Assembly (NCBI GenBank): GCA_947623455.1
Contig: OX392529.1
Location: forward strand, 63,425,686-63,489,685
Direction of reading: 5' to 3'
DNA length: 64,000 nucleotides
Origin: Mimachlamys varia
Taxonomy: Eukaryota > Mollusca > Bivalvia > Pectinida > Pectinidae
A program made the translations under genes and the position numbers. Each line of letters starts with the position of its first letter. The stretch's first letter is position 1. Below the pieces are notes generated by a model that saw nothing but the letters and a program-made list of their open reading frames with translations, was not told where the DNA came from and did no database searches. This document shows positions 1 to 64,000 of this stretch, piece after piece.

Positions 1-1073
1 TAAAGTCGTGCTGACTAATATGTAATAAACGAAAACCGTGGATTAATACACAAAACAATCCCGAATCTCTGCAGCCTCCCTGGATGAAGGGAAATCTATA
101 CACCAATTAATAGACCCCTATAGGGGACTAATGCTACACTGTGATTGGTCAAAACCATGACCACCAGCTCATTTGTATATCCTCATTAGCATATATAGAC
201 ACAGTCACTTAAACTGAACCGGGAACCATATAAGTTCAATACATTATTACAAATTAAACAAAAACACAATAATTAAAGCAGAAAAGAGGACTTGCTACAT
301 GTATATTTGTTGTATATAAACTATAATTTAATATAAATATCAAATTATCATCAATCACGAGATGGAAGATCTGCAGATGGATGTAGAAATGTAGGACATC
401 ATTATGAAAATATCTGTATGTTCAGTTATTATGGAGAAAAGGGTATGCACTACCATTTACAGAACTGTAGATAGCAGTTAACGTAGTTGTAATCCAACCA
501 CCAACAAATGCGGAAAAACAATTCAACCTAGCAATGGATACTTTAAGAGCTTTTAAATGGCAACAAATTAAAAACTTCCTATGTTTGTTAAAAAACAAAT
601 CAGGATATTTATGGACACGTTCACTTCTAATATTTGCCATCCCTGCGGCAAAGACATGGTACTAAGATGGCAGATTTGAACACAATCACTTTGTCAAATT
701 TATAATTTGTGTGCTCTTATACAATTTCGAATATTCAATCCTTTCTCAAGCTGGACTCGATGGAACTACAAAATGTAACACGTTTCATTTGGCGATGAAT
801 TTGACTAAATTAAGATTGCACGTGCGTATGATTTTGCAAAGGGAGATAACTAAGAAGACATGTTGAAACAAAGAAGATACCACTTGAGATTTTACGTTGT
901 CGTTGAAGCTACGCAAGAAATCATATTTGAACAACCAATATTGATCAATCAGTAAAATGTTAAAAGTTCATTGTTACTGGCGGTAGTTAGGAGTAGGCCT
1001 TTCGCACTGACCAAAACATTATCACTTCAGCTAGGGCCTACCCATTCCGCCCGTTTCTGTCAGCGGCAACATA
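1..1073. other. Unassigned 5' intergenic DNA
   Basis: AT-rich, with no ORF I recognise. The 72-codon minus-strand ORF at 422-640 has no recognisable motif. A CCAAT-type ATTGG and a TATATA string around 140-200 are unremarkable on their own. Confidence 0.5.
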
Positions 1074-1178
1074 GATTCGTCTGGTCACGTCCTGTGTGAA
1101 AGATGACGTAACACACACATATGCTGCACCTCTTAAAAGTAATAGATACAGTATGCCGAAAAAATGAATTGAACTTCG

Positions 1179-1219
1179 TCATACAGCTGTTTCGTCCTCC
1201 TAGGACTCTTCAGTGATGC
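1179..1219 (-). ncRNA. Hammerhead ribozyme motif, copy A (minus strand)
   Basis: On the minus strand: a stem I arm, then CTGAAGA, stem II GTCCT/AGGAC with an AGG loop, GAAA, a palindromic CAGCTG stem III without a real loop, and TA cleavage context. The 3' arm of stem I is reduced to TGA by substitutions, so activity may be weaker than in copy B. Confidence 0.7.
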
Positions 1220-2472
1220 TAGGGGCCAAAAGGTAGGAATCCAAAATGTCTTAAAAGGAATTCGATCTGGTCAATTGCCATATCTAATAGTTTCGTCCTT
1301 ACATCTCGTTTTTTCGTCTTATTCGACATTTAATTAAATCAGCTTCACGTTCCAGAATATGTAAAAACTCGAAATTAAGCGGCTCTAATTGTCATTCTTC
1401 TGCTATGACGCGCCAGAAAACTTGATAATCAACAAAATTTAGACATGGAATTTAAAACCACGATACATTATTTTGTTTGTTTGTCATGCAATGACGCACT
1501 ATATGATTTACATTAGGTAAATACGTAGACTTGCACAAGTTCCAGAACGTGGAACAAACTATCAGAACTGTCATCACAAGTTAAACAAAATCAGAGAGTA
1601 CCAAAGCGTCAACAAAACCATAATCCGAACTTAACAAGAACTTAAACAAGAGGCAAAATAGGAACAAAGAAAAGATTTACATGGAGACCCTCGTAAAAGT
1701 ACAAGATAATAAGACTAGGTGTTCTGGAAGAGTAAGCGTTTCTGCTTCATCGACGACACCGTCCATGAAAATCTTGGTCACATCCAAGTAGGCTTCAGTC
1801 CTCAAAATGAGAAACGAGTCATCATTGTCAATCACAACAAGTAAGCACACTAATAAGCAAACTCAAAAACGTCCCTATTCTTATCACACAAAGATACAGA
1901 ATACTTAGTGTTGTCCATAGTCTTCATCAACCTGCATCTCTCGAATCCATGTGCCGTAAGTTTGTTCGTCAGCAGTTGACATCTATCCCGAAAATCTCGA
2001 TATTCAGAGCAAGCCCTAGAATAAAGAATCAACTGCGACATGTAAATACCATAGGATGGAGAACAGGGATGTTAATATCAAGAAATGGAAAGTTTGCGAT
2101 AGTAAAATCGAAATCGTCATGTTTATCATACAGCTTAGTTAAAATTAGTGAAAATACACGTTAATTGAAATATAATTATCGATAAAGTAAATTTGTTTAA
2201 AGACCATCTCTATTCATCACCCCATGAAATCGACCAAAGCAAGAATCAATCTTAAATGAATTCAGGTTTGAGCTGTTTGCAAGCATTCGTTACCACGGGA
2301 AGTTGTGCAGTATTTCATTGGAAACCACTGAGAAGACTGGTTAACGTGTATCTGTACATGGTGCAAACTACAGGACAAGAGGTAAATCGGAGCGACAAAA
2401 ACACTCTTAAGTTACAAGTCAACACCCGTATCACGACTCATTACTGTTTTGGATTCCCACCTTTTGGCCCTT

Positions 2473-2516
2473 GCATCACTGAAGAGTCCTAGGAGGACGA
2501 AACAGCTGTATGATGC
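2473..2516 (+). ncRNA. Hammerhead ribozyme motif, copy B
   Basis: Full type I layout: stem I GCATCA/TGATGC, core CTGAAGA, stem II GTCCT-AGG-AGGAC, core GAAA, stem III CAGCTG and the TA before the second stem I arm. All conserved core bases are present. The loopless palindromic stem III is what is known from retroelement hammerheads thought to work as dimers. Confidence 0.78.
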
Positions 2517-2841
2517 AGTTTTTTCGGCATACTAAATGTATTACTAAATTTAAAAGGCGTAGCTTATGTGTGGGTTACTCCCCTTTAATAACAGCGGGTG
2601 GCAGACTCTGCTTGTGGATTTTTAGGCCCCGAGGTTTGCTGGAGCCTCTATAGCCAAAGTTAATCTCATTTGAGTAGTAGCCGGTACATAATTTGCACTT
2701 TTTCATAGTACACGATTTGAAAATTATACAGAACTAGTTTAATTTTACTTCTTAATTCATAAATTAAAGGCGTTTTACGCCCCTGACCCTTCTTCTTCAA
2801 TATTAGTTTAGAACTTTTTGATTCCTTCCTTTTGTCCTCTA

Positions 2842-2884
2842 GCATAACTGAAGAGTCCTAGGAGGACGAAACAGCTTATGATGC
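2842..2884 (+). ncRNA. Hammerhead ribozyme motif, copy C
   Basis: Same core as copy B (CTGAAGA, GTCCTAGGAGGAC, GAAA) with stem I GCATAA/TGATGC carrying one mismatch and stem III shortened by one base to CAGCT. It is followed by the same 'cggcatac' and 'ttaaaagg' stretch as the other copies (2904-2945). Confidence 0.7.
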
Positions 2885-3260
2885 AGTTTAATTCAATTTT
2901 CGGCATACCTCTGACTTTCGGCATAGCTATTACTAAATTTAAAAGGTGCCGCATATGTGTTTGTTACGTGATCTTTCACCTGGATACATTCTGGTACAAA
3001 CAAGAATTTGTCAATACAACGGTATGGACCTTATTTGAGTAAAAGGAGGGAACTGCATACAAACATGTGCTTTGAATTCTAGTTACTGAGAACATATGAT
3101 AAAAAAAATCCAAGAAAGGACTTGTGGTTAACCCAGAAGGAACCGTCAATCTAACTCCAGAGGAGAAAGACCCCTCTTGTTAAGTTATTGATAGGTGTAA
3201 GTGAATGTTAGCACTTTCTACTTAAGCATCATCTATTACTGAAAAAAAAATATTAAAAAT

Positions 3261-3956
3261 TCAGAGAATACCGAAACATCAACAAAACCATAATTCGAAC
3301 TCAAAATCGATTAAACTAGAGGCAAAATATGAGCAAATGTAATATTTACATGAAGTTAAAAATACAAAAGAGCAAGATTAGGGCCCGTATTCATGAAACC
3401 GTTCTGGTGCTCAATCATGGATTTTGTGCTCAAGCCTTATTTCTTGTTATGGCTATACATTATCTAAACAATCTAATTTTGTCGAAGTTTTGGTAAAAAG
3501 TTGAAGAGGCATGACGTCGAAAGCTGTTTTCAACATTTACAATGACTTTTTGACTCTTCGATATGATTCAGGTAAGTTTCAAGAAAGCTGGCTTGAGCAC
3601 AGAATCCATGCTTGAGCACGAGATCAGTTTCATGAATACGGACCCTGGTGTAAGCGTCTTCTGTTTCATCGACGACACCAGCCATGTAAACGCCCTCACA
3701 GTCCTCAAAGTGAGAGCCGAGTCGCATTCTCAATCAAGTAAGAAGACTAATCAGCATTCTCAAAAACATCCACCTTCATCATACAAGGATACAAAATATA
3801 TCTCCATGAGACCAATTTTGCGACCATAAAAACTGGTCATAGTTAAATACTCCAATTAGCAATCATGTAAATCTTTCCTTTGTTCCTATTTTCCCTTTTA
3901 GTTTAATCGATTTTGAGTTCGGATTATGGTTTTGTTGACGCTTTGGTATTCTCTGG
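3261..3956. mobile_element. Retroelement 3'-end copies in inverted orientation
   Basis: Left arm 3261-3350 reads on the minus strand and right arm 3865-3956 reads on the plus strand; they are near reverse complements of about 90 bases ('agagaatacc...' against '...ggtattctct'). Bases 3647-3740 are more minus-strand element sequence. The same 3' end recurs at 1585, 25200, 36008, 52060 and 53640. Confidence 0.65.
3381..3646. mobile_element. MITE-like hairpin nested in the retroelement copy
   Basis: Termini begin 'gggcccgtattcatgaaac' and end with its near reverse complement. The pairing continues inward through 'gtgctcaa.catggatt' and 'gtgctcaagcc'. It interrupts retroelement sequence that resumes at 'taagcgtctt'. 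Non-coding, about 265 bases. Confidence 0.7.
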
Positions 3957-4666
3957 GTTTTTATCGGGAGTTCGGGACAACAAGAAATCCTGGTGAACCA
4001 CTACGGCTGTAACAAGCACTGGTAAAGGACGAAAACCATTCACTGGCCTTGAAATGATAACATTATTAATTCCATACACATGGACGGTGATCTGATGGTG
4101 TTTAATATTTAATTGTATCAAACTGTAATTCATCTGTTGACGAGATAGCTGCAACTGAGTAGTATGTTTCAGGTTATGCTTACAATGCCAATCAGTCAAA
4201 TGGAACACTGACATCTTCAATTCCATTAAACAGCTGGAACACTTCAAACTCTGTGTATACTAAATCAGTGATGAATACAGTAAAGAAGACTTTTCGAGCG
4301 TGGTGACTTTCGAGATATCTTCCCTTCCCCTCTTCAGATGCAGAACACCTTCCAGCTACGAGTTTACCTGGATCAAGGGCATAGGGGAGAACTGGAGCAC
4401 TAGTAACAAAATAAATACCACTTGATAACTTCCTTTATCACATAACTGACCCGTTCAGTCATGTCATACGGCCATGTCATAAAAATGGTATTACACACTT
4501 GTAATAACATTATTGTGACGTCATAAACAAATGACGTCTTCATGGCGTCACATGATTGTTTCGGTAGTGAAAATCGTACTGTCACAGAAGAAATCTGCCT
4601 TCCTAAGAGTGAATTAATTTGAGTTTTTGTGTATTTTCTAATAAATATAAGTTATGTGATCAATAG
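3957..4666. other. Unassigned intergenic DNA
   Basis: A 107-codon minus-strand ORF at 3924-4247 lacks any motif I know and overlaps the retroelement tail. Nothing else is recognised. Confidence 0.4.
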
Positions 4667-4810
4667 AATCTTACACTCGTGACAATGTAATATGGAATTT
4701 ATTAAACTCGTTAAATAATTTAATATGTCACTCGTCTAAAGGCTCGTGACATAGTAAATTATCTAACTCGTTTAATAAATTCCATATTACATTGGCACGA
4801 GTGTAAGATC
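4667..4810. mobile_element. MITE-like hairpin, about 144 bp
   Basis: A near-perfect inverted repeat: 'atcttacactcgtg.caatg' and 'tatggaatttattaaactcg' on the left are matched in reverse complement on the right, around a short centre at about 4739. AT-rich and non-coding. Confidence 0.75.
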
Positions 4811-5050
4811 CTCTATATAGAGACTCCCTGAAGAGGAGAATTCTTGGTATCAATCTATTCATAAATGCGACATTAGGCAATCTCCGCATTTAGCACCTAA
4901 CCCAGACTACAATGAATATATGTTTGAATTTTAGTTTGATGACGGGTGGCCAGACTGTGATTGAAGAACAGAATCACTACCTTATCCCGAAAACAAAACG
5001 AAAACTTCCTTGCATCATTTAAATAATATGGAAATCCATGAAACAAAAAA

Positions 5051-5385
5051 GGAGGTACGGTGGCCTAGTGGTAGGACGCTGGGATCGTGATCGAAAAATT
5101 GGAGTTCGAGTCCCGGTCACGGCACTTGTGTCCTTGAGCAAGATACTTTACTCCGCTTGTTCCAGTCCACATCTAACTGTAAATGAGTACGTGATTGGGC
5201 AGTGCTAGAAACTGTAGAATGCTAGCTGTGAGCGCCGAGCTGGCAGCACCGATTGTATGCTCCCCAGGGAGATGAGAAGCATATTGGCTGGTTGCTAGAC
5301 CCTATAACCACGGATAATACTTTGTGAACCGCTCTGGAGCGGCCTTCAGGTTGTGATGAACCTGGAATTATTATTATAACAGATA
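5051..5385 (+). mobile_element. tRNA-derived SINE
   Basis: tRNA-like head with A box (TGGCctAGTGG) and B box (GTTCGAGTCC), then a body with 'tgtccttgagcaagatactt' and 'ctccgcttgttccagtccac', and an (ATT)n tail at about 5365-5380. The body resembles invertebrate SINEs with a conserved central domain downstream of a tRNA head; I cannot name the family with certainty. Confidence 0.8.
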
Positions 5386-6309
5386 AAGCATTAGCATTCC
5401 TGAAAGTGATGTATCGTCAACGAATACAGAGGAGAAGCTCGCCTTGGACCTTGTTATGAATAGCTTTCTGTGTTTCCATCACATTTGCAATCTTTAAGAC
5501 TGATAATGACAGGAAGTGCAGTTTTAATAAAAAATCTTTCTCTTTAAATGCTTAATCAGATATATCAAACAGTTCTTCAAAAGAAGCGAAGCAGTACAAA
5601 TCCTCTAGCGATAACAGCTTCCCCAAAACACCAACAAATCGTCAGGCAACAAGAGCACACTCCTCAAAAATTTTAATAAAATGTGACGGAGCAGCTGTAC
5701 TATTTGTTAAGATAAAGATTTTCGATCGGATGCACGGCTATGCCATGTACAATGGCACAAACTCGTCAGAAACATGGGGAGGTCTACCCGTATTATTTTC
5801 ACTGGTACTGATGTACAGCTACTTCCTATTCGACAGTTTCACTACAACAACAGCAGTTCATAGATCCCTCATCTGGCAAGACGTTGACAAGGCAGTCACC
5901 CGAAAATCAAGTGTACATTTGGACAGTGAGCAAATACAATCCGACGATATCCTAAAATCAATGAGTTCAGGCGCAACTAACAGACAACATGCTGTTTGGC
6001 TGCAAAAACTCCAGTGAGAAGATTTGAACAAAAGTTCCACTGCCCATCGATGAGGAGGGCGAGGTATATTGTCATTCATCCTGGAAACAAAGGCTTTGCA
6101 AGCAATCTTGGTACAGTATGTCTCTCGCTCTCACGAGCCAGGTCAGCAGGCGGTCGATTTCACTTGGAGTATATACTGATATAATTAACGAGGACAGCTA
6201 TATGCTTGGTTGTGATTAGCGATCCAACTACAGTTCCGTAGCAAAGTTGAAATAACAGAATCATCTTTTTACTGATCTTACATTGTAACAACAAAGCTAG
6301 TATATTATT
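5386..6309. other. Unassigned intergenic DNA
   Basis: Contains a 95-codon plus-strand ORF (5730-6017) with a hydrophobic run and no recognised domain. I do not call it a gene. Confidence 0.4.
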
Positions 6310-6390
6310 GTGCGCAAACATCCGGGCCAACAAGACTGATTTATATAAGTTGGATAACTTGTTTCGTTATTATTATAAAATAAATAGAGG
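6310..6390 (+). mobile_element. 3' fragment of a second SINE family
   Basis: The stretch 'gcgcaaacatccgggccaac' and 'aagttggataacttgttt' matches the end of the SINE at 36972-37190. It is 5'-truncated. Confidence 0.6.
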
Positions 6391-6395
6391 TTATT

Positions 6396-6488
6396 CAATG
6401 TTTTCCTGTTAAATACCAACTATATTTCACTACGCACTCGTGAAAATATGAAACAAAATCTATTTGATATTTAACGGGAAACCATTGG
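6396..6488. repeat. Imperfect inverted repeat (hairpin)
   Basis: Arms 'aatgttttcctgttaaatac' and 'tatttaacgggaaaccatt' face each other around about 45 bases. Probably a small MITE-like element. Confidence 0.5.
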
Positions 6489-6837
6489 ATTTTCTTTTGA
6501 TTACATTTTCGAAATTCCCCTAGATCTGATTTCATTTTTAAATTTGTGATTACAAGTGATCGGGACGGAAAGCTTAAGGTTTAGAGAATATTAATACGCC
6601 ACAGGATGAAGTTCTGTTTTTTGTTCAAAATATAGTAAAAATTCAAAAACATAGTTATAGAATTCATTAGATATTCATTAATTGCCAAAATACTAGAAAT
6701 GATTTCATTCTAGAATAACGAAAAAATAGTACACAAATATAGTGCGCAATGACATCGGACCGATATTTGTTTTATTACCACTTGTGATGATATAAGTTTT
6801 ATCAAGTTGATAGTTTCTGATATTTCACTGGTAGAAA

Positions 6838-6895
6838 TGTACGGAACCCGGTTGGTGCCACATGAAATTAACTTTTTTATGTCGTAATTATCAAT
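6838..6895 (+). mobile_element. Half copy of the 'tacggaagccgg' inverted-repeat element
   Basis: Matches the left arm of the hairpin at 11037-11201 (accggttggtgccacatgaa-type start, then 'tttttatgtcgtaatta'). The right arm is absent; the 28-bp minisatellite begins where the match ends. Confidence 0.6.
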
Positions 6896-6896
6896 T

Positions 6897-7495
6897 GGCT
6901 GCCGGTTTTGTTATGTTGATTATTGACTGCAGGTTTTGCTATGCTCATTATTTGCTGCCAGTTTTGCTATGTTAATTACTTGCTGCAAGTTTTGTTATGT
7001 TAATTATTGACTGTCGGTTTTGCTATGTTAATTATTGGCTGCCAGTTTTGCTATGTTAATTACTGGCTGCCAGTTTTGCTATGTTAATTACTGGCTGCCA
7101 GTTTTGCTATGTTAATTATTTGCTGCCAGTTTTGCAATGTTAATTATTTGCTGCCGGTTTTGTTATGTTAATTATTTGCTGCCGGTTTTGTTATGTTAAT
7201 TATTGACTGTCGGTTTTGCTATGTTAATTATTGGCTGCCGGCTTTGTTATGTTAATTACTGGCTGCTGGTTTTGTTATGTTAATTATTTGCTGTCGGTTT
7301 TTTATGTTAATTACTGGCTGCCGGTTTTGTTATGTTAATTATTGGCTGTCGGTTTTGTTATGTTCATTATTGGCTGCCGGGTTTGTTATGTTAATTATTG
7401 GCTGCCAGTTTTGTTATATTAATTAATTGGCTGTCGGTTTTTTATATTAATTATTGGCTGCCGGTTTTGGTATATTAATTATTGGCCGCCGGTTG
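6897..7495 (+). repeat. 28-bp minisatellite, about 21 copies
   Basis: The unit contains 'ggctgccggttttg' and 'tatgttaatta'; spacing of 'atgttaatta' is 28. Copies vary at a few positions and the last are most diverged. Confidence 0.9.
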
Positions 7496-8586
7496 GAATA
7501 CGCTACTTGTATAGTAATGTATTTTCTTTGAATTCTTTTGTATTATTATATACCGCACATACATGTAGAAGATTGAAAGAGGCTTACAGCACGAGACTGA
7601 AGAGCGTTCCCGAGATAAAGTTACCTCCCTTTACCTGCCAATTTTGTCCATAATGCTTCTAGGCTTATACGTAGGAGCCTATAGATCTATATCGCTGTAA
7701 AGCGCTTAGTGATATATAGAGTCATTTTACAAAAATATATAAGGCACTATATAATTTTCTAAAATCATTGTTATTAATAATATCACAAGTAAAAAATAAC
7801 AACTAAAAATGCTATCCAGTTGTATTTTTAAAAAATGTAATTTTTAAGTAAAAACGTCTATATTAATCGCTACCACACAGTCGGTTAGTAAGTGAATGCA
7901 ATACTATTAATATTATCAAAATAACATAATTTACTATGGTGATTAATTTATTCTGCCCATATCAAGGAATTAGATTATCTAAGTCCCGGGCCGGAATATA
8001 ATCTTCTTTTCTGACAGGCGTCTTGTTTCCCAGAATGGCTTATACACGACACGACATCATTGTGAAACATGGCAGCGGAAAATCCCTCTGTGACGTCACG
8101 AAATAATTTTCGGATTTTTGTACGATGTGCTATTAATAAGTATCGGTTCATACTGCAGTCGAGTGTGTGTGGTGAGGAGACTCGACCAGGAAGAAGGTTG
8201 TCCGGGCTGTACGCGGCCAGACTTGTATATAGACAGAAAGTAAATGGTTTACTTTACTTGTGAGCCTATATACATCGTGCTAGCCATCTGTCAGTCGGCG
8301 TATTTAACGAGACACACCCATTTATACTGAATGACCCAGATTCTGGATCGGGAGGCCATCACGCATGTATATACACACACACAGAGTCGGCGTGTACATA
8401 GATATGTGTCGTAGTGATACAGTCAGCTGATACATGTGCGGAGTAATAGCTAAATTATCATGTAAAAGCTGTCTTGTCCAGTGTCAAATGTTTAACATGG
8501 CAATTCCATCGAATCGGGATTATTTATAACTCAATGGTCGTTTGGTTTGAAAACAGAAATGTGCTCAGCAACCCGCTCGGCAGGAT
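7496..8586 (+). promoter_or_regulatory. 5' flank and probable promoter/5' UTR of the mesh-like gene
   Basis: No tandem array or coding sequence. A palindromic CRE-type site TGACGTCA lies at 8091-8098, about 490 bases before the start codon; whether it is functional is unknown. A TATATA at 8230-8380 cannot be tied to a transcription start. Confidence 0.35.
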
Positions 8587-8856
8587 GTGAAACTAACATC
8601 TCCCTATCAATGCCGTGCGCGATATATAATGTGTTCAAATGTACGCTCATGTCATTGGTATAGTATCGGAATTCTGCTGATTACCTCTGCTTTAACCTAC
8701 TACCCTGTGTCGTCACAGGTAGCCCTCGACGACTTTTATCCATTCGGAGAATTAATAGGTGATACGGCAAATAAGCAGGAAGACGATGGAGGTTCTGACA
8801 AGATATTTCTAACCGTGAATTTCCCTTTCTACGGACGGGATTATACATCGCTATAT
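8587..8856 (+). CDS. mesh: Exon 1: signal peptide and start of NIDO region
   Basis: Residues 1-90. A hydrophobic stretch WYSIGILLITSALTYY followed by small residues (VSSQ) reads as a secretory signal peptide. Start choice: ATG at 8587 is the first in frame; a second ATG at 8629 (residue 15) would put the hydrophobic core closer to the N terminus and is equally plausible. The exon ends LY at 8856 with donor GTAAGT, phase 0, and joins exon 2 to make LY|VNNNGLLTF, the usual lead-in of NIDO proteins. The open frame continues about 130 bases past the donor, but that part is a poly-proline-type C tract and not conserved-looking. Confidence 0.85.
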
Positions 8857-11800
8857 GTAAGTAGAAACACATGTACAACATTGTTTTGTACAGGGGAATC
8901 CCCTTCTCTTCCACCCCCCCCCCCCCCCCTCCATAAGCGCTTATTTCAATATTACACATTCAGTCTTTCACGAGTTGACCATTGAAGACCATTCGATCCC
9001 AATGTCTCAGTGCCCAGGGGGGCATTCTCACTGCCCTGGGGCCATATAGCAATTCGTGGTATAGCTCCTGTTCGCTATATCCCATGGAAATCAGTAGTGA
9101 CAACAGTGCCCCTAAGCTGGCCCCTTGTTTAAAGGCCTAGGGACACCGAGGACTACCGTCATACGAAGTAAACCGACATCCTCTAGGTGCTAATTAGGGC
9201 CCATCATTGATCATTCCTCGCCCTGTTACCGGAACAGGCATCTGGTATGTCAAAAATATTTCAAATACTGAACAGCACATGACTTGGGGAATTACTTCTC
9301 TCATTTGCACACAGACCTCCCGCTGCACCCGTTACCCCTTACAAAGGATAACGGACGACATGGCTTTGACTAATCCGGAACACACTCGCTGTTAAATGAA
9401 TTAAAAAACGTCAAATTTTACCAAACATAACATCAAGATTCATGAAAGTAATAACACTTCTATTAAAATAATCATGAACTTATGTACGAACTTTCACGCG
9501 AATATAAAACGGAGACATCATAATTTGTATGATGCAGCATAGAAATATTGTTAAAAGTGAAAACAAAGGCTTACGCCTCAAAGGTGAGTCATGCTGAAGG
9601 CGAGAAACAGAATCAAATCGACATTGATCAAGGTCCCAATGGTTTAAACAAGCTTCGACCGAGACCGGCTTGGTTACGTAATCATGAGGGACTTCCTGTT
9701 TAGCCAACTTCGGCCCGTTTTCCTAGTTAAACAATACAACTGTGTGTTGTTCTCGTAAGAGTACGTGCTAAGTACTTCATAATTATATAGTGCAATACAA
9801 TTTCTAAATCCCCTATCTTTATTGTTTCATCTAATTTGGATGAAGCTCTTTGAAATTTAAAATGATATGTTTTAAATATTGAAAGACAAATTGTGTTGCA
9901 GTACTTGATTATAAACTGCACTCACACCTCAAGGATTGTCACCGGACACGTAAACATTAGCAATCAACACCAGCCAATATACAATATAGATGTAGTTGTC
10001 GTCCATTTTGTCATCAAGGAGACTTAAACGTGTCCTTGCGACCAAGTCGTAACGGACCACACCAAATGGTAATAGACCACACAAAGTCATAACGGACCAC
10101 AGTCATGAGCCGTAGAAATTACATGTAAGATAAAATAAAATATTTCTGTAAAAGATGTGACTTAACAAATAATGTGTCAAATACGTGAGGTATGTGTAAG
10201 ATATAAAATATTGATGAGCCGTAGAAATTACATGTAAGATAAAATAAAATATTTCTGTAAAAGATGTGACTTAACAAATAATGTGTCAAATACGTGAGGT
10301 ATGTGTAAGATATAAAATATTGGTGAGCCGTAGAAATTACATGTAAGATAAAATAAAATATTTCTGTAAAAGATGTGACTTAACAAATAATGTGTCAAAT
10401 ACGTGAGGTATATGTAAGATATAAAATAATGGTGAGCCGTAGAAATTATTCGTGGGATAAACAAGACTCGTGAGCGGAGAATGTACACTGTAGGATATAT
10501 AGAGGTTATACAACGAGTGGTTATTGGATATGGAATTAATTTCATTCGAGTTAATTATTTTTTTAAAGTTACAAAAGACACGAGCTTTAGCGAGTGTCTT
10601 CTGCAACTTTTTAAAAATAATAAACGAGAGTGAAATAAATTCCATATCCAATAACCACGAGTCGTGTGACCTGTTTCTACCACAATGATATTAAGTCGCA
10701 GTGGCAGTGTTGTTTTCTGTACACCGCGAAATATTTGCGTAAAAAAAGATCATCTCGTATATATTCCCGCCAAATTGTGACGACGTCAACAATCGATGAC
10801 GACGTCAACAATCAGCACGTTGCATTTAACCACGTGATTTCCGGTCAAAGTTCAACTTCTCAACCAATCAAAAGTCCGGAAGGTCATATTCCACTAGTGG
10901 TATATAACATATATTTATCCAACAGTCAGCACGTTTATACAATGGTCTGAGAGTGGAATAACACGGGGTATTGCGGTAGAAAAAATAATCGTGAACTGTG
11001 GAAATTATTCGTATGATATAAGTTTATACCCTGAACTACGGAAGCCGGTTAGTGCCACATGAAGTAATTTTTTTATGTCGTAATTACGAATTACGAGATA
11101 GCTAAGTCGTAATTACGAGATAGCTAAGTCGTAATTACGACATACTAAGTCGTAATTACGACATAAAAAATTACTTCATGTGGCACTAACCGGCTTCCGT
11201 ACTGAACATCTCCGGTACGGAGATTTATACCCAGTCCCTGGATATCTCCGCTGCGGAGATTTGTCAGGGCTTTTTCTAGGTAAATTGGGAAAAGGCCCCT
11301 GAGTGCATTTGGAAGAAAATCATCAACAAAACAGTTCCTTGAATAAAAATAATGTATTATATATATGATATGATATTAAACTGCAAAATATATATCATTT
11401 TGTCTGCATTGTTTGCAATGCACACACATTTTATTACATTTTCAAATAATTTTCACAAGTTTTGACGAAATTGCAGCCTGGCATTTATCCTAGTTACATG
11501 ATTAGGAAAATAAATCTGAAATTGGGAAAATTCAAGCCAAAATCTCATTGGGAATGGGGCCTTATATCGGCCCCTGAAAGACCATAGAAAAAGCTCTGTT
11601 TGTACCCTGGATATCTCTGGTACGGGGATTTATATCCTGAACATCTCTGTTTCCGAGATTTGTACACCGGGCATCTCCAGTACGGAGATCTAAGCCATGG
11701 ATATCTCTGGTACGGGGATTTATACCCTGGATATCTCTGGTACGGGGATTTATATCCTGGATATCTCCGGTACAGGGATTTGTATCCTGGATATCTCCGG

Positions 11801-14800
11801 TACAGGAATTTATACCCTGGGTATCTCCGGTACGGGGATTTATATCCTGGGTATCTCCGTTAAGGGGATATATACCCTGGATATCTCCGGTACGGGGATT
11901 TATACCCAGGGTATTTCCGGTACGGGGATTTATATCATGAACATCTCTGTTTCCGAGATTTGTACACCGGGCATCTCCAGTACGGAAATATATGCCGTGG
12001 ATATCTCTGGTACGGGGATTTATACCCTGGATATCTCCGGTACGGGGATTGGTACCCTGGATATTTCCGGTACGGGTATTTATACCACGGATATCTCCGG
12101 TACAGGGATTTGTATCCTGGATATCTCCGGTACGGGGATTTATATCCTGGACATCTCCGGTACGGGGATTTATATCCTGGGGGATCTCCGGTACGGGGAT
12201 TTATACCCTGGATATCTCCAGTACAGGGATTTGTATCCTGGATATCTCCGGTACAGGGATTTATACCCTGGGTATCTCCGGTACGGGGATTTATATCCTG
12301 GGTATCTCCGTTACGGGGATTTATACCCTGGATATCTCCGGTACGGGGATTTATACCCTGGATATCTCCGGTACGGGGATTATATCCAGGATATCTCCGG
12401 TACGGGGATTTATACCCTGGGTATCTCCGGTACGGGGATTTATATCCTGGGTATCTCCGTTACGGGGATTTATACCCTGGATATCTCCGGTACGGGGATT
12501 TATACCCTGGATATCTCCGGTACGGGGATTATATCCAGGATATCCCCGGTACGGGGATTTATATCCTGGGTATCTCCGGTTCGGGGATTTATATCCTGGG
12601 TATCTCCGGTACGGGGATTTGTACCCTGGATATCTCCGGTACGGGGATTTATACCCCGGATATCTCCGGTACAGGGATTTATACCCTGGATATCTCCGGT
12701 ACGGGGATTTATATCCTGGGTATCTCCGGTACAGGGATTTATACCTTGGGTATCTCCGGTACAGTGCTTTTACCCTGGATATCTCCGGTACGGGGATTTG
12801 TATCCTGGGTATCTCCGGTACGGGGATTTGTATCCTGGGTATCTCCGGTACGAGGATTTATATCCTGGGTATCTCCGGTACAGGGATTTATGCCATGGAC
12901 ATCTCCGGTACGGGAATTTGTACCCTGGTATCTCCGGTACGGGGATTTATACCCTGGATATCTCCTGTAAGGAGATTTATACCCTGGTATTTCCGGTACG
13001 GGAATTTGTGCCCTTTATATCTATGGTACGGAGATATCTCCGGTACCGGGATTTGTACCCGGGATATCTCCGGTACCGGGATTTGTATCCTGGGTATCTC
13101 CGGTACCGGGATTTATACCCTGGTATTTCCGGTACGAGGATTTATACCTTGTATATCTCCGGTACGGGGATTTGATTTGTACCCTGTATATATATGGTAC
13201 CGGGATTTATACCCTGTATATCTCCGGTACGGGGATTTGATTTGTACCCTGTATATCTATGGTACGGGGATTTTTACCCCGGATATCTCCGGTACGGGGA
13301 TTTATACCCTGTATATCTCCGGTACGGGGGATTTGTACCCTTGACATCTATGGTACTGGGATTTAAACATGTACCCTTGACAATTCTTGTCGGAGATTTA
13401 TACCCGGTACAGGAATTTGAATCCTTGATATCTCCTTTACGGATATTTTAACCTTGGTTTTTAGTAAACTTTTCCGGTACCGGGATTCGTACCAACTTCA
13501 CTACCAAGTGTATATAACTGTACGTACTTTTAAACGCGGAGAATTGTTCTAAGGATGTATTTCGATAAGAGATGTAATATCCAGGATTGTCCCAATTCAA
13601 CGACACTTTCCCACTCCACCAATCACTATATATACTGTTTTTGATTTTTTTTATATACATTATAAACTTATTTTCTTCAATATTGAAAATTATTCCTGAA
13701 TGTTTAATATTCATAATAGGTCACAAACTTTTTTCGGGTATGGGAATTAATTTTTAATATGATTACGTGTAATTTGAAGAAAAATGATGGGACTCTTATA
13801 AATAACGACGTTTGTGTAGATTTTCCCTCGCTGACGAGATGTTAGAGCATACGCCCATGTTATTTATGAGTTTTACACAATAGCAGAGAAATTTTGCCAA
13901 GACTTGCTGAACTCTGTATCCAAAGTGACGCGATAATCTAATCCGTGCCAATATTACATCCATGCCAATAATGTTTGCCGGTGTGGCCTACTGTCAATGT
14001 CCTACTCGTCTTCCCGGTCATACCTTCCCGTACTGGCTGGGTCTCATTCTCATGGTGACTGTGTGGCCCACTGTCATACCTTCCCGTACTGGCTGGGTCT
14101 TATTCTCGTGGTGTCTGTATGGCCCACTGTCATACCTTCCCGTACTTGCTCGGTCTCATTCTCGTGGTGTCTGTATGGCCCACTGTCATACCTTCCCGTA
14201 CTGGCTGGGTCCCATTATCGTGGTGTCTGTGTGGCCCACTGTCATACCTTCCCGTACTGGCTGGGTCTCATTCTCGTGGTGTCTGTATGGCCCACTGTCA
14301 TACCTTCCCGTACTTGCTCGGTCTCATTCTCGTGGTGTCTGTATGGCCCACTGTCATACCTTCCCGTACTTGCTGGGTCTCATTCTCGTGGTGTCTGTAT
14401 GGCCCACTGTCATACCTTCCCGTACTTGCTGGGTCCCATTCTCGAGGTGTCTGTGTGGCCCACTGTCATACCTTCTCGTACTGACTGTGTCTCATTCTCG
14501 TGGTGTCTGTGTGGCCCAATGTCATACCTTCCCGTACTGGCTGGGTCTCATTCTCGTGGTGGCTGTGTGGCCCACTGTAATATCTTCCCGTACTGGTTGG
14601 GTCTCATTCTCGTGATGTCTGTATGGCCCACTGTCAAACCTTCCCGTACTGGCTGGGTCTCATTCTCGTGGTGTCTGTGTGACCCACTGTCATACCTTCC
14701 CGTACTGACTGGGTCTCATTCTCGTGGTGTCTGTATGGCCCACTGTCAAACCTTACCGTACTGACTGTGTCTCATTCTCGTGGTGTCTGTGTGGCCCACT

Positions 14801-17800
14801 GTCATACCTTCCCGTTGGCTGGGTCTTATTCTCGTGGTGGCTTTGTGGCCCACTGTCATACCTTCCCGTACTGACTGTGTCTCCTTCTCGTGGTGTCTGT
14901 GTGGCCCACTGTCATACCTTCCCGTACTGACTGGGTCCCATTCTCGTGGTGTCTGTGTGGCCCACTGTCATACCTTCCCGTACTGGCTGGGTCTCATTCT
15001 CGTGGTGTCGTGTGGCCCACTGTTATACCTTCCCGTACTGGCTGGGTCTCATTCTCGTGGTGTCTGTGTGACCCACTGTCATACCTTCCCGTACTGACTG
15101 GGTCCCATTCTCGTGGTGGCTGTGTGGCCCACTATCATACCTTCCCGTACTGGCTGGGTCTCATTCTCGTGTCTGTATGGCCCACTGTCATACCTTCCCG
15201 TACTGACTGGGTCCCATTCTCGTGGTGGCTGTGTGGCCCACTGTTATACCTTCCCGTACTGGCTGGGTCTCATTCTCGTGGTGTCGTGTGGCCCACTGTC
15301 ATACCTTCCCGTACTGGCTGGGTCTCATTCTCATGGTGTCTGTGTGGCCCACTGTCATATCTTTCCGTACTGGCTGTGTCTCATTCTCGTGGTGTCTGTG
15401 TGGCCCACTGTCATACCTTCCCGTACTGGTTGGGTCTCATTCTCGTGGTGTCTCTATGGCCCACTGTCATACCTTCCCGTACTGACTGTGTCTCATGGTG
15501 TCTGTGTGGCCCACTGTCATACCTTCCCGTACTTGCTGGGTCTCATTCTCGTGGTGTCTGTGTGGGTCAGTGTCGAAGGTATAGGCGTGTAGCCTATACA
15601 AGTCTATATCTGGGGTTATAGGTGTAAGGCAGCGCCTATATCAGTCTTTATCTGGGGTTATAGGTGTAAGGCAGCGCCGTTATCAGTCTTTATCTGGGGT
15701 TATAGGTGTAAGGCAGTGCCTATATCAGTCTTTATCTGGGGTTATTGGTGTAAGGCAGCGCCTATATAAGTCTTTATCTGGGGTTATAGGTGTAAGGCAG
15801 CGCCTATATAAGTCTTTATCTGGGGTTATAGGTGTAAGGCAGCGCCTATATCAGTCTTTATCTGGGGTTATAGGTGTAAGGCAGCGCCTATATCAGTCTT
15901 TATCTGGGGTTATAGGTGTAAGGCAGCGCCTATATCAGTCTTTATCTGGGGTTATATGTGTAAGGCAGCGCCTATATCAGTCTTTATCTGGGGTTATAGG
16001 TGTAAGGCAGCGCCTATATCAGTCTTTATCTGGGGTTATAGGTGTAAGGCAGCGCCTATATCAGTCTTTATCTGGGGTTATAGGTGTAAGGCAGCGCCTA
16101 TATCAGTCTTTATCTGGGGTTATAGGTGTAAGGCAGCGCCTATATCAGTCTTTATCTGGGGTTATAGGTGTCAGACAGCGCCTATATCAGTCTTTATCTG
16201 GGGTTATAGGTGTAAGGCAGCGCCTATATCAGTCTTTATCTATATCAGTCTATATCTGGGGTTATAGGTGTAAGGCAGCGCCTATATCAGTCTTTATCTG
16301 GGGTTATAGGTGTAAGGCAGCGCCTATATCAGTCTTTATCTGGGGTTATAGGTGTAAGGCAGCGCCTATATCAGTCTTTATCTGGGGTTATAGGTGTAAG
16401 GCAGCGCCTATATCAGTCTTTATCTGGGGTTATAGGTGTAAGGCAGCGCCTATATCAGTCTTTATCTGGGGTTATAGGTGTAAGGCAGCGCCTATATCAG
16501 TCTTTATCTGGGGTTATAGGTGTAAGGCAGCGCCTATATCAGTCTTTATCTGGGGTTATAGGTGTAACGCAGGGCCTATATCAGTCTTTATCTGGGGTTA
16601 TAGGTGTAAGGCAGCGTCTATATCAGTCTTTATCTGGGGTTATAGGTGTAAGGCAGCGCCTATATCAGTCTTTATCTGGGGTTATAGGTGTAAGGCAGCG
16701 CCTATATCAGTCTTTATCTGGGGTTATAGGTGTAAGGTAGCGCCTATATCAGTCTTTATCTGGGGTTATAGGTGTAAGGCAGCGCCTATATCAGTCTTTA
16801 TCTGGGGTTATAGGTGTAAGGCAGCGCCTATATCAGTCTTTATCTGGGGTTATAGGTGTAAGGCAGCGCCTATATCAGTCTTTATCTGGGGTTATAGGTG
16901 TAAGGCAGCGCCTATATCAGTCTTTATCTGGGGTTATAGGTGTAAGACAGCGCCTATATCAGTCTTTATCTGGGGTTATAGGTGTAAGGCAGCGCCTATA
17001 TCAGTCTTTATCTGGGGTTATAGGTGTAAGGCAGGGCCTATATCAGTCTTTATCTGGGGTTATAGGTGTAAGGCAGCGTCTATATCAGTCTTTATCTGGG
17101 GTTATAGGTGTAAGGCAGCGCCTATATCAGTCTTTATCTGGGGTTATAGGTGTAAGGCAGCGCCTATATCAGTCTTTATCTGGGGTTATAGGTGTAAGGC
17201 AGCGCCTATATCAGTCTTTATCTGGGGTTATAGGTGTAAGGCAGCGCCTATATCAGTCTTTATCTGGGGTTATAGGTGTAAGGCAGCGCCTATATCAGTC
17301 TTTATCTGGGGTTATAGGTGTAAGGCAGCGCCTATATCAGTCTTTATCTGGGGTTATAGGTGTAAGGCAGCGCCTATATCAGTCTTTATCTGGGGTTATA
17401 GGTGTAAGACAGCGCCTATATCAGTCTTTATCTGGGGTTATAGGTGTAAGGCAGCGCCTATATCAGTCTTTATCTGGGGTTATAGGTGTAAGGCAGCGCC
17501 TATATCAGTCTTTATCTGGGGTTATAGGTGTAAGGCAGCGCCTATATCAGTCTTTATCTGGGGTTATAGGTGTAAGGCAGCGCCTATATCAGTCTTTATC
17601 TGGGGTTATAGGTGTAAGGCAGCGCCTATATCAGTCTTTATCTGGGGTTATAGGTGTAAGGCAGCGCCTATATCAGTCTTTATCTGGGGTTATAGGTGGA
17701 AGGCAGTGCCTATCCTTATTGGCAAATAAAACGTTTTTTTTTCCTTTTTGCAGTAAGACTGCTCGTGTAAATTTACCATTGCTGCAAAGTGCTGCACCCA

Positions 17801-20800
17801 AATAGTTGAAGTCTGCAACATGTTCTTATTTTTTTTATTAAAGAAAGAATTGTTTATTATCAAGCTAAGATGATGTACGTTTAGACTCAAATATCATTGT
17901 TTTGGTGTTGTTAATGTTAATTGAGAGTTGCCACGTGAGGCAATATTGCTCTAAGTCATGTAGAGATTTCTGTAAGCCGGCTGCAGGCTCGGACAAAATC
18001 AATAGATCGTCTGGATTGCCAATATCAATATTATCCAACTTTACCGGGTTGTGTATCAATATGTCTGAAAGTTCATTGATAACCATATGTACATGTTAAA
18101 GAGTGTTGGGCTTTGACTATATTCTTGTTTGACACCATGGGACACAAAATATTTTAAAATTCAGTAAAGAAATAGTTTTATTATAAATATCACTGATTAC
18201 ATAGACAATACCCTTCACCATGCCATGTTGTGTAGGTTTGATCCCTTTTGAAGTCCACAAAGCATACATTTATACCTTCTCTGATTGTGAAGATTGAGTA
18301 AGTAGTATTTTGAGTACAAAAAAAATATCCGTAGTGTTGATATATTTTTTCTAAATCCAAACTGGTTTGGACTAATGATTTTTTCCATAAAAACATGAAG
18401 TCTTTTTATTGAAGACTTCGTCCCTTCTCAGAACGTATATGTACTCAGAACGTATATGTACTCAGAACGGATATGTTCTCAGAACGTATACATGTATGTA
18501 CCCAGAACGTATATGTACTCAGAACGTATATGTTCTCAGAACGTATATGTACTCAGAACGTATATGTACTCAGAACGTATATGTACTCAGAACGTATATG
18601 TACTCAGAACGTATATGTACTCAGAACGTATATGTACTCAGAACGTATATGTTCTCAGAACGTATATGTTCTCAGAACGTATATGTACTCAGAACGTATA
18701 TGTACTCAGAACGTATATGTACTCAAAACGTATATGTACTCAGAACGTATATGTACTCAGAACGTATATGTACTCAGAACGTATATGTTCTCAGAACGTA
18801 TATGTACACAGAACGTATATGTAATCAGAACGTATATGTACACAGAACGTATATGTACTCAGAACGTATATGTACTCAGAACGTATATGTTCTCAGAACG
18901 TATATGTACCCAGAACGTATATGTACACAGAACGTATATGTACTCAGAACGTATATGTACTGACTTGCTGTACACTTTACTGGCATGCGTGTGCCAAAAA
19001 ACTATTAATTTTCGTTTTATCTTTCCAAGTGAAACCGAAATGACACGCGACTACGCAATAATCAAGTTGGTAGATAACATATTTTCATTCCTATGCTTTG
19101 TAAAAGGTTTTCGTATCAGCAGGCCGCCTATCTCTACATAGGTGCCAGTTTATCGATGTTTTCAAGTTGTCAAAATGCGATGTATGCTTTGGTGTTTTGA
19201 AGTAAGAAAAACTCGGTGCCTGTTTGAGTAAAACACATCTGACAGGCAGCCAGTGGGCTAGATAACGTTTTATTATTATTCCTGGTACGCCTTGCTCTTG
19301 GATCTTACTGATTGATGGACTGCGGGGACTTGGAAGGGCGGGGTCATCAGGTCAGAGGGGAAGGGTCATCACGTCAGAGGGGAAGGACAATGTCATTAGG
19401 TCAGAGGGGAAGGGCGGGGTCATCAGGTCAGGGGGGAAGGTTGGGGTCGTCAGGTCAGAGGGAAGGGCGGGGTCATCAAACCAGAGGGGAAGGCCGGAGT
19501 CGTCTGGTCAGAGGGGAGTGCGGGGTCATCATGTCAGAAGGGAAGGTCGGGGTCATCAGGTCAGAGTGGAAGGGCGGGGTCATCAGGTCAGAGGGGAAGG
19601 GTCATCACGTCAGAGGGGAAGGACAGGGTCATCGGGTCAGAGGGGAAGGACAAGGTCATCAGGTCAGAGGGGAGGGCGGGGTCATCAGGTCAGAGGGGAA
19701 GGGCGGGGTCATCAGGTCAGAGGGGAAGGGCGGGGTCATCAGGTCACAGTGGAAGGGAGGGGTCATCAAGTCAGAGGAAACGTTTTCTGTCGGAGCCAAA
19801 TTAACATTATCGTTCTCAAATCTAACTCCTCTTTTATTAACATCAGCTTTATCATGTATAATCTACACAGATATATAAACAGCAGCTTCAGCTAGATACT
19901 TCGGATGCCTGAAGCCTGGCAACAGCATTCTCGTGCCTGATGACGTCAGTGAACGCGTGCTTAATGAACTTTCCGTAGGGGGTCAAACGCCAAACTAAAC
20001 TCAAGAACAAAATAAAAGCCACGCCCAAACAGACTGGATGTTATTGTACCCCAGATAACACATACTTACAGACAGAAATGTAAAATACGAGTAAGCTAAA
20101 ACAATAAATGGTACTCCCAATTACTGTACAGGTATACTACGACGGGGAGATGTACTACCATCACAATTACTGTACAGGTATACTACGATAGAGAGATGTA
20201 CTCTCCTCACATTTACTGTACAGGTATACTACGACGGGGAGATGTACTACCATCACAATTACTGTACAGGTATACTACGATAGAGAGATGTACTCCCCTC
20301 ACAGTTACTGTATACTACGATAGAGAGATGTACTCCCCTCACAGTTACTGTACAGGTATACTACGATAGAGAGATGTACTCCCCTCACAGTTACTGTATA
20401 CTACGATAGAGAGATGTACTCCCCTCACAATTATTGTATACTTCGATAGAGAGATGTACTACCCTCACAGTTACTGTATACTACGATAAAGAGATGTACT
20501 ACCCTCACAGTTACTGTATACTACGATAGAGAGATGTACTCCCCTCACAATTATTGTATACTTCGATAGAGAGATGTACTACCCTCACAGTTACTGTATA
20601 CTACGATAGAGAGATGTACTACCCTCACAGTTACTGTATACTACGATAGAGAGATGTACTCCCCTCACAATTATTGTATACTACGATAGAGAGATGTACT
20701 CCCCTCACAATTATTGTATACTACGATAGAGAGATGTACTACCCTCACAGTTACTGTATACTACGATAGAGAGATGTACTCCCCTCACAATTATTGTATA

Positions 20801-23800
20801 CTACGATAGAGAGATGTACTACCCTCACAGTTACTGTATACTACGATAGAGAGATGTACTCTCCTCACAGTTACTGTATACTACGATAGGGAGATATACT
20901 CTCCTCACAATTACTGTATACTACGATAGAGAGATGTACTCTCCTCACAGTTACTGTATACTACGATAGAGAGATGTACTCCCCTCACAGTTACTGTATA
21001 CTACGATAGAGAGATGTACTCCCCTCACAGTTACTGTATACTACGATAGGGAGATATACTCTCCTCACAGTTACTGTATACTACGATAGAGAGATGTACT
21101 ACCCTCACAGTTACTGTACAGGTATACTACGATAGAGAGATGTACTCCCCTCACAGTTACTGTATACTACGATAGGGAGATGTACTCCCCTCACAATTAT
21201 TGTATACTACGATAGAGAGATGTACTACCCTCACAGTTACTGTATACTACGATAGAGAGATGTACTCCCCTCACAATTATTGTATACTACGATAGAGAGA
21301 TGTACTCCCCTCACAGTTACTGTATACTACGATAGAGAGATGTACTCCCCTCACAGTTACTGTATACTACGATAGAGAGATGTACTCCCCTCACAGTTAC
21401 TGTATACTACGATAGGGAGATATACTCTCCTCACAGTTACTGTATACTACGATAGAGAGATGTACTCTCCACACAGTTACTGTATACTACGATAGAGAGA
21501 TGTACTCCCCTCACAGTTACTGTATACTACGATAGGGAGATATACTCTCCTCACAGTTACTGTATACTACGATAGAGAGATGTACTACCATCACAATTAC
21601 TGTACAGGTATACTACGATAGAGAGATGTACTCCCCTCACAGTTACTGTATACTACGATAGAGAGATGTACTCCCCTCACAGTTACTGTATACTACGATA
21701 GGGAGATATACTCTCCTCACAGTTACTGTATACTACGATAGAGAGATGTACTCCCCTCACAATTATTGTATACTACGATAGAGAGATGTACTCCCCTCAC
21801 AGTTACTGTATACTACGATAGAGAGATGTACTCCCCTCACAGTTACTGTATACTACGATAGAGAGATGTACTCTCCTCACAGTTACTGTATACTACGATA
21901 GAGAGATGTACTACCCACACAGTTACTGTATACTACGATAGAGAGATGTACTCTCCACACAGTTACTGTATACTACGAGAGAGAGATGTACTCTCCACAT
22001 TTACTGTATACTACGATAGAGAGATGTACTACCCACACAGTTACTGTATACTACGATAGAGAGATGTACTACCCACACAGTTACTGTACAGGTATACTAC
22101 GATAGAGAGATGTACTCCCCTCACAGTTACTGTATACTACGATAGAGAGATGTACTCCCCTCACAGTTACTGTATACTACGATAGAGAGATGTACTCTCC
22201 TCACAGTTACTGTATACTACGATAGGGAGATATACTCTCCTCACAATTACTGTATACTACGATAGAGAGATGTACTCTCCTCACAGTTACTGTATACTAC
22301 GATAGAGAGATGTACTCCCCTCACAGTTACTGTATACTACGATAGAGAGATGTACTCCCCTCACAGTTACTGTATACTACGATAGGGAGATATACTCTCC
22401 TCACAGTTACTGTATACTACGATAGAGAGATGTACTACCCTCACAGTTACTGTACAGGTATACTACGATAGAGAGATGTACTCCCCTCACAGTTACTGTA
22501 TACTACGATAGGGAGATGTACTCCCCTCACAATTATTGTATACTACGATAGAGAGATGTACTACCCTCACAGTTACTGTATACTACGATAGAGAGATGTA
22601 CTCCCCTCACAATTATTGTATACTACGATAGAGAGATGTACTCCCCTCACAGTTACTGTATACTACGATAGAGAGATGTACTCCCCTCACAGTTACTGTA
22701 TACTACGATAGAGAGATGTACTCCCCTCACAGTTACTGTATACTACGATAGGGAGATATACTCTCCTCACAGTTACTGTATACTACGATAGAGAGATGTA
22801 CTCTCCACACAGTTACTGTATACTACGATAGAGAGATGTACTCCCCTCACAGTTACTGTATACTACGATAGGGAGATATACTCTCCTCACAGTTACTGTA
22901 TACTACGATAGAGAGATGTACTACCATCACAATTACTGTACAGGTATACTACGATAGAGAGATGTACTCCCCTCACAGTTACTGTATACTACGATAGAGA
23001 GATGTACTCCCCTCACAGTTACTGTATACTACGATAGGGAGATATACTCTCCTCACAGTTACTGTATACTACGATAGAGAGATGTACTCCCCTCACAATT
23101 ATTGTATACTACGATAGAGAGATGTACTCCCCTCACAGTTACTGTATACTACGATAGAGAGATGTACTCCCCTCACAGTTACTGTATACTACGATAGAGA
23201 GATGTACTCTCCTCACAGTTACTGTATACTACGATAGAGAGATGTACTACCCACACAGTTACTGTATACTACGATAGAGAGATGTACTCTCCACACAGTT
23301 ACTGTATACTACGATAGAGAGATGTACTCTCCACATTTACTGTATACTACGATAGAGAGATGTACTACCCACACAGTTACTGTATACTACGATAGAGAGA
23401 TGTACTACCCACACAGTTACTGTACAGGTATACTACGATAGAGAGATGTACTCCCCTCACAGTTACTGTATACTACGATAGAGAGATGTACTCCCCTCAC
23501 AGTTACTGTATACTACGATAGAGAGATGTACTACCCACACAGTTACTGTACAGGTATACTACGATAGAGAGATGTACTCCCCTCACAGTTACTGTATACT
23601 ACGATAGAGAGATGTACTCTCCTCACAGTTACTGTATACTACGATAAAGAGATGTACTCTCCACAGTTACTGTATACTACGATAGAGAGATGTACTCTCC
23701 ACAGTTACTGTATACTACGATACAGAGATGTACTCCCCTCACAATTATTGTATACTACGATAGAGAGATGTACTCTCCTCACAGTTACTGTATACTACGA

Positions 23801-26800
23801 TAGAGAGATGTACTCTCCTCACAGTTACTGTATACTACGATAGGGAGATGTACTCCCCTCACAGTTACTGTATACTACGATAGAGAGATGTACTCCCCTC
23901 ACAATTATTGTATACTACGATAGAGAGATGTACTCTCCTCACAGTTACTGTATACTACGATAGAGAGATGTACTCTCCTCACAGTTACTGTATACTACGA
24001 TAGGGAGATGTACTCCCCTCACAGTTACTGTATACTACGATAGAGAGATGTACTCTCCACAGTTACTGTATACTACGATACAGAGATGTACTCCCCTCAC
24101 AATTATTGTATACTTTGATGGAGAGATGTACTCCCCTCACAATTACTGTATACTACGATAGAGAGATGTACTCTCCTCACAGTTACTGTATACTACGATA
24201 GAGAGATGTACTCCCCTCACAGTTACTGTATACTACGATAGAGAGATGTACTCCCCTCACAGTTACTGTATACTACGATAGGGAGATATACTCTCCTCAC
24301 AATTACTGTATACTACGATAGAGAGATGTACTCTCCTCACAGTTACTGTATACTACGATAGAGAGATATACTCTCCTCACAATTACTGTATACTACGATA
24401 GAGAGATGTACTACCCTCACAGTTACTGTATACTACGATAGAGAGATGTACTCCCCTCACAATTACTGTATACTACGATAGAGAGATATGTGTAATTCAG
24501 GATTTTTAGATTCAACATTTAACTGTAACCGATCAAACATAATTAAATTTGCAAGAAAGCAGAATTAAATTTACTTTATTATGCATCATCTGTGTTTGAC
24601 CGTCAATGCATTATTAGCATACAGTTGTAGTTGTCGTACATTGTGCGTGGCTGTGGAAGATTGAAAATGTAGTGAAGCCAAGCCATCACGTGTTGTACAT
24701 GGGTGTGTTCCTACAAGATTATACATTATCTAGAAATGTACGGACAGCATTGTGATGTAAACCATGACATGTATGTATACTTGTGTATATACAGGTGGGG
24801 TTGGCAAAGAACCCGCCGAGGGGACAGAACACGTGATACATTCCCAACGTTTACTTCTAAATTAGAGGCCAATATTACCATACATCTAATACTCATGAAA
24901 TAGCTACTTCAAACAAGAATGTTGGTCTCATTGAAAAATATTCTTTATCCTTGTATGATATGAAAGTGGGCGTATTTGGATATACCTGCTTCTTGTGATT
25001 GAGAATATTACCCCAGTTCTCACTTTGAGGACCTGACATTTACTTGGACGTGACCAAGATCTACATGGCAGTTGTCGTCGATGAAACAGAAAACGCTTAC
25101 TCTTCCGGAACACCTGGTTTTATTTTCGTGTTTGTTTCCAAGGGTCTCCGTTTAAGTCTTCCCTTTGTTTATATTTTGTCCCTAGGTTATTCGATTTTGA
25201 GTTCGACAAATGGTTTAGTTGACGCTTCGATATCTCTTGATTTATTTATTGACCTATATATCAAAATAAATAAGAGAATACCGAAGCGTTAACAAAATCA
25301 TAATTCAAACTCAAAATCGAGTAAACCAGGGCAAAATTTGAACAAAGGAAAGATTAAGGCTATGTTCAAATGCTCTGACTGTTTGTGACGCTACAGCCTC
25401 CGATGGCTTCAGTTTGTTTATATAATTTCAGTTTGTGCCCTCTGGTGATTTTGCTGTAGTTAGGTGTAAGAAAGTCAAACCTTCGGGATCATATTTCTCT
25501 GTCATACTTTTGTACAGTTCTATCATGTCTCGCCTGGCTCTTCAGAATGCCAGTGTTGGTAATTTCAAGCATTGCAGTCTCTCGAGATACGATAGATTAG
25601 TCTTTCCAGGAATTAACTTAGTATCTCTACTTTGTACATTTTCTATTGACTCTATATATATGTTTTATAAGATGTGGGCTCCAGACTCTATATGTTTTAT
25701 AAGATGTGGGCTCCAGACTCTATATGTTTAATAAGATGTGGGCTCCAGACTCTATATGTTTTATAAGATGTGGGCTCCAGACTCTATATGTTTTATAAGA
25801 TGTGGGCTCCAGACTCTATATGTTTAATAAGATGTGGGCCCCAGACTCTATATGTTTTATAAGATGTGGGCTCCAGACTCTATATGTTTAATAAGATGTG
25901 GGCCCCAGACTCTATATGTTTAATAAGATGTGGGCCCCAGACTCTATATGTTTTATAAGATGTGGGCTCCAGACTCTATATGTTTAATAAGATGTGGGCT
26001 CCAGACTCTATATGTTTAATAAGATGTGGGCCCAAGACTCTATATGTTTAATAAGATGTGGGCTCCAGACTCTATATGTTTTATAAGATGTGGGCCCCAG
26101 ACTCTATATGTTTAATAAGATGTGGGCTCCAGACTCTATATGTTTAATAAGATGTGGGCTCCAGACTCTATATGTTTAATAAGATGTGGGCTCCAGACTC
26201 TATATGTTTAATAAGATGTGGGCTCCAGACTCTATATGTTTTATAAGATGTGGGCCCCAGACTCTATATGTTTAATAAGATGTGGGCTCCAGACTCTATA
26301 TGTTTTATAAGATGTGGGCCCCAGACTTGGTTGTTATACTCTACGGTAGGTGTGGTCTCACAGGTCCTTTGTATGAAGCTGGTGATAAGCTGAATAAGTG
26401 TTTAATTTTGCCATACCGTAAATCACCTACAAACCGAAACGGATCACAATTTTTGAGAAAAAGTATTGCTGTCAAATTATCTTTCACCATATTTCTATCT
26501 CCGGCTCCACCAATCGGAATGCTGCAAGCATTCGAAAGCTTTACCCATAGTTTGTTCAGAACGCCGAACATAAGAAATGTATAAAAATAACCCCCAAACC
26601 GCATAGATCTGCAAATAAACGAGAGGTAATACCAGTGGACATCGTCCGGATGAGTCTTGGTAATAAACATAAACAAAGAAAGGGGTGACATTCCGGGTTG
26701 AATTATTGAAGACGAGTAAATGTAGTATTAGAGTTACTCGCTTTATTTCTTCTGATACACCCTCAAAACAGTCTTCGCATATGTATTATATAATTTGGCT

Positions 26801-29800
26801 TCTGGAATACTTTCTAGATAAGGGACTTGAAGGAGCACATCGTGCTTGTTACGTCATAGTATTGACACGAGGCAGACCTCTGACGTTCCTAGCACATGGC
26901 TTTCAATTAGCCAACAATAGGGCGCAATGTGTAGATCATATTGATAAAAGTTAGCATCGCTGATTGTAGAGGCGTAACATAAAAGTAAATAATGAACGTC
27001 GGGTTGTCGTGGTGGACGAAAGAATCCTTACCTGTCGCCTAGAGACCATGGCCATACTTTAAGAATGTCATCAGTTCGAGCCCCCCCCCCCGCAATGTCC
27101 GAGAGAAAGGGAGGTTGTAGAAGACTGTAAAGCCGAACCTCGTTATCTCAAAGTGTGCGAGTACATGGGAAACTTTCGAATTATTCGAGTACATGGGAAA
27201 CTTTCGAATTATTTGAGTATTCGAGCTCAGTGGGTTCGAATTCTGGGATGTGAAATCTGGCCGGGACCGACTAAATATTTCGAAGTAAACGGGGTCTTCG
27301 AGTTATACAAGTTCGAGATTTCGAGGTTCTGTTGTGTACTGGAGGACTAGGGTCTTGTAGACGGACAGTGCTACGAGTAGTGATGGGCTGTTACTGGTTT
27401 TATACAACAATTAACTAATGGAGTACGCGAGTCTTTTATGATTAAAATGCTAAATTATGAATACGGTATACGTAGCATTTGCGGAATATTACAATATTAC
27501 AATATTACAATGTACATGTACCTATAATCACCATGTTATCCTCAACTAGACAGCATTGCCATATATAATCGAGCAATCTATTAACTTGAGTGTGAAAATG
27601 GTACGGAGAATCAAATGTTGGTGAAGCTTTTGGGAAATGTGCCGAATACTTTCGACATGGCAAAACTTTAAAATCGGCATTACAATACAACCATGCTGTA
27701 TACAGGCGGTAGATACACAAATATACTTGGAAGTACAAGGGTTATGTTAAAGACTAGATAAGCTATTTCATATATAGATAAATGATATAATTATAAGTAT
27801 GGTTGTCCGCCATGCTTAATGAATTGTCTGAGAGTAGATAGAAAATCTTGAAATCCCAGTCAAAAGACCACAGGTACGAGCCTTGTCCGTCAAACACCTA
27901 TATACAGATGTTTGACAGACGATGCTGGTGTCTGTGGACTGACCTTAAATGACTTTTGTCGTTAATACGAGGATAAACAGCAAACCCCGCTGAGGAATGG
28001 TTTGTCAGAGATATGCTTCCAATGTTGGTTTCGAGGTCTGCTCCTACTTAATCACTTAAGATTCGGATTTCTTATTCTACTCTGGTTTGGTATAAAATTT
28101 CTTATTCTTCTCTGGTTTGGTATAAAATTTCTTATTCTTCTCTGGTTTGGTATAACATTTCTTATTCTACTCTGGTTTGGTATAAAATTTCTTATTCTTC
28201 TCTGGTTTGGTATAAAATTTCTCATCCTACCCTGGTTTGGTATAAAATTTCTTATTCTACTCTGGTTTGGTATAAAATTTCTCATCCTACCCTGGTTTGG
28301 TATAAAATTTCTTATTCTACTCTGGTTTGGTATAAAATTTCTTATTCTACTCTGGTTTGGTATAAAATTTCTTATTCTACTCTGGTTTGGTATAAAACTG
28401 GCCATGGTATACTGGGATATTGGGTCTTGCGGTGCTTTAGCTGGACGGCAGTGTGTGTCAAACATCAAATTATATGAGCTGTATCTAATTTCTTTGATTT
28501 GAAAGGTTAGCGGACCGAGTAGAAGCCGAAGCTTCTAAGCCAGGTTATGTTTAGGGGGCCCAGCCCATTTCTGGTATGTTGTTTGTGTATAATGATGCAG
28601 GCCTCACACTTGAGTTTAATACGTTTGTATACACGTCTGTCTTTATACATCAACACATAAAAACATCTAAATTGCTCGTAGATTCATGTAATGAGTTTAT
28701 ATGAAACACGTGTTACTGTTTCTGCCCGATATTGGTAGATCCATGTTAACCCTACGGTTCTGGGAACACTTCGGATACACGTGGTCTCCACTTCATCCGT
28801 GTGACGTCATACACCTTAAATATGGGCGTGGCCATTTGCGTTTCCGTGTAGATGTATATGCTATGTCCATATTGACGTGTCTTCCTTTGAGGATGACAGC
28901 ACGATAATATATCACTGAAAATGCACCGTAATGTAGTCTAATCGCACCATCAAATGTGACTTAGCTGAACGGTTGTTTATCAATCAGTTCATACATGACC
29001 CATTTCTAAACAAGCTTTGTAAATTCGTCTACATAATTTATGTGATATATATGCATATTATCAGAATACTTTTTTCCCGAATTCTGGCTATTGTAAATGG
29101 ATTTCTTACTGCTGTCATGACATGTAGACTGTTTTATCATTGTAGACAGTTATCGTAACAATGTTATAGACGGTTAACGTGACAATGTTAGACGGTTATC
29201 GCGACAATGTTATAGACGGTTATCGTGACAATGTTATAGACAGTTATCGTGACAATGTTATAGACGGTTATCGTGACAATGTTAGACGGTTATCGTGACA
29301 ATGTTAGACGGTTATCGTGACAATGTTAGACGGTTATCGTGACAATGTTATAGACGGTTATCGTGACAGTGTCATAGACGGTTATTGTGACAATGTTATA
29401 TACGGTTATCGTGACGATGTTAGACGGTTATCGTGACAGTGTTAAAGACGGATATCGTGACAATGTTATAGACAGTTATCGTGACAATGTTATAGACGGT
29501 TATCGTGACAATGTTTTAGACGGTTATCGTGACAATGTTAGACGGTTATCGTGACATTGTTATAGATGGTTATCGTGACAATGTTATAGACGGTTATCGT
29601 GACAATGTTATGATACTTACAATAGAGACAGCAGATGCAAAATTCAACTGTCAAACAATCTATGTATCTGTTACATTGAAGTTACTAACTCTACAATTGT
29701 TGCCACTGAATTATCGTTATTTTGTCAGTAAGTTATAGTAAGTGTTTGACAAGCGTTACCAGTTTTCGGAGTAGTTTAATTCTCTGCAGACATAGTGGAC

Positions 29801-32800
29801 TACCTCTGTGACTAACTGTGCGACAAGGTGTAATGTGCTGTCCCTCTCAACTATCTTTTAATGTTTGTCCTGAGAAGTAGTCCACCTCTTTATAAAACCG
29901 TGTACCGTGTTTGTACAAGACTGTGGGTTGCGTCCCAGTTTTAGGCCCAGTCATTGATTTTGTTTCTTTATGAGTTGTGAATGGATTACGTAAGCCTATA
30001 TGTGTTTGACACGTGACGTACACTGTACATGTAATGTACATTTAGACATTCCACTTACTTCCGGGTTGCCGTTATTGGCATGGTTATGAAAGATAATTTT
30101 TCTGAAATACTGACTTTCTGGTGTAAGTAAATAAAAAAATTTACAGTATTCGACATAGCGCCCTATCTAGTCAACATAAACAAGCTGTTCTAAAGCGCTA
30201 TACAGTACATAGATATACAGTTTTATGCATTCAATGTCAGCAACATATACTTTTCTGAAGAGTTTGCAGGAGCTGCTGTATGAGGCGCTAACTACTTGTC
30301 CAAAGTCACCTGGCTAATATCTTCCTATGAGTGTAAGTTTTGTGTGTGTGCTGAAGATGTGTTGTGTTCTGTTGGTAGTGGGACCGAGCTTCCAACGGCG
30401 TCTTTTATAGCACCACTCGCTTGAATTCTACAGCAGATGCTGCAGCACCAATCTCAGACCATTTTATACTGCCCCTGGGTTGTTGGGGGTGTGTGGGCTG
30501 AATATTCTTTGCGTATGAGGACTTTAGGGGTCTATTTTTGAACAGAATTAAACGTTTATTGTTCCCGCCAATAAATCCTGTGTGGATACAGTATTAACCA
30601 CACTCGGCCAATCTGTCGGTGTAGCTGTTTGACAGGACTGGAACAAGTGTTTAGTCTGTTACGGTCCGGGATACTTGTTGCGCAACAGACTGCCCCCGGG
30701 CGAAAGGTCAGAGCTAAACAAGTTTATAATTTTGAAAAGGTCGAGAACATCTCCCACCCTGGGAAACTTAGTCCCTGGGTCATAAACTTTGAGATCCCAA
30801 GCCGAGAACTAAACACACAATCATAATATCAACGTAACCCCTTGGATCTGGCCACACCCCTAGGGACTAAGTTTGTGAGTCAGAACCTGGAAACGTTTGA
30901 AATCTCCACCATATAACCATGTATACATACAATGAGAATAAAGAGACAAATGCACATTTGCATCCAGGGCCTGCCCCACCCTTGCAGTCTTAACCCATGG
31001 CATTACTTTTGCAGACTTAAACCTGAGCAGGTCGTTATTTTGAAACAGTTGAGATTCCCACTGTATTGCTGGGCAAAAAGAGGCGAAAACAATCAAGATA
31101 TGAACATTGATCTCGGGTCTGGCCACACCCCTAGTGACCTAGTTTGTGAGTAACAACGTGCAAACATTTGAAATATCCACCATATAACCATATTTTCATA
31201 TTTCCCGAAACATATTATCATCAGAATGGCTCTGGCCTTCGGGGTCTGTCCCATGCTCGGAGACGCCACACCGTCCCTGGGTCATAACTTTGAAACGGTT
31301 GAGATCCTCATCCGAGATTGAGAAGTAAACAAACAAAATCAAGATATCAGCAGTGGCCCTTGGTTCCGGCTGCACCCCTCCTTGGGACCTCGTTTCGGAA
31401 TCACAACTTGAAAAAATTTGAAATTCAGAACCTTTAACCATACCGCACTATTGTGGAGAATAGATAGACAAATTTAAGGTATATAGAAACTTGACCAATA
31501 TGTGAAGTTTGATCAAAATCGGTTGAGAAATGAAGTGGCTAGATTGATGACAAAATGTGAACATACGTACCAAACCCTAACGGTACGCTATATCCCACCG
31601 CGGTCGCCGCGAGGGGATTAAATACTTACCGGGCATAGGGAGACGAACGCAGTCGTGCTATACGAATCGACGCTGGGGTCTGGCCACACCCCTATGGACC
31701 TAGTTTCTGAGTTACGAATTGTATCGTTGTGTCATGAGATATCCACCCCATAGCCATACATATACAAATATGCTACAGGGGTTGCCCTTTGGGTCTGGCC
31801 CCTTTCTAGCATCTTATGTGGAGAATATTGCTGAGATGTTAAGTTGAGCGATACAGGCCCTCTGGGCCTATTATTTCTGTGATGTTTTCGTTGAGCGATA
31901 CAGGCCCTCTGTGCCTCTTGTTTCTGCGATGTTTTAGTTGAGCGATACAGGCCCTCTGGGTCTCTAGTTTCTGCGATGTTTTAGTTGAGCGATACTGGTC
32001 CTCTGGTTTTTATTTCGATACAGAAATTACAATATACCTGTAATACATAAACGGAGTATCAGTGAAAATAACGATGTACACAGGAAGCTTTGTCTGATGT
32101 CATAGATCGAGCGGAACAAAGTAAATACTTGTCCAATATCAACCTTTACAGTACCACGGGATTTAACACTCGACAAAACTTACATGCTCATTGTGATGTT
32201 CTGTCGTCACTGACGGACTGGTGTGTCCACACTGTTAAAAGCTACTGCTTTTTAAACGGCTTTATCTTCAATACAAATCAAGTTTTTATTTCTCTGGGAC
32301 ATTTTTCTATATGTAATATTTGACCAATAAGAGTTACACGTTAACTGAAGTTAAATGAACATTATAACAAGAACATGATCGACTGTGATCCTCCATTTAA
32401 TCCGGGGATCATACAGTAAACTAGATTTGCTATAACGAACACATCAATTTTCTTAACAAACTGTTGCTATAAACTTGCAATTTGCGACAGAAAAATACAT
32501 CAATCAAAAATAATGAAATCGTCAGTGGGAATACTAAATAAGAGCAACGCCCTCTCCATCAAAGCTATGAAGCCTGTAGGTATGTTTACTGTAGATGTGA
32601 ATTGATGTCTGTGTTATTAATTGGATACGGTAAAATTACCCGACATATTACAATGTCGTAAATAGAGCTACATGTACTATGTTTGAACATTGACCTTTTT
32701 TCCTTGTTGATTCAGATCCTGAGTAGTATAGAAATATTTTGTTTCCTTTTTACGTTTCGAGATTTTTGCGATGTAATTGATATCAGTCACATAGGAGCTC

Positions 32801-35800
32801 CCCGGTAAACGTGTCGTAAGCTCGACGTTATACATTGTGATTAGAACATGCAATATCATCCAATGATATTTTCTTTGTAGAGATGCATTTAAAAATGTGA
32901 TGTTAGTTTAATGTTAGAGATACATTGGCCATAAAAGCTATTTATGACCATTGAGGGGGCATTTTTATCGAAAATTGATCTTAACACCCAAAATGTGTAA
33001 AATTACTTTTAACATCCTATTTTAGGTCCAAAACTAGCTGTAACAAATTCTCAGGTCCCTGTGCATTGTACATGTAGTTAAAATGATATTTCAAAACGAG
33101 ATAATATTAGTTTTGATTTGAAGTAACCAATGAACAGGTTTTGTATGCTGTCCGAGTATACACTGAGGACTTTCTGGTCGTGTGTATGTGTACAAACTGA
33201 CGTTACCAGGTCACCGATAGGTTCCCAGGATGGGGCGTTGCCCCGTTCGACCGACCCATGCACTTCCTGTTGTGGCGGACCATTCCTGTGGCGGTCTGGA
33301 TGTATTGTACATTACAAAGTTACTTTGATATCACATTCATTAGATACACTCGAAAAAAACCCGACAATTCTGATTTTAATATTTGGAAAAAATAACACAA
33401 TATACTTAGCACTTTACGGCCATGTACGTGTTCTAGCCAGCTATAGTTTGTAACAATTGCACACAAACCTATGAGTTCTGTTGCAGAAATCGAAAGAAGG
33501 AGAAAAATACGTAACGATATATGATTCGGTTTTCGTTGAATGGGGTTCGATCTCAATATCGATAGAAAAATATACAGTATTTGACATTATTGTCCACCAT
33601 AATATATCTTATACAATATTATATTTAGATTGTTTGACATTATTGTCCACCATAATACATCTTATACAATATTATATTTATATTGTTTGACATTATTGTC
33701 CACCATAATATATCTTATACAATATTATATTTATATTGTTTGACATTATTGTCCACCATAATATATCTTATACAATATTATATTTATATTGTTTGACATT
33801 ATTGTCCACCATAATACATCTTATACAATATTATATTTATATTGTTTGACATTATTGTCCACCATAATATATCAATATCTATCAGATCATGTAGTGTACT
33901 CAGCAATGATGACAGTTTAACGTGTAATTTATACAAAACATAGTGGTGTGTAGTTATTTACATATCTCATGGAAATTTCAGTGTTTTACGTCACTCTACA
34001 TGTTTTATACAAAAAAGAATGTGATTGGCAATCTGCACTTTTCGCATAAAGTGCAAGGAGCTAAACGTATTTAAAATATGTAGGCTTGAATTTGAATATG
34101 AACAAATAATCATACACTTTTGCTATTTAAATTTAAAATTCATAATTTATGCACTTTATAATGTACATCATTGTATATTACACCTTGACTTTATCCACGT
34201 TTAAACATATTTCGTGAGTGTATATCGTTGACAATGTATGAAAGCCTCAATAGCAAAGTTTATCTCCCACCCTGTGAAACTTGACACCAACAACAAACAA
34301 TACAAATTGAATCGGGCTTATACGATTACCCCTTATCAGGCCCCAGCAGTATGGGAAATGTGATCTGAGTTATCGACACGAGGCGAATCCAGAACGAGGC
34401 AAAGCGACTCCACCCCTGTTTATTTATATACGCTATTTATATTGACTGCAGATAGACGGGGCTTGCCGAGAGCTACGAGTGGGGCAATTCAAATAGGTGG
34501 ACGATTAAAGCTTAAAATCTATTAGGTTTGAAACCACTAGTAGTGTATGTAGCGAGAGTAAAGACGACTGTTGGTGAAGCCGGTAGTAGCGCCGTCAGTA
34601 CATTGTACGTACGTACACACGTGTACGTGTGCTCTGTGACTCTCTAGGGAGAAAAAAAACGATTGTTTACTTTGTATTAAACAAATATTTGTGTTCAAGT
34701 CACTTAAAAGTATTGGGAAATCCTGAACGGAGTTCAATAGGTTTTGATAAAATTCTGAATATTATGTCATTTATTATGTATTCATGTATATTATGAAATG
34801 TTCGCCTTTTCCACACGTATCCTATATATGACTAAACTGTTTGCCTCGATCTTGCACTAGGACAAGCCAACACTGTGTGTGTTAGATAGAAGATCAGACG
34901 TGACTTGAAAATTAATGACCCATGCGAATAGCTTGAAATAGCAGTGTGGAATGTGTTTTACAGTGGTCCTCGGGCTCCAATGTACTACTGGCATACTGCA
35001 TGTCATACACGTCACCTTATAGTACTGTACCTGTACTACATATACTGTACCTGTACTACACATACTGTACCTGTACTACACATACTGTACCTGTACTACA
35101 TATACTGTTTAGCATGGCACACGTTCGTCTAGGGATTGTTGTTAAATCGTTCATTTGTGTATTGGTGTTGGAGTTCCGCGAATCATTCTTATCACATGGT
35201 TACTTATTGCTATTTAACTGTTAGACAGTGGACTTGTTTTAAAGATATTCTAAGCATTCCTCTCAGCTAAGAAATATTGACCGTATAGATACAAACGAAT
35301 GTTGGAAATCAATCGTGTAGAGAAATCTAACTTAAACTGATCCCACCAAACTAGTTCATTAGGATTTGTTCAAAGTCCACGTGATAAAGTTTGAATTTCA
35401 GGTGAACGTTTTTGAACACGTCCTATTTATGTGAAGAGTTACACATAATGTAGTCCGAAGGGTTCTGATACGCTGAATGTTGGTGTTGTTGGATGATGGT
35501 CAGTCAGTAACACCGATAGTTTGCGGATCAGAACCCTTCGGACTAGAAGAGTGTGACTTTTTCGTATAAAAATGATATTGGGAGAAATTTATCTTGATTG
35601 AAGGCCCAATATACGTAACTTTCGGCAAAACTTGAAGCGAAAATCAAGCCTAATAACTTATTATATTTATAGATTTAGCTAAGATTAACTGATATCAGCA
35701 ATATCCAAGATAAATACCTTCGCGGTTACCGGTACAGCAGCAGTTGAAACACGCTATTTGTAAACACGCGTCCATTTCGAACCGTCTTCTACCTTCGGTT

Positions 35801-38800
35801 TGTTGTTGAAGTGGGCCCCACTTGAATTATTTTCAATTCTTTGAATATTTTTGTCAAGAGTTTCTTGTTAGTTACCGCTCAGGTTTACTTCGATTTAGGC
35901 TTATTTTTGCATGGTTATCAACTGGATTTTTTTCAGAATTTTTCAGAATCACGAAAATTTCCCTAAAATATATTGGGCCTTTAAGCCCAACGAGGTCATT
36001 GTAAAAATATTAGAGAATACCAAAACGTCAACAAAACCATAAGCAGAGCTCAAAAGCGATTAAACTATAAGAACAAAATATTAAAGAAGGAAAGATTTAT
36101 ACGGATATTCTTGAAAAGTGCAAGAGAATAAGAACAGGCGTTACGGAAGAGTAAGCATCTTTTGCTTCATCGACGACACGCGCCATGTAATTGTATGTCA
36201 TATCCAAGTCAATGCAACGTTCTCAAAGAGAGAACATACACATACTTCTCAATCACAACATGTAGGTATGCTAATGAGCATATTCAATCCCAGTTGCTTG
36301 AGTTTCTGTCAGTAAATGATAAATGCATATGTGTGAAAAGAGCCTCCCATTACATTCTGTAATGGGCCGCGGCTCCATATATGTAAACATTTTGTATATA
36401 CTGACAGAAACTCAAGCAACTGTGATTCAATAACATCCACCTTTATATCATACAAGGATATAGAAGATCTCGCGATGAGACCAAGATGACGAATATACAT
36501 AGAAATAAAACCTGTTCATGAGATGAATATAGTCTTCATCAACCCGCATCTCTCGATGTCTGTCGCAAGTATTCATCAGCAGCTGACCTCGATCACGAAA
36601 ATCCTAGAATGACGTATCAACTGTAAACACCATAGGTTTGAGAAGCAGAGATGAAACTATCAAGAAAGGGGAATTTCACGATCGGAAAATTGAAATGGTG
36701 TCGATTATAAGATGCCCATTCTGGTCATAAGTTTTCATAGTTGACCATGTAACCAACTGGCTCTGAAAAACATGCATGTAGTTTTATACCCAACGTTAAT
36801 AGTATGTACATGTACGTAATAATGTCAGGCTCCTTCATAGGAAAGAAGGTTCCCGTACGGCTATTTATCAGGCGCAGAACAATCCTATTTCAACTTTTAA
36901 TTCCCCTCGTGGACATAGTAGGTATATAGTAGGTGACACCGAATGGCGGAAATTTGGCGTTATTTCAACATAACGTGGGTGGTCGGGTGGTGCATTGGAT
37001 TTCGCACTTGCCTTTTACGAAGGCGGCCGGGGTTCGACTCCCCGATCGGACGTGAACAGGTATGGGGTCAACTGCAAGATCACGTTGGTTTCCACCGGGT
37101 ACTCCGGTTTCCTCCCAAATTAAGATTCTCCGCGCGCAAACACCCGGGCAAACAAGAATGGTTTATATCAGTTGAATAACTTGTTTCACAATTGTTTTGA
37201 AAGGAATGAAGTTTAACCCCAGAAATAATATATAAGAATTGGCAATACAAGTTTGTGGATATTTATGTACATGTAGTATACGGTATCAGACGGGTTATAT
37301 TTTATAGCGAGGCGTATAAACGGCTTCGTCCGTAGTCACCTATCGTCCGTCCAGTGACAACTCGTAGTCACGTATCGTCCGTCCAGTGACAGACCGTAGT
37401 CACATATCGTCCGTCACTGAACAGACCGTAGTCACAGTGACAGACCGAAGTCACAGTGACAGACCGTAGTCACGTATCGTCCGTGCAATGACAGACCGTA
37501 GTCATATATCGTCCGTTCAGTGACGGACCGTAGTCACATATCGTCCGTCACTGGACAGACCGTAGTCACAGTGACAGACCGTAGTCACAGTGACAGACCG
37601 TAGTCACAGTGACAGACCGTAGTCACAGTGACAGACCGTAGTCACGTATCGTCCGTCACTGGACAGACCGTAGTCACATACCGTCCGTCACTGGACAGAC
37701 CGTAGTCACATATCGCCCGTCCAGTGACAGACCGTAGTCACATATCGTCCGTCCAGTGACAGACCGTAGTCACGTATCGTCCGTGCAATGACAGACCGTA
37801 GTCATATATCGTCCGTTCAGTGACGGACCGTAGTCACATATCGTCCGTCACTGGACAGACCGTAGTCACAGTGACAGACCGTAGTCACAGTGACAGACCG
37901 TAGTCACGTATCGTCCGTCACTGGACAGACCGTAGTCACATACCGTCCGTCACTGGACAGACCGTAGTCACATATCGCCCGTCCAGTGACAGACCGTAGT
38001 CACATATCGTCCGTCCAGTGACAGACCGTAGTCACTTATCGTCCGTTCAGTGACGGACCGCAGTCACAGTGACAGACCGTAGTCACAGTGACAGACCGTA
38101 GTCACATATCGTCCGTCCAGTGACAGACCGTAGTCACTTATCGCCCGTTCAGTGACGGACCGTAGTCACAGTGACAGACCTTAGTCATATATCGTCCTTG
38201 AAGTAACAGATAATGATTAAGGAGCAGGGAGTTGGTCGGCGGAATAACGCCAATGTCAGGTGGGACCCCGCCATATTGTGTCGTCTGTGTGCGTTAAGAA
38301 ATTTAAAGTTGAAATATGGGCCTGGCTAGATTGATAAGTTGGCCTATGATAGTCATATGTAGCTATAATTAAATGGAATGCATACCATTATCTCTTTGGC
38401 CTGGGGAATGTTAGAGAGAGGATGAAATGGGACCACGTGTGATAGATTACCTCACACATCAACGTATTTTCTGCACCAGTTTACCAACCTTAGGTGTGGA
38501 AGGCAGCTTTTAATTTCACCGTTATAATGGATTTCTCTACTGACTCCTCCCCGTAACAAATAGGTTAGTCTGTGTAGCCTTCAGCACTATGGCGTAAGAA
38601 TAATATACTACAGATGGATTGACCTCCTTTTGTTTTGAACAATGTTATTGTCATATTTGTAGTAAAGGCCGCTCTGGCTAAGAGGTCTAGTCACACCTCT
38701 GGGTCGCGGGTTCCAGGCTTACGTGGTGCGGTAGTCACCAGGTACTGACCGTTGATCGGTGGTTTTTCTCCGGGTACTCCGGTTTTCCTGCCCACGAAAA

Positions 38801-41800
38801 CCTGACACGTCCTTAAATGGCCATAGTTTTTAATACGGCGTAAAGCACAGACAACCCAACTTATATTAAAAAAAAACAATGAAACATAATGGATTCCTTT
38901 AGAAATCAAGTTATGTATATGTGTTATGTAGTTTATTAATGCTTTACAAGAAACGCACTAGAAAGATTGGGAGTGCGCCACATTGTTGTAGACTATAGTG
39001 GTTGGTACATTGTACGGGCGTGTTTCGCCCCACCCATGCACTACAATCGCTGATAAGATGGTATCCATTATATTAATATAGAAGTTGGCAAGAAGAATGT
39101 CAATGGAATGCATTAAAGTAATCGATATCTTGGATCCCTATTCTCTCTTTTGTGCATGTTTACTAAGACTGATCGATTTAACAAAATGGCTGACCGTTGG
39201 GAATCGATTTACCAAATTAGCTGACCACTGGGAATCGATTTAACAAAATGGCTGACCACTGGGAATCGATTTATCAAAATGGCTGACCATTTGGAATCTT
39301 GTACATTTGTATTTTGAGGGTTGCTGTTTATTATTGTTGTTACACACGAAATAATACACAAATGTTACTTATGTACACACATAGTTTTGCATGTCCGCTC
39401 TGTAAAGTTCCCTTTGGTCCCTTGTTGTGCATGTCTCGTATTTAAAGTTGCCTTGGTCCCTGGTTGCGCATGTCCCATATGTAAAGTTCCTTTTGGTCCC
39501 TTCTTGTGTTGACACGTCCGTCAGGCAGCCATCTTGGATTTTTAAAAATGTTGTCGCTATTTCTCAAAAAAGTGTTTCACAAATATTTCTCAAATTGTCC
39601 CTTGAATATAATTAAATTGGGCATGTATCAATTTGAGAATGATTAAAACATAATATAGTAAAAGGCGATCATTTTTCTTTTACTTCGATATTTCATGAAT
39701 ATTACTTCCCAGGAAATAAATAACATGTATTTCTCTTATTACAATGATCGGTTATACTTTGTTCATGTGAAGCACTGAAATACTTGTTGTCTTCACATCA
39801 GTATGAACTTATGATACAAAGTTTACTGATAACATATCGATCTGACTTTGGGCTAATGAAGCTAGTACGTATACGATGATGGGCGCCAAGAATCCTATAG
39901 TAACTCTTGTGTATCAACGCGAGTTAAATTGTTTTCATACAAGTTCTTGTCTTTACCACTTTCTGCAAAGTTAATATCCTCATATTTACGTTGTATGTTT
40001 TATATATATGACACATTACCTCAAGTTTTCTCATACGACGTTATTCTTCAGAGATAGGATGTTTAACTTTCTAGTATGACTTGGTTCGTCAGAGATAGGA
40101 TGTTTAACTTTCTAGTATGACTTGGTTCGTCAGAGAAAGGATGTTTAACTTTCTAGTATGACTTGGTTCGTCAGAGAAAGGATGTTTAACTATCTAGTAT
40201 GACTTGGTTCGTCAGAGATAGGATGTTTATATGTCTAGTATGACTTGGTTCGTCAGAGATAGGATGTTTATATGTCTAGTATGACTTGGTTCGTCAGAGA
40301 TAGGATGTTTATATGTCTAGTATAACTTAGTTCGTCAGAGATAGGATGTTTAACTTTCTAGTATGACTTGGTTCGTCAGAGATGGGATGTTAACTTTCTA
40401 GTATGACTTGGTTCGTCAGAGATAGGATGTTTATAAGTCTTGTATGACTTGGTTCGTCAGAGATAGGATGTTTATATGTCTAGTATGACTTGGTTCGTCA
40501 GAGATAGGATGTTAACTTTCTAGTATGACTTGGTTCGTCAGAGATAGGATGTTAATATGTCTAGTATGACTTGGTTCGTCAGAGATAGGATGTTAACTTT
40601 CTAGTATGACTTGGTTCGTCAGAGATAGGATGTTTATATGTCTAGTATGACTTGGTTCGTCAGAGATAGGATGTTAACTTTCTAGTATGACTTGGTTCGT
40701 CAGAGATAGGATGTTTATATGTTTAGTATGACTTGGTTCGTCAGAGATAGGATGTTTAACTTTCTAGTATGACTTGGTTCGTCAGAGATAGGATGTTTAT
40801 ATGTCTAGTATGACTTGGTTCGTCAGAGATAGGATGTTTAACTTTCTAGTATGACTTGGTTCGTCAGAGATAGGATGTTTAACTTTCTAGTATGACTTGG
40901 TTCGTCAGAGATAGGATGTTTATATGTCTAGTATGACTTGGTTCGTCAGAGATAGGATGTTTATATGTCTAGTATGACTTGGTTCGTCAGAGATAGGATG
41001 TTTAACTTTCTAGTATGACTTGGTTCGTCAGAGATAGGATGATAGGATGTTTAACTTTCTAGTATGACTTGGTTCGTCAGAGATAGGATGTTTATATGTC
41101 TAGTATGACTTGGTTCGTCAGAGATAGGATGTTTATATGTCTAGTATGACTTGGTTCGTCAGAGATAGGATGTTTAACTTTCTAGTATGACTTGGTTCGT
41201 CAGAGATAGGATGTTTATAAGTCTTGTATGACTTGGTTCGTCAGAGATAGGATGTTTATATGTCTAGTATGACTTGGTTCGTCAGAGATAGGATGTTTAT
41301 ATGTCTAGTATGACTTGGTTCGTCAGAGATAGGATGTTAACTTTCTAGTATGACTTGGTTCGTCAGAGATAGGATGATAGGATGTTTAACTTTCTAGTAT
41401 GACTTGGTTCGTCAGAGATAGGATGTTTATATGTCTAGTATGACTTGGTTCGTCAGAGATAGGATGTTTAACTTTCTAGTATGACTTGGTTCGTCAGAGA
41501 TAGGATGTTTATAAGTCTTGTATGACTTGGTTCGTCAGAGATAGGATGTTTATATGTCTAGTATGACTTGGTTCGTCAGAGATAGGATGTTTATAAGTCT
41601 TGTATGACTTGGTTGTCAGAGAAAGGATGTTTATATGTCTAGTATGACTTGGTTCGTTAGAGATAGGATGTTTATAAGTCTAGTATGACTTGGTTGTCAG
41701 AGAAAGGATGTTTATATGTCTCGTATGACTTGGTTCGTCAGAGATAGGATGTTTAACTTTTTAGTATGACTTGATCGTGAAGTTTGTTGTCTTGATTTCT

Positions 41801-44800
41801 GATTCGACTTTTTCTGTACATAATTTCAGGTAAACAATAACGGCCTCTTGACATTTGAGAAGGAGAAAAAGTCGTACAAACCTGAAGAATTCCCTCTGGC
41901 CGACAACACGTCTGTGATAGCTGTATTCTGGGCTGATGTGGACACACAGAGAGAGGGCGGAAATGTGACGTACCGACAAGTAACAGACCCGGCTCTTCTT
42001 ACCAGGGCATCAGAAGAAGTTAGGAAATACTTCTTTTTGAGAAGAGAATTCACGTGGATGTTAATCGCTACTTGGTTCGAGGTTGGATACTATGGGGCAT
42101 CTAGCTCCGGTAATTTACGGGTAAGTGATATCAGGCAAGGGGAATTACGGGTAAGTGGTATCAGGCAATGGGGGACTACGGGTAAGTGATATCAGGCGAT
42201 GGGGGACTAGGGGTAAGTGATATCAGGCAAGGGGAATTACAGGTAAGTGATATCAGGCAAGGGGACTACGGGTAAGTGATATCAGGCAAGGGGAATTACG
42301 GGTAAGTGATATCAGGCAAGGGGGACTACGGGTATGTGATTGTCACATCGCTGGTGGTGACACCCCCTGTCACAGAAGTTGTTACAGTGCTGAGTGTGAC
42401 GCTGCAAGTGGTATTATTGTACACATTTTCCTTTCTTTTGCAGAAAAACACATTCCAGTTGGTGCTAGCGACGAATGGGGAGGAGTCCTACGCGTTCTTT
42501 TTATACAACAAACTGCAGTGGACGACAGGCTCAAACAGCCGTGGCAACTCGTCAACGGGACTTGGGGGATACCCGGCCCAGGTAACACTGACACTAAATA
42601 GCTACATGTATATATGGCAACTCGTCCACGGGACTTGGGGGATACCCGGCCCAGGTAGCACTGACACTAAATAGCTATATATGGCAACTCGTCCACGAGA
42701 CTTGGTGGACACTCGGCCCAGGTAACACTGACACTAAATAGCTATATATGGCAACTCGTCCACGAGACTTGGTGGACACCCGGTCCAGGTAACACTGACA
42801 CTAAATAGCTATATATGGCAACTCGTCCACGGGACTTGGGGGATACCCGGCCCAGGTAACACTGACACTAAATAGCTATATATGGCAACTCGTCCACGAG
42901 ACTTGGTGGACACTCGGCCCAGGTAACACTCTCACTAAATAGCTATATATGGCAACTCGTCCACGGGACTTGGTGGACACCCGGCCCAGGTAACACTGAC
43001 ACTAAATAGCTATATATGGCAACTCGTCCACGGGACTTGGGGGATACCCGGCCCAGGTAACACTGACACTAAATAGCTATATATGGCAACTCGTCCACGA
43101 GACTTGGTGGACACCCGGCCCAGGCAACACTGTCACTAAATAGCTATATATGGCAACTCAATCGACAGAAGCACAAATTTCCTGATCAGTTATGATTTAA
43201 TCCTTTCGTTTTACTTTGGCGTGAAATTTCTGTAACTCTTTTCAATGTTCATTCAGTAGTACTAACGTATGACTATGGTGGTTAGTTGTAGGTTGGTGTT
43301 ATCATTTTTGTGTAGGTGGGTGTTATCATTTTTGTGTTAGTTGGTGTTATAATTTTTGTGTGTGTGTGGGTGTTATAATTTGTGTGGAGGTGGGTGTTAT
43401 AATTTTTGTGTTAGTTGGTGTTATCATTTTTGTGAAAGTGGTATTATAATTTGTGTGTATGTGGGTGTTATCATTTTTGTGTATGTTAATGTTATCATTT
43501 TTGTGTATGTTGATGTTATCAATTTTGTGAAGGTTGGTGTTATCAATTTTGTGAAGGTTGGTGTTATCATTTTTGTGAAGGTTGGTGTTATCATTTTTGT
43601 GAAGGTGGTATTATAATTTGTGTGTAGGTGGGTGTTATCATTTTTGTGTAGCTGGGTGTTATCATTTTTGTGAAGGTTGGTGTTATCATTTTTGTGAAGG
43701 TTGGTGTTATCATTTTTGTGAAGGTTGGTGTTATCATTTTTGTGAAGGTGGTATTATAATTTGTGTGTAGGTGGGTGTTATCGTTTTTGTGAAGGTTGGT
43801 TTTATCATTTTTGTGTAGCTGGGTGTTATCATTTTTGTGAAGGTTGGTGTTATCATTTTTGTGAAGGTGGTATTATAATTTGTGAAGGTTGGTGTTATCA
43901 TTTTTGTGAAGCTTGGTATTTATCATTTTGTGTAGCTAGGTGTTATCATTTTTGTGAAGGTTGGTGTTATCATTTTTGTGTAGCTGGGTGTTATCATTTT
44001 TGTGAAGGTTGGTGTTATCATTTTTGTGAAGGTTGGTGTTATCATTTTTGTGAAGGTTGGTGTTATCATTTTTGTGAAGGTGGATGTTATCATTTTTTGA
44101 AGGTTGGTGTTATCATTTTTGTGAAGGTTGGTTTTATCATTTTTGTGTAGCTGGGTGTTATCATTTTTGTGAAGGTTGGTTTTATCATTTTTGTGTAGCT
44201 GGGTGTTATCATTTTTGTGTAAATGGATGTTATCATTTTTGTGTAGCTGGGTGTTATCATTTTTGTGTAAGTGGATGTTATCATTTTTGTGTAGCTGGGT
44301 GTTATGATTTTTGTGAAGGTTGGTGTTATTATTTTTGTGTAGGTGGGTTTTAACTCTGAGGACGGAGTAAGTTACTTCAGTGTGGACGGAGCTCAGACAG
44401 ACGCCGTCATCAACCTGACCAGAACCAGTAACGTCGGGGAAGCGGGGAAGTGGGTGTTTGGTGTGTCCGGCACCGCCATCAGGGATGTCCAGTGTAACCA
44501 CGATGGTCAGTATACCCTTGCTAGTTCTGATAAACGTTAGTGCATGTTCAACATATGTTCATTATGATTTGTTTAATTTTGAAAAGAGGAAAAAAAGCCA
44601 CAGGATTTTCGAACAAAGTTTATTTTCATGACACTTCCAACTGGTTGAAAACTTTGTTGTTTGCCGTTTGAAAACATGACAATCATGGTTATATAGTGCC
44701 AATTTTTTTCTTCTTTTTGTTTCTTCAGTGCAAATTAAAATTGTGCCAAATAACGGCTATATGTTTGGAGGCGAAGAATTCAGAGTCAGCGGCCCGTGCT

Positions 44801-47800
44801 TTCAGCCGGACTACAACGTAACGGCACGCATTGTGCAAACGAACTCGACATTTCAGTGTGCAGTCATTAACTTTGTGTCAGCGAAGTGTGTGCTGCCACC
44901 TATATTCAAAACAGGGGAGATGACTCTGGAATTAAATCCGTACGGGATTAGCTGGAATTACTCTACAATTCTTCAAATAAGTAAGTGGAAGAAGACATTT
45001 ATCGGTATGATGTCAACTTTAACTATATATTTGTCTTCTAACCGTAAATACTGCTGTTAAGGCCCAATATACGTAACTTTCGGCAAATCTTGAAGCGAAA
45101 ATCAAGCTTAATAAGTTTTTATATTTATTTTTCTGTCATGACTTTCTTGTTAGTTACCGCTTGGGTTTACTTCGTTTAAGGCTTATTTTTGCATGGTTAT
45201 CAACTGGAAATTTTTTCAGATTTTTTTCAGAATCACGAAAAAATTCCTGAAGTTCCGTATATTGGGCCTTTAATACTACTCTAATTTCCCGTGAATTCTA
45301 CTGTAACTTCGCATGAATACTACTGTAATCCCGTGAATACTGCTGTGATTTCCCAAGAACACGGCTGTAATTTTGTTATTTCCCGTGAATAATGCTGTGA
45401 TTTCCCGTGAATACTGATTTGATTTCCCTTGAATAATGATTTGATTTCCCGTGAATACTAATTGGATTTCCCGTGAATACTGATTTGATTTCCCGTGAAT
45501 ACTGATTTGATTTCCCGTGAATACTAATTTGATTTCCCGTGAATACTAATTGGATTTCCCGTGAATACTAATTTGATTTCGCGTGAATACTGATTTGATT
45601 TCCCGTGAATACTGTTGTAATGTTGGCTTGAAAACTCTACCTCAAGCACCCCCGCTACCCTGATATCTCATGATATGTTCGACTCAGTCTATGTAACATG
45701 TTCCGACTTTAATAACATATCGTTTTATTGTAGATAACGTAGCGTCGATGGCGCCAAAAGTAGTGAGAAAACAAATCGATCAGTGGATCGTCGGCAATCG
45801 GGTGGAGGTGGAATGGAACTCCACTGGTCTGCCGTCCAGCCAGCATTGGACCGTAGAATTGATGGGATACCAGGTAGAATAAATAGAAATAAACACTTAA
45901 TCAAACCCAAAACCTAAAAGCAAATATCAAATGAATGTGGTGTTGGATAAAACAATATAATGTCGGATGATTTTACAATCGTTTAGTCAATGGTATGTAA
46001 ACATAAGCAGGTTGTTTTGATAAGTTACATCCGTCATTTGTGATATCCGTTGTTTTATTTTCCAGTATAAGAATGGCGTCCCGAACTTTGTTGCTGTGCA
46101 ACTGTTGGATTTCAATGAAACGTCCAAGTCCTTTATATTACCGGCATCGCTGAGGGCATATCAGTCCGCCGCCGTCCGTGTGCGGGAGAGTCAGCCTGTT
46201 TCATGGAGGTAGGTGTACGACACTGGGGTAGGGTAAACAGGGAGGTAGGTGTACGACACTGGGGGGTAGGGTAAACAGGGTGGTAGGTGTATGACACTGG
46301 GGGTAGGGTAAACAGGGAGGTAGGTGTATGACACTGGGGATAGGGTAAACAGGGAGGTAGGTGTACGACACTGGGGGTAGGGTAAACAGGGAGGTAGGTG
46401 TACCACACTGGGGGTAGGGTAAACAGGGAGGTAGGTGTACCACACTGGGGGTAGGGTAAACAGGGAGGTAGGTGTATGACACTGGGGATAGGGTTAATAG
46501 GGAAACAGGGAGGTAGGTGTACGACACTGGGGTAGGGTAAACAGGGAGGTAGGTGTACGACAATGGGGGTAGGGTAAACAGGGAGGTAGGTGTACGACAC
46601 TGGGGGTAGGGTAAACAGGGAGGTAGGTTTACGACAATGGGGGTAGGGTAAACAGGGAGGTAGGTGAACGACAATGGGGGTAGGGTAAACAGGGAGGTAG
46701 GTGTACGACACTGGGGGTAGGGTAAACAGGGAGGTAGGTGTACGACACTGGGGGTAGGGTAAACAGGGAGGTAGGTGTACGACACTGGGGGTAGGGTAAA
46801 CAGGGAGGTAGGTGTACGACACTGGGGGTAGGGTAAACAGGGAGGTAGGTGTACGACACTGGGGGTAGGGTAAACAGGGAGGTAGGTGTACGACACTGGG
46901 GTAGGGTAAATAGACTGTCGATAGTGTCATGGCTACCTTTGTATCAGTAAAACAAGAGGTTATCCTCAGTGGTATTGTCCTAATACAATCTTAACTGATG
47001 TCAACGACAACAGTGAAAGAAAGCATTTTAATAATCCATACTTATGTCATCAATTCGAAAAAAAGTAGTAGTATCGACAACAGTATAATCTATTTTGAAG
47101 CTTTGTGGTCCGATACGGTATTGTATCTATTGTCACGTGGAGAGACACAGCCTTGCATAGCAATATCAGGAAGTTACAACCAGTTCAACGGGTCCAGACC
47201 TTTCGGCCTGGTGGTAGCGTCCTGGCTCCCTCTGGTTGGCGCCCCGCTTGTCTCACTAGTTTCATTTATTCTCTTTCTCGTTAAACGTTGTCTATTGCCC
47301 ATGTCTAGGTGTTGTATGTACTATTTGTCACGATGATTATTTCTTAAATATGGTTACAGCCCCTGATGCCCCTGCGTCGTGACGGATCTGGTTTGAGCTG
47401 TGTGACTGCGTTCTTCTATATTCCGTCAATACATAACACTATACCGCTATCTATACCGGGTTTTATTGTTTCAGTGTACCGGAAGCTGAATATGTGTGTT
47501 TGATACATTAATGTATCTGGACTATGCATAACTTTGATTGTAGCTGTGTGGTCCGATACATTACTAGCATACTGTATCTTGTCTTGTTTTAGCGAACCGG
47601 TAGCTGTGTGGTCCGATGTGTTTCCAGTCAGATTGAATGCCAACTGGTCCTCTTTAATGTGTTCTTCTTGGAACACTACGGACAACCTCCTGCCCAGTGT
47701 TAGTAGCAAGAATCTAGCTTGTCCGTGTATTGTCAGGCAGGCATCCCGTGACACAGGCAGGTTCGCTTTAGACCCTCTGTGCAGTTTAGACAATTCTAAC

Positions 47801-50800
47801 GGACCATCAAATTGTGTTTACAAACCTGGTGCTGTTCAGTGCTTTTTACGTATTCAGCAAAGGTAAGTTCACAAAGGGAGTTATAATAGTTTAAACATGA
47901 TATTGTTCTGTAGGATAAATATATCCATGACAAGGTCAACCGAGTAAAATAAGAAATATCTGTATTAACTCTCTGGGTTCCATCGTCTTTGAAGTTCCCA
48001 CTATCTTGACAATATTTGACTGAGAACCTCAACCCTTTCGTCTTGCGTCCCGTGTATATTGCCTGTTTCTATGCACATTTTGTTCCATTTTCGTTGATAG
48101 ATAGTTTCTGTTTGCCGAGTCGTTATGAAAACGTTAATGACACAGGAATACCATCGTTTGAAGGGAGATAACTCCCAAATGAAATGAAATCAGTCGGATA
48201 TCATGCTGAATGTACATAATGTATATGAAGCCCTGGCCAAGCACCATTTTAGACACAGTTTTACGCTATCACAAAATACCTCGACCAATCTGTCTCTTTT
48301 TTACCCGATCTTTTAACTTACTCTGACTATTTCATATCTGTCGGTAGCTCCATGAAGTTCGTAAACTCACATAGGATGATTCGCCATCTGACTATTTCAT
48401 ATCTGTCGGTAGCTCCATGAAGTTCGTAAACTCACATAGGATGATTCGCCATCCCAGTTCGACTTTAACCAGATACTTTATAATCCCTCATATCAGTTCG
48501 ACTTTAACCAGATCCTTTATAATCCTCCATCTCAGTTCGACTTTAACCAGATACTTTATAATCCCCCATCTCAGTTCGACTTTAACCAGATACTTTATAA
48601 TCCCCCATATCAGTTCGACTTTAACCAGATCCTTTATAATCCCCCATCTCAGTTCGACTTTAACCAGATCCTTTATAATCCCCCATCTCAGTTCGACTTT
48701 AACCAGATACTTTATAATCCTCCATCTCAGTTCGGCTTTAACCAGATACTTTATAATCCTCCATCTCAGTTCGACTTTAACCAGATACTTTATAATCCTC
48801 CATCTCAGTTCGACTTTAACCAGATCCTTTATAATCCCCCATCTCAGTTCGACTTTAACCAGATACTTTATAATCCCCCATCTCAGTTCGACTTTAACCA
48901 GATACTTTATAATCCCCCATCTCAGTTCGACTTTAACCGGATCCTTTATAACCCCCCGTCTCAGTTCGGCTTTAACCAGATACTTTATAATCCTCCATCT
49001 CAGTTCGACTTTAACCGGATACTTTATAATCCTCCATCTCAGTTCGACTTTAACCAGATACTTTATAATCCTCCATCTCAGTTCGACTTTAACCAGATAC
49101 TTTATAATCCTCCATCTCAGTTCGACTTTAACCAGATACTTTATAATCCTCCATCTCAGTTCGGCTTTAACCAGATACTTTATAATCCTCCATCTCAGTT
49201 CGACTTTAACCGGATCCTTTATAATCCTCCATCTCAGTTCGACTTTAACCAGATACTTTATAATCCTCCATCTCAGTTCGACTTTAACCAGATACTTTAT
49301 AATCCCCCATCTCAGTTCGACTTTAACCAGATACTTTATAATCCTCCATCTCAGTTCGACTTTAACCAGATCCTTTATAATCCTCCATCTCAGTTCGACT
49401 TTAATCAGGTCCTTTATTCTGTTTTCAGTGGATCGAGTACCGGTGCTTCGTGTTGCTATGATCAAAGCGGTGATTTGATTGACTTCCGTGACAGTAATGG
49501 AGGTGGCAGTTCTTTACGTTATACCATTCGATCTCAGGAAAACGACGCAGTGCCTTTCTTTTCTTTCTTTGAGGAGGATCTTCTTGCTTCCTTACATTGT
49601 TGTCAGTATTCTGTGGACATGTGCCAATTGTTTAAGGAGAAACGTCCACCCGTCACGTGTGATCAGTATGAACCTCCCACAGCAGGTTTGTATACTTCAA
49701 TCATACACAACAACACTTGCAGATTGCGATATCATTTTGAAACAAACTAGAAAAGCAATTGTTTTCCTTAATGTAGGCCTTATATGTAACATGTTTATAT
49801 GTTCTTGTCCATTATGGCTTAGCCTCAAGTCCCTTGTCTTTGAACGGTTGTTTGTTTTTGTCAGCCCAAGCTAAGTCCCTTGTCTTTGAACGGTTGTTTG
49901 TTTTTGTCAGCCCAAGCTAAGTCCCTTGTCTTTGAACGGTTGTTTGTTTTTGTCAGCCCAAGCTAAGTCCCTTGTCTTTGAACGGTTGTTTGTTTTTGTC
50001 AGCCCAAGCTAAGTCCCTTGTCTTTGAACGGTTGTTTGTTGTTGTCAGCCCAAGCTAAGTCCCTTGTCTTTGAACGGTTGTTTGTTTTTGTCAGCCCAAG
50101 CTAAGTCCCTTGTCTTTGAACGGTTGTTTGTTTTTGTCAGCCCAAGCTAAGTCCCTTGTGTTTGAACGGTTGTTTGTTTTTGTCAGCCCAAGCTTAGTCC
50201 CTTGTCTTTGAACGGTTGTTTGTTTTTGTCAGCCCAAGCTTAGTCCCTTGTCTTTGAACGGTTGTTTGTTTTTGTCAGCCCAAGCTTAGTCCCTTGTCTT
50301 TGAACGGTTGTTTGTTTTTGTCAGCCCAAGCTAAGTCCCTTGTCTTTGAACGGTTGTTTGTTTTTGTCAGCCCAAGCTAAGTCCCTTGTCTTTGAACGGT
50401 TGTTTGTTTTTGTCAGCCCAAGCTGTAGGAGATCCACACCTGACGACACTGGACGGGAAAGACTACACCTTCAATGGTTTAGGGGATTTCATTTTAGTAG
50501 AAGACGACACTTCCAGCGTGGTAGTCCAAGTCCGTACAGCGCAGGCGCAGGATACGGAAGGTAGGCATAGTTACATCTCTCCCTTCTTAAGCTTAGTAAA
50601 CTCTGACTGGGTATACACGATTCACGATGTACAGTAGAAAGGTTTGGCGAAATTATTTCTGTTTCAAGTACTGCGCCGGTCCACGCTTCAGAACGACAAC
50701 TTTTAAATGACAGCCGTTCATTGGTCCCATTTGAGATCTATGACGTCTAATTTAACAATAGATATATGGTGTAAACGTCTTATTCTATTGATGCTCGTTC

Positions 50801-53800
50801 GACGTTAATGCCACAAATGGCGGCTTCCTGTTGCTACGTCCGACCGTGTCACTACCAAATCCGTGTGGCATTGTGTCTACATAACGACTATTGTAATCTA
50901 ATAAGTATGTAACCAAAGAAGAAAAATATTGAAGTTTTTTTGCGTATTTTTTGAACTTACCACTATATCGAATAAGATTTACGGAATTAGCAACCACGGC
51001 TATCGTGATTACCAAAGTAAAAGCCTGACTCGGCTATCGTAATTACCAAAGTAAAAGCCTGACTCGGCTATCGTGATTACCAAAGTAAAAGCCTGCCCCG
51101 AATGTGTTTTTCTTCGTATAGTATTTAAACATTGTAAATAATGTCAATAAAAGGTTTGTACTTTATTTTGACTGCGTATTCGATTGTATGCCCGTTGTTG
51201 GCGACAAACATATTCACTATGGATAGCTAACGCTCACCATAGAGTATGTTCGTTGCCAACTGAGGACATAATACCGTGTACGCAGTCAAATTAAGGTACA
51301 CTCATTTAATGTATCTCATAAAGACAGGATGCTTGTAAAATAACCTTCATGACTTACATAGCGCAAAATGAACCATTTCCGGCGATATAACTTACTTACT
51401 TAAACAACAAGAAGGTTTGCTTACCACGTCGATCGTATATACCCTTCTGAACTTCAAATCAAAGACACAACAGACTCTTCTACATCAGCTGCTTACCTCG
51501 AACTCTACTTAAACTACGACCAACATGGACAGCTTACTACTAAGCTTTACGATAAACGTGATGATTTTCTGATCGTGAACTTTCCATTTCTTGATAGTAA
51601 CATCCCTGCTTCTCCAACCTATAGTGCTTGCATGTCGCAGTTGATTCGATATTCTAGGACTTGCTCTAAATATCGGGATTTTCGTGATCGATGTCGACTG
51701 CTGACAAACAAACTAACAACACAAGAATTCGAGAGATACAGGTTGATCAGAACTATGGACAAGTTTTATGGTCGCCATCTTTGTCTCACTGAGAAATATT
51801 CTGTATCTTTAAGTGATATGAAGATGGACGTTTTGAGTATGCTCATTAGTGTGTTTACTTGTTGTGATTGACAATGCTACTCGGTTCTCATTTTGAGAAT
51901 GTTTACATGGATGTGACAAAGATTTACATAGCGGGTGTCGTCGATGAAGCAGAAGACGCTTACTCTTCCGGAACACCTGGTCTTATTCTCTTGTACTTTT
52001 ACAATAGTCTCCATGTAAATCTTTTCTTTGTTCATGTTTTGCCCCTGGTTTAATCGATTTTGAGTTTGGATTATGATTTTGTTAACGCTTCGGTATTCTC
52101 TTATTTATTTACGCTTAATTTGATTAAAGTGTAATATTTGCGTTCCTCTTCCAGGTCATTACCAGAACGCAAGCATTTTTACTGGCGTTGCCATGACGTC
52201 AAAGGGAGTGTCTGACGTAATTGAAGTACATCGTGACACTAATACTGTGTCACGGATCCTGGTCAACGGCGTGTTTGTCAATAACGAGTTATCTACCTCA
52301 GTCACACAGTTTAAAGGTGAGTACCAAATACAGATAACATTTTCTATCAAGTTACTTCGTGCTACATTGTGATGGAAAACAGCCTTCACGCACTTACCTG
52401 ACGTCATGATGTCGGCGTTTGAAGTCATCATTGACTTTCAGCACCACAATAAAATTGACATTATTTGATTGATGTGATATATAGCAAATGATAGTCTTGG
52501 AGGATTGACATGTCTTATTGGTGTGGTAATTTCGAGCACGGAAGAAACATAATCTTGGTGAAGATTGTAAATCATCTTAAAGGTGTTCTCCTTACCTTGC
52601 AGGTCTGTCTGTTCAGAAGATTCGGACGGACGCCACGACAGATAATATCTTGGTTGTGTTAGAGTCCACGGGCCTGTCCGTGTCTATGGATGTCACGTCC
52701 GACCTCGTCAATGTCCTTGTCATGGTGGGGGACGACGGGATGAAAGGTAACCACCATACTGAATGATGTATCGCCCTGTCCGGGTAGGATAGGCCAACCT
52801 GAAGCACTTTATAGTACATCGATAATTCATCCAACTGTTATTATAACGCAGTAAAATAAAGTTACCGACCAAGAAAAAATATAAAAGGAAGATACAACAG
52901 AAAACCATTCCGATGCTTTCAGCTCAATGAGATTTAATGTTGTTTTAAAGAATTCTGTGGAGCTGCTTAATGAGATGACAGTGCTATACCACTTGGCTGA
53001 AATTTTGGAAGAGCTTATCTTGATTGGTACCAAAAATCTTGCCAAATCCTTTAATTTCACTTTCAGACATATCGACGACGTGTTGTCTATAAACAACGAG
53101 AAATGTGTTGACCATGTCGATCGTAAATAATATTCTGGACTTGAATAAAGGACACAACCGACTCTTCTACATCAGCTACTTACCTCGATCTCTAATTAAA
53201 CTATGATCAACATGGACAACTTACTACTAAGCTATACGATAAACGTGACGATTTCAATTTTCCGATCGTTAACTTTCCATTTCTTGATAGTAACATCCCT
53301 GCTTCTCGAACCTATGGTGTTTATGTGTCACAGTTAATTCTTTATTCTATGGGTTACTCTAAAGGTCGAGATTTTCGTGATCGATGTCGACTACTGACAA
53401 ACAAACTAACAACACAATGATTCGAGAGAAGCAGGTTGATCAGAACTCATTGAGAAATATTTCGTATTTTTGCGTGATTTGAAAATGAACGTTTTTTATT
53501 ATGCTTATTAGTGTGTTTACTTGTTGTGATTGACAACGATGAATCAGTTCTCATTTTGAGGACTTGATGTTTACATGGATGTGACAAAACTTTACATGGC
53601 GGGTGTCGTCGATGATTTTGTTCATATTTAGCCCCTGGTTTAATCGATTTTGAGTTCGGATTATGGTTTTGTTGTTGCTTCGGTATTCTCTGTTTTTTGT
53701 TCATATGAATTGCCTGTGTCATGCTTAGATGAAAAGCTACCACTTCGTCCCAATAACCGAAAGGCATTGGGAACTGATATTTTTCGCCTGTGGCATGCTT

Positions 53801-56800
53801 GGATGAAGAGTTACAAAATGTTTAAATGAATGACATAAACCCACTTTCAAGGTCACAAGGGAAAATATTTTAAAAATTTAAGTAGCTTCTTGTTAATAAT
53901 CGAAAGACCTGGTAAACTGATATTTGGCCTGTATCATGCTTGGATGAAGAGCTACCAAGATGTTGTTATCATGCTTGGATGAAGAGCTACCAAGTTGTTT
54001 TTAAATGAATGACATTTACCGACGTTCAAGCGCATAGAGGTCATATGTGTTAAAAATCTTCCCGCAACCTCTTCTCAGTAATCGAAAGGCTCGGGGACTG
54101 ATATTTTGCTGGTAACATGCTGGGATGAATGGATACTAAGTTTGTTCATTGACCTTACAAGGTCCCATGGTTAAGATATGTTATTATATTTATATTTTTC
54201 GGCATACTGTATCTATTACTAACTTTAAAAGGTGCAGCATATTTGTGTGTTGCGTCGTATTTAGATAACTTCACAATAACCATTAAAAAATCATACAGGT
54301 GATTTTTCTTTATAGTCGGATAACCGTTGAGGCGAATGGGCCTTTTGTCTAATTTCAACATTTGAAACATGGACGAAAGGAAGAACAGCAATGTGAATCT
54401 AATCTAACAGTACATAGCATACAGGTCAAAGTTAGTACCTTGCTGCTGTCAATCCTATTATTATATACATGGTATATATTATTTAGCCATCAATAGAATA
54501 TATCCGGAATGGGTCGTTTTGTGTATTGTTATAATCCGTATCTTGTTTCTATGTTTTGTCGTTAACTTCCTGTTTCCGGAAAATAAAATGAAAAGTTGAA
54601 GGAGGAGTTGTATTCGATTTCATCTATAAAGACTCCTCTCACATATTAATACAAGAATAACTTCACCTTGGTACACTAGTATAATGACAAAAGTAGTACA
54701 AAATAACCACAATTGAGGTCATATCTCTTCACAAGCTTTTAATACCTTAACAGAGTTTGATTTTTTGAAGATCGTTATAATTCTTTCATCCTGACAGGCA
54801 TTTTTTGAAAGGTTCAGTTCCCCATGCCACACTACAGTACTACGCTGTCAGTCTTTCAGTACTTTGATTATCTTTCAGGTCACCTCCATGGTCTTCTTGG
54901 CAACTATAATGGGAACTCGAATGATGACTTTGTTTCGCGGACAGGAGAACAGCTCAGTCCTAACATAGATATGGAACAGATTCACTTCGAATTTGGCATG
55001 ACATGTGAGTCTCCTTAATTAGATATAAAGGAATTTCGTTTAAGCCGTGTTTAGATTTTCTTCGATGCCCTTACTACATTTGTAAACTGCAAATTATACC
55101 TGGTCGAACGTGCATTTTTAAAACAGTAATAGATATACATAAAAATAAATATTTCTCTCAACTTTTCAGGGTTTGTACCCGAAAACAGGACTCTATTTTC
55201 AAACGGTATGACTGAAGCATTAGACTTTGTACCAACGTTCAGTGACTCAAATACTTTGCCGGCGCGGAACGGTACTGATGAAATGTGCGGAGACAATGTT
55301 CAATGTCGATTTGATTTCCAAGTCACTGGTAACGAGGCTATAGCCAGGAGCACCGCCAACTTTATCAACAAATTTAATGTGCTGAAGAAAGATTTGGTGA
55401 AAGGTAAGTCACCTACTAATTTATCTTATAACGTAACCCAAACCAAAAATGAAGAAACTGTCTTGTCGCGCCTAATAGATGCTACAGTACGGACCACTTG
55501 TAAACAATCTGTTACTCACCGTGTTCACCATCCTTCGATTTCCTAGTTATTATTTACATGTCACCCTAAATATCTCTTACCAGTGGTTCGCTGTCCCTTC
55601 TTGGATACACCAGAGAATGGAATAAGAAATATAACTGGTTACTTCCCAGGAGCAAATGCTAGCTTCGAGTGTTTATCAGGCTTCGTCAGTATGGGTGGAG
55701 ACCACAGGCAGATTTGTTTGGAGGACGGCACATGGTCAGGCAGCACCATAGTATGTGTAAAACCAGGTACGTAAATAGGTTGATAAAAGGTACAAAACGT
55801 AGGTTTACGCAAACACGTATATTTGTTACATAACTATTGTATCTAATCGAACATGCCATGAAAACAAATACAATAAGTAAAATCCAAACAAGTGATTTCC
55901 TTCAAATGGCTTTCTGGAAACTTTTGTATGTTTTGACTTTCTGGAAACTTTTGTATGTTTTGACTTTCTGGAAACACTGGCATGTTTTGACTTTCTGGAA
56001 ACTTTTGTATGTTTTGACTTTCTGGAAACTTTTGTATGTTTTGACTTTCTGGAAACACTAGCATGTTTTGACTTTCTGGAAACTTTTGTATGTTTTGGGG
56101 GTTTTTATTGGCAATAAGGGTATATTTTTTTTCTATGTTTTGTGTAAGCTTTAGTAACGGTCGTTATTTATATTTACAGTACACCAGGAAGATCAGGGCT
56201 ATTCACAAACAATCATCATCTACACCACGAGTGGTACCGGCATCAGTGTTTTCATCGTCATTGTTATATGCGTCATATGTCAGTATCGTCGACGCCAGCC
56301 GAAGACGGCCGATGTAGAGGAGTGAGTATAAGTTAAAGTTTCTCTCTAGTTGGAAACTGACAGTAATACTAACCATAGTTTAAAAGTGAATACTTTGCCT
56401 GGTTGTCAGCCCCTGCCAGTTCTCCTTGTTTATTTGTCGTCCTGTTCTGATTTCAGGGATGTACCTCACGTAGAGTTACCTGTCCTATTTTCCCCATCCA
56501 ACATTCCAAAACCAATTTTTGAGAATGAGGAATTCCTGGAAATGTAAGTATATAAGTAATATTTGATAAGTTAAGTTGCATATTAACTCACGAAGATTGA
56601 ATTAAGGTACAATTTCGAAAGTATCCCGAAACTTGATAAATACTGTTTGTCTTACTTGTTTAAGGCTGATACCAAAGCGTAGCTATCATTACATGCACTT
56701 ACAATTTACTTGCATGTGTCAACGCTATGGAAATATAGACATATTCAGGTGTTGATGGTGCTTGTTTTAATCCCAGCTCTACAGTCAGAGTAGTACTTTA

Positions 56801-56909
56801 ATTGATCATCCTTTGTTGCAGGCTTGGACAGTTAAATTCTGGAGACGGGTTTAAAATTCCACGCCCAAGTTACGTCGATCCGCAATTATTTGATGAGTAT
56901 TTCTTCTAG
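8587..56909 (+). CDS. mesh: Mesh-like transmembrane protein (NIDO-AMOP-VWD-Sushi), 18 coding exons, complete
   Basis: Spliced model, join(8587..8856, 41830..42120, 42444..42581, 44343..44505, 44729..44980, 45734..45873, 46066..46208, 47593..47862, 49429..49685, 50417..50560, 52155..52316, 52603..52746, 54879..55004, 55170..55403, 55584..55766, 56180..56321, 56457..56543, 56822..56909). It gives 3,234 coding bases, 1,077 residues, and no internal stop; all introns are GT-AG and all phases match. Domains by residue: signal peptide about 1-43, NIDO about 100-280, IPT/E-set-like 288-465, AMOP about 484-570, VWD about 645-840 with GDPH at 646-649, Sushi 912-972, membrane helix about 984-1006, tail to 1077. 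This order is that of Drosophila Mesh, a smooth septate junction protein of gut epithelium; vertebrate SUSD2 shares AMOP-VWD-Sushi but lacks NIDO. In MUC4 and SUSD2 the GDPH site is cleaved, so cleavage after Asp647 is likely (inference). A non-coding 5' exon cannot be excluded. The junctional role in this animal is inferred from the family. Confidence 0.92.
8857..10103. other. Start of intron 1, no recognised element
   Basis: A C18-type homopolymer lies at about 8914-8931. Three short copies of a 'gtcgtaacggaccacac' motif occur at 10045-10105. No coding signal. Confidence 0.5.
10104..10446 (+). repeat. Tandem repeat, about 110-bp unit, 3 copies
   Basis: The unit starts 'tgagccgtagaaatta' at 10105, 10215, 10324 and (partial) 10433. 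The three full copies are nearly identical, so the amplification is recent. Confidence 0.9.
10503..10673. mobile_element. MITE-like hairpin, about 170 bp
   Basis: Left 'ggttattggatatggaatt' is matched on the right by 'aattccatatccaataacc'. Pairing continues through 'cgagttaattatttttttaa' to a centre near 10585. Confidence 0.75.
11037..11201. mobile_element. MITE-like hairpin with 'tacggaagccggttagtgcc' ends
   Basis: Near-perfect terminal inverted repeats of about 50 bases, ending in 'ggcactaaccggcttccgta'. The centre is made of 'aagtcgtaattacga' copies. A half copy lies at 6838. Confidence 0.85.
11202..11595. other. Intron 1 spacer with two degenerate outliers of the 30-bp repeat
   Basis: Two units resembling the following array ('ctccggtacggagatttata') occur at 11207-11262, separated from it by about 330 bases of ordinary sequence. 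Confidence 0.6.
11596..13450 (+). repeat. 30-bp minisatellite, about 60 copies
   Basis: Unit 'ggatatctccggtacgggga' plus 'tttataccct'. Because 30 is divisible by three, all three plus frames stay open for hundreds of codons (for example 492 codons from 11697, reading GTGIYTLDIS). These ORFs are repeat artefacts. Copies diverge toward the 3' end. Confidence 0.95.
13451..13984. other. Intron 1 spacer
   Basis: AT-rich sequence between two arrays. No motif or coding signal recognised. Confidence 0.5.
13985..15568 (+). repeat. 56-bp minisatellite, about 28 copies
   Basis: The unit contains 'cataccttcccgtactggct', 'gggtctcattctcgtggtg' and 'tctgtatggcccactgt'. The final copy changes into the next array within one unit, at about 15568. 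Confidence 0.93.
15569..17712 (+). repeat. 42-bp minisatellite, about 50 copies, highly uniform
   Basis: The unit contains 'aggcagcgcctatatcagtc' and 'tttatctggggttataggtg' plus 'ta'. It directly abuts the 56-bp array. Forty-two is divisible by three, giving the spurious peptide repeat CKAAPISVFIWGYR. One unit is irregular at 16230-16255. Confidence 0.95.
17865..18410 (-). pseudogene. Non-LTR retrotransposon (LINE) RT fragment
   Basis: Minus strand, two frames. First part INVCFVDFKR with a Y-TTWH context, the RT stretch before the active site; then DDLLILSEPAAGLQKSL and WQLSININNTKTMIF, the active-site region of LINE reverse transcriptases. The usual Y-A before DD is N-P here, and frames shift between the parts, so it is dead. 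It sits between two minisatellites. Confidence 0.75.
18427..18962 (+). repeat. 17-bp minisatellite, about 31 copies
   Basis: Unit 'ctcagaacgtatatgta'. Variation is mainly at ctc/ttc/cac/ccc between cores. Spurious ORFs run through all plus frames. Confidence 0.93.
18963..19317. other. Intron 1 spacer
   Basis: Nothing recognised between the 17-bp and 27-bp arrays. Confidence 0.5.
19318..19790 (+). repeat. 27-bp minisatellite, about 17 copies, G-rich
   Basis: Unit 'ggtcatcaggtcagagggga' plus 'agggcgg', purine-rich on the plus strand, with several length variants lacking the 'gcgg' part. Confidence 0.9.
20110..24488 (+). repeat. 40-bp minisatellite, about 109 copies, with higher-order duplication
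   Basis: Unit 'tcacagttactgtatactac' plus 'gatagagagatgtactcccc'. A 46-bp variant carries 'acaggt' inserted after 'tact(g)t'. Three of these markers (21121, 21607, 22091) recur at exactly +1,336 (22457, 22943, 23427). This shows a 1.3-kb tandem duplication of about 33 units, roughly 20825-22160 copied to 22161-23496. Confidence 0.95.
24489..25030. other. Intron 1 spacer
   Basis: No array, ORF or element recognised. Confidence 0.5.
25030..25345. mobile_element. Retroelement 3' end with tail-to-tail inverted copy
   Basis: Plus-strand 3' end (peptide-like DVTKIYMAVVVDETENAYSS, then 'ggttattcgattttgagttc'), then at 25262-25345 the same end on the minus strand. The arms are about 70 bases and the centre is at about 25255. 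Confidence 0.65.
25346..25644. other. Intron 1 spacer
   Basis: The short plus ORF here shows no motif. Confidence 0.4.
25645..26330 (+). repeat. 32-bp minisatellite, about 21 copies
   Basis: The unit contains 'actctatatgtttaataaga' and 'tgtgggctccag'. Two alternating variants (ttaat/tttat and gctcc/gcccc) differ between copies. Confidence 0.93.
26331..27790. other. Intron 1 spacer with a degenerate tRNA-like stretch
   Basis: At about 27000-27125, 'gtcgtggtggacga' and 'cagttcgagcccc' resemble worn A and B boxes of a tRNA-derived SINE. A 29-base direct repeat lies at 27155-27212. The ORFs at 26341-26691 (minus) and 26685-26954 (plus) have no recognised domain. Confidence 0.4.
27795..27985 (+). 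mobile_element. Degenerate SINE related to the one at 38665
   Basis: Weak B-box-like 'caggtacgagcc', then a 3' body 'actgaccttaaatgactttt' and 'taatacgaggataaacag' that parallels 'ccttaaatggccatag' and 'taatacggcgtaaagcac' at 38812-38850. Confidence 0.45.
28060..28397 (+). repeat. 30-bp minisatellite, 11 copies
   Basis: Unit 'ttcttattctactctggttt' plus 'ggtataaaat'. Both strands stay open (FLILLWFGIK on plus, NFIPNQSRIR on minus) because the period is divisible by three. I treat both ORFs as artefacts. Confidence 0.93.
28398..29154. other. Intron 1 spacer
   Basis: No recognised element. Confidence 0.45.
29155..29612 (+). repeat. 22/24-bp minisatellite, about 20 copies
   Basis: Units 'gttatagacggttatcgtga' plus 'caat' alternate with a form lacking 'ta'. 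Confidence 0.9.
29613..30835. other. Intron 1 spacer
   Basis: No recognised gene or element; ORFs are short and featureless. Confidence 0.45.
30836..31765 (+). repeat. Degenerate dispersed repeat, about 270-bp period, 4 partial copies
   Basis: The block 'ggtctggccacacccctagg', 'gacctagtttgtgagt' and 'ccaccatataaccata' recurs at about 30846, 31115, 31360 (diverged) and 31675. Linked blocks ('gtccctgggtcataa', 'gagaagtaaacaaac') lie between. Probably an old repetitive element rather than a minisatellite. Confidence 0.7.
31838..32005 (+). repeat. About 47-bp tandem repeat, 3.5 copies
   Basis: Unit 'gttgagcgatacaggccctc' with 'tctgcgatgtttta'. Adjacent to the degenerate repeat above and possibly part of the same element. 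Confidence 0.85.
32006..33565. other. Intron 1 spacer
   Basis: No recognised element; short ORFs on both strands lack motifs. Confidence 0.45.
33566..33872 (+). repeat. 53-bp minisatellite, about 5.7 copies, AT-rich
   Basis: The unit contains 'tgtttgacattattgtccac' and 'atcttatacaatattatatt'. Copies are nearly identical. Confidence 0.92.
33873..35029. other. Intron 1 spacer
   Basis: No recognised element apart from an alternating 'tacgtacgtacac' stretch at 34604-34630. Confidence 0.45.
35030..35108 (+). repeat. 18-bp tandem repeat, about 4 copies
   Basis: Unit 'ctgtacctgtactacata'. Confidence 0.9.
35451..35545. mobile_element. MITE-like element with 18-19-bp terminal inverted repeats
   Basis: Starts 'tagtccgaagggttctgat' and ends with the exact reverse complement 'atcagaacccttcggacta'. 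The interior of about 55 bases is unpaired. Confidence 0.8.
35601..35981. mobile_element. MITE family 'aaggcccaatata', long copy
   Basis: Left end 'aaggcccaatatacgtaact', right end 'tatattgggcctt'. Shares both ends and 'gcatggttatcaactgga' with the shorter copy at 45059. The extra central part (about 35665-35830) is probably an insertion. Confidence 0.75.
36008..36700 (-). mobile_element. Degenerate retroelement 3' end, minus strand
   Basis: Minus-strand copy of the element also seen at 1585 and 51405: 'agagaataccaaaacgtcaa' at the 3' end, then the 'catcgacgacacgcgccatg' block and a broken RT-like stretch further in. A hairpin element is inserted at 36291. Confidence 0.65.
36291..36422. mobile_element. 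MITE-like hairpin inserted in the retroelement copy
   Basis: Ends 'cagttgcttgagtttctgtc' and 'gacagaaactcaagcaactg' are exact reverse complements. 'attcaat' flanks both sides at 36282 and 36425, a possible target duplication. Confidence 0.8.
36972..37190 (+). mobile_element. tRNA-derived SINE, second family
   Basis: A box 'tggtgcattgg', perfect B box 'GGTTCGACTCC', then 'accgggtactccggtttcct' and an end 'aataacttgtttcacaattg'. A truncated relative lies at 6310. The SINE produces the spurious 78-codon ORF from 36943. Confidence 0.78.
37325..38195 (+). repeat. Composite minisatellite (about 32/18 bp) with inverted sub-motifs
   Basis: Core 'gacagaccgtagtcac' alternates with 'atatcgtccgtccagt' or 'gtccgtcactgga'. 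The block 37485-37730 is repeated near-exactly about 300 bases later. 'tccagtga' and its reverse complement 'tcactgga' both occur in the same position of the unit. Confidence 0.88.
38196..38664. other. Intron 1 spacer
   Basis: Nothing recognised. Confidence 0.45.
38665..38865 (+). mobile_element. SINE-like element, third family
   Basis: tRNA-like head with a worn B box ('gggttccaggc'), then 'accaggtactgaccgttgat', 'tctccgggtactccggtttt' and a 3' end 'ccttaaatggccatag'. A degenerate relative lies at 27795. Confidence 0.65.
38866..39172. other. Intron 1 spacer
   Basis: Nothing recognised. Confidence 0.4.
39173..39296 (+). repeat. 31-bp tandem repeat, 4 copies
   Basis: Unit 'gaatcgatttaacaaaatgg' plus 'ctgaccactgg'. 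Confidence 0.88.
39392..39512 (+). repeat. About 41-bp degenerate tandem repeat, 3 copies
   Basis: The unit contains 'gtaaagttcc.tttggtccc' and 'ttgtgcatgtc'. Copies are clearly diverged. Confidence 0.75.
39513..40034. other. Intron 1 spacer
   Basis: AT-rich, nothing recognised. Confidence 0.45.
40035..41775 (+). repeat. 41-bp minisatellite, about 42 copies
   Basis: Unit 'tagtatgacttggttcgtca' plus 'gagataggatgtttaacttt(c)'. The two main variants are aactttc and tatatgtc. A rare 8-base doubling ('aggatgatagg') occurs at 41036 and again 335 bases later, indicating multi-unit duplication. It ends about 55 bases before exon 2 and does not include the exon 2 acceptor. Confidence 0.95.
41830..42120 (+). 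CDS. mesh: Exon 2: NIDO domain, first half
   Basis: Residues 91-187, phase 0 to phase 0. Begins VNNNGLLTF after acceptor TTTCAG and carries the NIDO signatures FWADVD (123-128) and TWFEVGYYG (171-179). The donor chosen is ACGG|GTAAGT at 42121 because it alone leaves phase 0 for exon 3; a nearer GT at 42110 would give phase 1. The chosen donor is the first unit of a tandem array of near-identical donors (see the 30-bp repeat that follows), so its exact use needs transcript support. Confidence 0.88.
42115..42340 (+). repeat. 30-bp array of exon 2 splice-donor copies, about 8 units
   Basis: Unit 'gtaagtgatatcaggcaagg' plus 'ggaattacgg'. The first unit boundary is the exon 2 donor itself (ACGG|GTAAGT). 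Following units repeat the donor hexamer, ending in a GTATGT variant. The second donor is exactly 30 bases on, so its use would add ten residues (starting VSDIRQGELR) without a stop. Confidence 0.9.
42444..42581 (+). CDS. mesh: Exon 3: NIDO domain, middle
   Basis: Residues 188-233, phase 0 to phase 0. Acceptor CTTTTGCAG. KNTFQLVLATNGEESYAFF continues the NIDO fold (the family pattern is TFQxVLATD...SFxxFxY), followed by LQW and a small-residue loop ending GGYPAQ. Donor CAG|GTAACA. The last 39 bases of this exon and its donor are copied eight times in the following intron. Confidence 0.9.
42543..43147 (+). repeat. 67-bp array containing exon 3's 3' end and donor, 9 units
   Basis: The unit comprises 39 exon-3-like bases ('ggcaactcgtccacgggact' to 'cggcccag'), the donor GTAACA and 'ctgacactaaatagctatat'. 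Donor-like sites fall at 42582 (real), 42655, 42722, 42789, 42856, 42923, 42990, 43057 and 43124 (GC instead of GT). Each intron part has an in-frame stop shortly after the real donor. Confidence 0.93.
43285..44342 (+). repeat. 24-bp minisatellite ending in exon 4's acceptor, about 43 units
   Basis: Unit 'ggttggtgttatcatttttg' plus 'tgaa'. Variants with 'gtgtag' for 'gtgaag' create TTTTTGTGTAG|GTGGGT, the same bases as the exon 4 acceptor and first exon bases, for instance near 43311, 43622 and 43765. The array runs without a gap into the real acceptor at 44342. Confidence 0.92.
44343..44505 (+). CDS. mesh: Exon 4: end of NIDO domain
   Basis: Residues 234-287 plus one base. Begins VGFNSEDG and ends the NIDO domain with KWVFGVSG; then IRDVQCNHD. 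Acceptor GTGTAG|GTGGGT, donor GATG|GTCAGT, phase 0 to 1. The acceptor lies inside the last unit of a 24-bp minisatellite that fills intron 3. Confidence 0.88.
44729..44980 (+). CDS. mesh: Exon 5: IPT/E-set-like domain
   Basis: Residues 288-371. VQIKIVPNNGYMFGGEEFRV followed by GPCF, paired cysteines and an NYST glycosylation-type motif resembles the IPT/TIG-like (E-set) module that follows NIDO in Mesh proteins. Acceptor TTCTTCAG, donor GTAAGT, phase 1 to 1. No tandem array touches either junction. Confidence 0.87.
45059..45272. mobile_element. MITE family 'aaggcccaatata', short copy in intron 5
   Basis: 214 bases with ends 'aaggcccaatatac' and 'gtatattgggcctt'. Interior 'gcatggttatcaactgga' is shared with 35601-35981. 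It starts 79 bases after the exon 5 donor. Confidence 0.8.
45290..45618 (+). repeat. 22-bp minisatellite in intron 5, about 14 copies
   Basis: Unit 'cccgtgaatactgatttgat' plus 'tt'; the 5' copies are more diverged. It does not reach either splice site. Confidence 0.85.
45734..45873 (+). CDS. mesh: Exon 6: Ig/Fn3-like region between IPT and AMOP
   Basis: Residues 372-418, phase 1 to 0. Contains VEVEWNSTGLPSSQHW, typical of the beta-sandwich segment between the IPT-like and AMOP parts of Mesh proteins. Acceptor ATTGTAG, donor CAG|GTAGAA. The domain name is tentative. Confidence 0.85.
46066..46208 (+). CDS. mesh: Exon 7: second half of the pre-AMOP region
   Basis: Residues 419-465 plus two bases, phase 0 to 2. 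Begins YKNGVPNF; two beta-strand-like segments and RVRESQPVSW follow. Acceptor TTTTCCAG, donor TGGAG|GTAGGT at 46209. This donor is the first of about 19 copies, because the 37-bp minisatellite directly after it repeats GGGAG|GTAGGT. Confidence 0.87.
46205..46908 (+). repeat. 37-bp array starting at exon 7's donor, about 19 copies
   Basis: Unit 'gtaggtgtacgacactgggg' plus 'gtagggtaaacagggag'. The real donor TGGAG|GTAGGT is the array's first unit start, and every later unit repeats GGGAG|GTAGGT. The minus strand is open for 265 codons, which I treat as an artefact. Confidence 0.93.
46909..47539. other. Intron 7 remainder
   Basis: Contains an acceptor-like stretch 'tgtttcag' then 'tgtaccggaagctg' at about 47468-47489, resembling the exon 8 start, and 'tgtggtccgata' at 47104. 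The 112-codon ORF at 46998-47336 crosses these and matches no family. Confidence 0.5.
47540..47617 (+). repeat. 60-bp duplication of the exon 8 start
   Basis: The 18-mer 'gtagctgtgtggtccgat' occurs at 47540-47557 (intron) and 47600-47617 (exon 8, coding VAVWSD). Confidence 0.85.
47593..47862 (+). CDS. mesh: Exon 8: AMOP domain, cysteine-rich core
   Basis: Residues 466-555. AMOP pattern: W484, C489, W492, CPC at 509-511, QAxxDTGRFxxDPLC (C529), C540, then YKPGAVQC (C549). AMOP domains are extracellular adhesion modules with conserved cysteines. Acceptor GTTTTAG|CG, donor AAAG|GTAAGT, phase 2 to 2. The 18 bases at 47600-47617 are repeated exactly 60 bases upstream in the intron. Confidence 0.92.
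48323..48452 (+). repeat. 65-bp tandem duplication in intron 8
   Basis: 'tctgactatttcatatctgt' to 'gatgattcgccat' occurs twice in tandem, directly before the 39-bp array. Confidence 0.9.
48453..49428 (+). repeat. 39-bp array running into exon 9's acceptor, about 24 copies
   Basis: Unit 'cagttcgactttaaccagat' plus 'actttataatcctccatct'. The real acceptor region ('tttaatcaggtcctttattc' then 'tgttttcag') aligns with a last, slightly shortened unit. Each unit has a pyrimidine-rich CTCAG. The period is divisible by three, so long ORFs on both strands (353 and 325 codons) are artefacts. Confidence 0.92.
49429..49685 (+). CDS. mesh: Exon 9: end of AMOP domain
   Basis: Residues 556-641. Starts with GASCCYD, the double-cysteine end of the AMOP core, then DSNGGGSSLRY and LHCCQYSVDMC, which match the conserved AMOP-to-VWD connector of Mesh and SUSD2. 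Acceptor CTGTTTTCAG, donor GCAG|GTTTGT, phase 2 to 1. The acceptor sits in what looks like a degenerate last copy of the 39-bp repeat filling intron 8. Confidence 0.9.
49827..50426 (+). repeat. 46-bp array of exon 10 acceptor copies, 12 decoys plus the real site
   Basis: Unit 'aagtcccttgtctttgaacg', 'gttgtttgtttttgtcag', 'cccaagct'. Acceptor-like ends recur every 46 bases; the first decoy exon start would be 49865 and the real one is 50417 (12 x 46 later). Each decoy copies the pyrimidine tract, the AG and the first ten exon bases. Decoy use would read AQAKSLVFERLFVFVSPS and stop. Confidence 0.95.
50417..50560 (+). CDS. mesh: Exon 10: start of VWD domain with GDPH motif
   Basis: Residues 642-689, phase 1 to 1. 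AQAVGDPHLTTLDGKDYTFN and GLGDFILVEDD are classic von Willebrand type D openings. The GDPH motif at 646-649 is the site of Asp-Pro cleavage known in related mucin-like proteins. The acceptor TTTTTGTCAG|CC is the last of 13 copies in a 46-bp array; only this copy continues into the VWD reading frame. Confidence 0.92.
51000..51095 (+). repeat. About 34-bp tandem repeat, 3 copies
   Basis: Unit 'cggctatcgtgattaccaaa' plus 'gtaaaagcctgact'. Confidence 0.85.
51167..51290. mobile_element. MITE-like inverted-repeat element in intron 10
   Basis: Ends 'tttgactgcgta' and 'tacgcagtcaaa', with imperfect pairing inward ('gttggcgacaaacata' against 'tatgttcgttgccaac'; 'actatgg' against 'ccatag'). Confidence 0.75.
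51405..52112 (+). pseudogene. Retroelement RT C-terminal part and 3' end, in intron 10
   Basis: Near-open plus frame: YPSELQIKDTTDSSTSAAYL, LYDKRDDFLIVNFPFLDSN, SQLIRYSRTCSKYRDFRDR and FYGRHLCL. This is the region after the active site in a widespread animal RT family. The 3' end has the 'gtcgtcgatgaagcagaaga' block and '...ggtattctct'. 5'-truncated, lacking the catalytic motif. Confidence 0.72.
52155..52316 (+). CDS. mesh: Exon 11: VWD domain, second segment
   Basis: Residues 690-743, phase 1 to 1. GHYQNASIFTGVAM follows directly on exon 10, then alternating hydrophobic strands (VIEVHRD, RILVNGVFVN). Acceptor CTCTTCCAG, donor AAAG|GTGAGT. Confidence 0.9.
52603..52746 (+). CDS. mesh: Exon 12: VWD domain, third segment
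   Basis: Residues 744-791, phase 1 to 1. Strand-rich sequence (ILVVLESTGLSVSMDV, NVLVMVGD). Acceptor CCTTGCAG, donor AAAG|GTAACC. Both junctions encode Gly, as do those of exons 11 and 13. Confidence 0.88.
52927..53700 (+). pseudogene. Second RT remnant with FRHIDDV active site, in intron 12
   Basis: LAKSFNFTFRHIDDVLSINN carries the RT catalytic motif (usually YIDDV, here HIDDV). After a stop and frameshifts the region continues with LYDKRDD- and YGVYVSQLILYS-like stretches, then the same 3' end as at 51405, with an internal deletion at about 53610. Confidence 0.72.
53705..54170 (+). repeat. Degenerate repeat with 'catgcttggatgaagagcta' blocks, about 4 copies
   Basis: Blocks at about 53718, 53785, 53930 and 54110 share 'ctgt.tcatgcttggatga', 'aatgaatgacat' and 'taatcgaaaggc'. 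Spacing is 70-185 bases. Probably an old dispersed repeat, not a minisatellite. Confidence 0.65.
54190..54262 (+). mobile_element. Fragment of the hammerhead-associated repeat, ribozyme lost
   Basis: 'cggcatactgtatctattac' followed by 'aactttaaaaggtgcagcat' matches the stretch downstream of the hammerheads at 2530 and 2904. The core motif is absent here. Confidence 0.6.
54263..54878. other. Intron 12 remainder
   Basis: No recognised element. Ends in a pyrimidine-rich tract with three CAG sites before exon 13. Confidence 0.45.
54879..55004 (+). CDS. mesh: Exon 13: VWD domain, GLLGNYNG segment
   Basis: Residues 792-833, phase 1 to 1. GHLHGLLGNYNGNSNDDF matches the VWD pattern GLLGxYNxxxxDDF seen in Mesh and SUSD2. 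Start choice: acceptor CTTTCAG at 54878 is the only nearby one leaving phase 1; an upstream acceptor (CTGACAG at about 54799) runs into a TGA in that phase, and CTTTCAG at 54859 leaves the wrong phase. Donor ACAT|GTGAGT. Confidence 0.85.
55170..55403 (+). CDS. mesh: Exon 14: end of VWD and linker to Sushi
   Basis: Residues 834-911, phase 1 to 1. Completes FGMTW (VWD end, W from the spliced codon), then FVPENRTLF, a proline-poor linker, MCGDNVQCRFD and a helical NFINKFNVLKKDLVK segment. Mesh and SUSD2 have the same cysteine pair before their Sushi domain. Donor AAAG|GTAAGT. Confidence 0.88.
55584..55766 (+). CDS. mesh: Exon 15: Sushi (CCP) domain
   Basis: Residues 912-972, phase 1 to 1: one whole Sushi domain in one symmetric exon, as is usual for this module. 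Four cysteines at 915, 941, 956 and 969 and the conserved Trp at 962 in DGTWSG; also GYFPGANASFEC and SGF. Acceptor CTTACCAG, donor CCAG|GTACGT. Confidence 0.93.
55905..56100 (+). repeat. 27-bp minisatellite in intron 15, about 7 copies
   Basis: Unit 'ctttctggaaacttttgtat' plus 'gttttga', with two variants containing 'cactggcatg' or 'cactagcatg'. Ends about 80 bases before exon 16. Confidence 0.9.
56180..56321 (+). CDS. mesh: Exon 16: transmembrane helix
   Basis: Residues 973-1019, phase 1 to 2. A helix of about 20 residues, ending ISVFIVIVICVIC, is followed by QYRRRQPK, a basic stop-transfer signal, giving type I topology. Acceptor TTTACAG, donor GAGGA|GTGAGT. Confidence 0.88.
56457..56543 (+). 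CDS. mesh: Exon 17: cytoplasmic tail
   Basis: Residues 1020-1048, phase 2 to 2. DVPHVELPVLFSPSN and FENEEFLEM: proline-rich then acidic, with no known enzymatic motif. Acceptor GATTTCAG, donor AAAT|GTAAGT. Confidence 0.8.
56822..56909 (+). CDS. mesh: Exon 18: C terminus and stop
   Basis: Residues 1049-1077 and TAG at 56907-56909. The C-terminal end is acidic-aromatic (DPQLFDEYFF). It is not a canonical class I PDZ ligand, although hydrophobic C termini can bind PDZ domains. Acceptor TTGTTGCAG. Confidence 0.82.
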
Positions 56910-57084
56910 TCAGGGATGTTACTTTTATGTGTGGATTTGCCTTTGGACTGAAGTACATGCCGTATACAGAATGTACATGACAGCTACACATTAACGGGAA
57001 TTGTGGAAGTGTTTGTGACTTATTATTCCTCGGGCACATTGGTATTCACGTCTAGTCTACAAGTAGAGAACGTTGCCCAGTGAC

Positions 57085-57265
57085 TATTTACAGTGGCTTT
57101 CTACCAAGGTTATCCGTAGTGGATATCAACAGTGGCTGTCTACAGTGGTTATCCATAGTGTATATCAACAGTGGCTGTCTACAGTTGTTATCCATAGTGG
57201 ATATCAACAGTGGCTGTCTACAGTGGTTATTTTTAGTAGTTATCAACTGTGGCTGTCTACTGTGT
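57085..57265 (+). repeat. About 38-bp tandem repeat, 4-5 copies
   Basis: Unit 'cagtggttatccatagtgga' plus 'tatcaacagtggctgtcta', located about 175 bases after the stop codon and possibly inside the 3' UTR. Confidence 0.88.
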
Positions 57266-57599
57266 TTAGAATATTTTAAGCTGTTCATTATTTTTATATC
57301 GAAATGGTGCTTAAGCCGCTTATCACATCTTACGGAGAAGATTACTCTGGAAATCAGTTTTTTCTGGCTTAATTATGCTTGATAAATCATTTCTCAGAAA
57401 ACAAAGTCATTCCTTTTGGACAGTTTATGAAAGAACATATGGCAATGAAGACCATGTTCTGTGTGTAACACTTTTGCAAATAGACCCGAGTCCCGGACCT
57501 GAATGTGTTCTTCTGTTGCTGCAACAGCCACGCTGACTAATGGAGTTTGAACGAAGTGACCTGTTCGTTTTGTGCTACCATAATTCAAGGGACGAAGCT

Positions 57600-59512
57600 A
57601 TATCAGTGGTGTGCTGACAGTGTAACAGGGACACTAGTGGTGTGGTGGCTCTGTAACAGGGACACCAGTGATGTGCTCGTCAGTAACAGGACACCAGTGG
57701 TGTGCTGGCTCTGTAACAGGGACACCAGTGGTGTGCTCGCTCTGTAACAGGACACCATGGGTGTGCTCGCTCTGTAACAGGGACACCAGTGGTGTGCTCG
57801 CTCTGTAACAGGGACACCAGTGGTGTGCTGACAGTGTACCAGGGACACCAGTGGTGTGCTGACAGTGTACCAGGACACCAGTGGTGTGCTCGCACTGTAA
57901 CAGGGACATCAGTGGTGTGCTGACAGTGTAACAGGGACACCAGTGGTGTGCTCGCTCTGTAACAGGGACACTAGTGGTGTGCTGACAGTGTAACAGGGAC
58001 ACCAGTGGTGTGCTGATAGTGTACCAGGGACACCAGTGGTGTGCTCGCACTGTAACAGGGACATCAGTGGTGTGCTGACAGTGTACCAGGGACACCAGTG
58101 GTGTGCTCGCACTGTAACAGGGACATCAGTGGTGAGCTGACAGTGTACCAGGGACACCAGTGGTGTGCTCGCACTGTAACAGGGACACTAGTGGTGTGCT
58201 GACAGTGTAACAGGGACATCAGTGGTGAGCTGACAGTGTACCAGGGACACCAGTGGTGTGCTGACAGTTTACCAGGGACACCAGTGGTGTGCTTGCACTG
58301 TAACAGGGACACAAATGGTGTGCTGACAGTGTAACAGGGATACTAGTGGTGTGGTCGCTCTGTAACAGGGACACCAGTGGTGTGCTGACAGTGTACCAGG
58401 GACACCAGTGGTGTGCTCGCACTGTAACAGGGACACCGATGGTGTGCTGACAGTGTAACAGGGACACTAATGGTGTGCTCGCTCTGTAACAGGGACACTA
58501 GTGGTGCGCTGACAGTGTAACAGGGACACTAGTGGTGTGCTCGCTCTGTAACAGGGACACTAGTGGTGCGCTGACAGTGTAACAGGGACACCAGTGCTGT
58601 GCTGACAGTGTAACAGGGACACCAGTGGTGTGCTTGCACTGTAACAGGGACACCAATGGTGTGCTGACAGTGTAACAGGGACACTAGTGGTGTGCTCGCT
58701 CTGTAACAGGGACACTAGTGGTGCGCTGACAGTGTAACAGGGACATCAGTGTTGTGCTGACAGTGTAACAGGGACACCAGTGGTGTGCTGACAGTGTAAC
58801 AGGGACACCAGTGGTGTGCTGACAGTGTAACAGGGACACCAGTGGTGTGCTTGCACTGTAACAGGGACACCAATGGTGTGCTGACAGTGTAACAGGGACA
58901 CTAGTGGTGTGCTCGCTCTGTAACAGGGACACTAGTGGTGCGCTGACAGTGTAACAGGGACACCAGTGGTGTGCTGACAGTGTAACAGGGACACCAGTGG
59001 TGTGCTGACAGTGTAACAGGGACACCAGTGGTGTGCTGACAGTGTAACAGGACACCAGTGGTGTGCTCGTACTGTAACAGGACACCATAGGTGTGCTCGC
59101 TCTGTAACAGGACACCAGTGGTGTGCTCACTCTGTAACAAGGACACCAGTGGTGTGCTCGCTCTGTAACAGGGACACCAGTGGTGTGCTCGCTCTGTAAC
59201 AGGGACACCAGTGGTGTGCTGACAGTGTACCAGGGACACCAGTGATGTGCTGACAGTGTACCAGGGACACCAGTGGTGTGCTGACAGTGTAACAGGGACA
59301 CCAGTGGTTTGCTCGCACTGTAACAGGGACACCAGTGGTGTGCTCGCTCTGTAACAGGGACACCAGTGGTGTGCTCGCACTGTAACAGGGACATCAGTGG
59401 TGTGCTGACAGTGTAACAGGGACACCAGTGGTGTGCTGACAGTGTACCAGGGACACCAGTGGTGTGCTGACAGTGTACCAGGACACCAGTGGTGTGCTCG
59501 CTCTGTAACAGG
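57600..59512 (+). repeat. 31-bp minisatellite, about 62 copies
   Basis: Unit 'ggacaccagtggtgtgctga' plus 'cagtgtaacag', alternating with a form having 'gctcgctctgtaacag'. The minus strand is open for up to 285 codons as a repeat artefact. Multi-unit blocks recur (for example 58460-58740 against 58860-58960). Confidence 0.93.
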
Positions 59513-60024
59513 GACAATAATTGGATGACAGTTTTGATCACATGTCGACATTGTTAACGTATACGTAACCTACGGGTCGACAAGTGAGTCTGTAGGTGTT
59601 TGTTAACTTAGTATACTCAATAGGAGTAAGCTGTGCATTGTTCACTTCAATATGTTAAAAGCAGTACACACTCTGCATTTTATCAATGCAGTAACCCATT
59701 TTCAGGGATAATTCAAATCTTCAAAAATGTTGCCACTGTGATCATTGCGAAGAACACATGTGTAAACGTGAGGAATGCATGAAACACTTGTGTAAACATA
59801 AGGAATGCATGAGGATGTACATTTGTAAAATAGTTGAAGCCAACAATGAGAACATTTCCCCTGCCCCGATAGTACTTGCTGATTCTAAACGTTATGGCGG
59901 AATTTGGTTATTGGTGTGTTGGCACTTACATTTTGTTTTCTATTTAAATCAGAAAAATATTGAACAACACCCACACAATTCTGTATTTTGTTAAGGTTAA
60001 GATAGTACAATAAAGGAAAGGATT
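59513..60024. other. Spacer between two 3' arrays
   Basis: An AATAAA lies at 60009-60014, just before the last array; it could be a polyadenylation signal, but nothing ties it to the mesh-like gene. The plus ORF at 59758-59994 has no recognised domain. Confidence 0.4.
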
Positions 60025-60029
60025 TAACA

Positions 60030-63000
60030 TAGATTCTGGCGGGGAACGTACGGTGCTTTATAGAACGACCTATTAACGAGTGTATGCGGGAACGTACTGT
60101 GCTTTATAGAACGACCTATTAACGAGTGTATGCGGGAACGTACTGTGCTTTATAGAACGACCTATTAACGAGTGTATGCGGGAACGTATGATGCTTTATA
60201 GAACGACCTGTGAACGAGTGTATGCGGGAACGTACGGTGCTTTATAGAACTACCTATTGACGAGTGTATGAGGGAACGTACGGTGCTTTATAGAACGACC
60301 TATTAACGAGTGTATGCGGGAACGTATGATGCTTTATAGAACGACCTGTGAACGAGTGTATGCGGGAACGTACGGTGCTTTATAGAACTACCTATTGACG
60401 AGTGTATGAGGGAACGTACGGTGCTTTATAGAACGACCTATTGACGAGTGTTTGTGGGAACGTACGGTGTTTTATAGAACGACCTGTTAACGAGTGTATG
60501 TGGGAACGTACGATGCTTTATAGAACGACCTGTTAACGAGTGTATGCGGGAACGTACGGTGCTTTATAGAACGACCTGTAAACAACTATGTGTGGGAACG
60601 TACGGTGCTTTATAGAACTACCTATTGACGAGTGTATGTGGGAACGTACGGTGCTTTATAGAACTACCTGTTGACGAGTGTATGTGGGAACGTAGATGCT
60701 TTATAGAACGACCTGTTAACGAGTGTATGTGGGAACGTACGGTGCTTTATAGAACGACCTGTTAACGAGTGTATGCGGGAACGTACGGTGTTTTATAGAA
60801 CGACCTGTTAACGAGTGTATGTGGGAACGTACGGTGCTTTATAGAACTACCTATTAACGAGTGTATGTGGGAACGTACGATACTTTATAGAACGACCTGT
60901 TAACGAGTGTATGTGGGAACGTACTGTGCTTTATAGAACTACCTGTTAACGAGTGTTTGTGGGAACGTACGGTGCTTTATAGAACTACCTGTTAACGAGT
61001 GTATGTGGGAACGTACGGTGCTTTATAGAACTACCTGTTAACGAGTGTATGATAGAACGTACGGTGCTTTATAGAACGACCTGTTAACGAGTGTATGATA
61101 GAACGTACGGTGCTTTATAGAACGACCTGTTAACGAGTGTATGTGGGAACGTACTGTGCTTTATAGAACGACCTGTTAACGAGTGTATGATAGAACGTAC
61201 GGTGCTTTATAGAACGACCTGTTAACGAGTGTATGTGGGAACGTGCGGTGCTTTATAGAACGACCTATTAACGAGTGTATGATAGAACGTACGGTGCTTT
61301 ATAGAACTACCTGTTAACGAGTGTATGTGGGAACGTACGATGCTTTATAGAACTACCTGTTAACGAGTGTTTGTGGGAACGTACGGTGCTTAATAGAACG
61401 ACCTGCTAAGGAGTGTATGCGGGAACGTACGATGCTTTATAGAACGACCTGTTAACGAGTGTATGTAGGAACGTACTGTGCTTTATAGAACGACCTGTTA
61501 ACGAGTGTATGTGGGAACGTACGATGCTTTATAGAACGACCTATTGACGAGTGTATGTGGGAACGTACGATGCTTTATAGAACGACCTGTTAACGGGTGT
61601 ATGCGGGAACGTACGGTGCTTTATAGAACAACCTATTGACGAGTGTATGTGGGAACGTACGATGCTTTATAGAACTACCTGTTAACGAGTGTATGTGGGA
61701 ACGTACTGTGCTTTATAGAACGACCTGTTAACGAGTGTATGTGGGAACGTACTGTGCTTTATAGAACGACCTGTTAACGAGTGTATGTGGGAACGTACGG
61801 TGCTTTATAGAACTACCTGTTAACGAGTGTATGTGGGAACGTACGGTGCTTTATAGAACGACCTGTTAACGAGTGTATGTGGGAACGTACGATGCTTTAT
61901 AGAACGACCTGTTAACGAGTGTATGTGGGAACGTACGATGCTTTATAGAACGACCTGTTAACGAGTGTATGTGGGAACGTACGGTGCTTTATAGAACGAC
62001 CTGTTAACGAGTGTATGTGGGAACGTACGGTGCTTTATAGAACTACCTGTTAACGAGTGTATGTGGGAACGTACGATGCTTTATAGAACGACCTGTTAAC
62101 GAGTGTATGTGGGAACGTACGATGCTTTATAGAACTACCTATTGACGAGTGTTTGTGGGAACGTACGATACTTTATAGAACGACCTGTTAACGAGTGTAT
62201 GATAGAACGTACGGTGCTTTATAGAACTACCTATTGACGAGTGTATGATAGAACGTACGGTGCTTTATAGAACGACCTATTAACGAGTGTATGTGGGAAC
62301 GTACGGTGCTTTATAGAACGATCTGTTAACGAGTGTATGATAGAACGTACGGTGCTTTATAGAACTACCTATTGACGAGTGTATGATAGAACGTACGGTG
62401 CTTTATAGAACGACCTGTTAACGAGTGTATGTGGGAACGTACGGTGCTTTATAGAACGACCTGTTAACGAGTGTATGATAGAACGTACGGTGCTTTATAG
62501 AACGACCTGTTAACGAGTGTATGATAGAACGTACGGTGCTTTATAGAACGACCTGTTAACGAGTGTATGTGGGAACGTACGGTGCTTTATAGAACGACCT
62601 GTTAACGAGTGTTTGTGGGAACGTACGGTGTTTTATAGAACTACCTGTTAACGAGTGTATGTGGGAACGTACGATGCTTTATAGAACGACCTGTTAACGA
62701 GTGTATGTAGGAACGTACGGTGTTTTATAGAACTACCTATTAACGAGTGTATGCGGGAACGTACGGTGTTTTATAGAACGACCTGTTAACGAGTGTATGT
62801 AGGAACGTACGGTGTTTTATAGAACGACCTGTTAACGAGTGTATGTGGGAACGTACTGTGCTTTATAGAACTACCTATTAACGAGTGTATGCGGGAACGT
62901 ACGGTGTTTTATAGAACGACCTATTAACGAGTGTATGCGGGAACGTACGGTGTTTTATAGAACGACCTGTTAACGAGTGTATGTGGGAACGTACTGTGCT

Positions 63001-64000
63001 TTATAGAACTACCTATTGACGAGTGTATGTGGGAACGTACTGTGCTTTATAGAACTACCTGTTAACGAGTGTATGTAGGAACGTACGGTGCTTTATAGAA
63101 CTACCTGTTAACGAGTGTATGTAGGAACGTACGATGCTTTATAGAACGACCTATTAACGAGTGTATGTGGGAACGTACTGTGCTTTATAGAACGACCTGT
63201 TAACGAGTGTATGTGGGAACGTACTGTGCTTTATAGAACGACCTGTTAACGAGTGTATGTGGGAACGTACGATGCTTTATAGAACGACCTATTAACGAGT
63301 GTATGTGGGAACGTACTGTGCTTTATAGAACGACCTGTTAACGAGTGTATGTGGGAACGTACTGTGCTTTATAGAACTACCTATTAACGAGTGTATGTGG
63401 GAACGTACTGTGCTTTATAGAACGACCTGTTAACGAGTGTATGTGGGAACGTACTGTGCTTTATAGAACGACCTGTTAACGAGTGTATGTGGGAACGTAC
63501 GGTGCTTTATAGAACGACCTATTAACGAGTGTATGTGGGAACGTACGGTGCTTTATAGAACGACCTGTTAACGAGTGTATGTGGGAACGTACGGTACTTT
63601 ATAGAACGACCTATTAACGAGTGTATGTGGGAACGTACGATGCTTTATAGAACTACCTGTTAACGAGTGTATGTGGGAACGTACGATGCTTTATAGAACT
63701 ACCTGTTAACGAGTGTATGTGGGAACGTACGGTACTTTATAGAACGACCTGTTAACGAGTGTATGTGGGAACGTACTGTGCTTTATAGAACGACTTGTTA
63801 ACGAGTGTATGTGGGAACGTACGATGCTTTATAGAACGACCTGTGAACGAGTGTATGTGGGAACGTACTGTGCTTTATAGAACTACCTGTTAACGAGTGT
63901 ATGTGGGAACGTACGGTGCTTTATAGAACTACCTATTAACGAGTGTATGTGGGAACGTACTGTGCTTTATAGAACGACCTATTAACGAGTGTATGTGGGA
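60030..64000 (+). repeat. 46-bp minisatellite, about 86 copies, runs off the window
   Basis: The unit contains 'gggaacgtacggtgctttat', 'agaacgacctgttaacgagt' and 'gtatgt'. Variable positions are few (acggt/acgat/actgt; cgacc/ctacc; gttaa/attaa/attga; gtggg/gcggg/gatag). No end is visible, so its true length is unknown. Confidence 0.95.

Follow-up and report, generated by a model that had tools for sequence, protein, structure and literature searches.

Tandem arrays that include splice junctions in a SUSD2/mesh-like gene of the scallop Mimachlamys varia

Tandem repeats that include a splice site have been described in several human genes. In CBS a splice site lies inside the 31-bp VNTR c.1444_1467+7 and inside c.844_845ins68 (PMC2630376, PMC1395315), and for IFI6 a paper from 1995 describes, by its title, a minisatellite with many copies of a donor. 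Dual-specific splice sites in tandem repeats were reported for UBC and VCX3A, together with 792 human introns inside tandem repeats, a situation related to arrays at junctions but not the same (PMC10809524). Intron gain by tandem genomic duplication has also been reported (PMC4974935). The statement of an earlier note on this scallop DNA, that no described family would predict arrays at splice sites, was too strong, since the CBS and IFI6 minisatellites contain a splice site. Among the open-access titles and abstract openings listed there was no genome-wide count of arrays at splice junctions, nor a report of such arrays in a scallop.

The window, the whole stretch of DNA that was analysed, comprises 64,000 nucleotides of the pectinid scallop Mimachlamys varia (OX392529.1, 63,425,686-63,489,685, forward strand). 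A SUSD2/mesh-like gene was located at 8629..56909 on the + strand by means of an open-frame exon model, Pfam and scallop orthologues. The gene covers 48 kb with 18 exons and 34 splice sites and encodes 1063 amino acids in a single open frame, with NIDO, AMOP, VWD, C8-3 and Sushi domains (Pfam). By eye, a putative N-terminal signal peptide and a putative membrane segment near the C terminus were also seen. Orthologues were found at 76-84% in three scallops. Intron 1 of the exon model alone takes up 33 kb (8857-41829, + strand). All splice sites of the gene were inferred from coding continuity and the orthologues.

Tandem Repeats Finder (TRF) detected arrays overlapping 5 of the 34 splice sites, all on the + strand and all verified by alignment. 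The exon 2 donor (exon end 42120) lies in a 30-bp array of 7.5 copies at 42115..42340 whose unit includes 6 nt of exon, the exon 3 donor (exon end 42581) in a 67-bp array of 9 copies at 42542..43159 with 40 nt, and the exon 7 donor (exon end 46208) in a 37-bp array of 19 copies at 46205..46910 with 4 nt. The exon 4 acceptor (exon start 44343) belongs to a 24-bp array of 44 copies at 43287..44352 with 10 nt of exon, and the exon 10 acceptor (exon start 50417) to a 46-bp array of 13 copies at 49827..50424 with 8 nt. The five arrays are thus minisatellites with a splice junction (units of 24-67 bp, 7.5-44 copies), and with the inferred splice sites each unit contains 4-40 nt of exon plus intron sequence. 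A 30-mer from each site was also aligned with its own intron (for intron 1 the nearest 5 kb only) and compared with shuffles. Close copies were found for all five straddled sites (z 6.8 to 19.9), in agreement with the earlier note, and 28 other sites of the gene gave no intron copies above z 2.3.

Two further cases had been suggested. At the exon 8 acceptor (exon start 47593) the proposed 60-bp duplication was partly recovered at 47461..47619 (+ strand): a degenerate copy of the site around 47461 (z 6.3) and repeats of 22 nt spaced 60 bp apart were detected, but no TRF array. The exon 9 acceptor was rejected as a junction array (z 1.2), because the 39-bp array of 25 copies at 48449..49417 (+ strand) stops 11 bp before exon 9 (49429) and leaves the acceptor outside. 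Counter-examples, straddling no junction, were the 22-bp arrays within intron 5 (45272..45614, + strand) and the 27-bp array within intron 15 (55910..56097, + strand), both from TRF and the exon model. None of the 20 arrays in intron 1 touched either of its sites.

As a second sample, 81 introns in 14 SNF-transporter regions of the same genome were analysed. Here 26 arrays were found and 6 of them overlapped a splice site, spread over 5 of the 14 regions. We concluded that the window gene is not unique, because this sample also holds junction arrays. The regions were hand-picked among 108 matches listed, preferring several close exon matches (compact genes); they were chosen before the repeats were inspected and are not a random draw. 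Of 111 introns, 90 could be resolved and 21 could not; 9 of the 90 were then removed by the margin or the splice-score filter. The 90 introns contained 32 arrays, and the 6 arrays in the removed introns straddle nothing by at least 3 nt. In the NIDO family, 19 introns contained 5 arrays, none of them straddling, which is uninformative, as only 0.15 was expected. That set used 27 of 30 loci (the window gene accounts for L013 and L020, and L030 overlaps L016), of which 19 gave gene models and 19 introns passed; many loci are tandem paralogues sharing one intron, so the counts are not independent.

The 11 units, five from the window gene and six from other genes, were compared with each other and none of the 55 pairs exceeded z 4. 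The spread of a single repeat family was thereby rejected, and the view that a process recurs, rather than one repeat spreading, was supported by these unrelated units and by the recurrence in other genes. It had also been proposed that exon edges are where the arrays begin. The 11 arrays overlapped the exon by 4-42 nt, or 11-90% of the unit, and this overlap fitted a uniform distribution over the unit (KS P = 0.98, n = 11 arrays, 5 from the window and 6 from other genes). We concluded that the arrays do not start at exon edges, because the extent of entry into the exon is spread uniformly across the unit. Introns 2 and 3 of the window gene occupy positions common to array-free NIDO paralogues, and 5 of the 6 straddled SNF sites belong to intron positions common to 9-12 sampled introns, mostly array-free. 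The affected introns are therefore not new where they are comparable, which introns 7 and 9 of the window gene and the C8 intron of the SNF sample were not; no comparable intron was absent from its relatives.

To obtain the number of junction arrays expected by chance we used a within-intron model in which the founding unit was allowed to straddle the junction. The control proposed earlier, random placement within introns, forbids straddling, so that any case would look significant; it is unfair because the founding unit must be free to straddle, and a null model that permits this gives a fair baseline for counting repeats at splice sites. For calibration 1650 arrays were planted and 1629 detected, of which 259 were called spanning against 232.8 from the formula (factor 1.11). 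The cut-offs, an exon overlap of 3 nt, a margin of 10 and a TRF score of 50, had not been set beforehand. The window gene was selected because the pattern was seen there, and the SNF sample was chosen without regard to it.

Over the two samples combined, 11 of 58 arrays straddled a junction, against 6.41 expected after calibration (1.7-fold, P = 0.029), and the chance model accounts for more than half of the junction arrays observed. In the window gene 5 of 32 arrays compare with 2.35 expected before calibration (P = 0.056) and 2.62 after it (P = 0.084), so that the excess over chance in this gene is suggestive only. The calibrated SNF expectation was 3.79 for the 6 of 26 arrays (P = 0.14), with P = 0.043 for the stronger arrays (higher TRF scores). 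At a TRF score of at least 100 the pooled result was 11 of 49 against 5.57 (P = 0.009). Random matched points in the SNF introns were duplicated in 46 of 1620 cases, or 39 of 1620 without the units of straddling arrays, compared with 6 of 162 splice sites, a 1.3- to 1.5-fold difference. In the window gene the corresponding values were 30 of 340 and 8 of 340 random points against 5 of 34 splice sites; keeping one unit of a straddling array as interior in this control favours chance. In window-gene introns 2, 3, 7 and 9 the chance of straddling was approx. 10-50% per array.

Our preferred reading, with a probability of about 0.6, is that minisatellites were born at random, that some straddled a junction and that splicing keeps the exon-proximal copy in use. 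The introns of this scallop are rich in locally born minisatellites, and a tandem duplication, probably by slippage or microhomology-mediated copying, can begin at any position. If the duplicated segment straddles a donor or acceptor, the exon would remain unharmed while the spliceosome uses the exon-proximal copy, probably because exon definition favours the outermost site, and the array would therefore be free to grow into the intron. Where introns are short, the unit is likely to straddle a junction. The units were unrelated, the breakpoints uniform, the introns older where comparable, other genes affected and the frequency within twofold of chance. In the SNF introns duplication was almost as frequent at random points as at splice sites, the 20 arrays of intron 1 lay off both sites as the model predicts, and the splice dinucleotides of the inner copies were neither decayed nor significantly favoured. 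Against random birth, the count exceeded expectation in both samples. Moreover, competition among splice sites of identical sequence would be expected to do harm in many cases, which makes even a chance-level rate slightly surprising.

The same excess is what splice junctions would give if they were hot spots of tandem duplication here, with a higher rate of array founding than the rest of the intron. Co-transcriptional R-loops, or pausing or repair at the junction, might be the cause. The excess grew to 11 of 40 arrays against 5.37 expected at a TRF score of at least 200 (P = 0.0055), and became threefold under a null of uniform array rate per intron base (rate ratio 3.0, P = 0.0026, uncalibrated). 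We nevertheless consider such hot spots unlikely, as the SNF sample alone gave P = 0.14 with all arrays and a small difference from random points, the uniform exon overlap indicated no anchoring at the junction, and the window gene was picked for showing the pattern. A junction-biased start of duplication, as the earlier note had proposed, was thus not established; the data suggest, but do not prove, a two- to threefold bias. Slightly more probable, though still unlikely, is the statement that junctions are real hot spots with straddling arrays approx. 2-3 times as frequent per available start position as arrays elsewhere in introns, so that 11 of the 196 splice sites examined, approx. 6%, are the end copy of a series of near-identical competing sites. 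An excess of that size throughout the genome would indicate DNA instability linked to junctions.

We also considered whether selection keeps the arrays because they provide spare or regulated splice sites and so allow alternative isoforms. Scored with matrices of rough metazoan consensus values, 88 of 164 inner copies reached at least the score of the used site; at least one such copy was present in 10 of 11 arrays, and such copies were the majority in 9 of 11. Splicing at the second copy of the exon 2 donor would lengthen the protein by 10 residues without changing the frame. The inner copies of 4 of the 5 window arrays, however, would introduce a frameshift or stop. Over 9 straddling arrays the splice dinucleotides of the inner copies had a conservation rank of 0.62 against 0.5 expected (P = 0.16, inner consensus), and the mean rank of the splice motif was 0.64 when measured against the used copy; in non-straddling arrays GT ranked 0.51 (n = 27) and AG 0.47 (n = 17). 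Selection on the splice motifs of inner copies was rejected on the basis of the dinucleotide rank, and the earlier suggestion of selection for redundant splice sites was not established. No insertion was present at the junctions in the three scallop orthologues, and preservation as spare sites appears very improbable. The predicted use of the outermost copy agrees with the protein, which the exon-proximal copy keeps intact.

An artefact of a wrong exon model, with the true splice sites elsewhere, is highly improbable, although every site was deduced from coding continuity: the 18 exons give a single open frame, automatic alignment of the Mizuhopecten orthologue recovered 15 of 17 introns, 15 of 15 at identical coordinates, and the junction residues aligned without indels to the three scallop orthologues. 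That the introns arose when a piece of exon bearing AGGT was duplicated in tandem, the arrays being remnants of this event, can practically be dismissed, since the AG|GT found at 8 of 11 straddled junctions is nearly as common elsewhere (99 of 185 other sites, Fisher P = 0.35) and the comparable introns lie at positions shared with paralogues.

Even if born by chance, the arrays are natural experiments on splice-site choice, with up to about 40 donor or acceptor copies beside one exon. As misuse would destroy the protein in most window arrays, the spliceosome must be dependable in choosing the outermost copy, probably at donors as well as at acceptors, a preference expected under exon definition. 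In CBS two events affect one gene; the scallop has one gene with five arrays plus a degenerate case, and 5 of 14 sampled regions contribute another six arrays, with up to 44 units. The IFI6 repeat is reported, by the title of the paper, to supply several donors, and the inner scallop copies are candidate donors or acceptors. In UBC and VCX3A both intron ends lie in one array, whereas each scallop array takes in one intron end; by the array and intron coordinates of the window and SNF samples, no straddling array reached both ends of its own intron. The likeness is that the repeat units carry a splice site, and there expansion was argued to be tolerable because it is spliced out (PMC10809524). 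As in the described intron gain (PMC4974935), tandem duplication copies a splice signal, but there it creates a new intron, whereas the scallop introns are common to paralogues where comparable.

An open frame across 18 exons on the + strand revealed one long gene in the window. Its protein comprises NIDO, AMOP, VWD, C8-3 and Sushi domains. Among named proteins, those most similar to it by alignment are the scallop 'sushi domain-containing protein 2-like' proteins of Mizuhopecten (84%), Pecten (77%) and Ylistrum (76%), a similarity that points to a pectinid scallop as the source, probably other than these three. TRF arrays cover 47% of the intron bases of this gene. Intron 1 alone (8857-41829, 33 kb) occupies approx. 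half of the window and consists to about one half of tandem arrays, among them one of 4.3 kb with a 40-bp unit (20178-24487); no splice site is touched by any intron 1 array. Two further arrays lie downstream of the gene, a 31-bp array of 62 copies (57604-59516) and another with a 46-bp unit (60042-64000, at least 86 copies) that reaches the window end. Similar coding fragments reading ..YRDFRDRC.LLTNKLT.. were found at 1850-2071 (minus strand), ~51430-51990 and ~53100-53700, two of them within introns 10 and 12, and by eye look like copies of a dispersed mobile element.

TRF arrays were found to overlap 5 of the 34 splice sites, namely the donors of exons 2 (42115-42340), 3 (42542-43159) and 7 (46205-46910) and the acceptors of exons 4 (43287-44352) and 10 (49827-50424). 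In addition, a 30-mer centred on each splice site was aligned to the remainder of its own intron (in intron 1, to the nearest 5 kb) and compared with shuffles, giving z values of 6.8 to 19.9 at these five sites. Both approaches thus recovered the five arrays claimed in an earlier note, whose numbering of exons 2-10 agrees with the 18-exon model. That note had also proposed two further cases; the exon 8 acceptor indeed stood out in the 30-mer alignment (z 6.3), the exon 9 acceptor did not (z 1.2). A perfect 65-bp duplication (48322-48453) adjoins the 39-bp array of intron 8 and is perhaps a recent founding event.

Arrays whose unit holds exon and intron sequence across a splice site are not confined to this gene. 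From 108 SNF-transporter matches listed in the same assembly (975 Mb), 14 compact gene regions (200 kb) were hand-picked before repeats were inspected, and gene models were built by spliced alignment of 120 relatives listed by protein search. When checked on the window gene, the aligner missed two of 17 introns and placed the other 15 exactly. Gene models resolved 90 of 111 SNF introns, and 81 of these passed the filters; the 81 contained 26 arrays, of which six, at three donors and three acceptors across five genes, were straddling. In one of them (C8:7904001-7914000, minus strand, reverse-complement positions 2507-3739) ~41 copies of a 30-bp unit come after an SNF exon that ends in ..NNYWNSK; the first 21 nt of the unit are exon sequence. 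The frame continues some way as WNSKGKYHK-type repeats, so that splicing from some of the inner donors could lengthen the protein in frame. The 19 introns of NIDO-family paralogues, examined besides the 98 introns of this one assembly in the main test, held five arrays, none straddling (expected 0.15).

Since a random founding unit may straddle a junction harmlessly, a fair null has to permit straddling. The chance per array was taken as ~2(L-3)/(R+1+2(L-1)), with L the unit length and R the array-free intron bases. For the five window cases a closely similar formula gave 0.36, 0.51, 0.26, 0.10 and 0.39, large values that result from short introns. Before calibration, 5 cases were observed against 2.35 expected in the window gene (32 arrays, P = 0.056), 6 against 3.41 in the SNF sample (26 arrays, P = 0.092) and 11 against 5.76 in both (58 arrays, P = 0.013). 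We then planted 1650 arrays randomly in 66 real array-free introns; 1629 were detected and 259 called straddling, against 232.8 predicted, so that the formula was low by a factor of 1.11. The calibrated expectations were 2.62 (P = 0.084), 3.79 (P = 0.14) and 6.41 (P = 0.029), respectively. With a TRF score of at least 100, 11 of 49 arrays were straddling against 5.57 expected (P = 0.009; SNF alone P = 0.044), and with at least 200, 11 of 40 against 5.37 (P = 0.0055; SNF alone P = 0.043). When arrays were assumed to occur at one constant rate along the intron sequence, the excess was threefold (P = 0.0026, uncalibrated). Splice sites compared with random points in the same introns gave ratios of 1.3 to 1.5 for SNF and 1.7 to 6 for the window gene, the range depending on whether units of straddling arrays were kept or dropped among the points. 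The window gene was chosen for showing the pattern and the cut-offs were not set in advance. We concluded that chance accounts for more than half of the straddling cases. The counts suggest, but do not establish, a mild excess of ~1.7-fold, and it may be two- to threefold.

A duplication anchored at the junction should leave the exon part of the unit short or constant. Across the 11 arrays it was between 4 and 42 nt long, or 11-90% of the unit, and could not be told apart from a uniform distribution over the unit (KS P = 0.98), which argues against the earlier proposal that arrays start at exon edges; that the unit sequences are unrelated held across all 11. AG|GT was not significantly commoner at straddled sites (8/11 vs 99/185, P = 0.35). 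Judged by their positions, the introns predate the arrays wherever a comparison was possible, at window introns 2 and 3 and at five of the six straddled SNF sites. SNF positions 201, 347, 426 and 468 (P0122 numbering) are each common to 9-12 sampled introns, mostly array-free, and window introns 2 and 3 lie at positions common to array-free paralogues. At SNF position 347 two paralogues carry straddling arrays with unrelated units, at the donor in one and at the acceptor in the other.

The splice dinucleotide is intact in 80-100% of inner copies, which is not significantly more conserved than other dinucleotides of the units (P = 0.16). Scored with a rough consensus, 88 of 164 inner copies equal or exceed the used site. 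Unlike in the other ten arrays, none of the 44 inner copies at the exon 4 acceptor reaches the score of the used site, which may reflect decay of inner decoys. If an inner copy were used, exon 2 would gain 10 in-frame residues, but at exons 3, 4, 7 and 10 a frameshift or stop would result; the Mizuhopecten, Pecten and Ylistrum orthologues have no insertion at the straddled junctions. Judged from these coding sequences, splicing has to settle on the outermost copy with high reliability. Exon definition, which pairs splice sites over the shortest possible exon, may explain this choice.

Comparable junctions are described in human CBS (PMC2630376, PMC1395315): a 31-bp VNTR of 16-21 units lies on the exon 13/intron 13 boundary (c.1444_1467+7), and a separate 68-bp duplication covers the intron 7/exon 8 junction, where one copy is strongly preferred and the mRNA is normal. 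In UBC and VCX3A (PMC10809524) both ends of an intron lie within one repeat, whereas the scallop arrays do not hold both intron ends in one repeat. The window arrays add new cases, in unusually large number, to the minisatellites with a splice site that are known from human CBS and IFI6.
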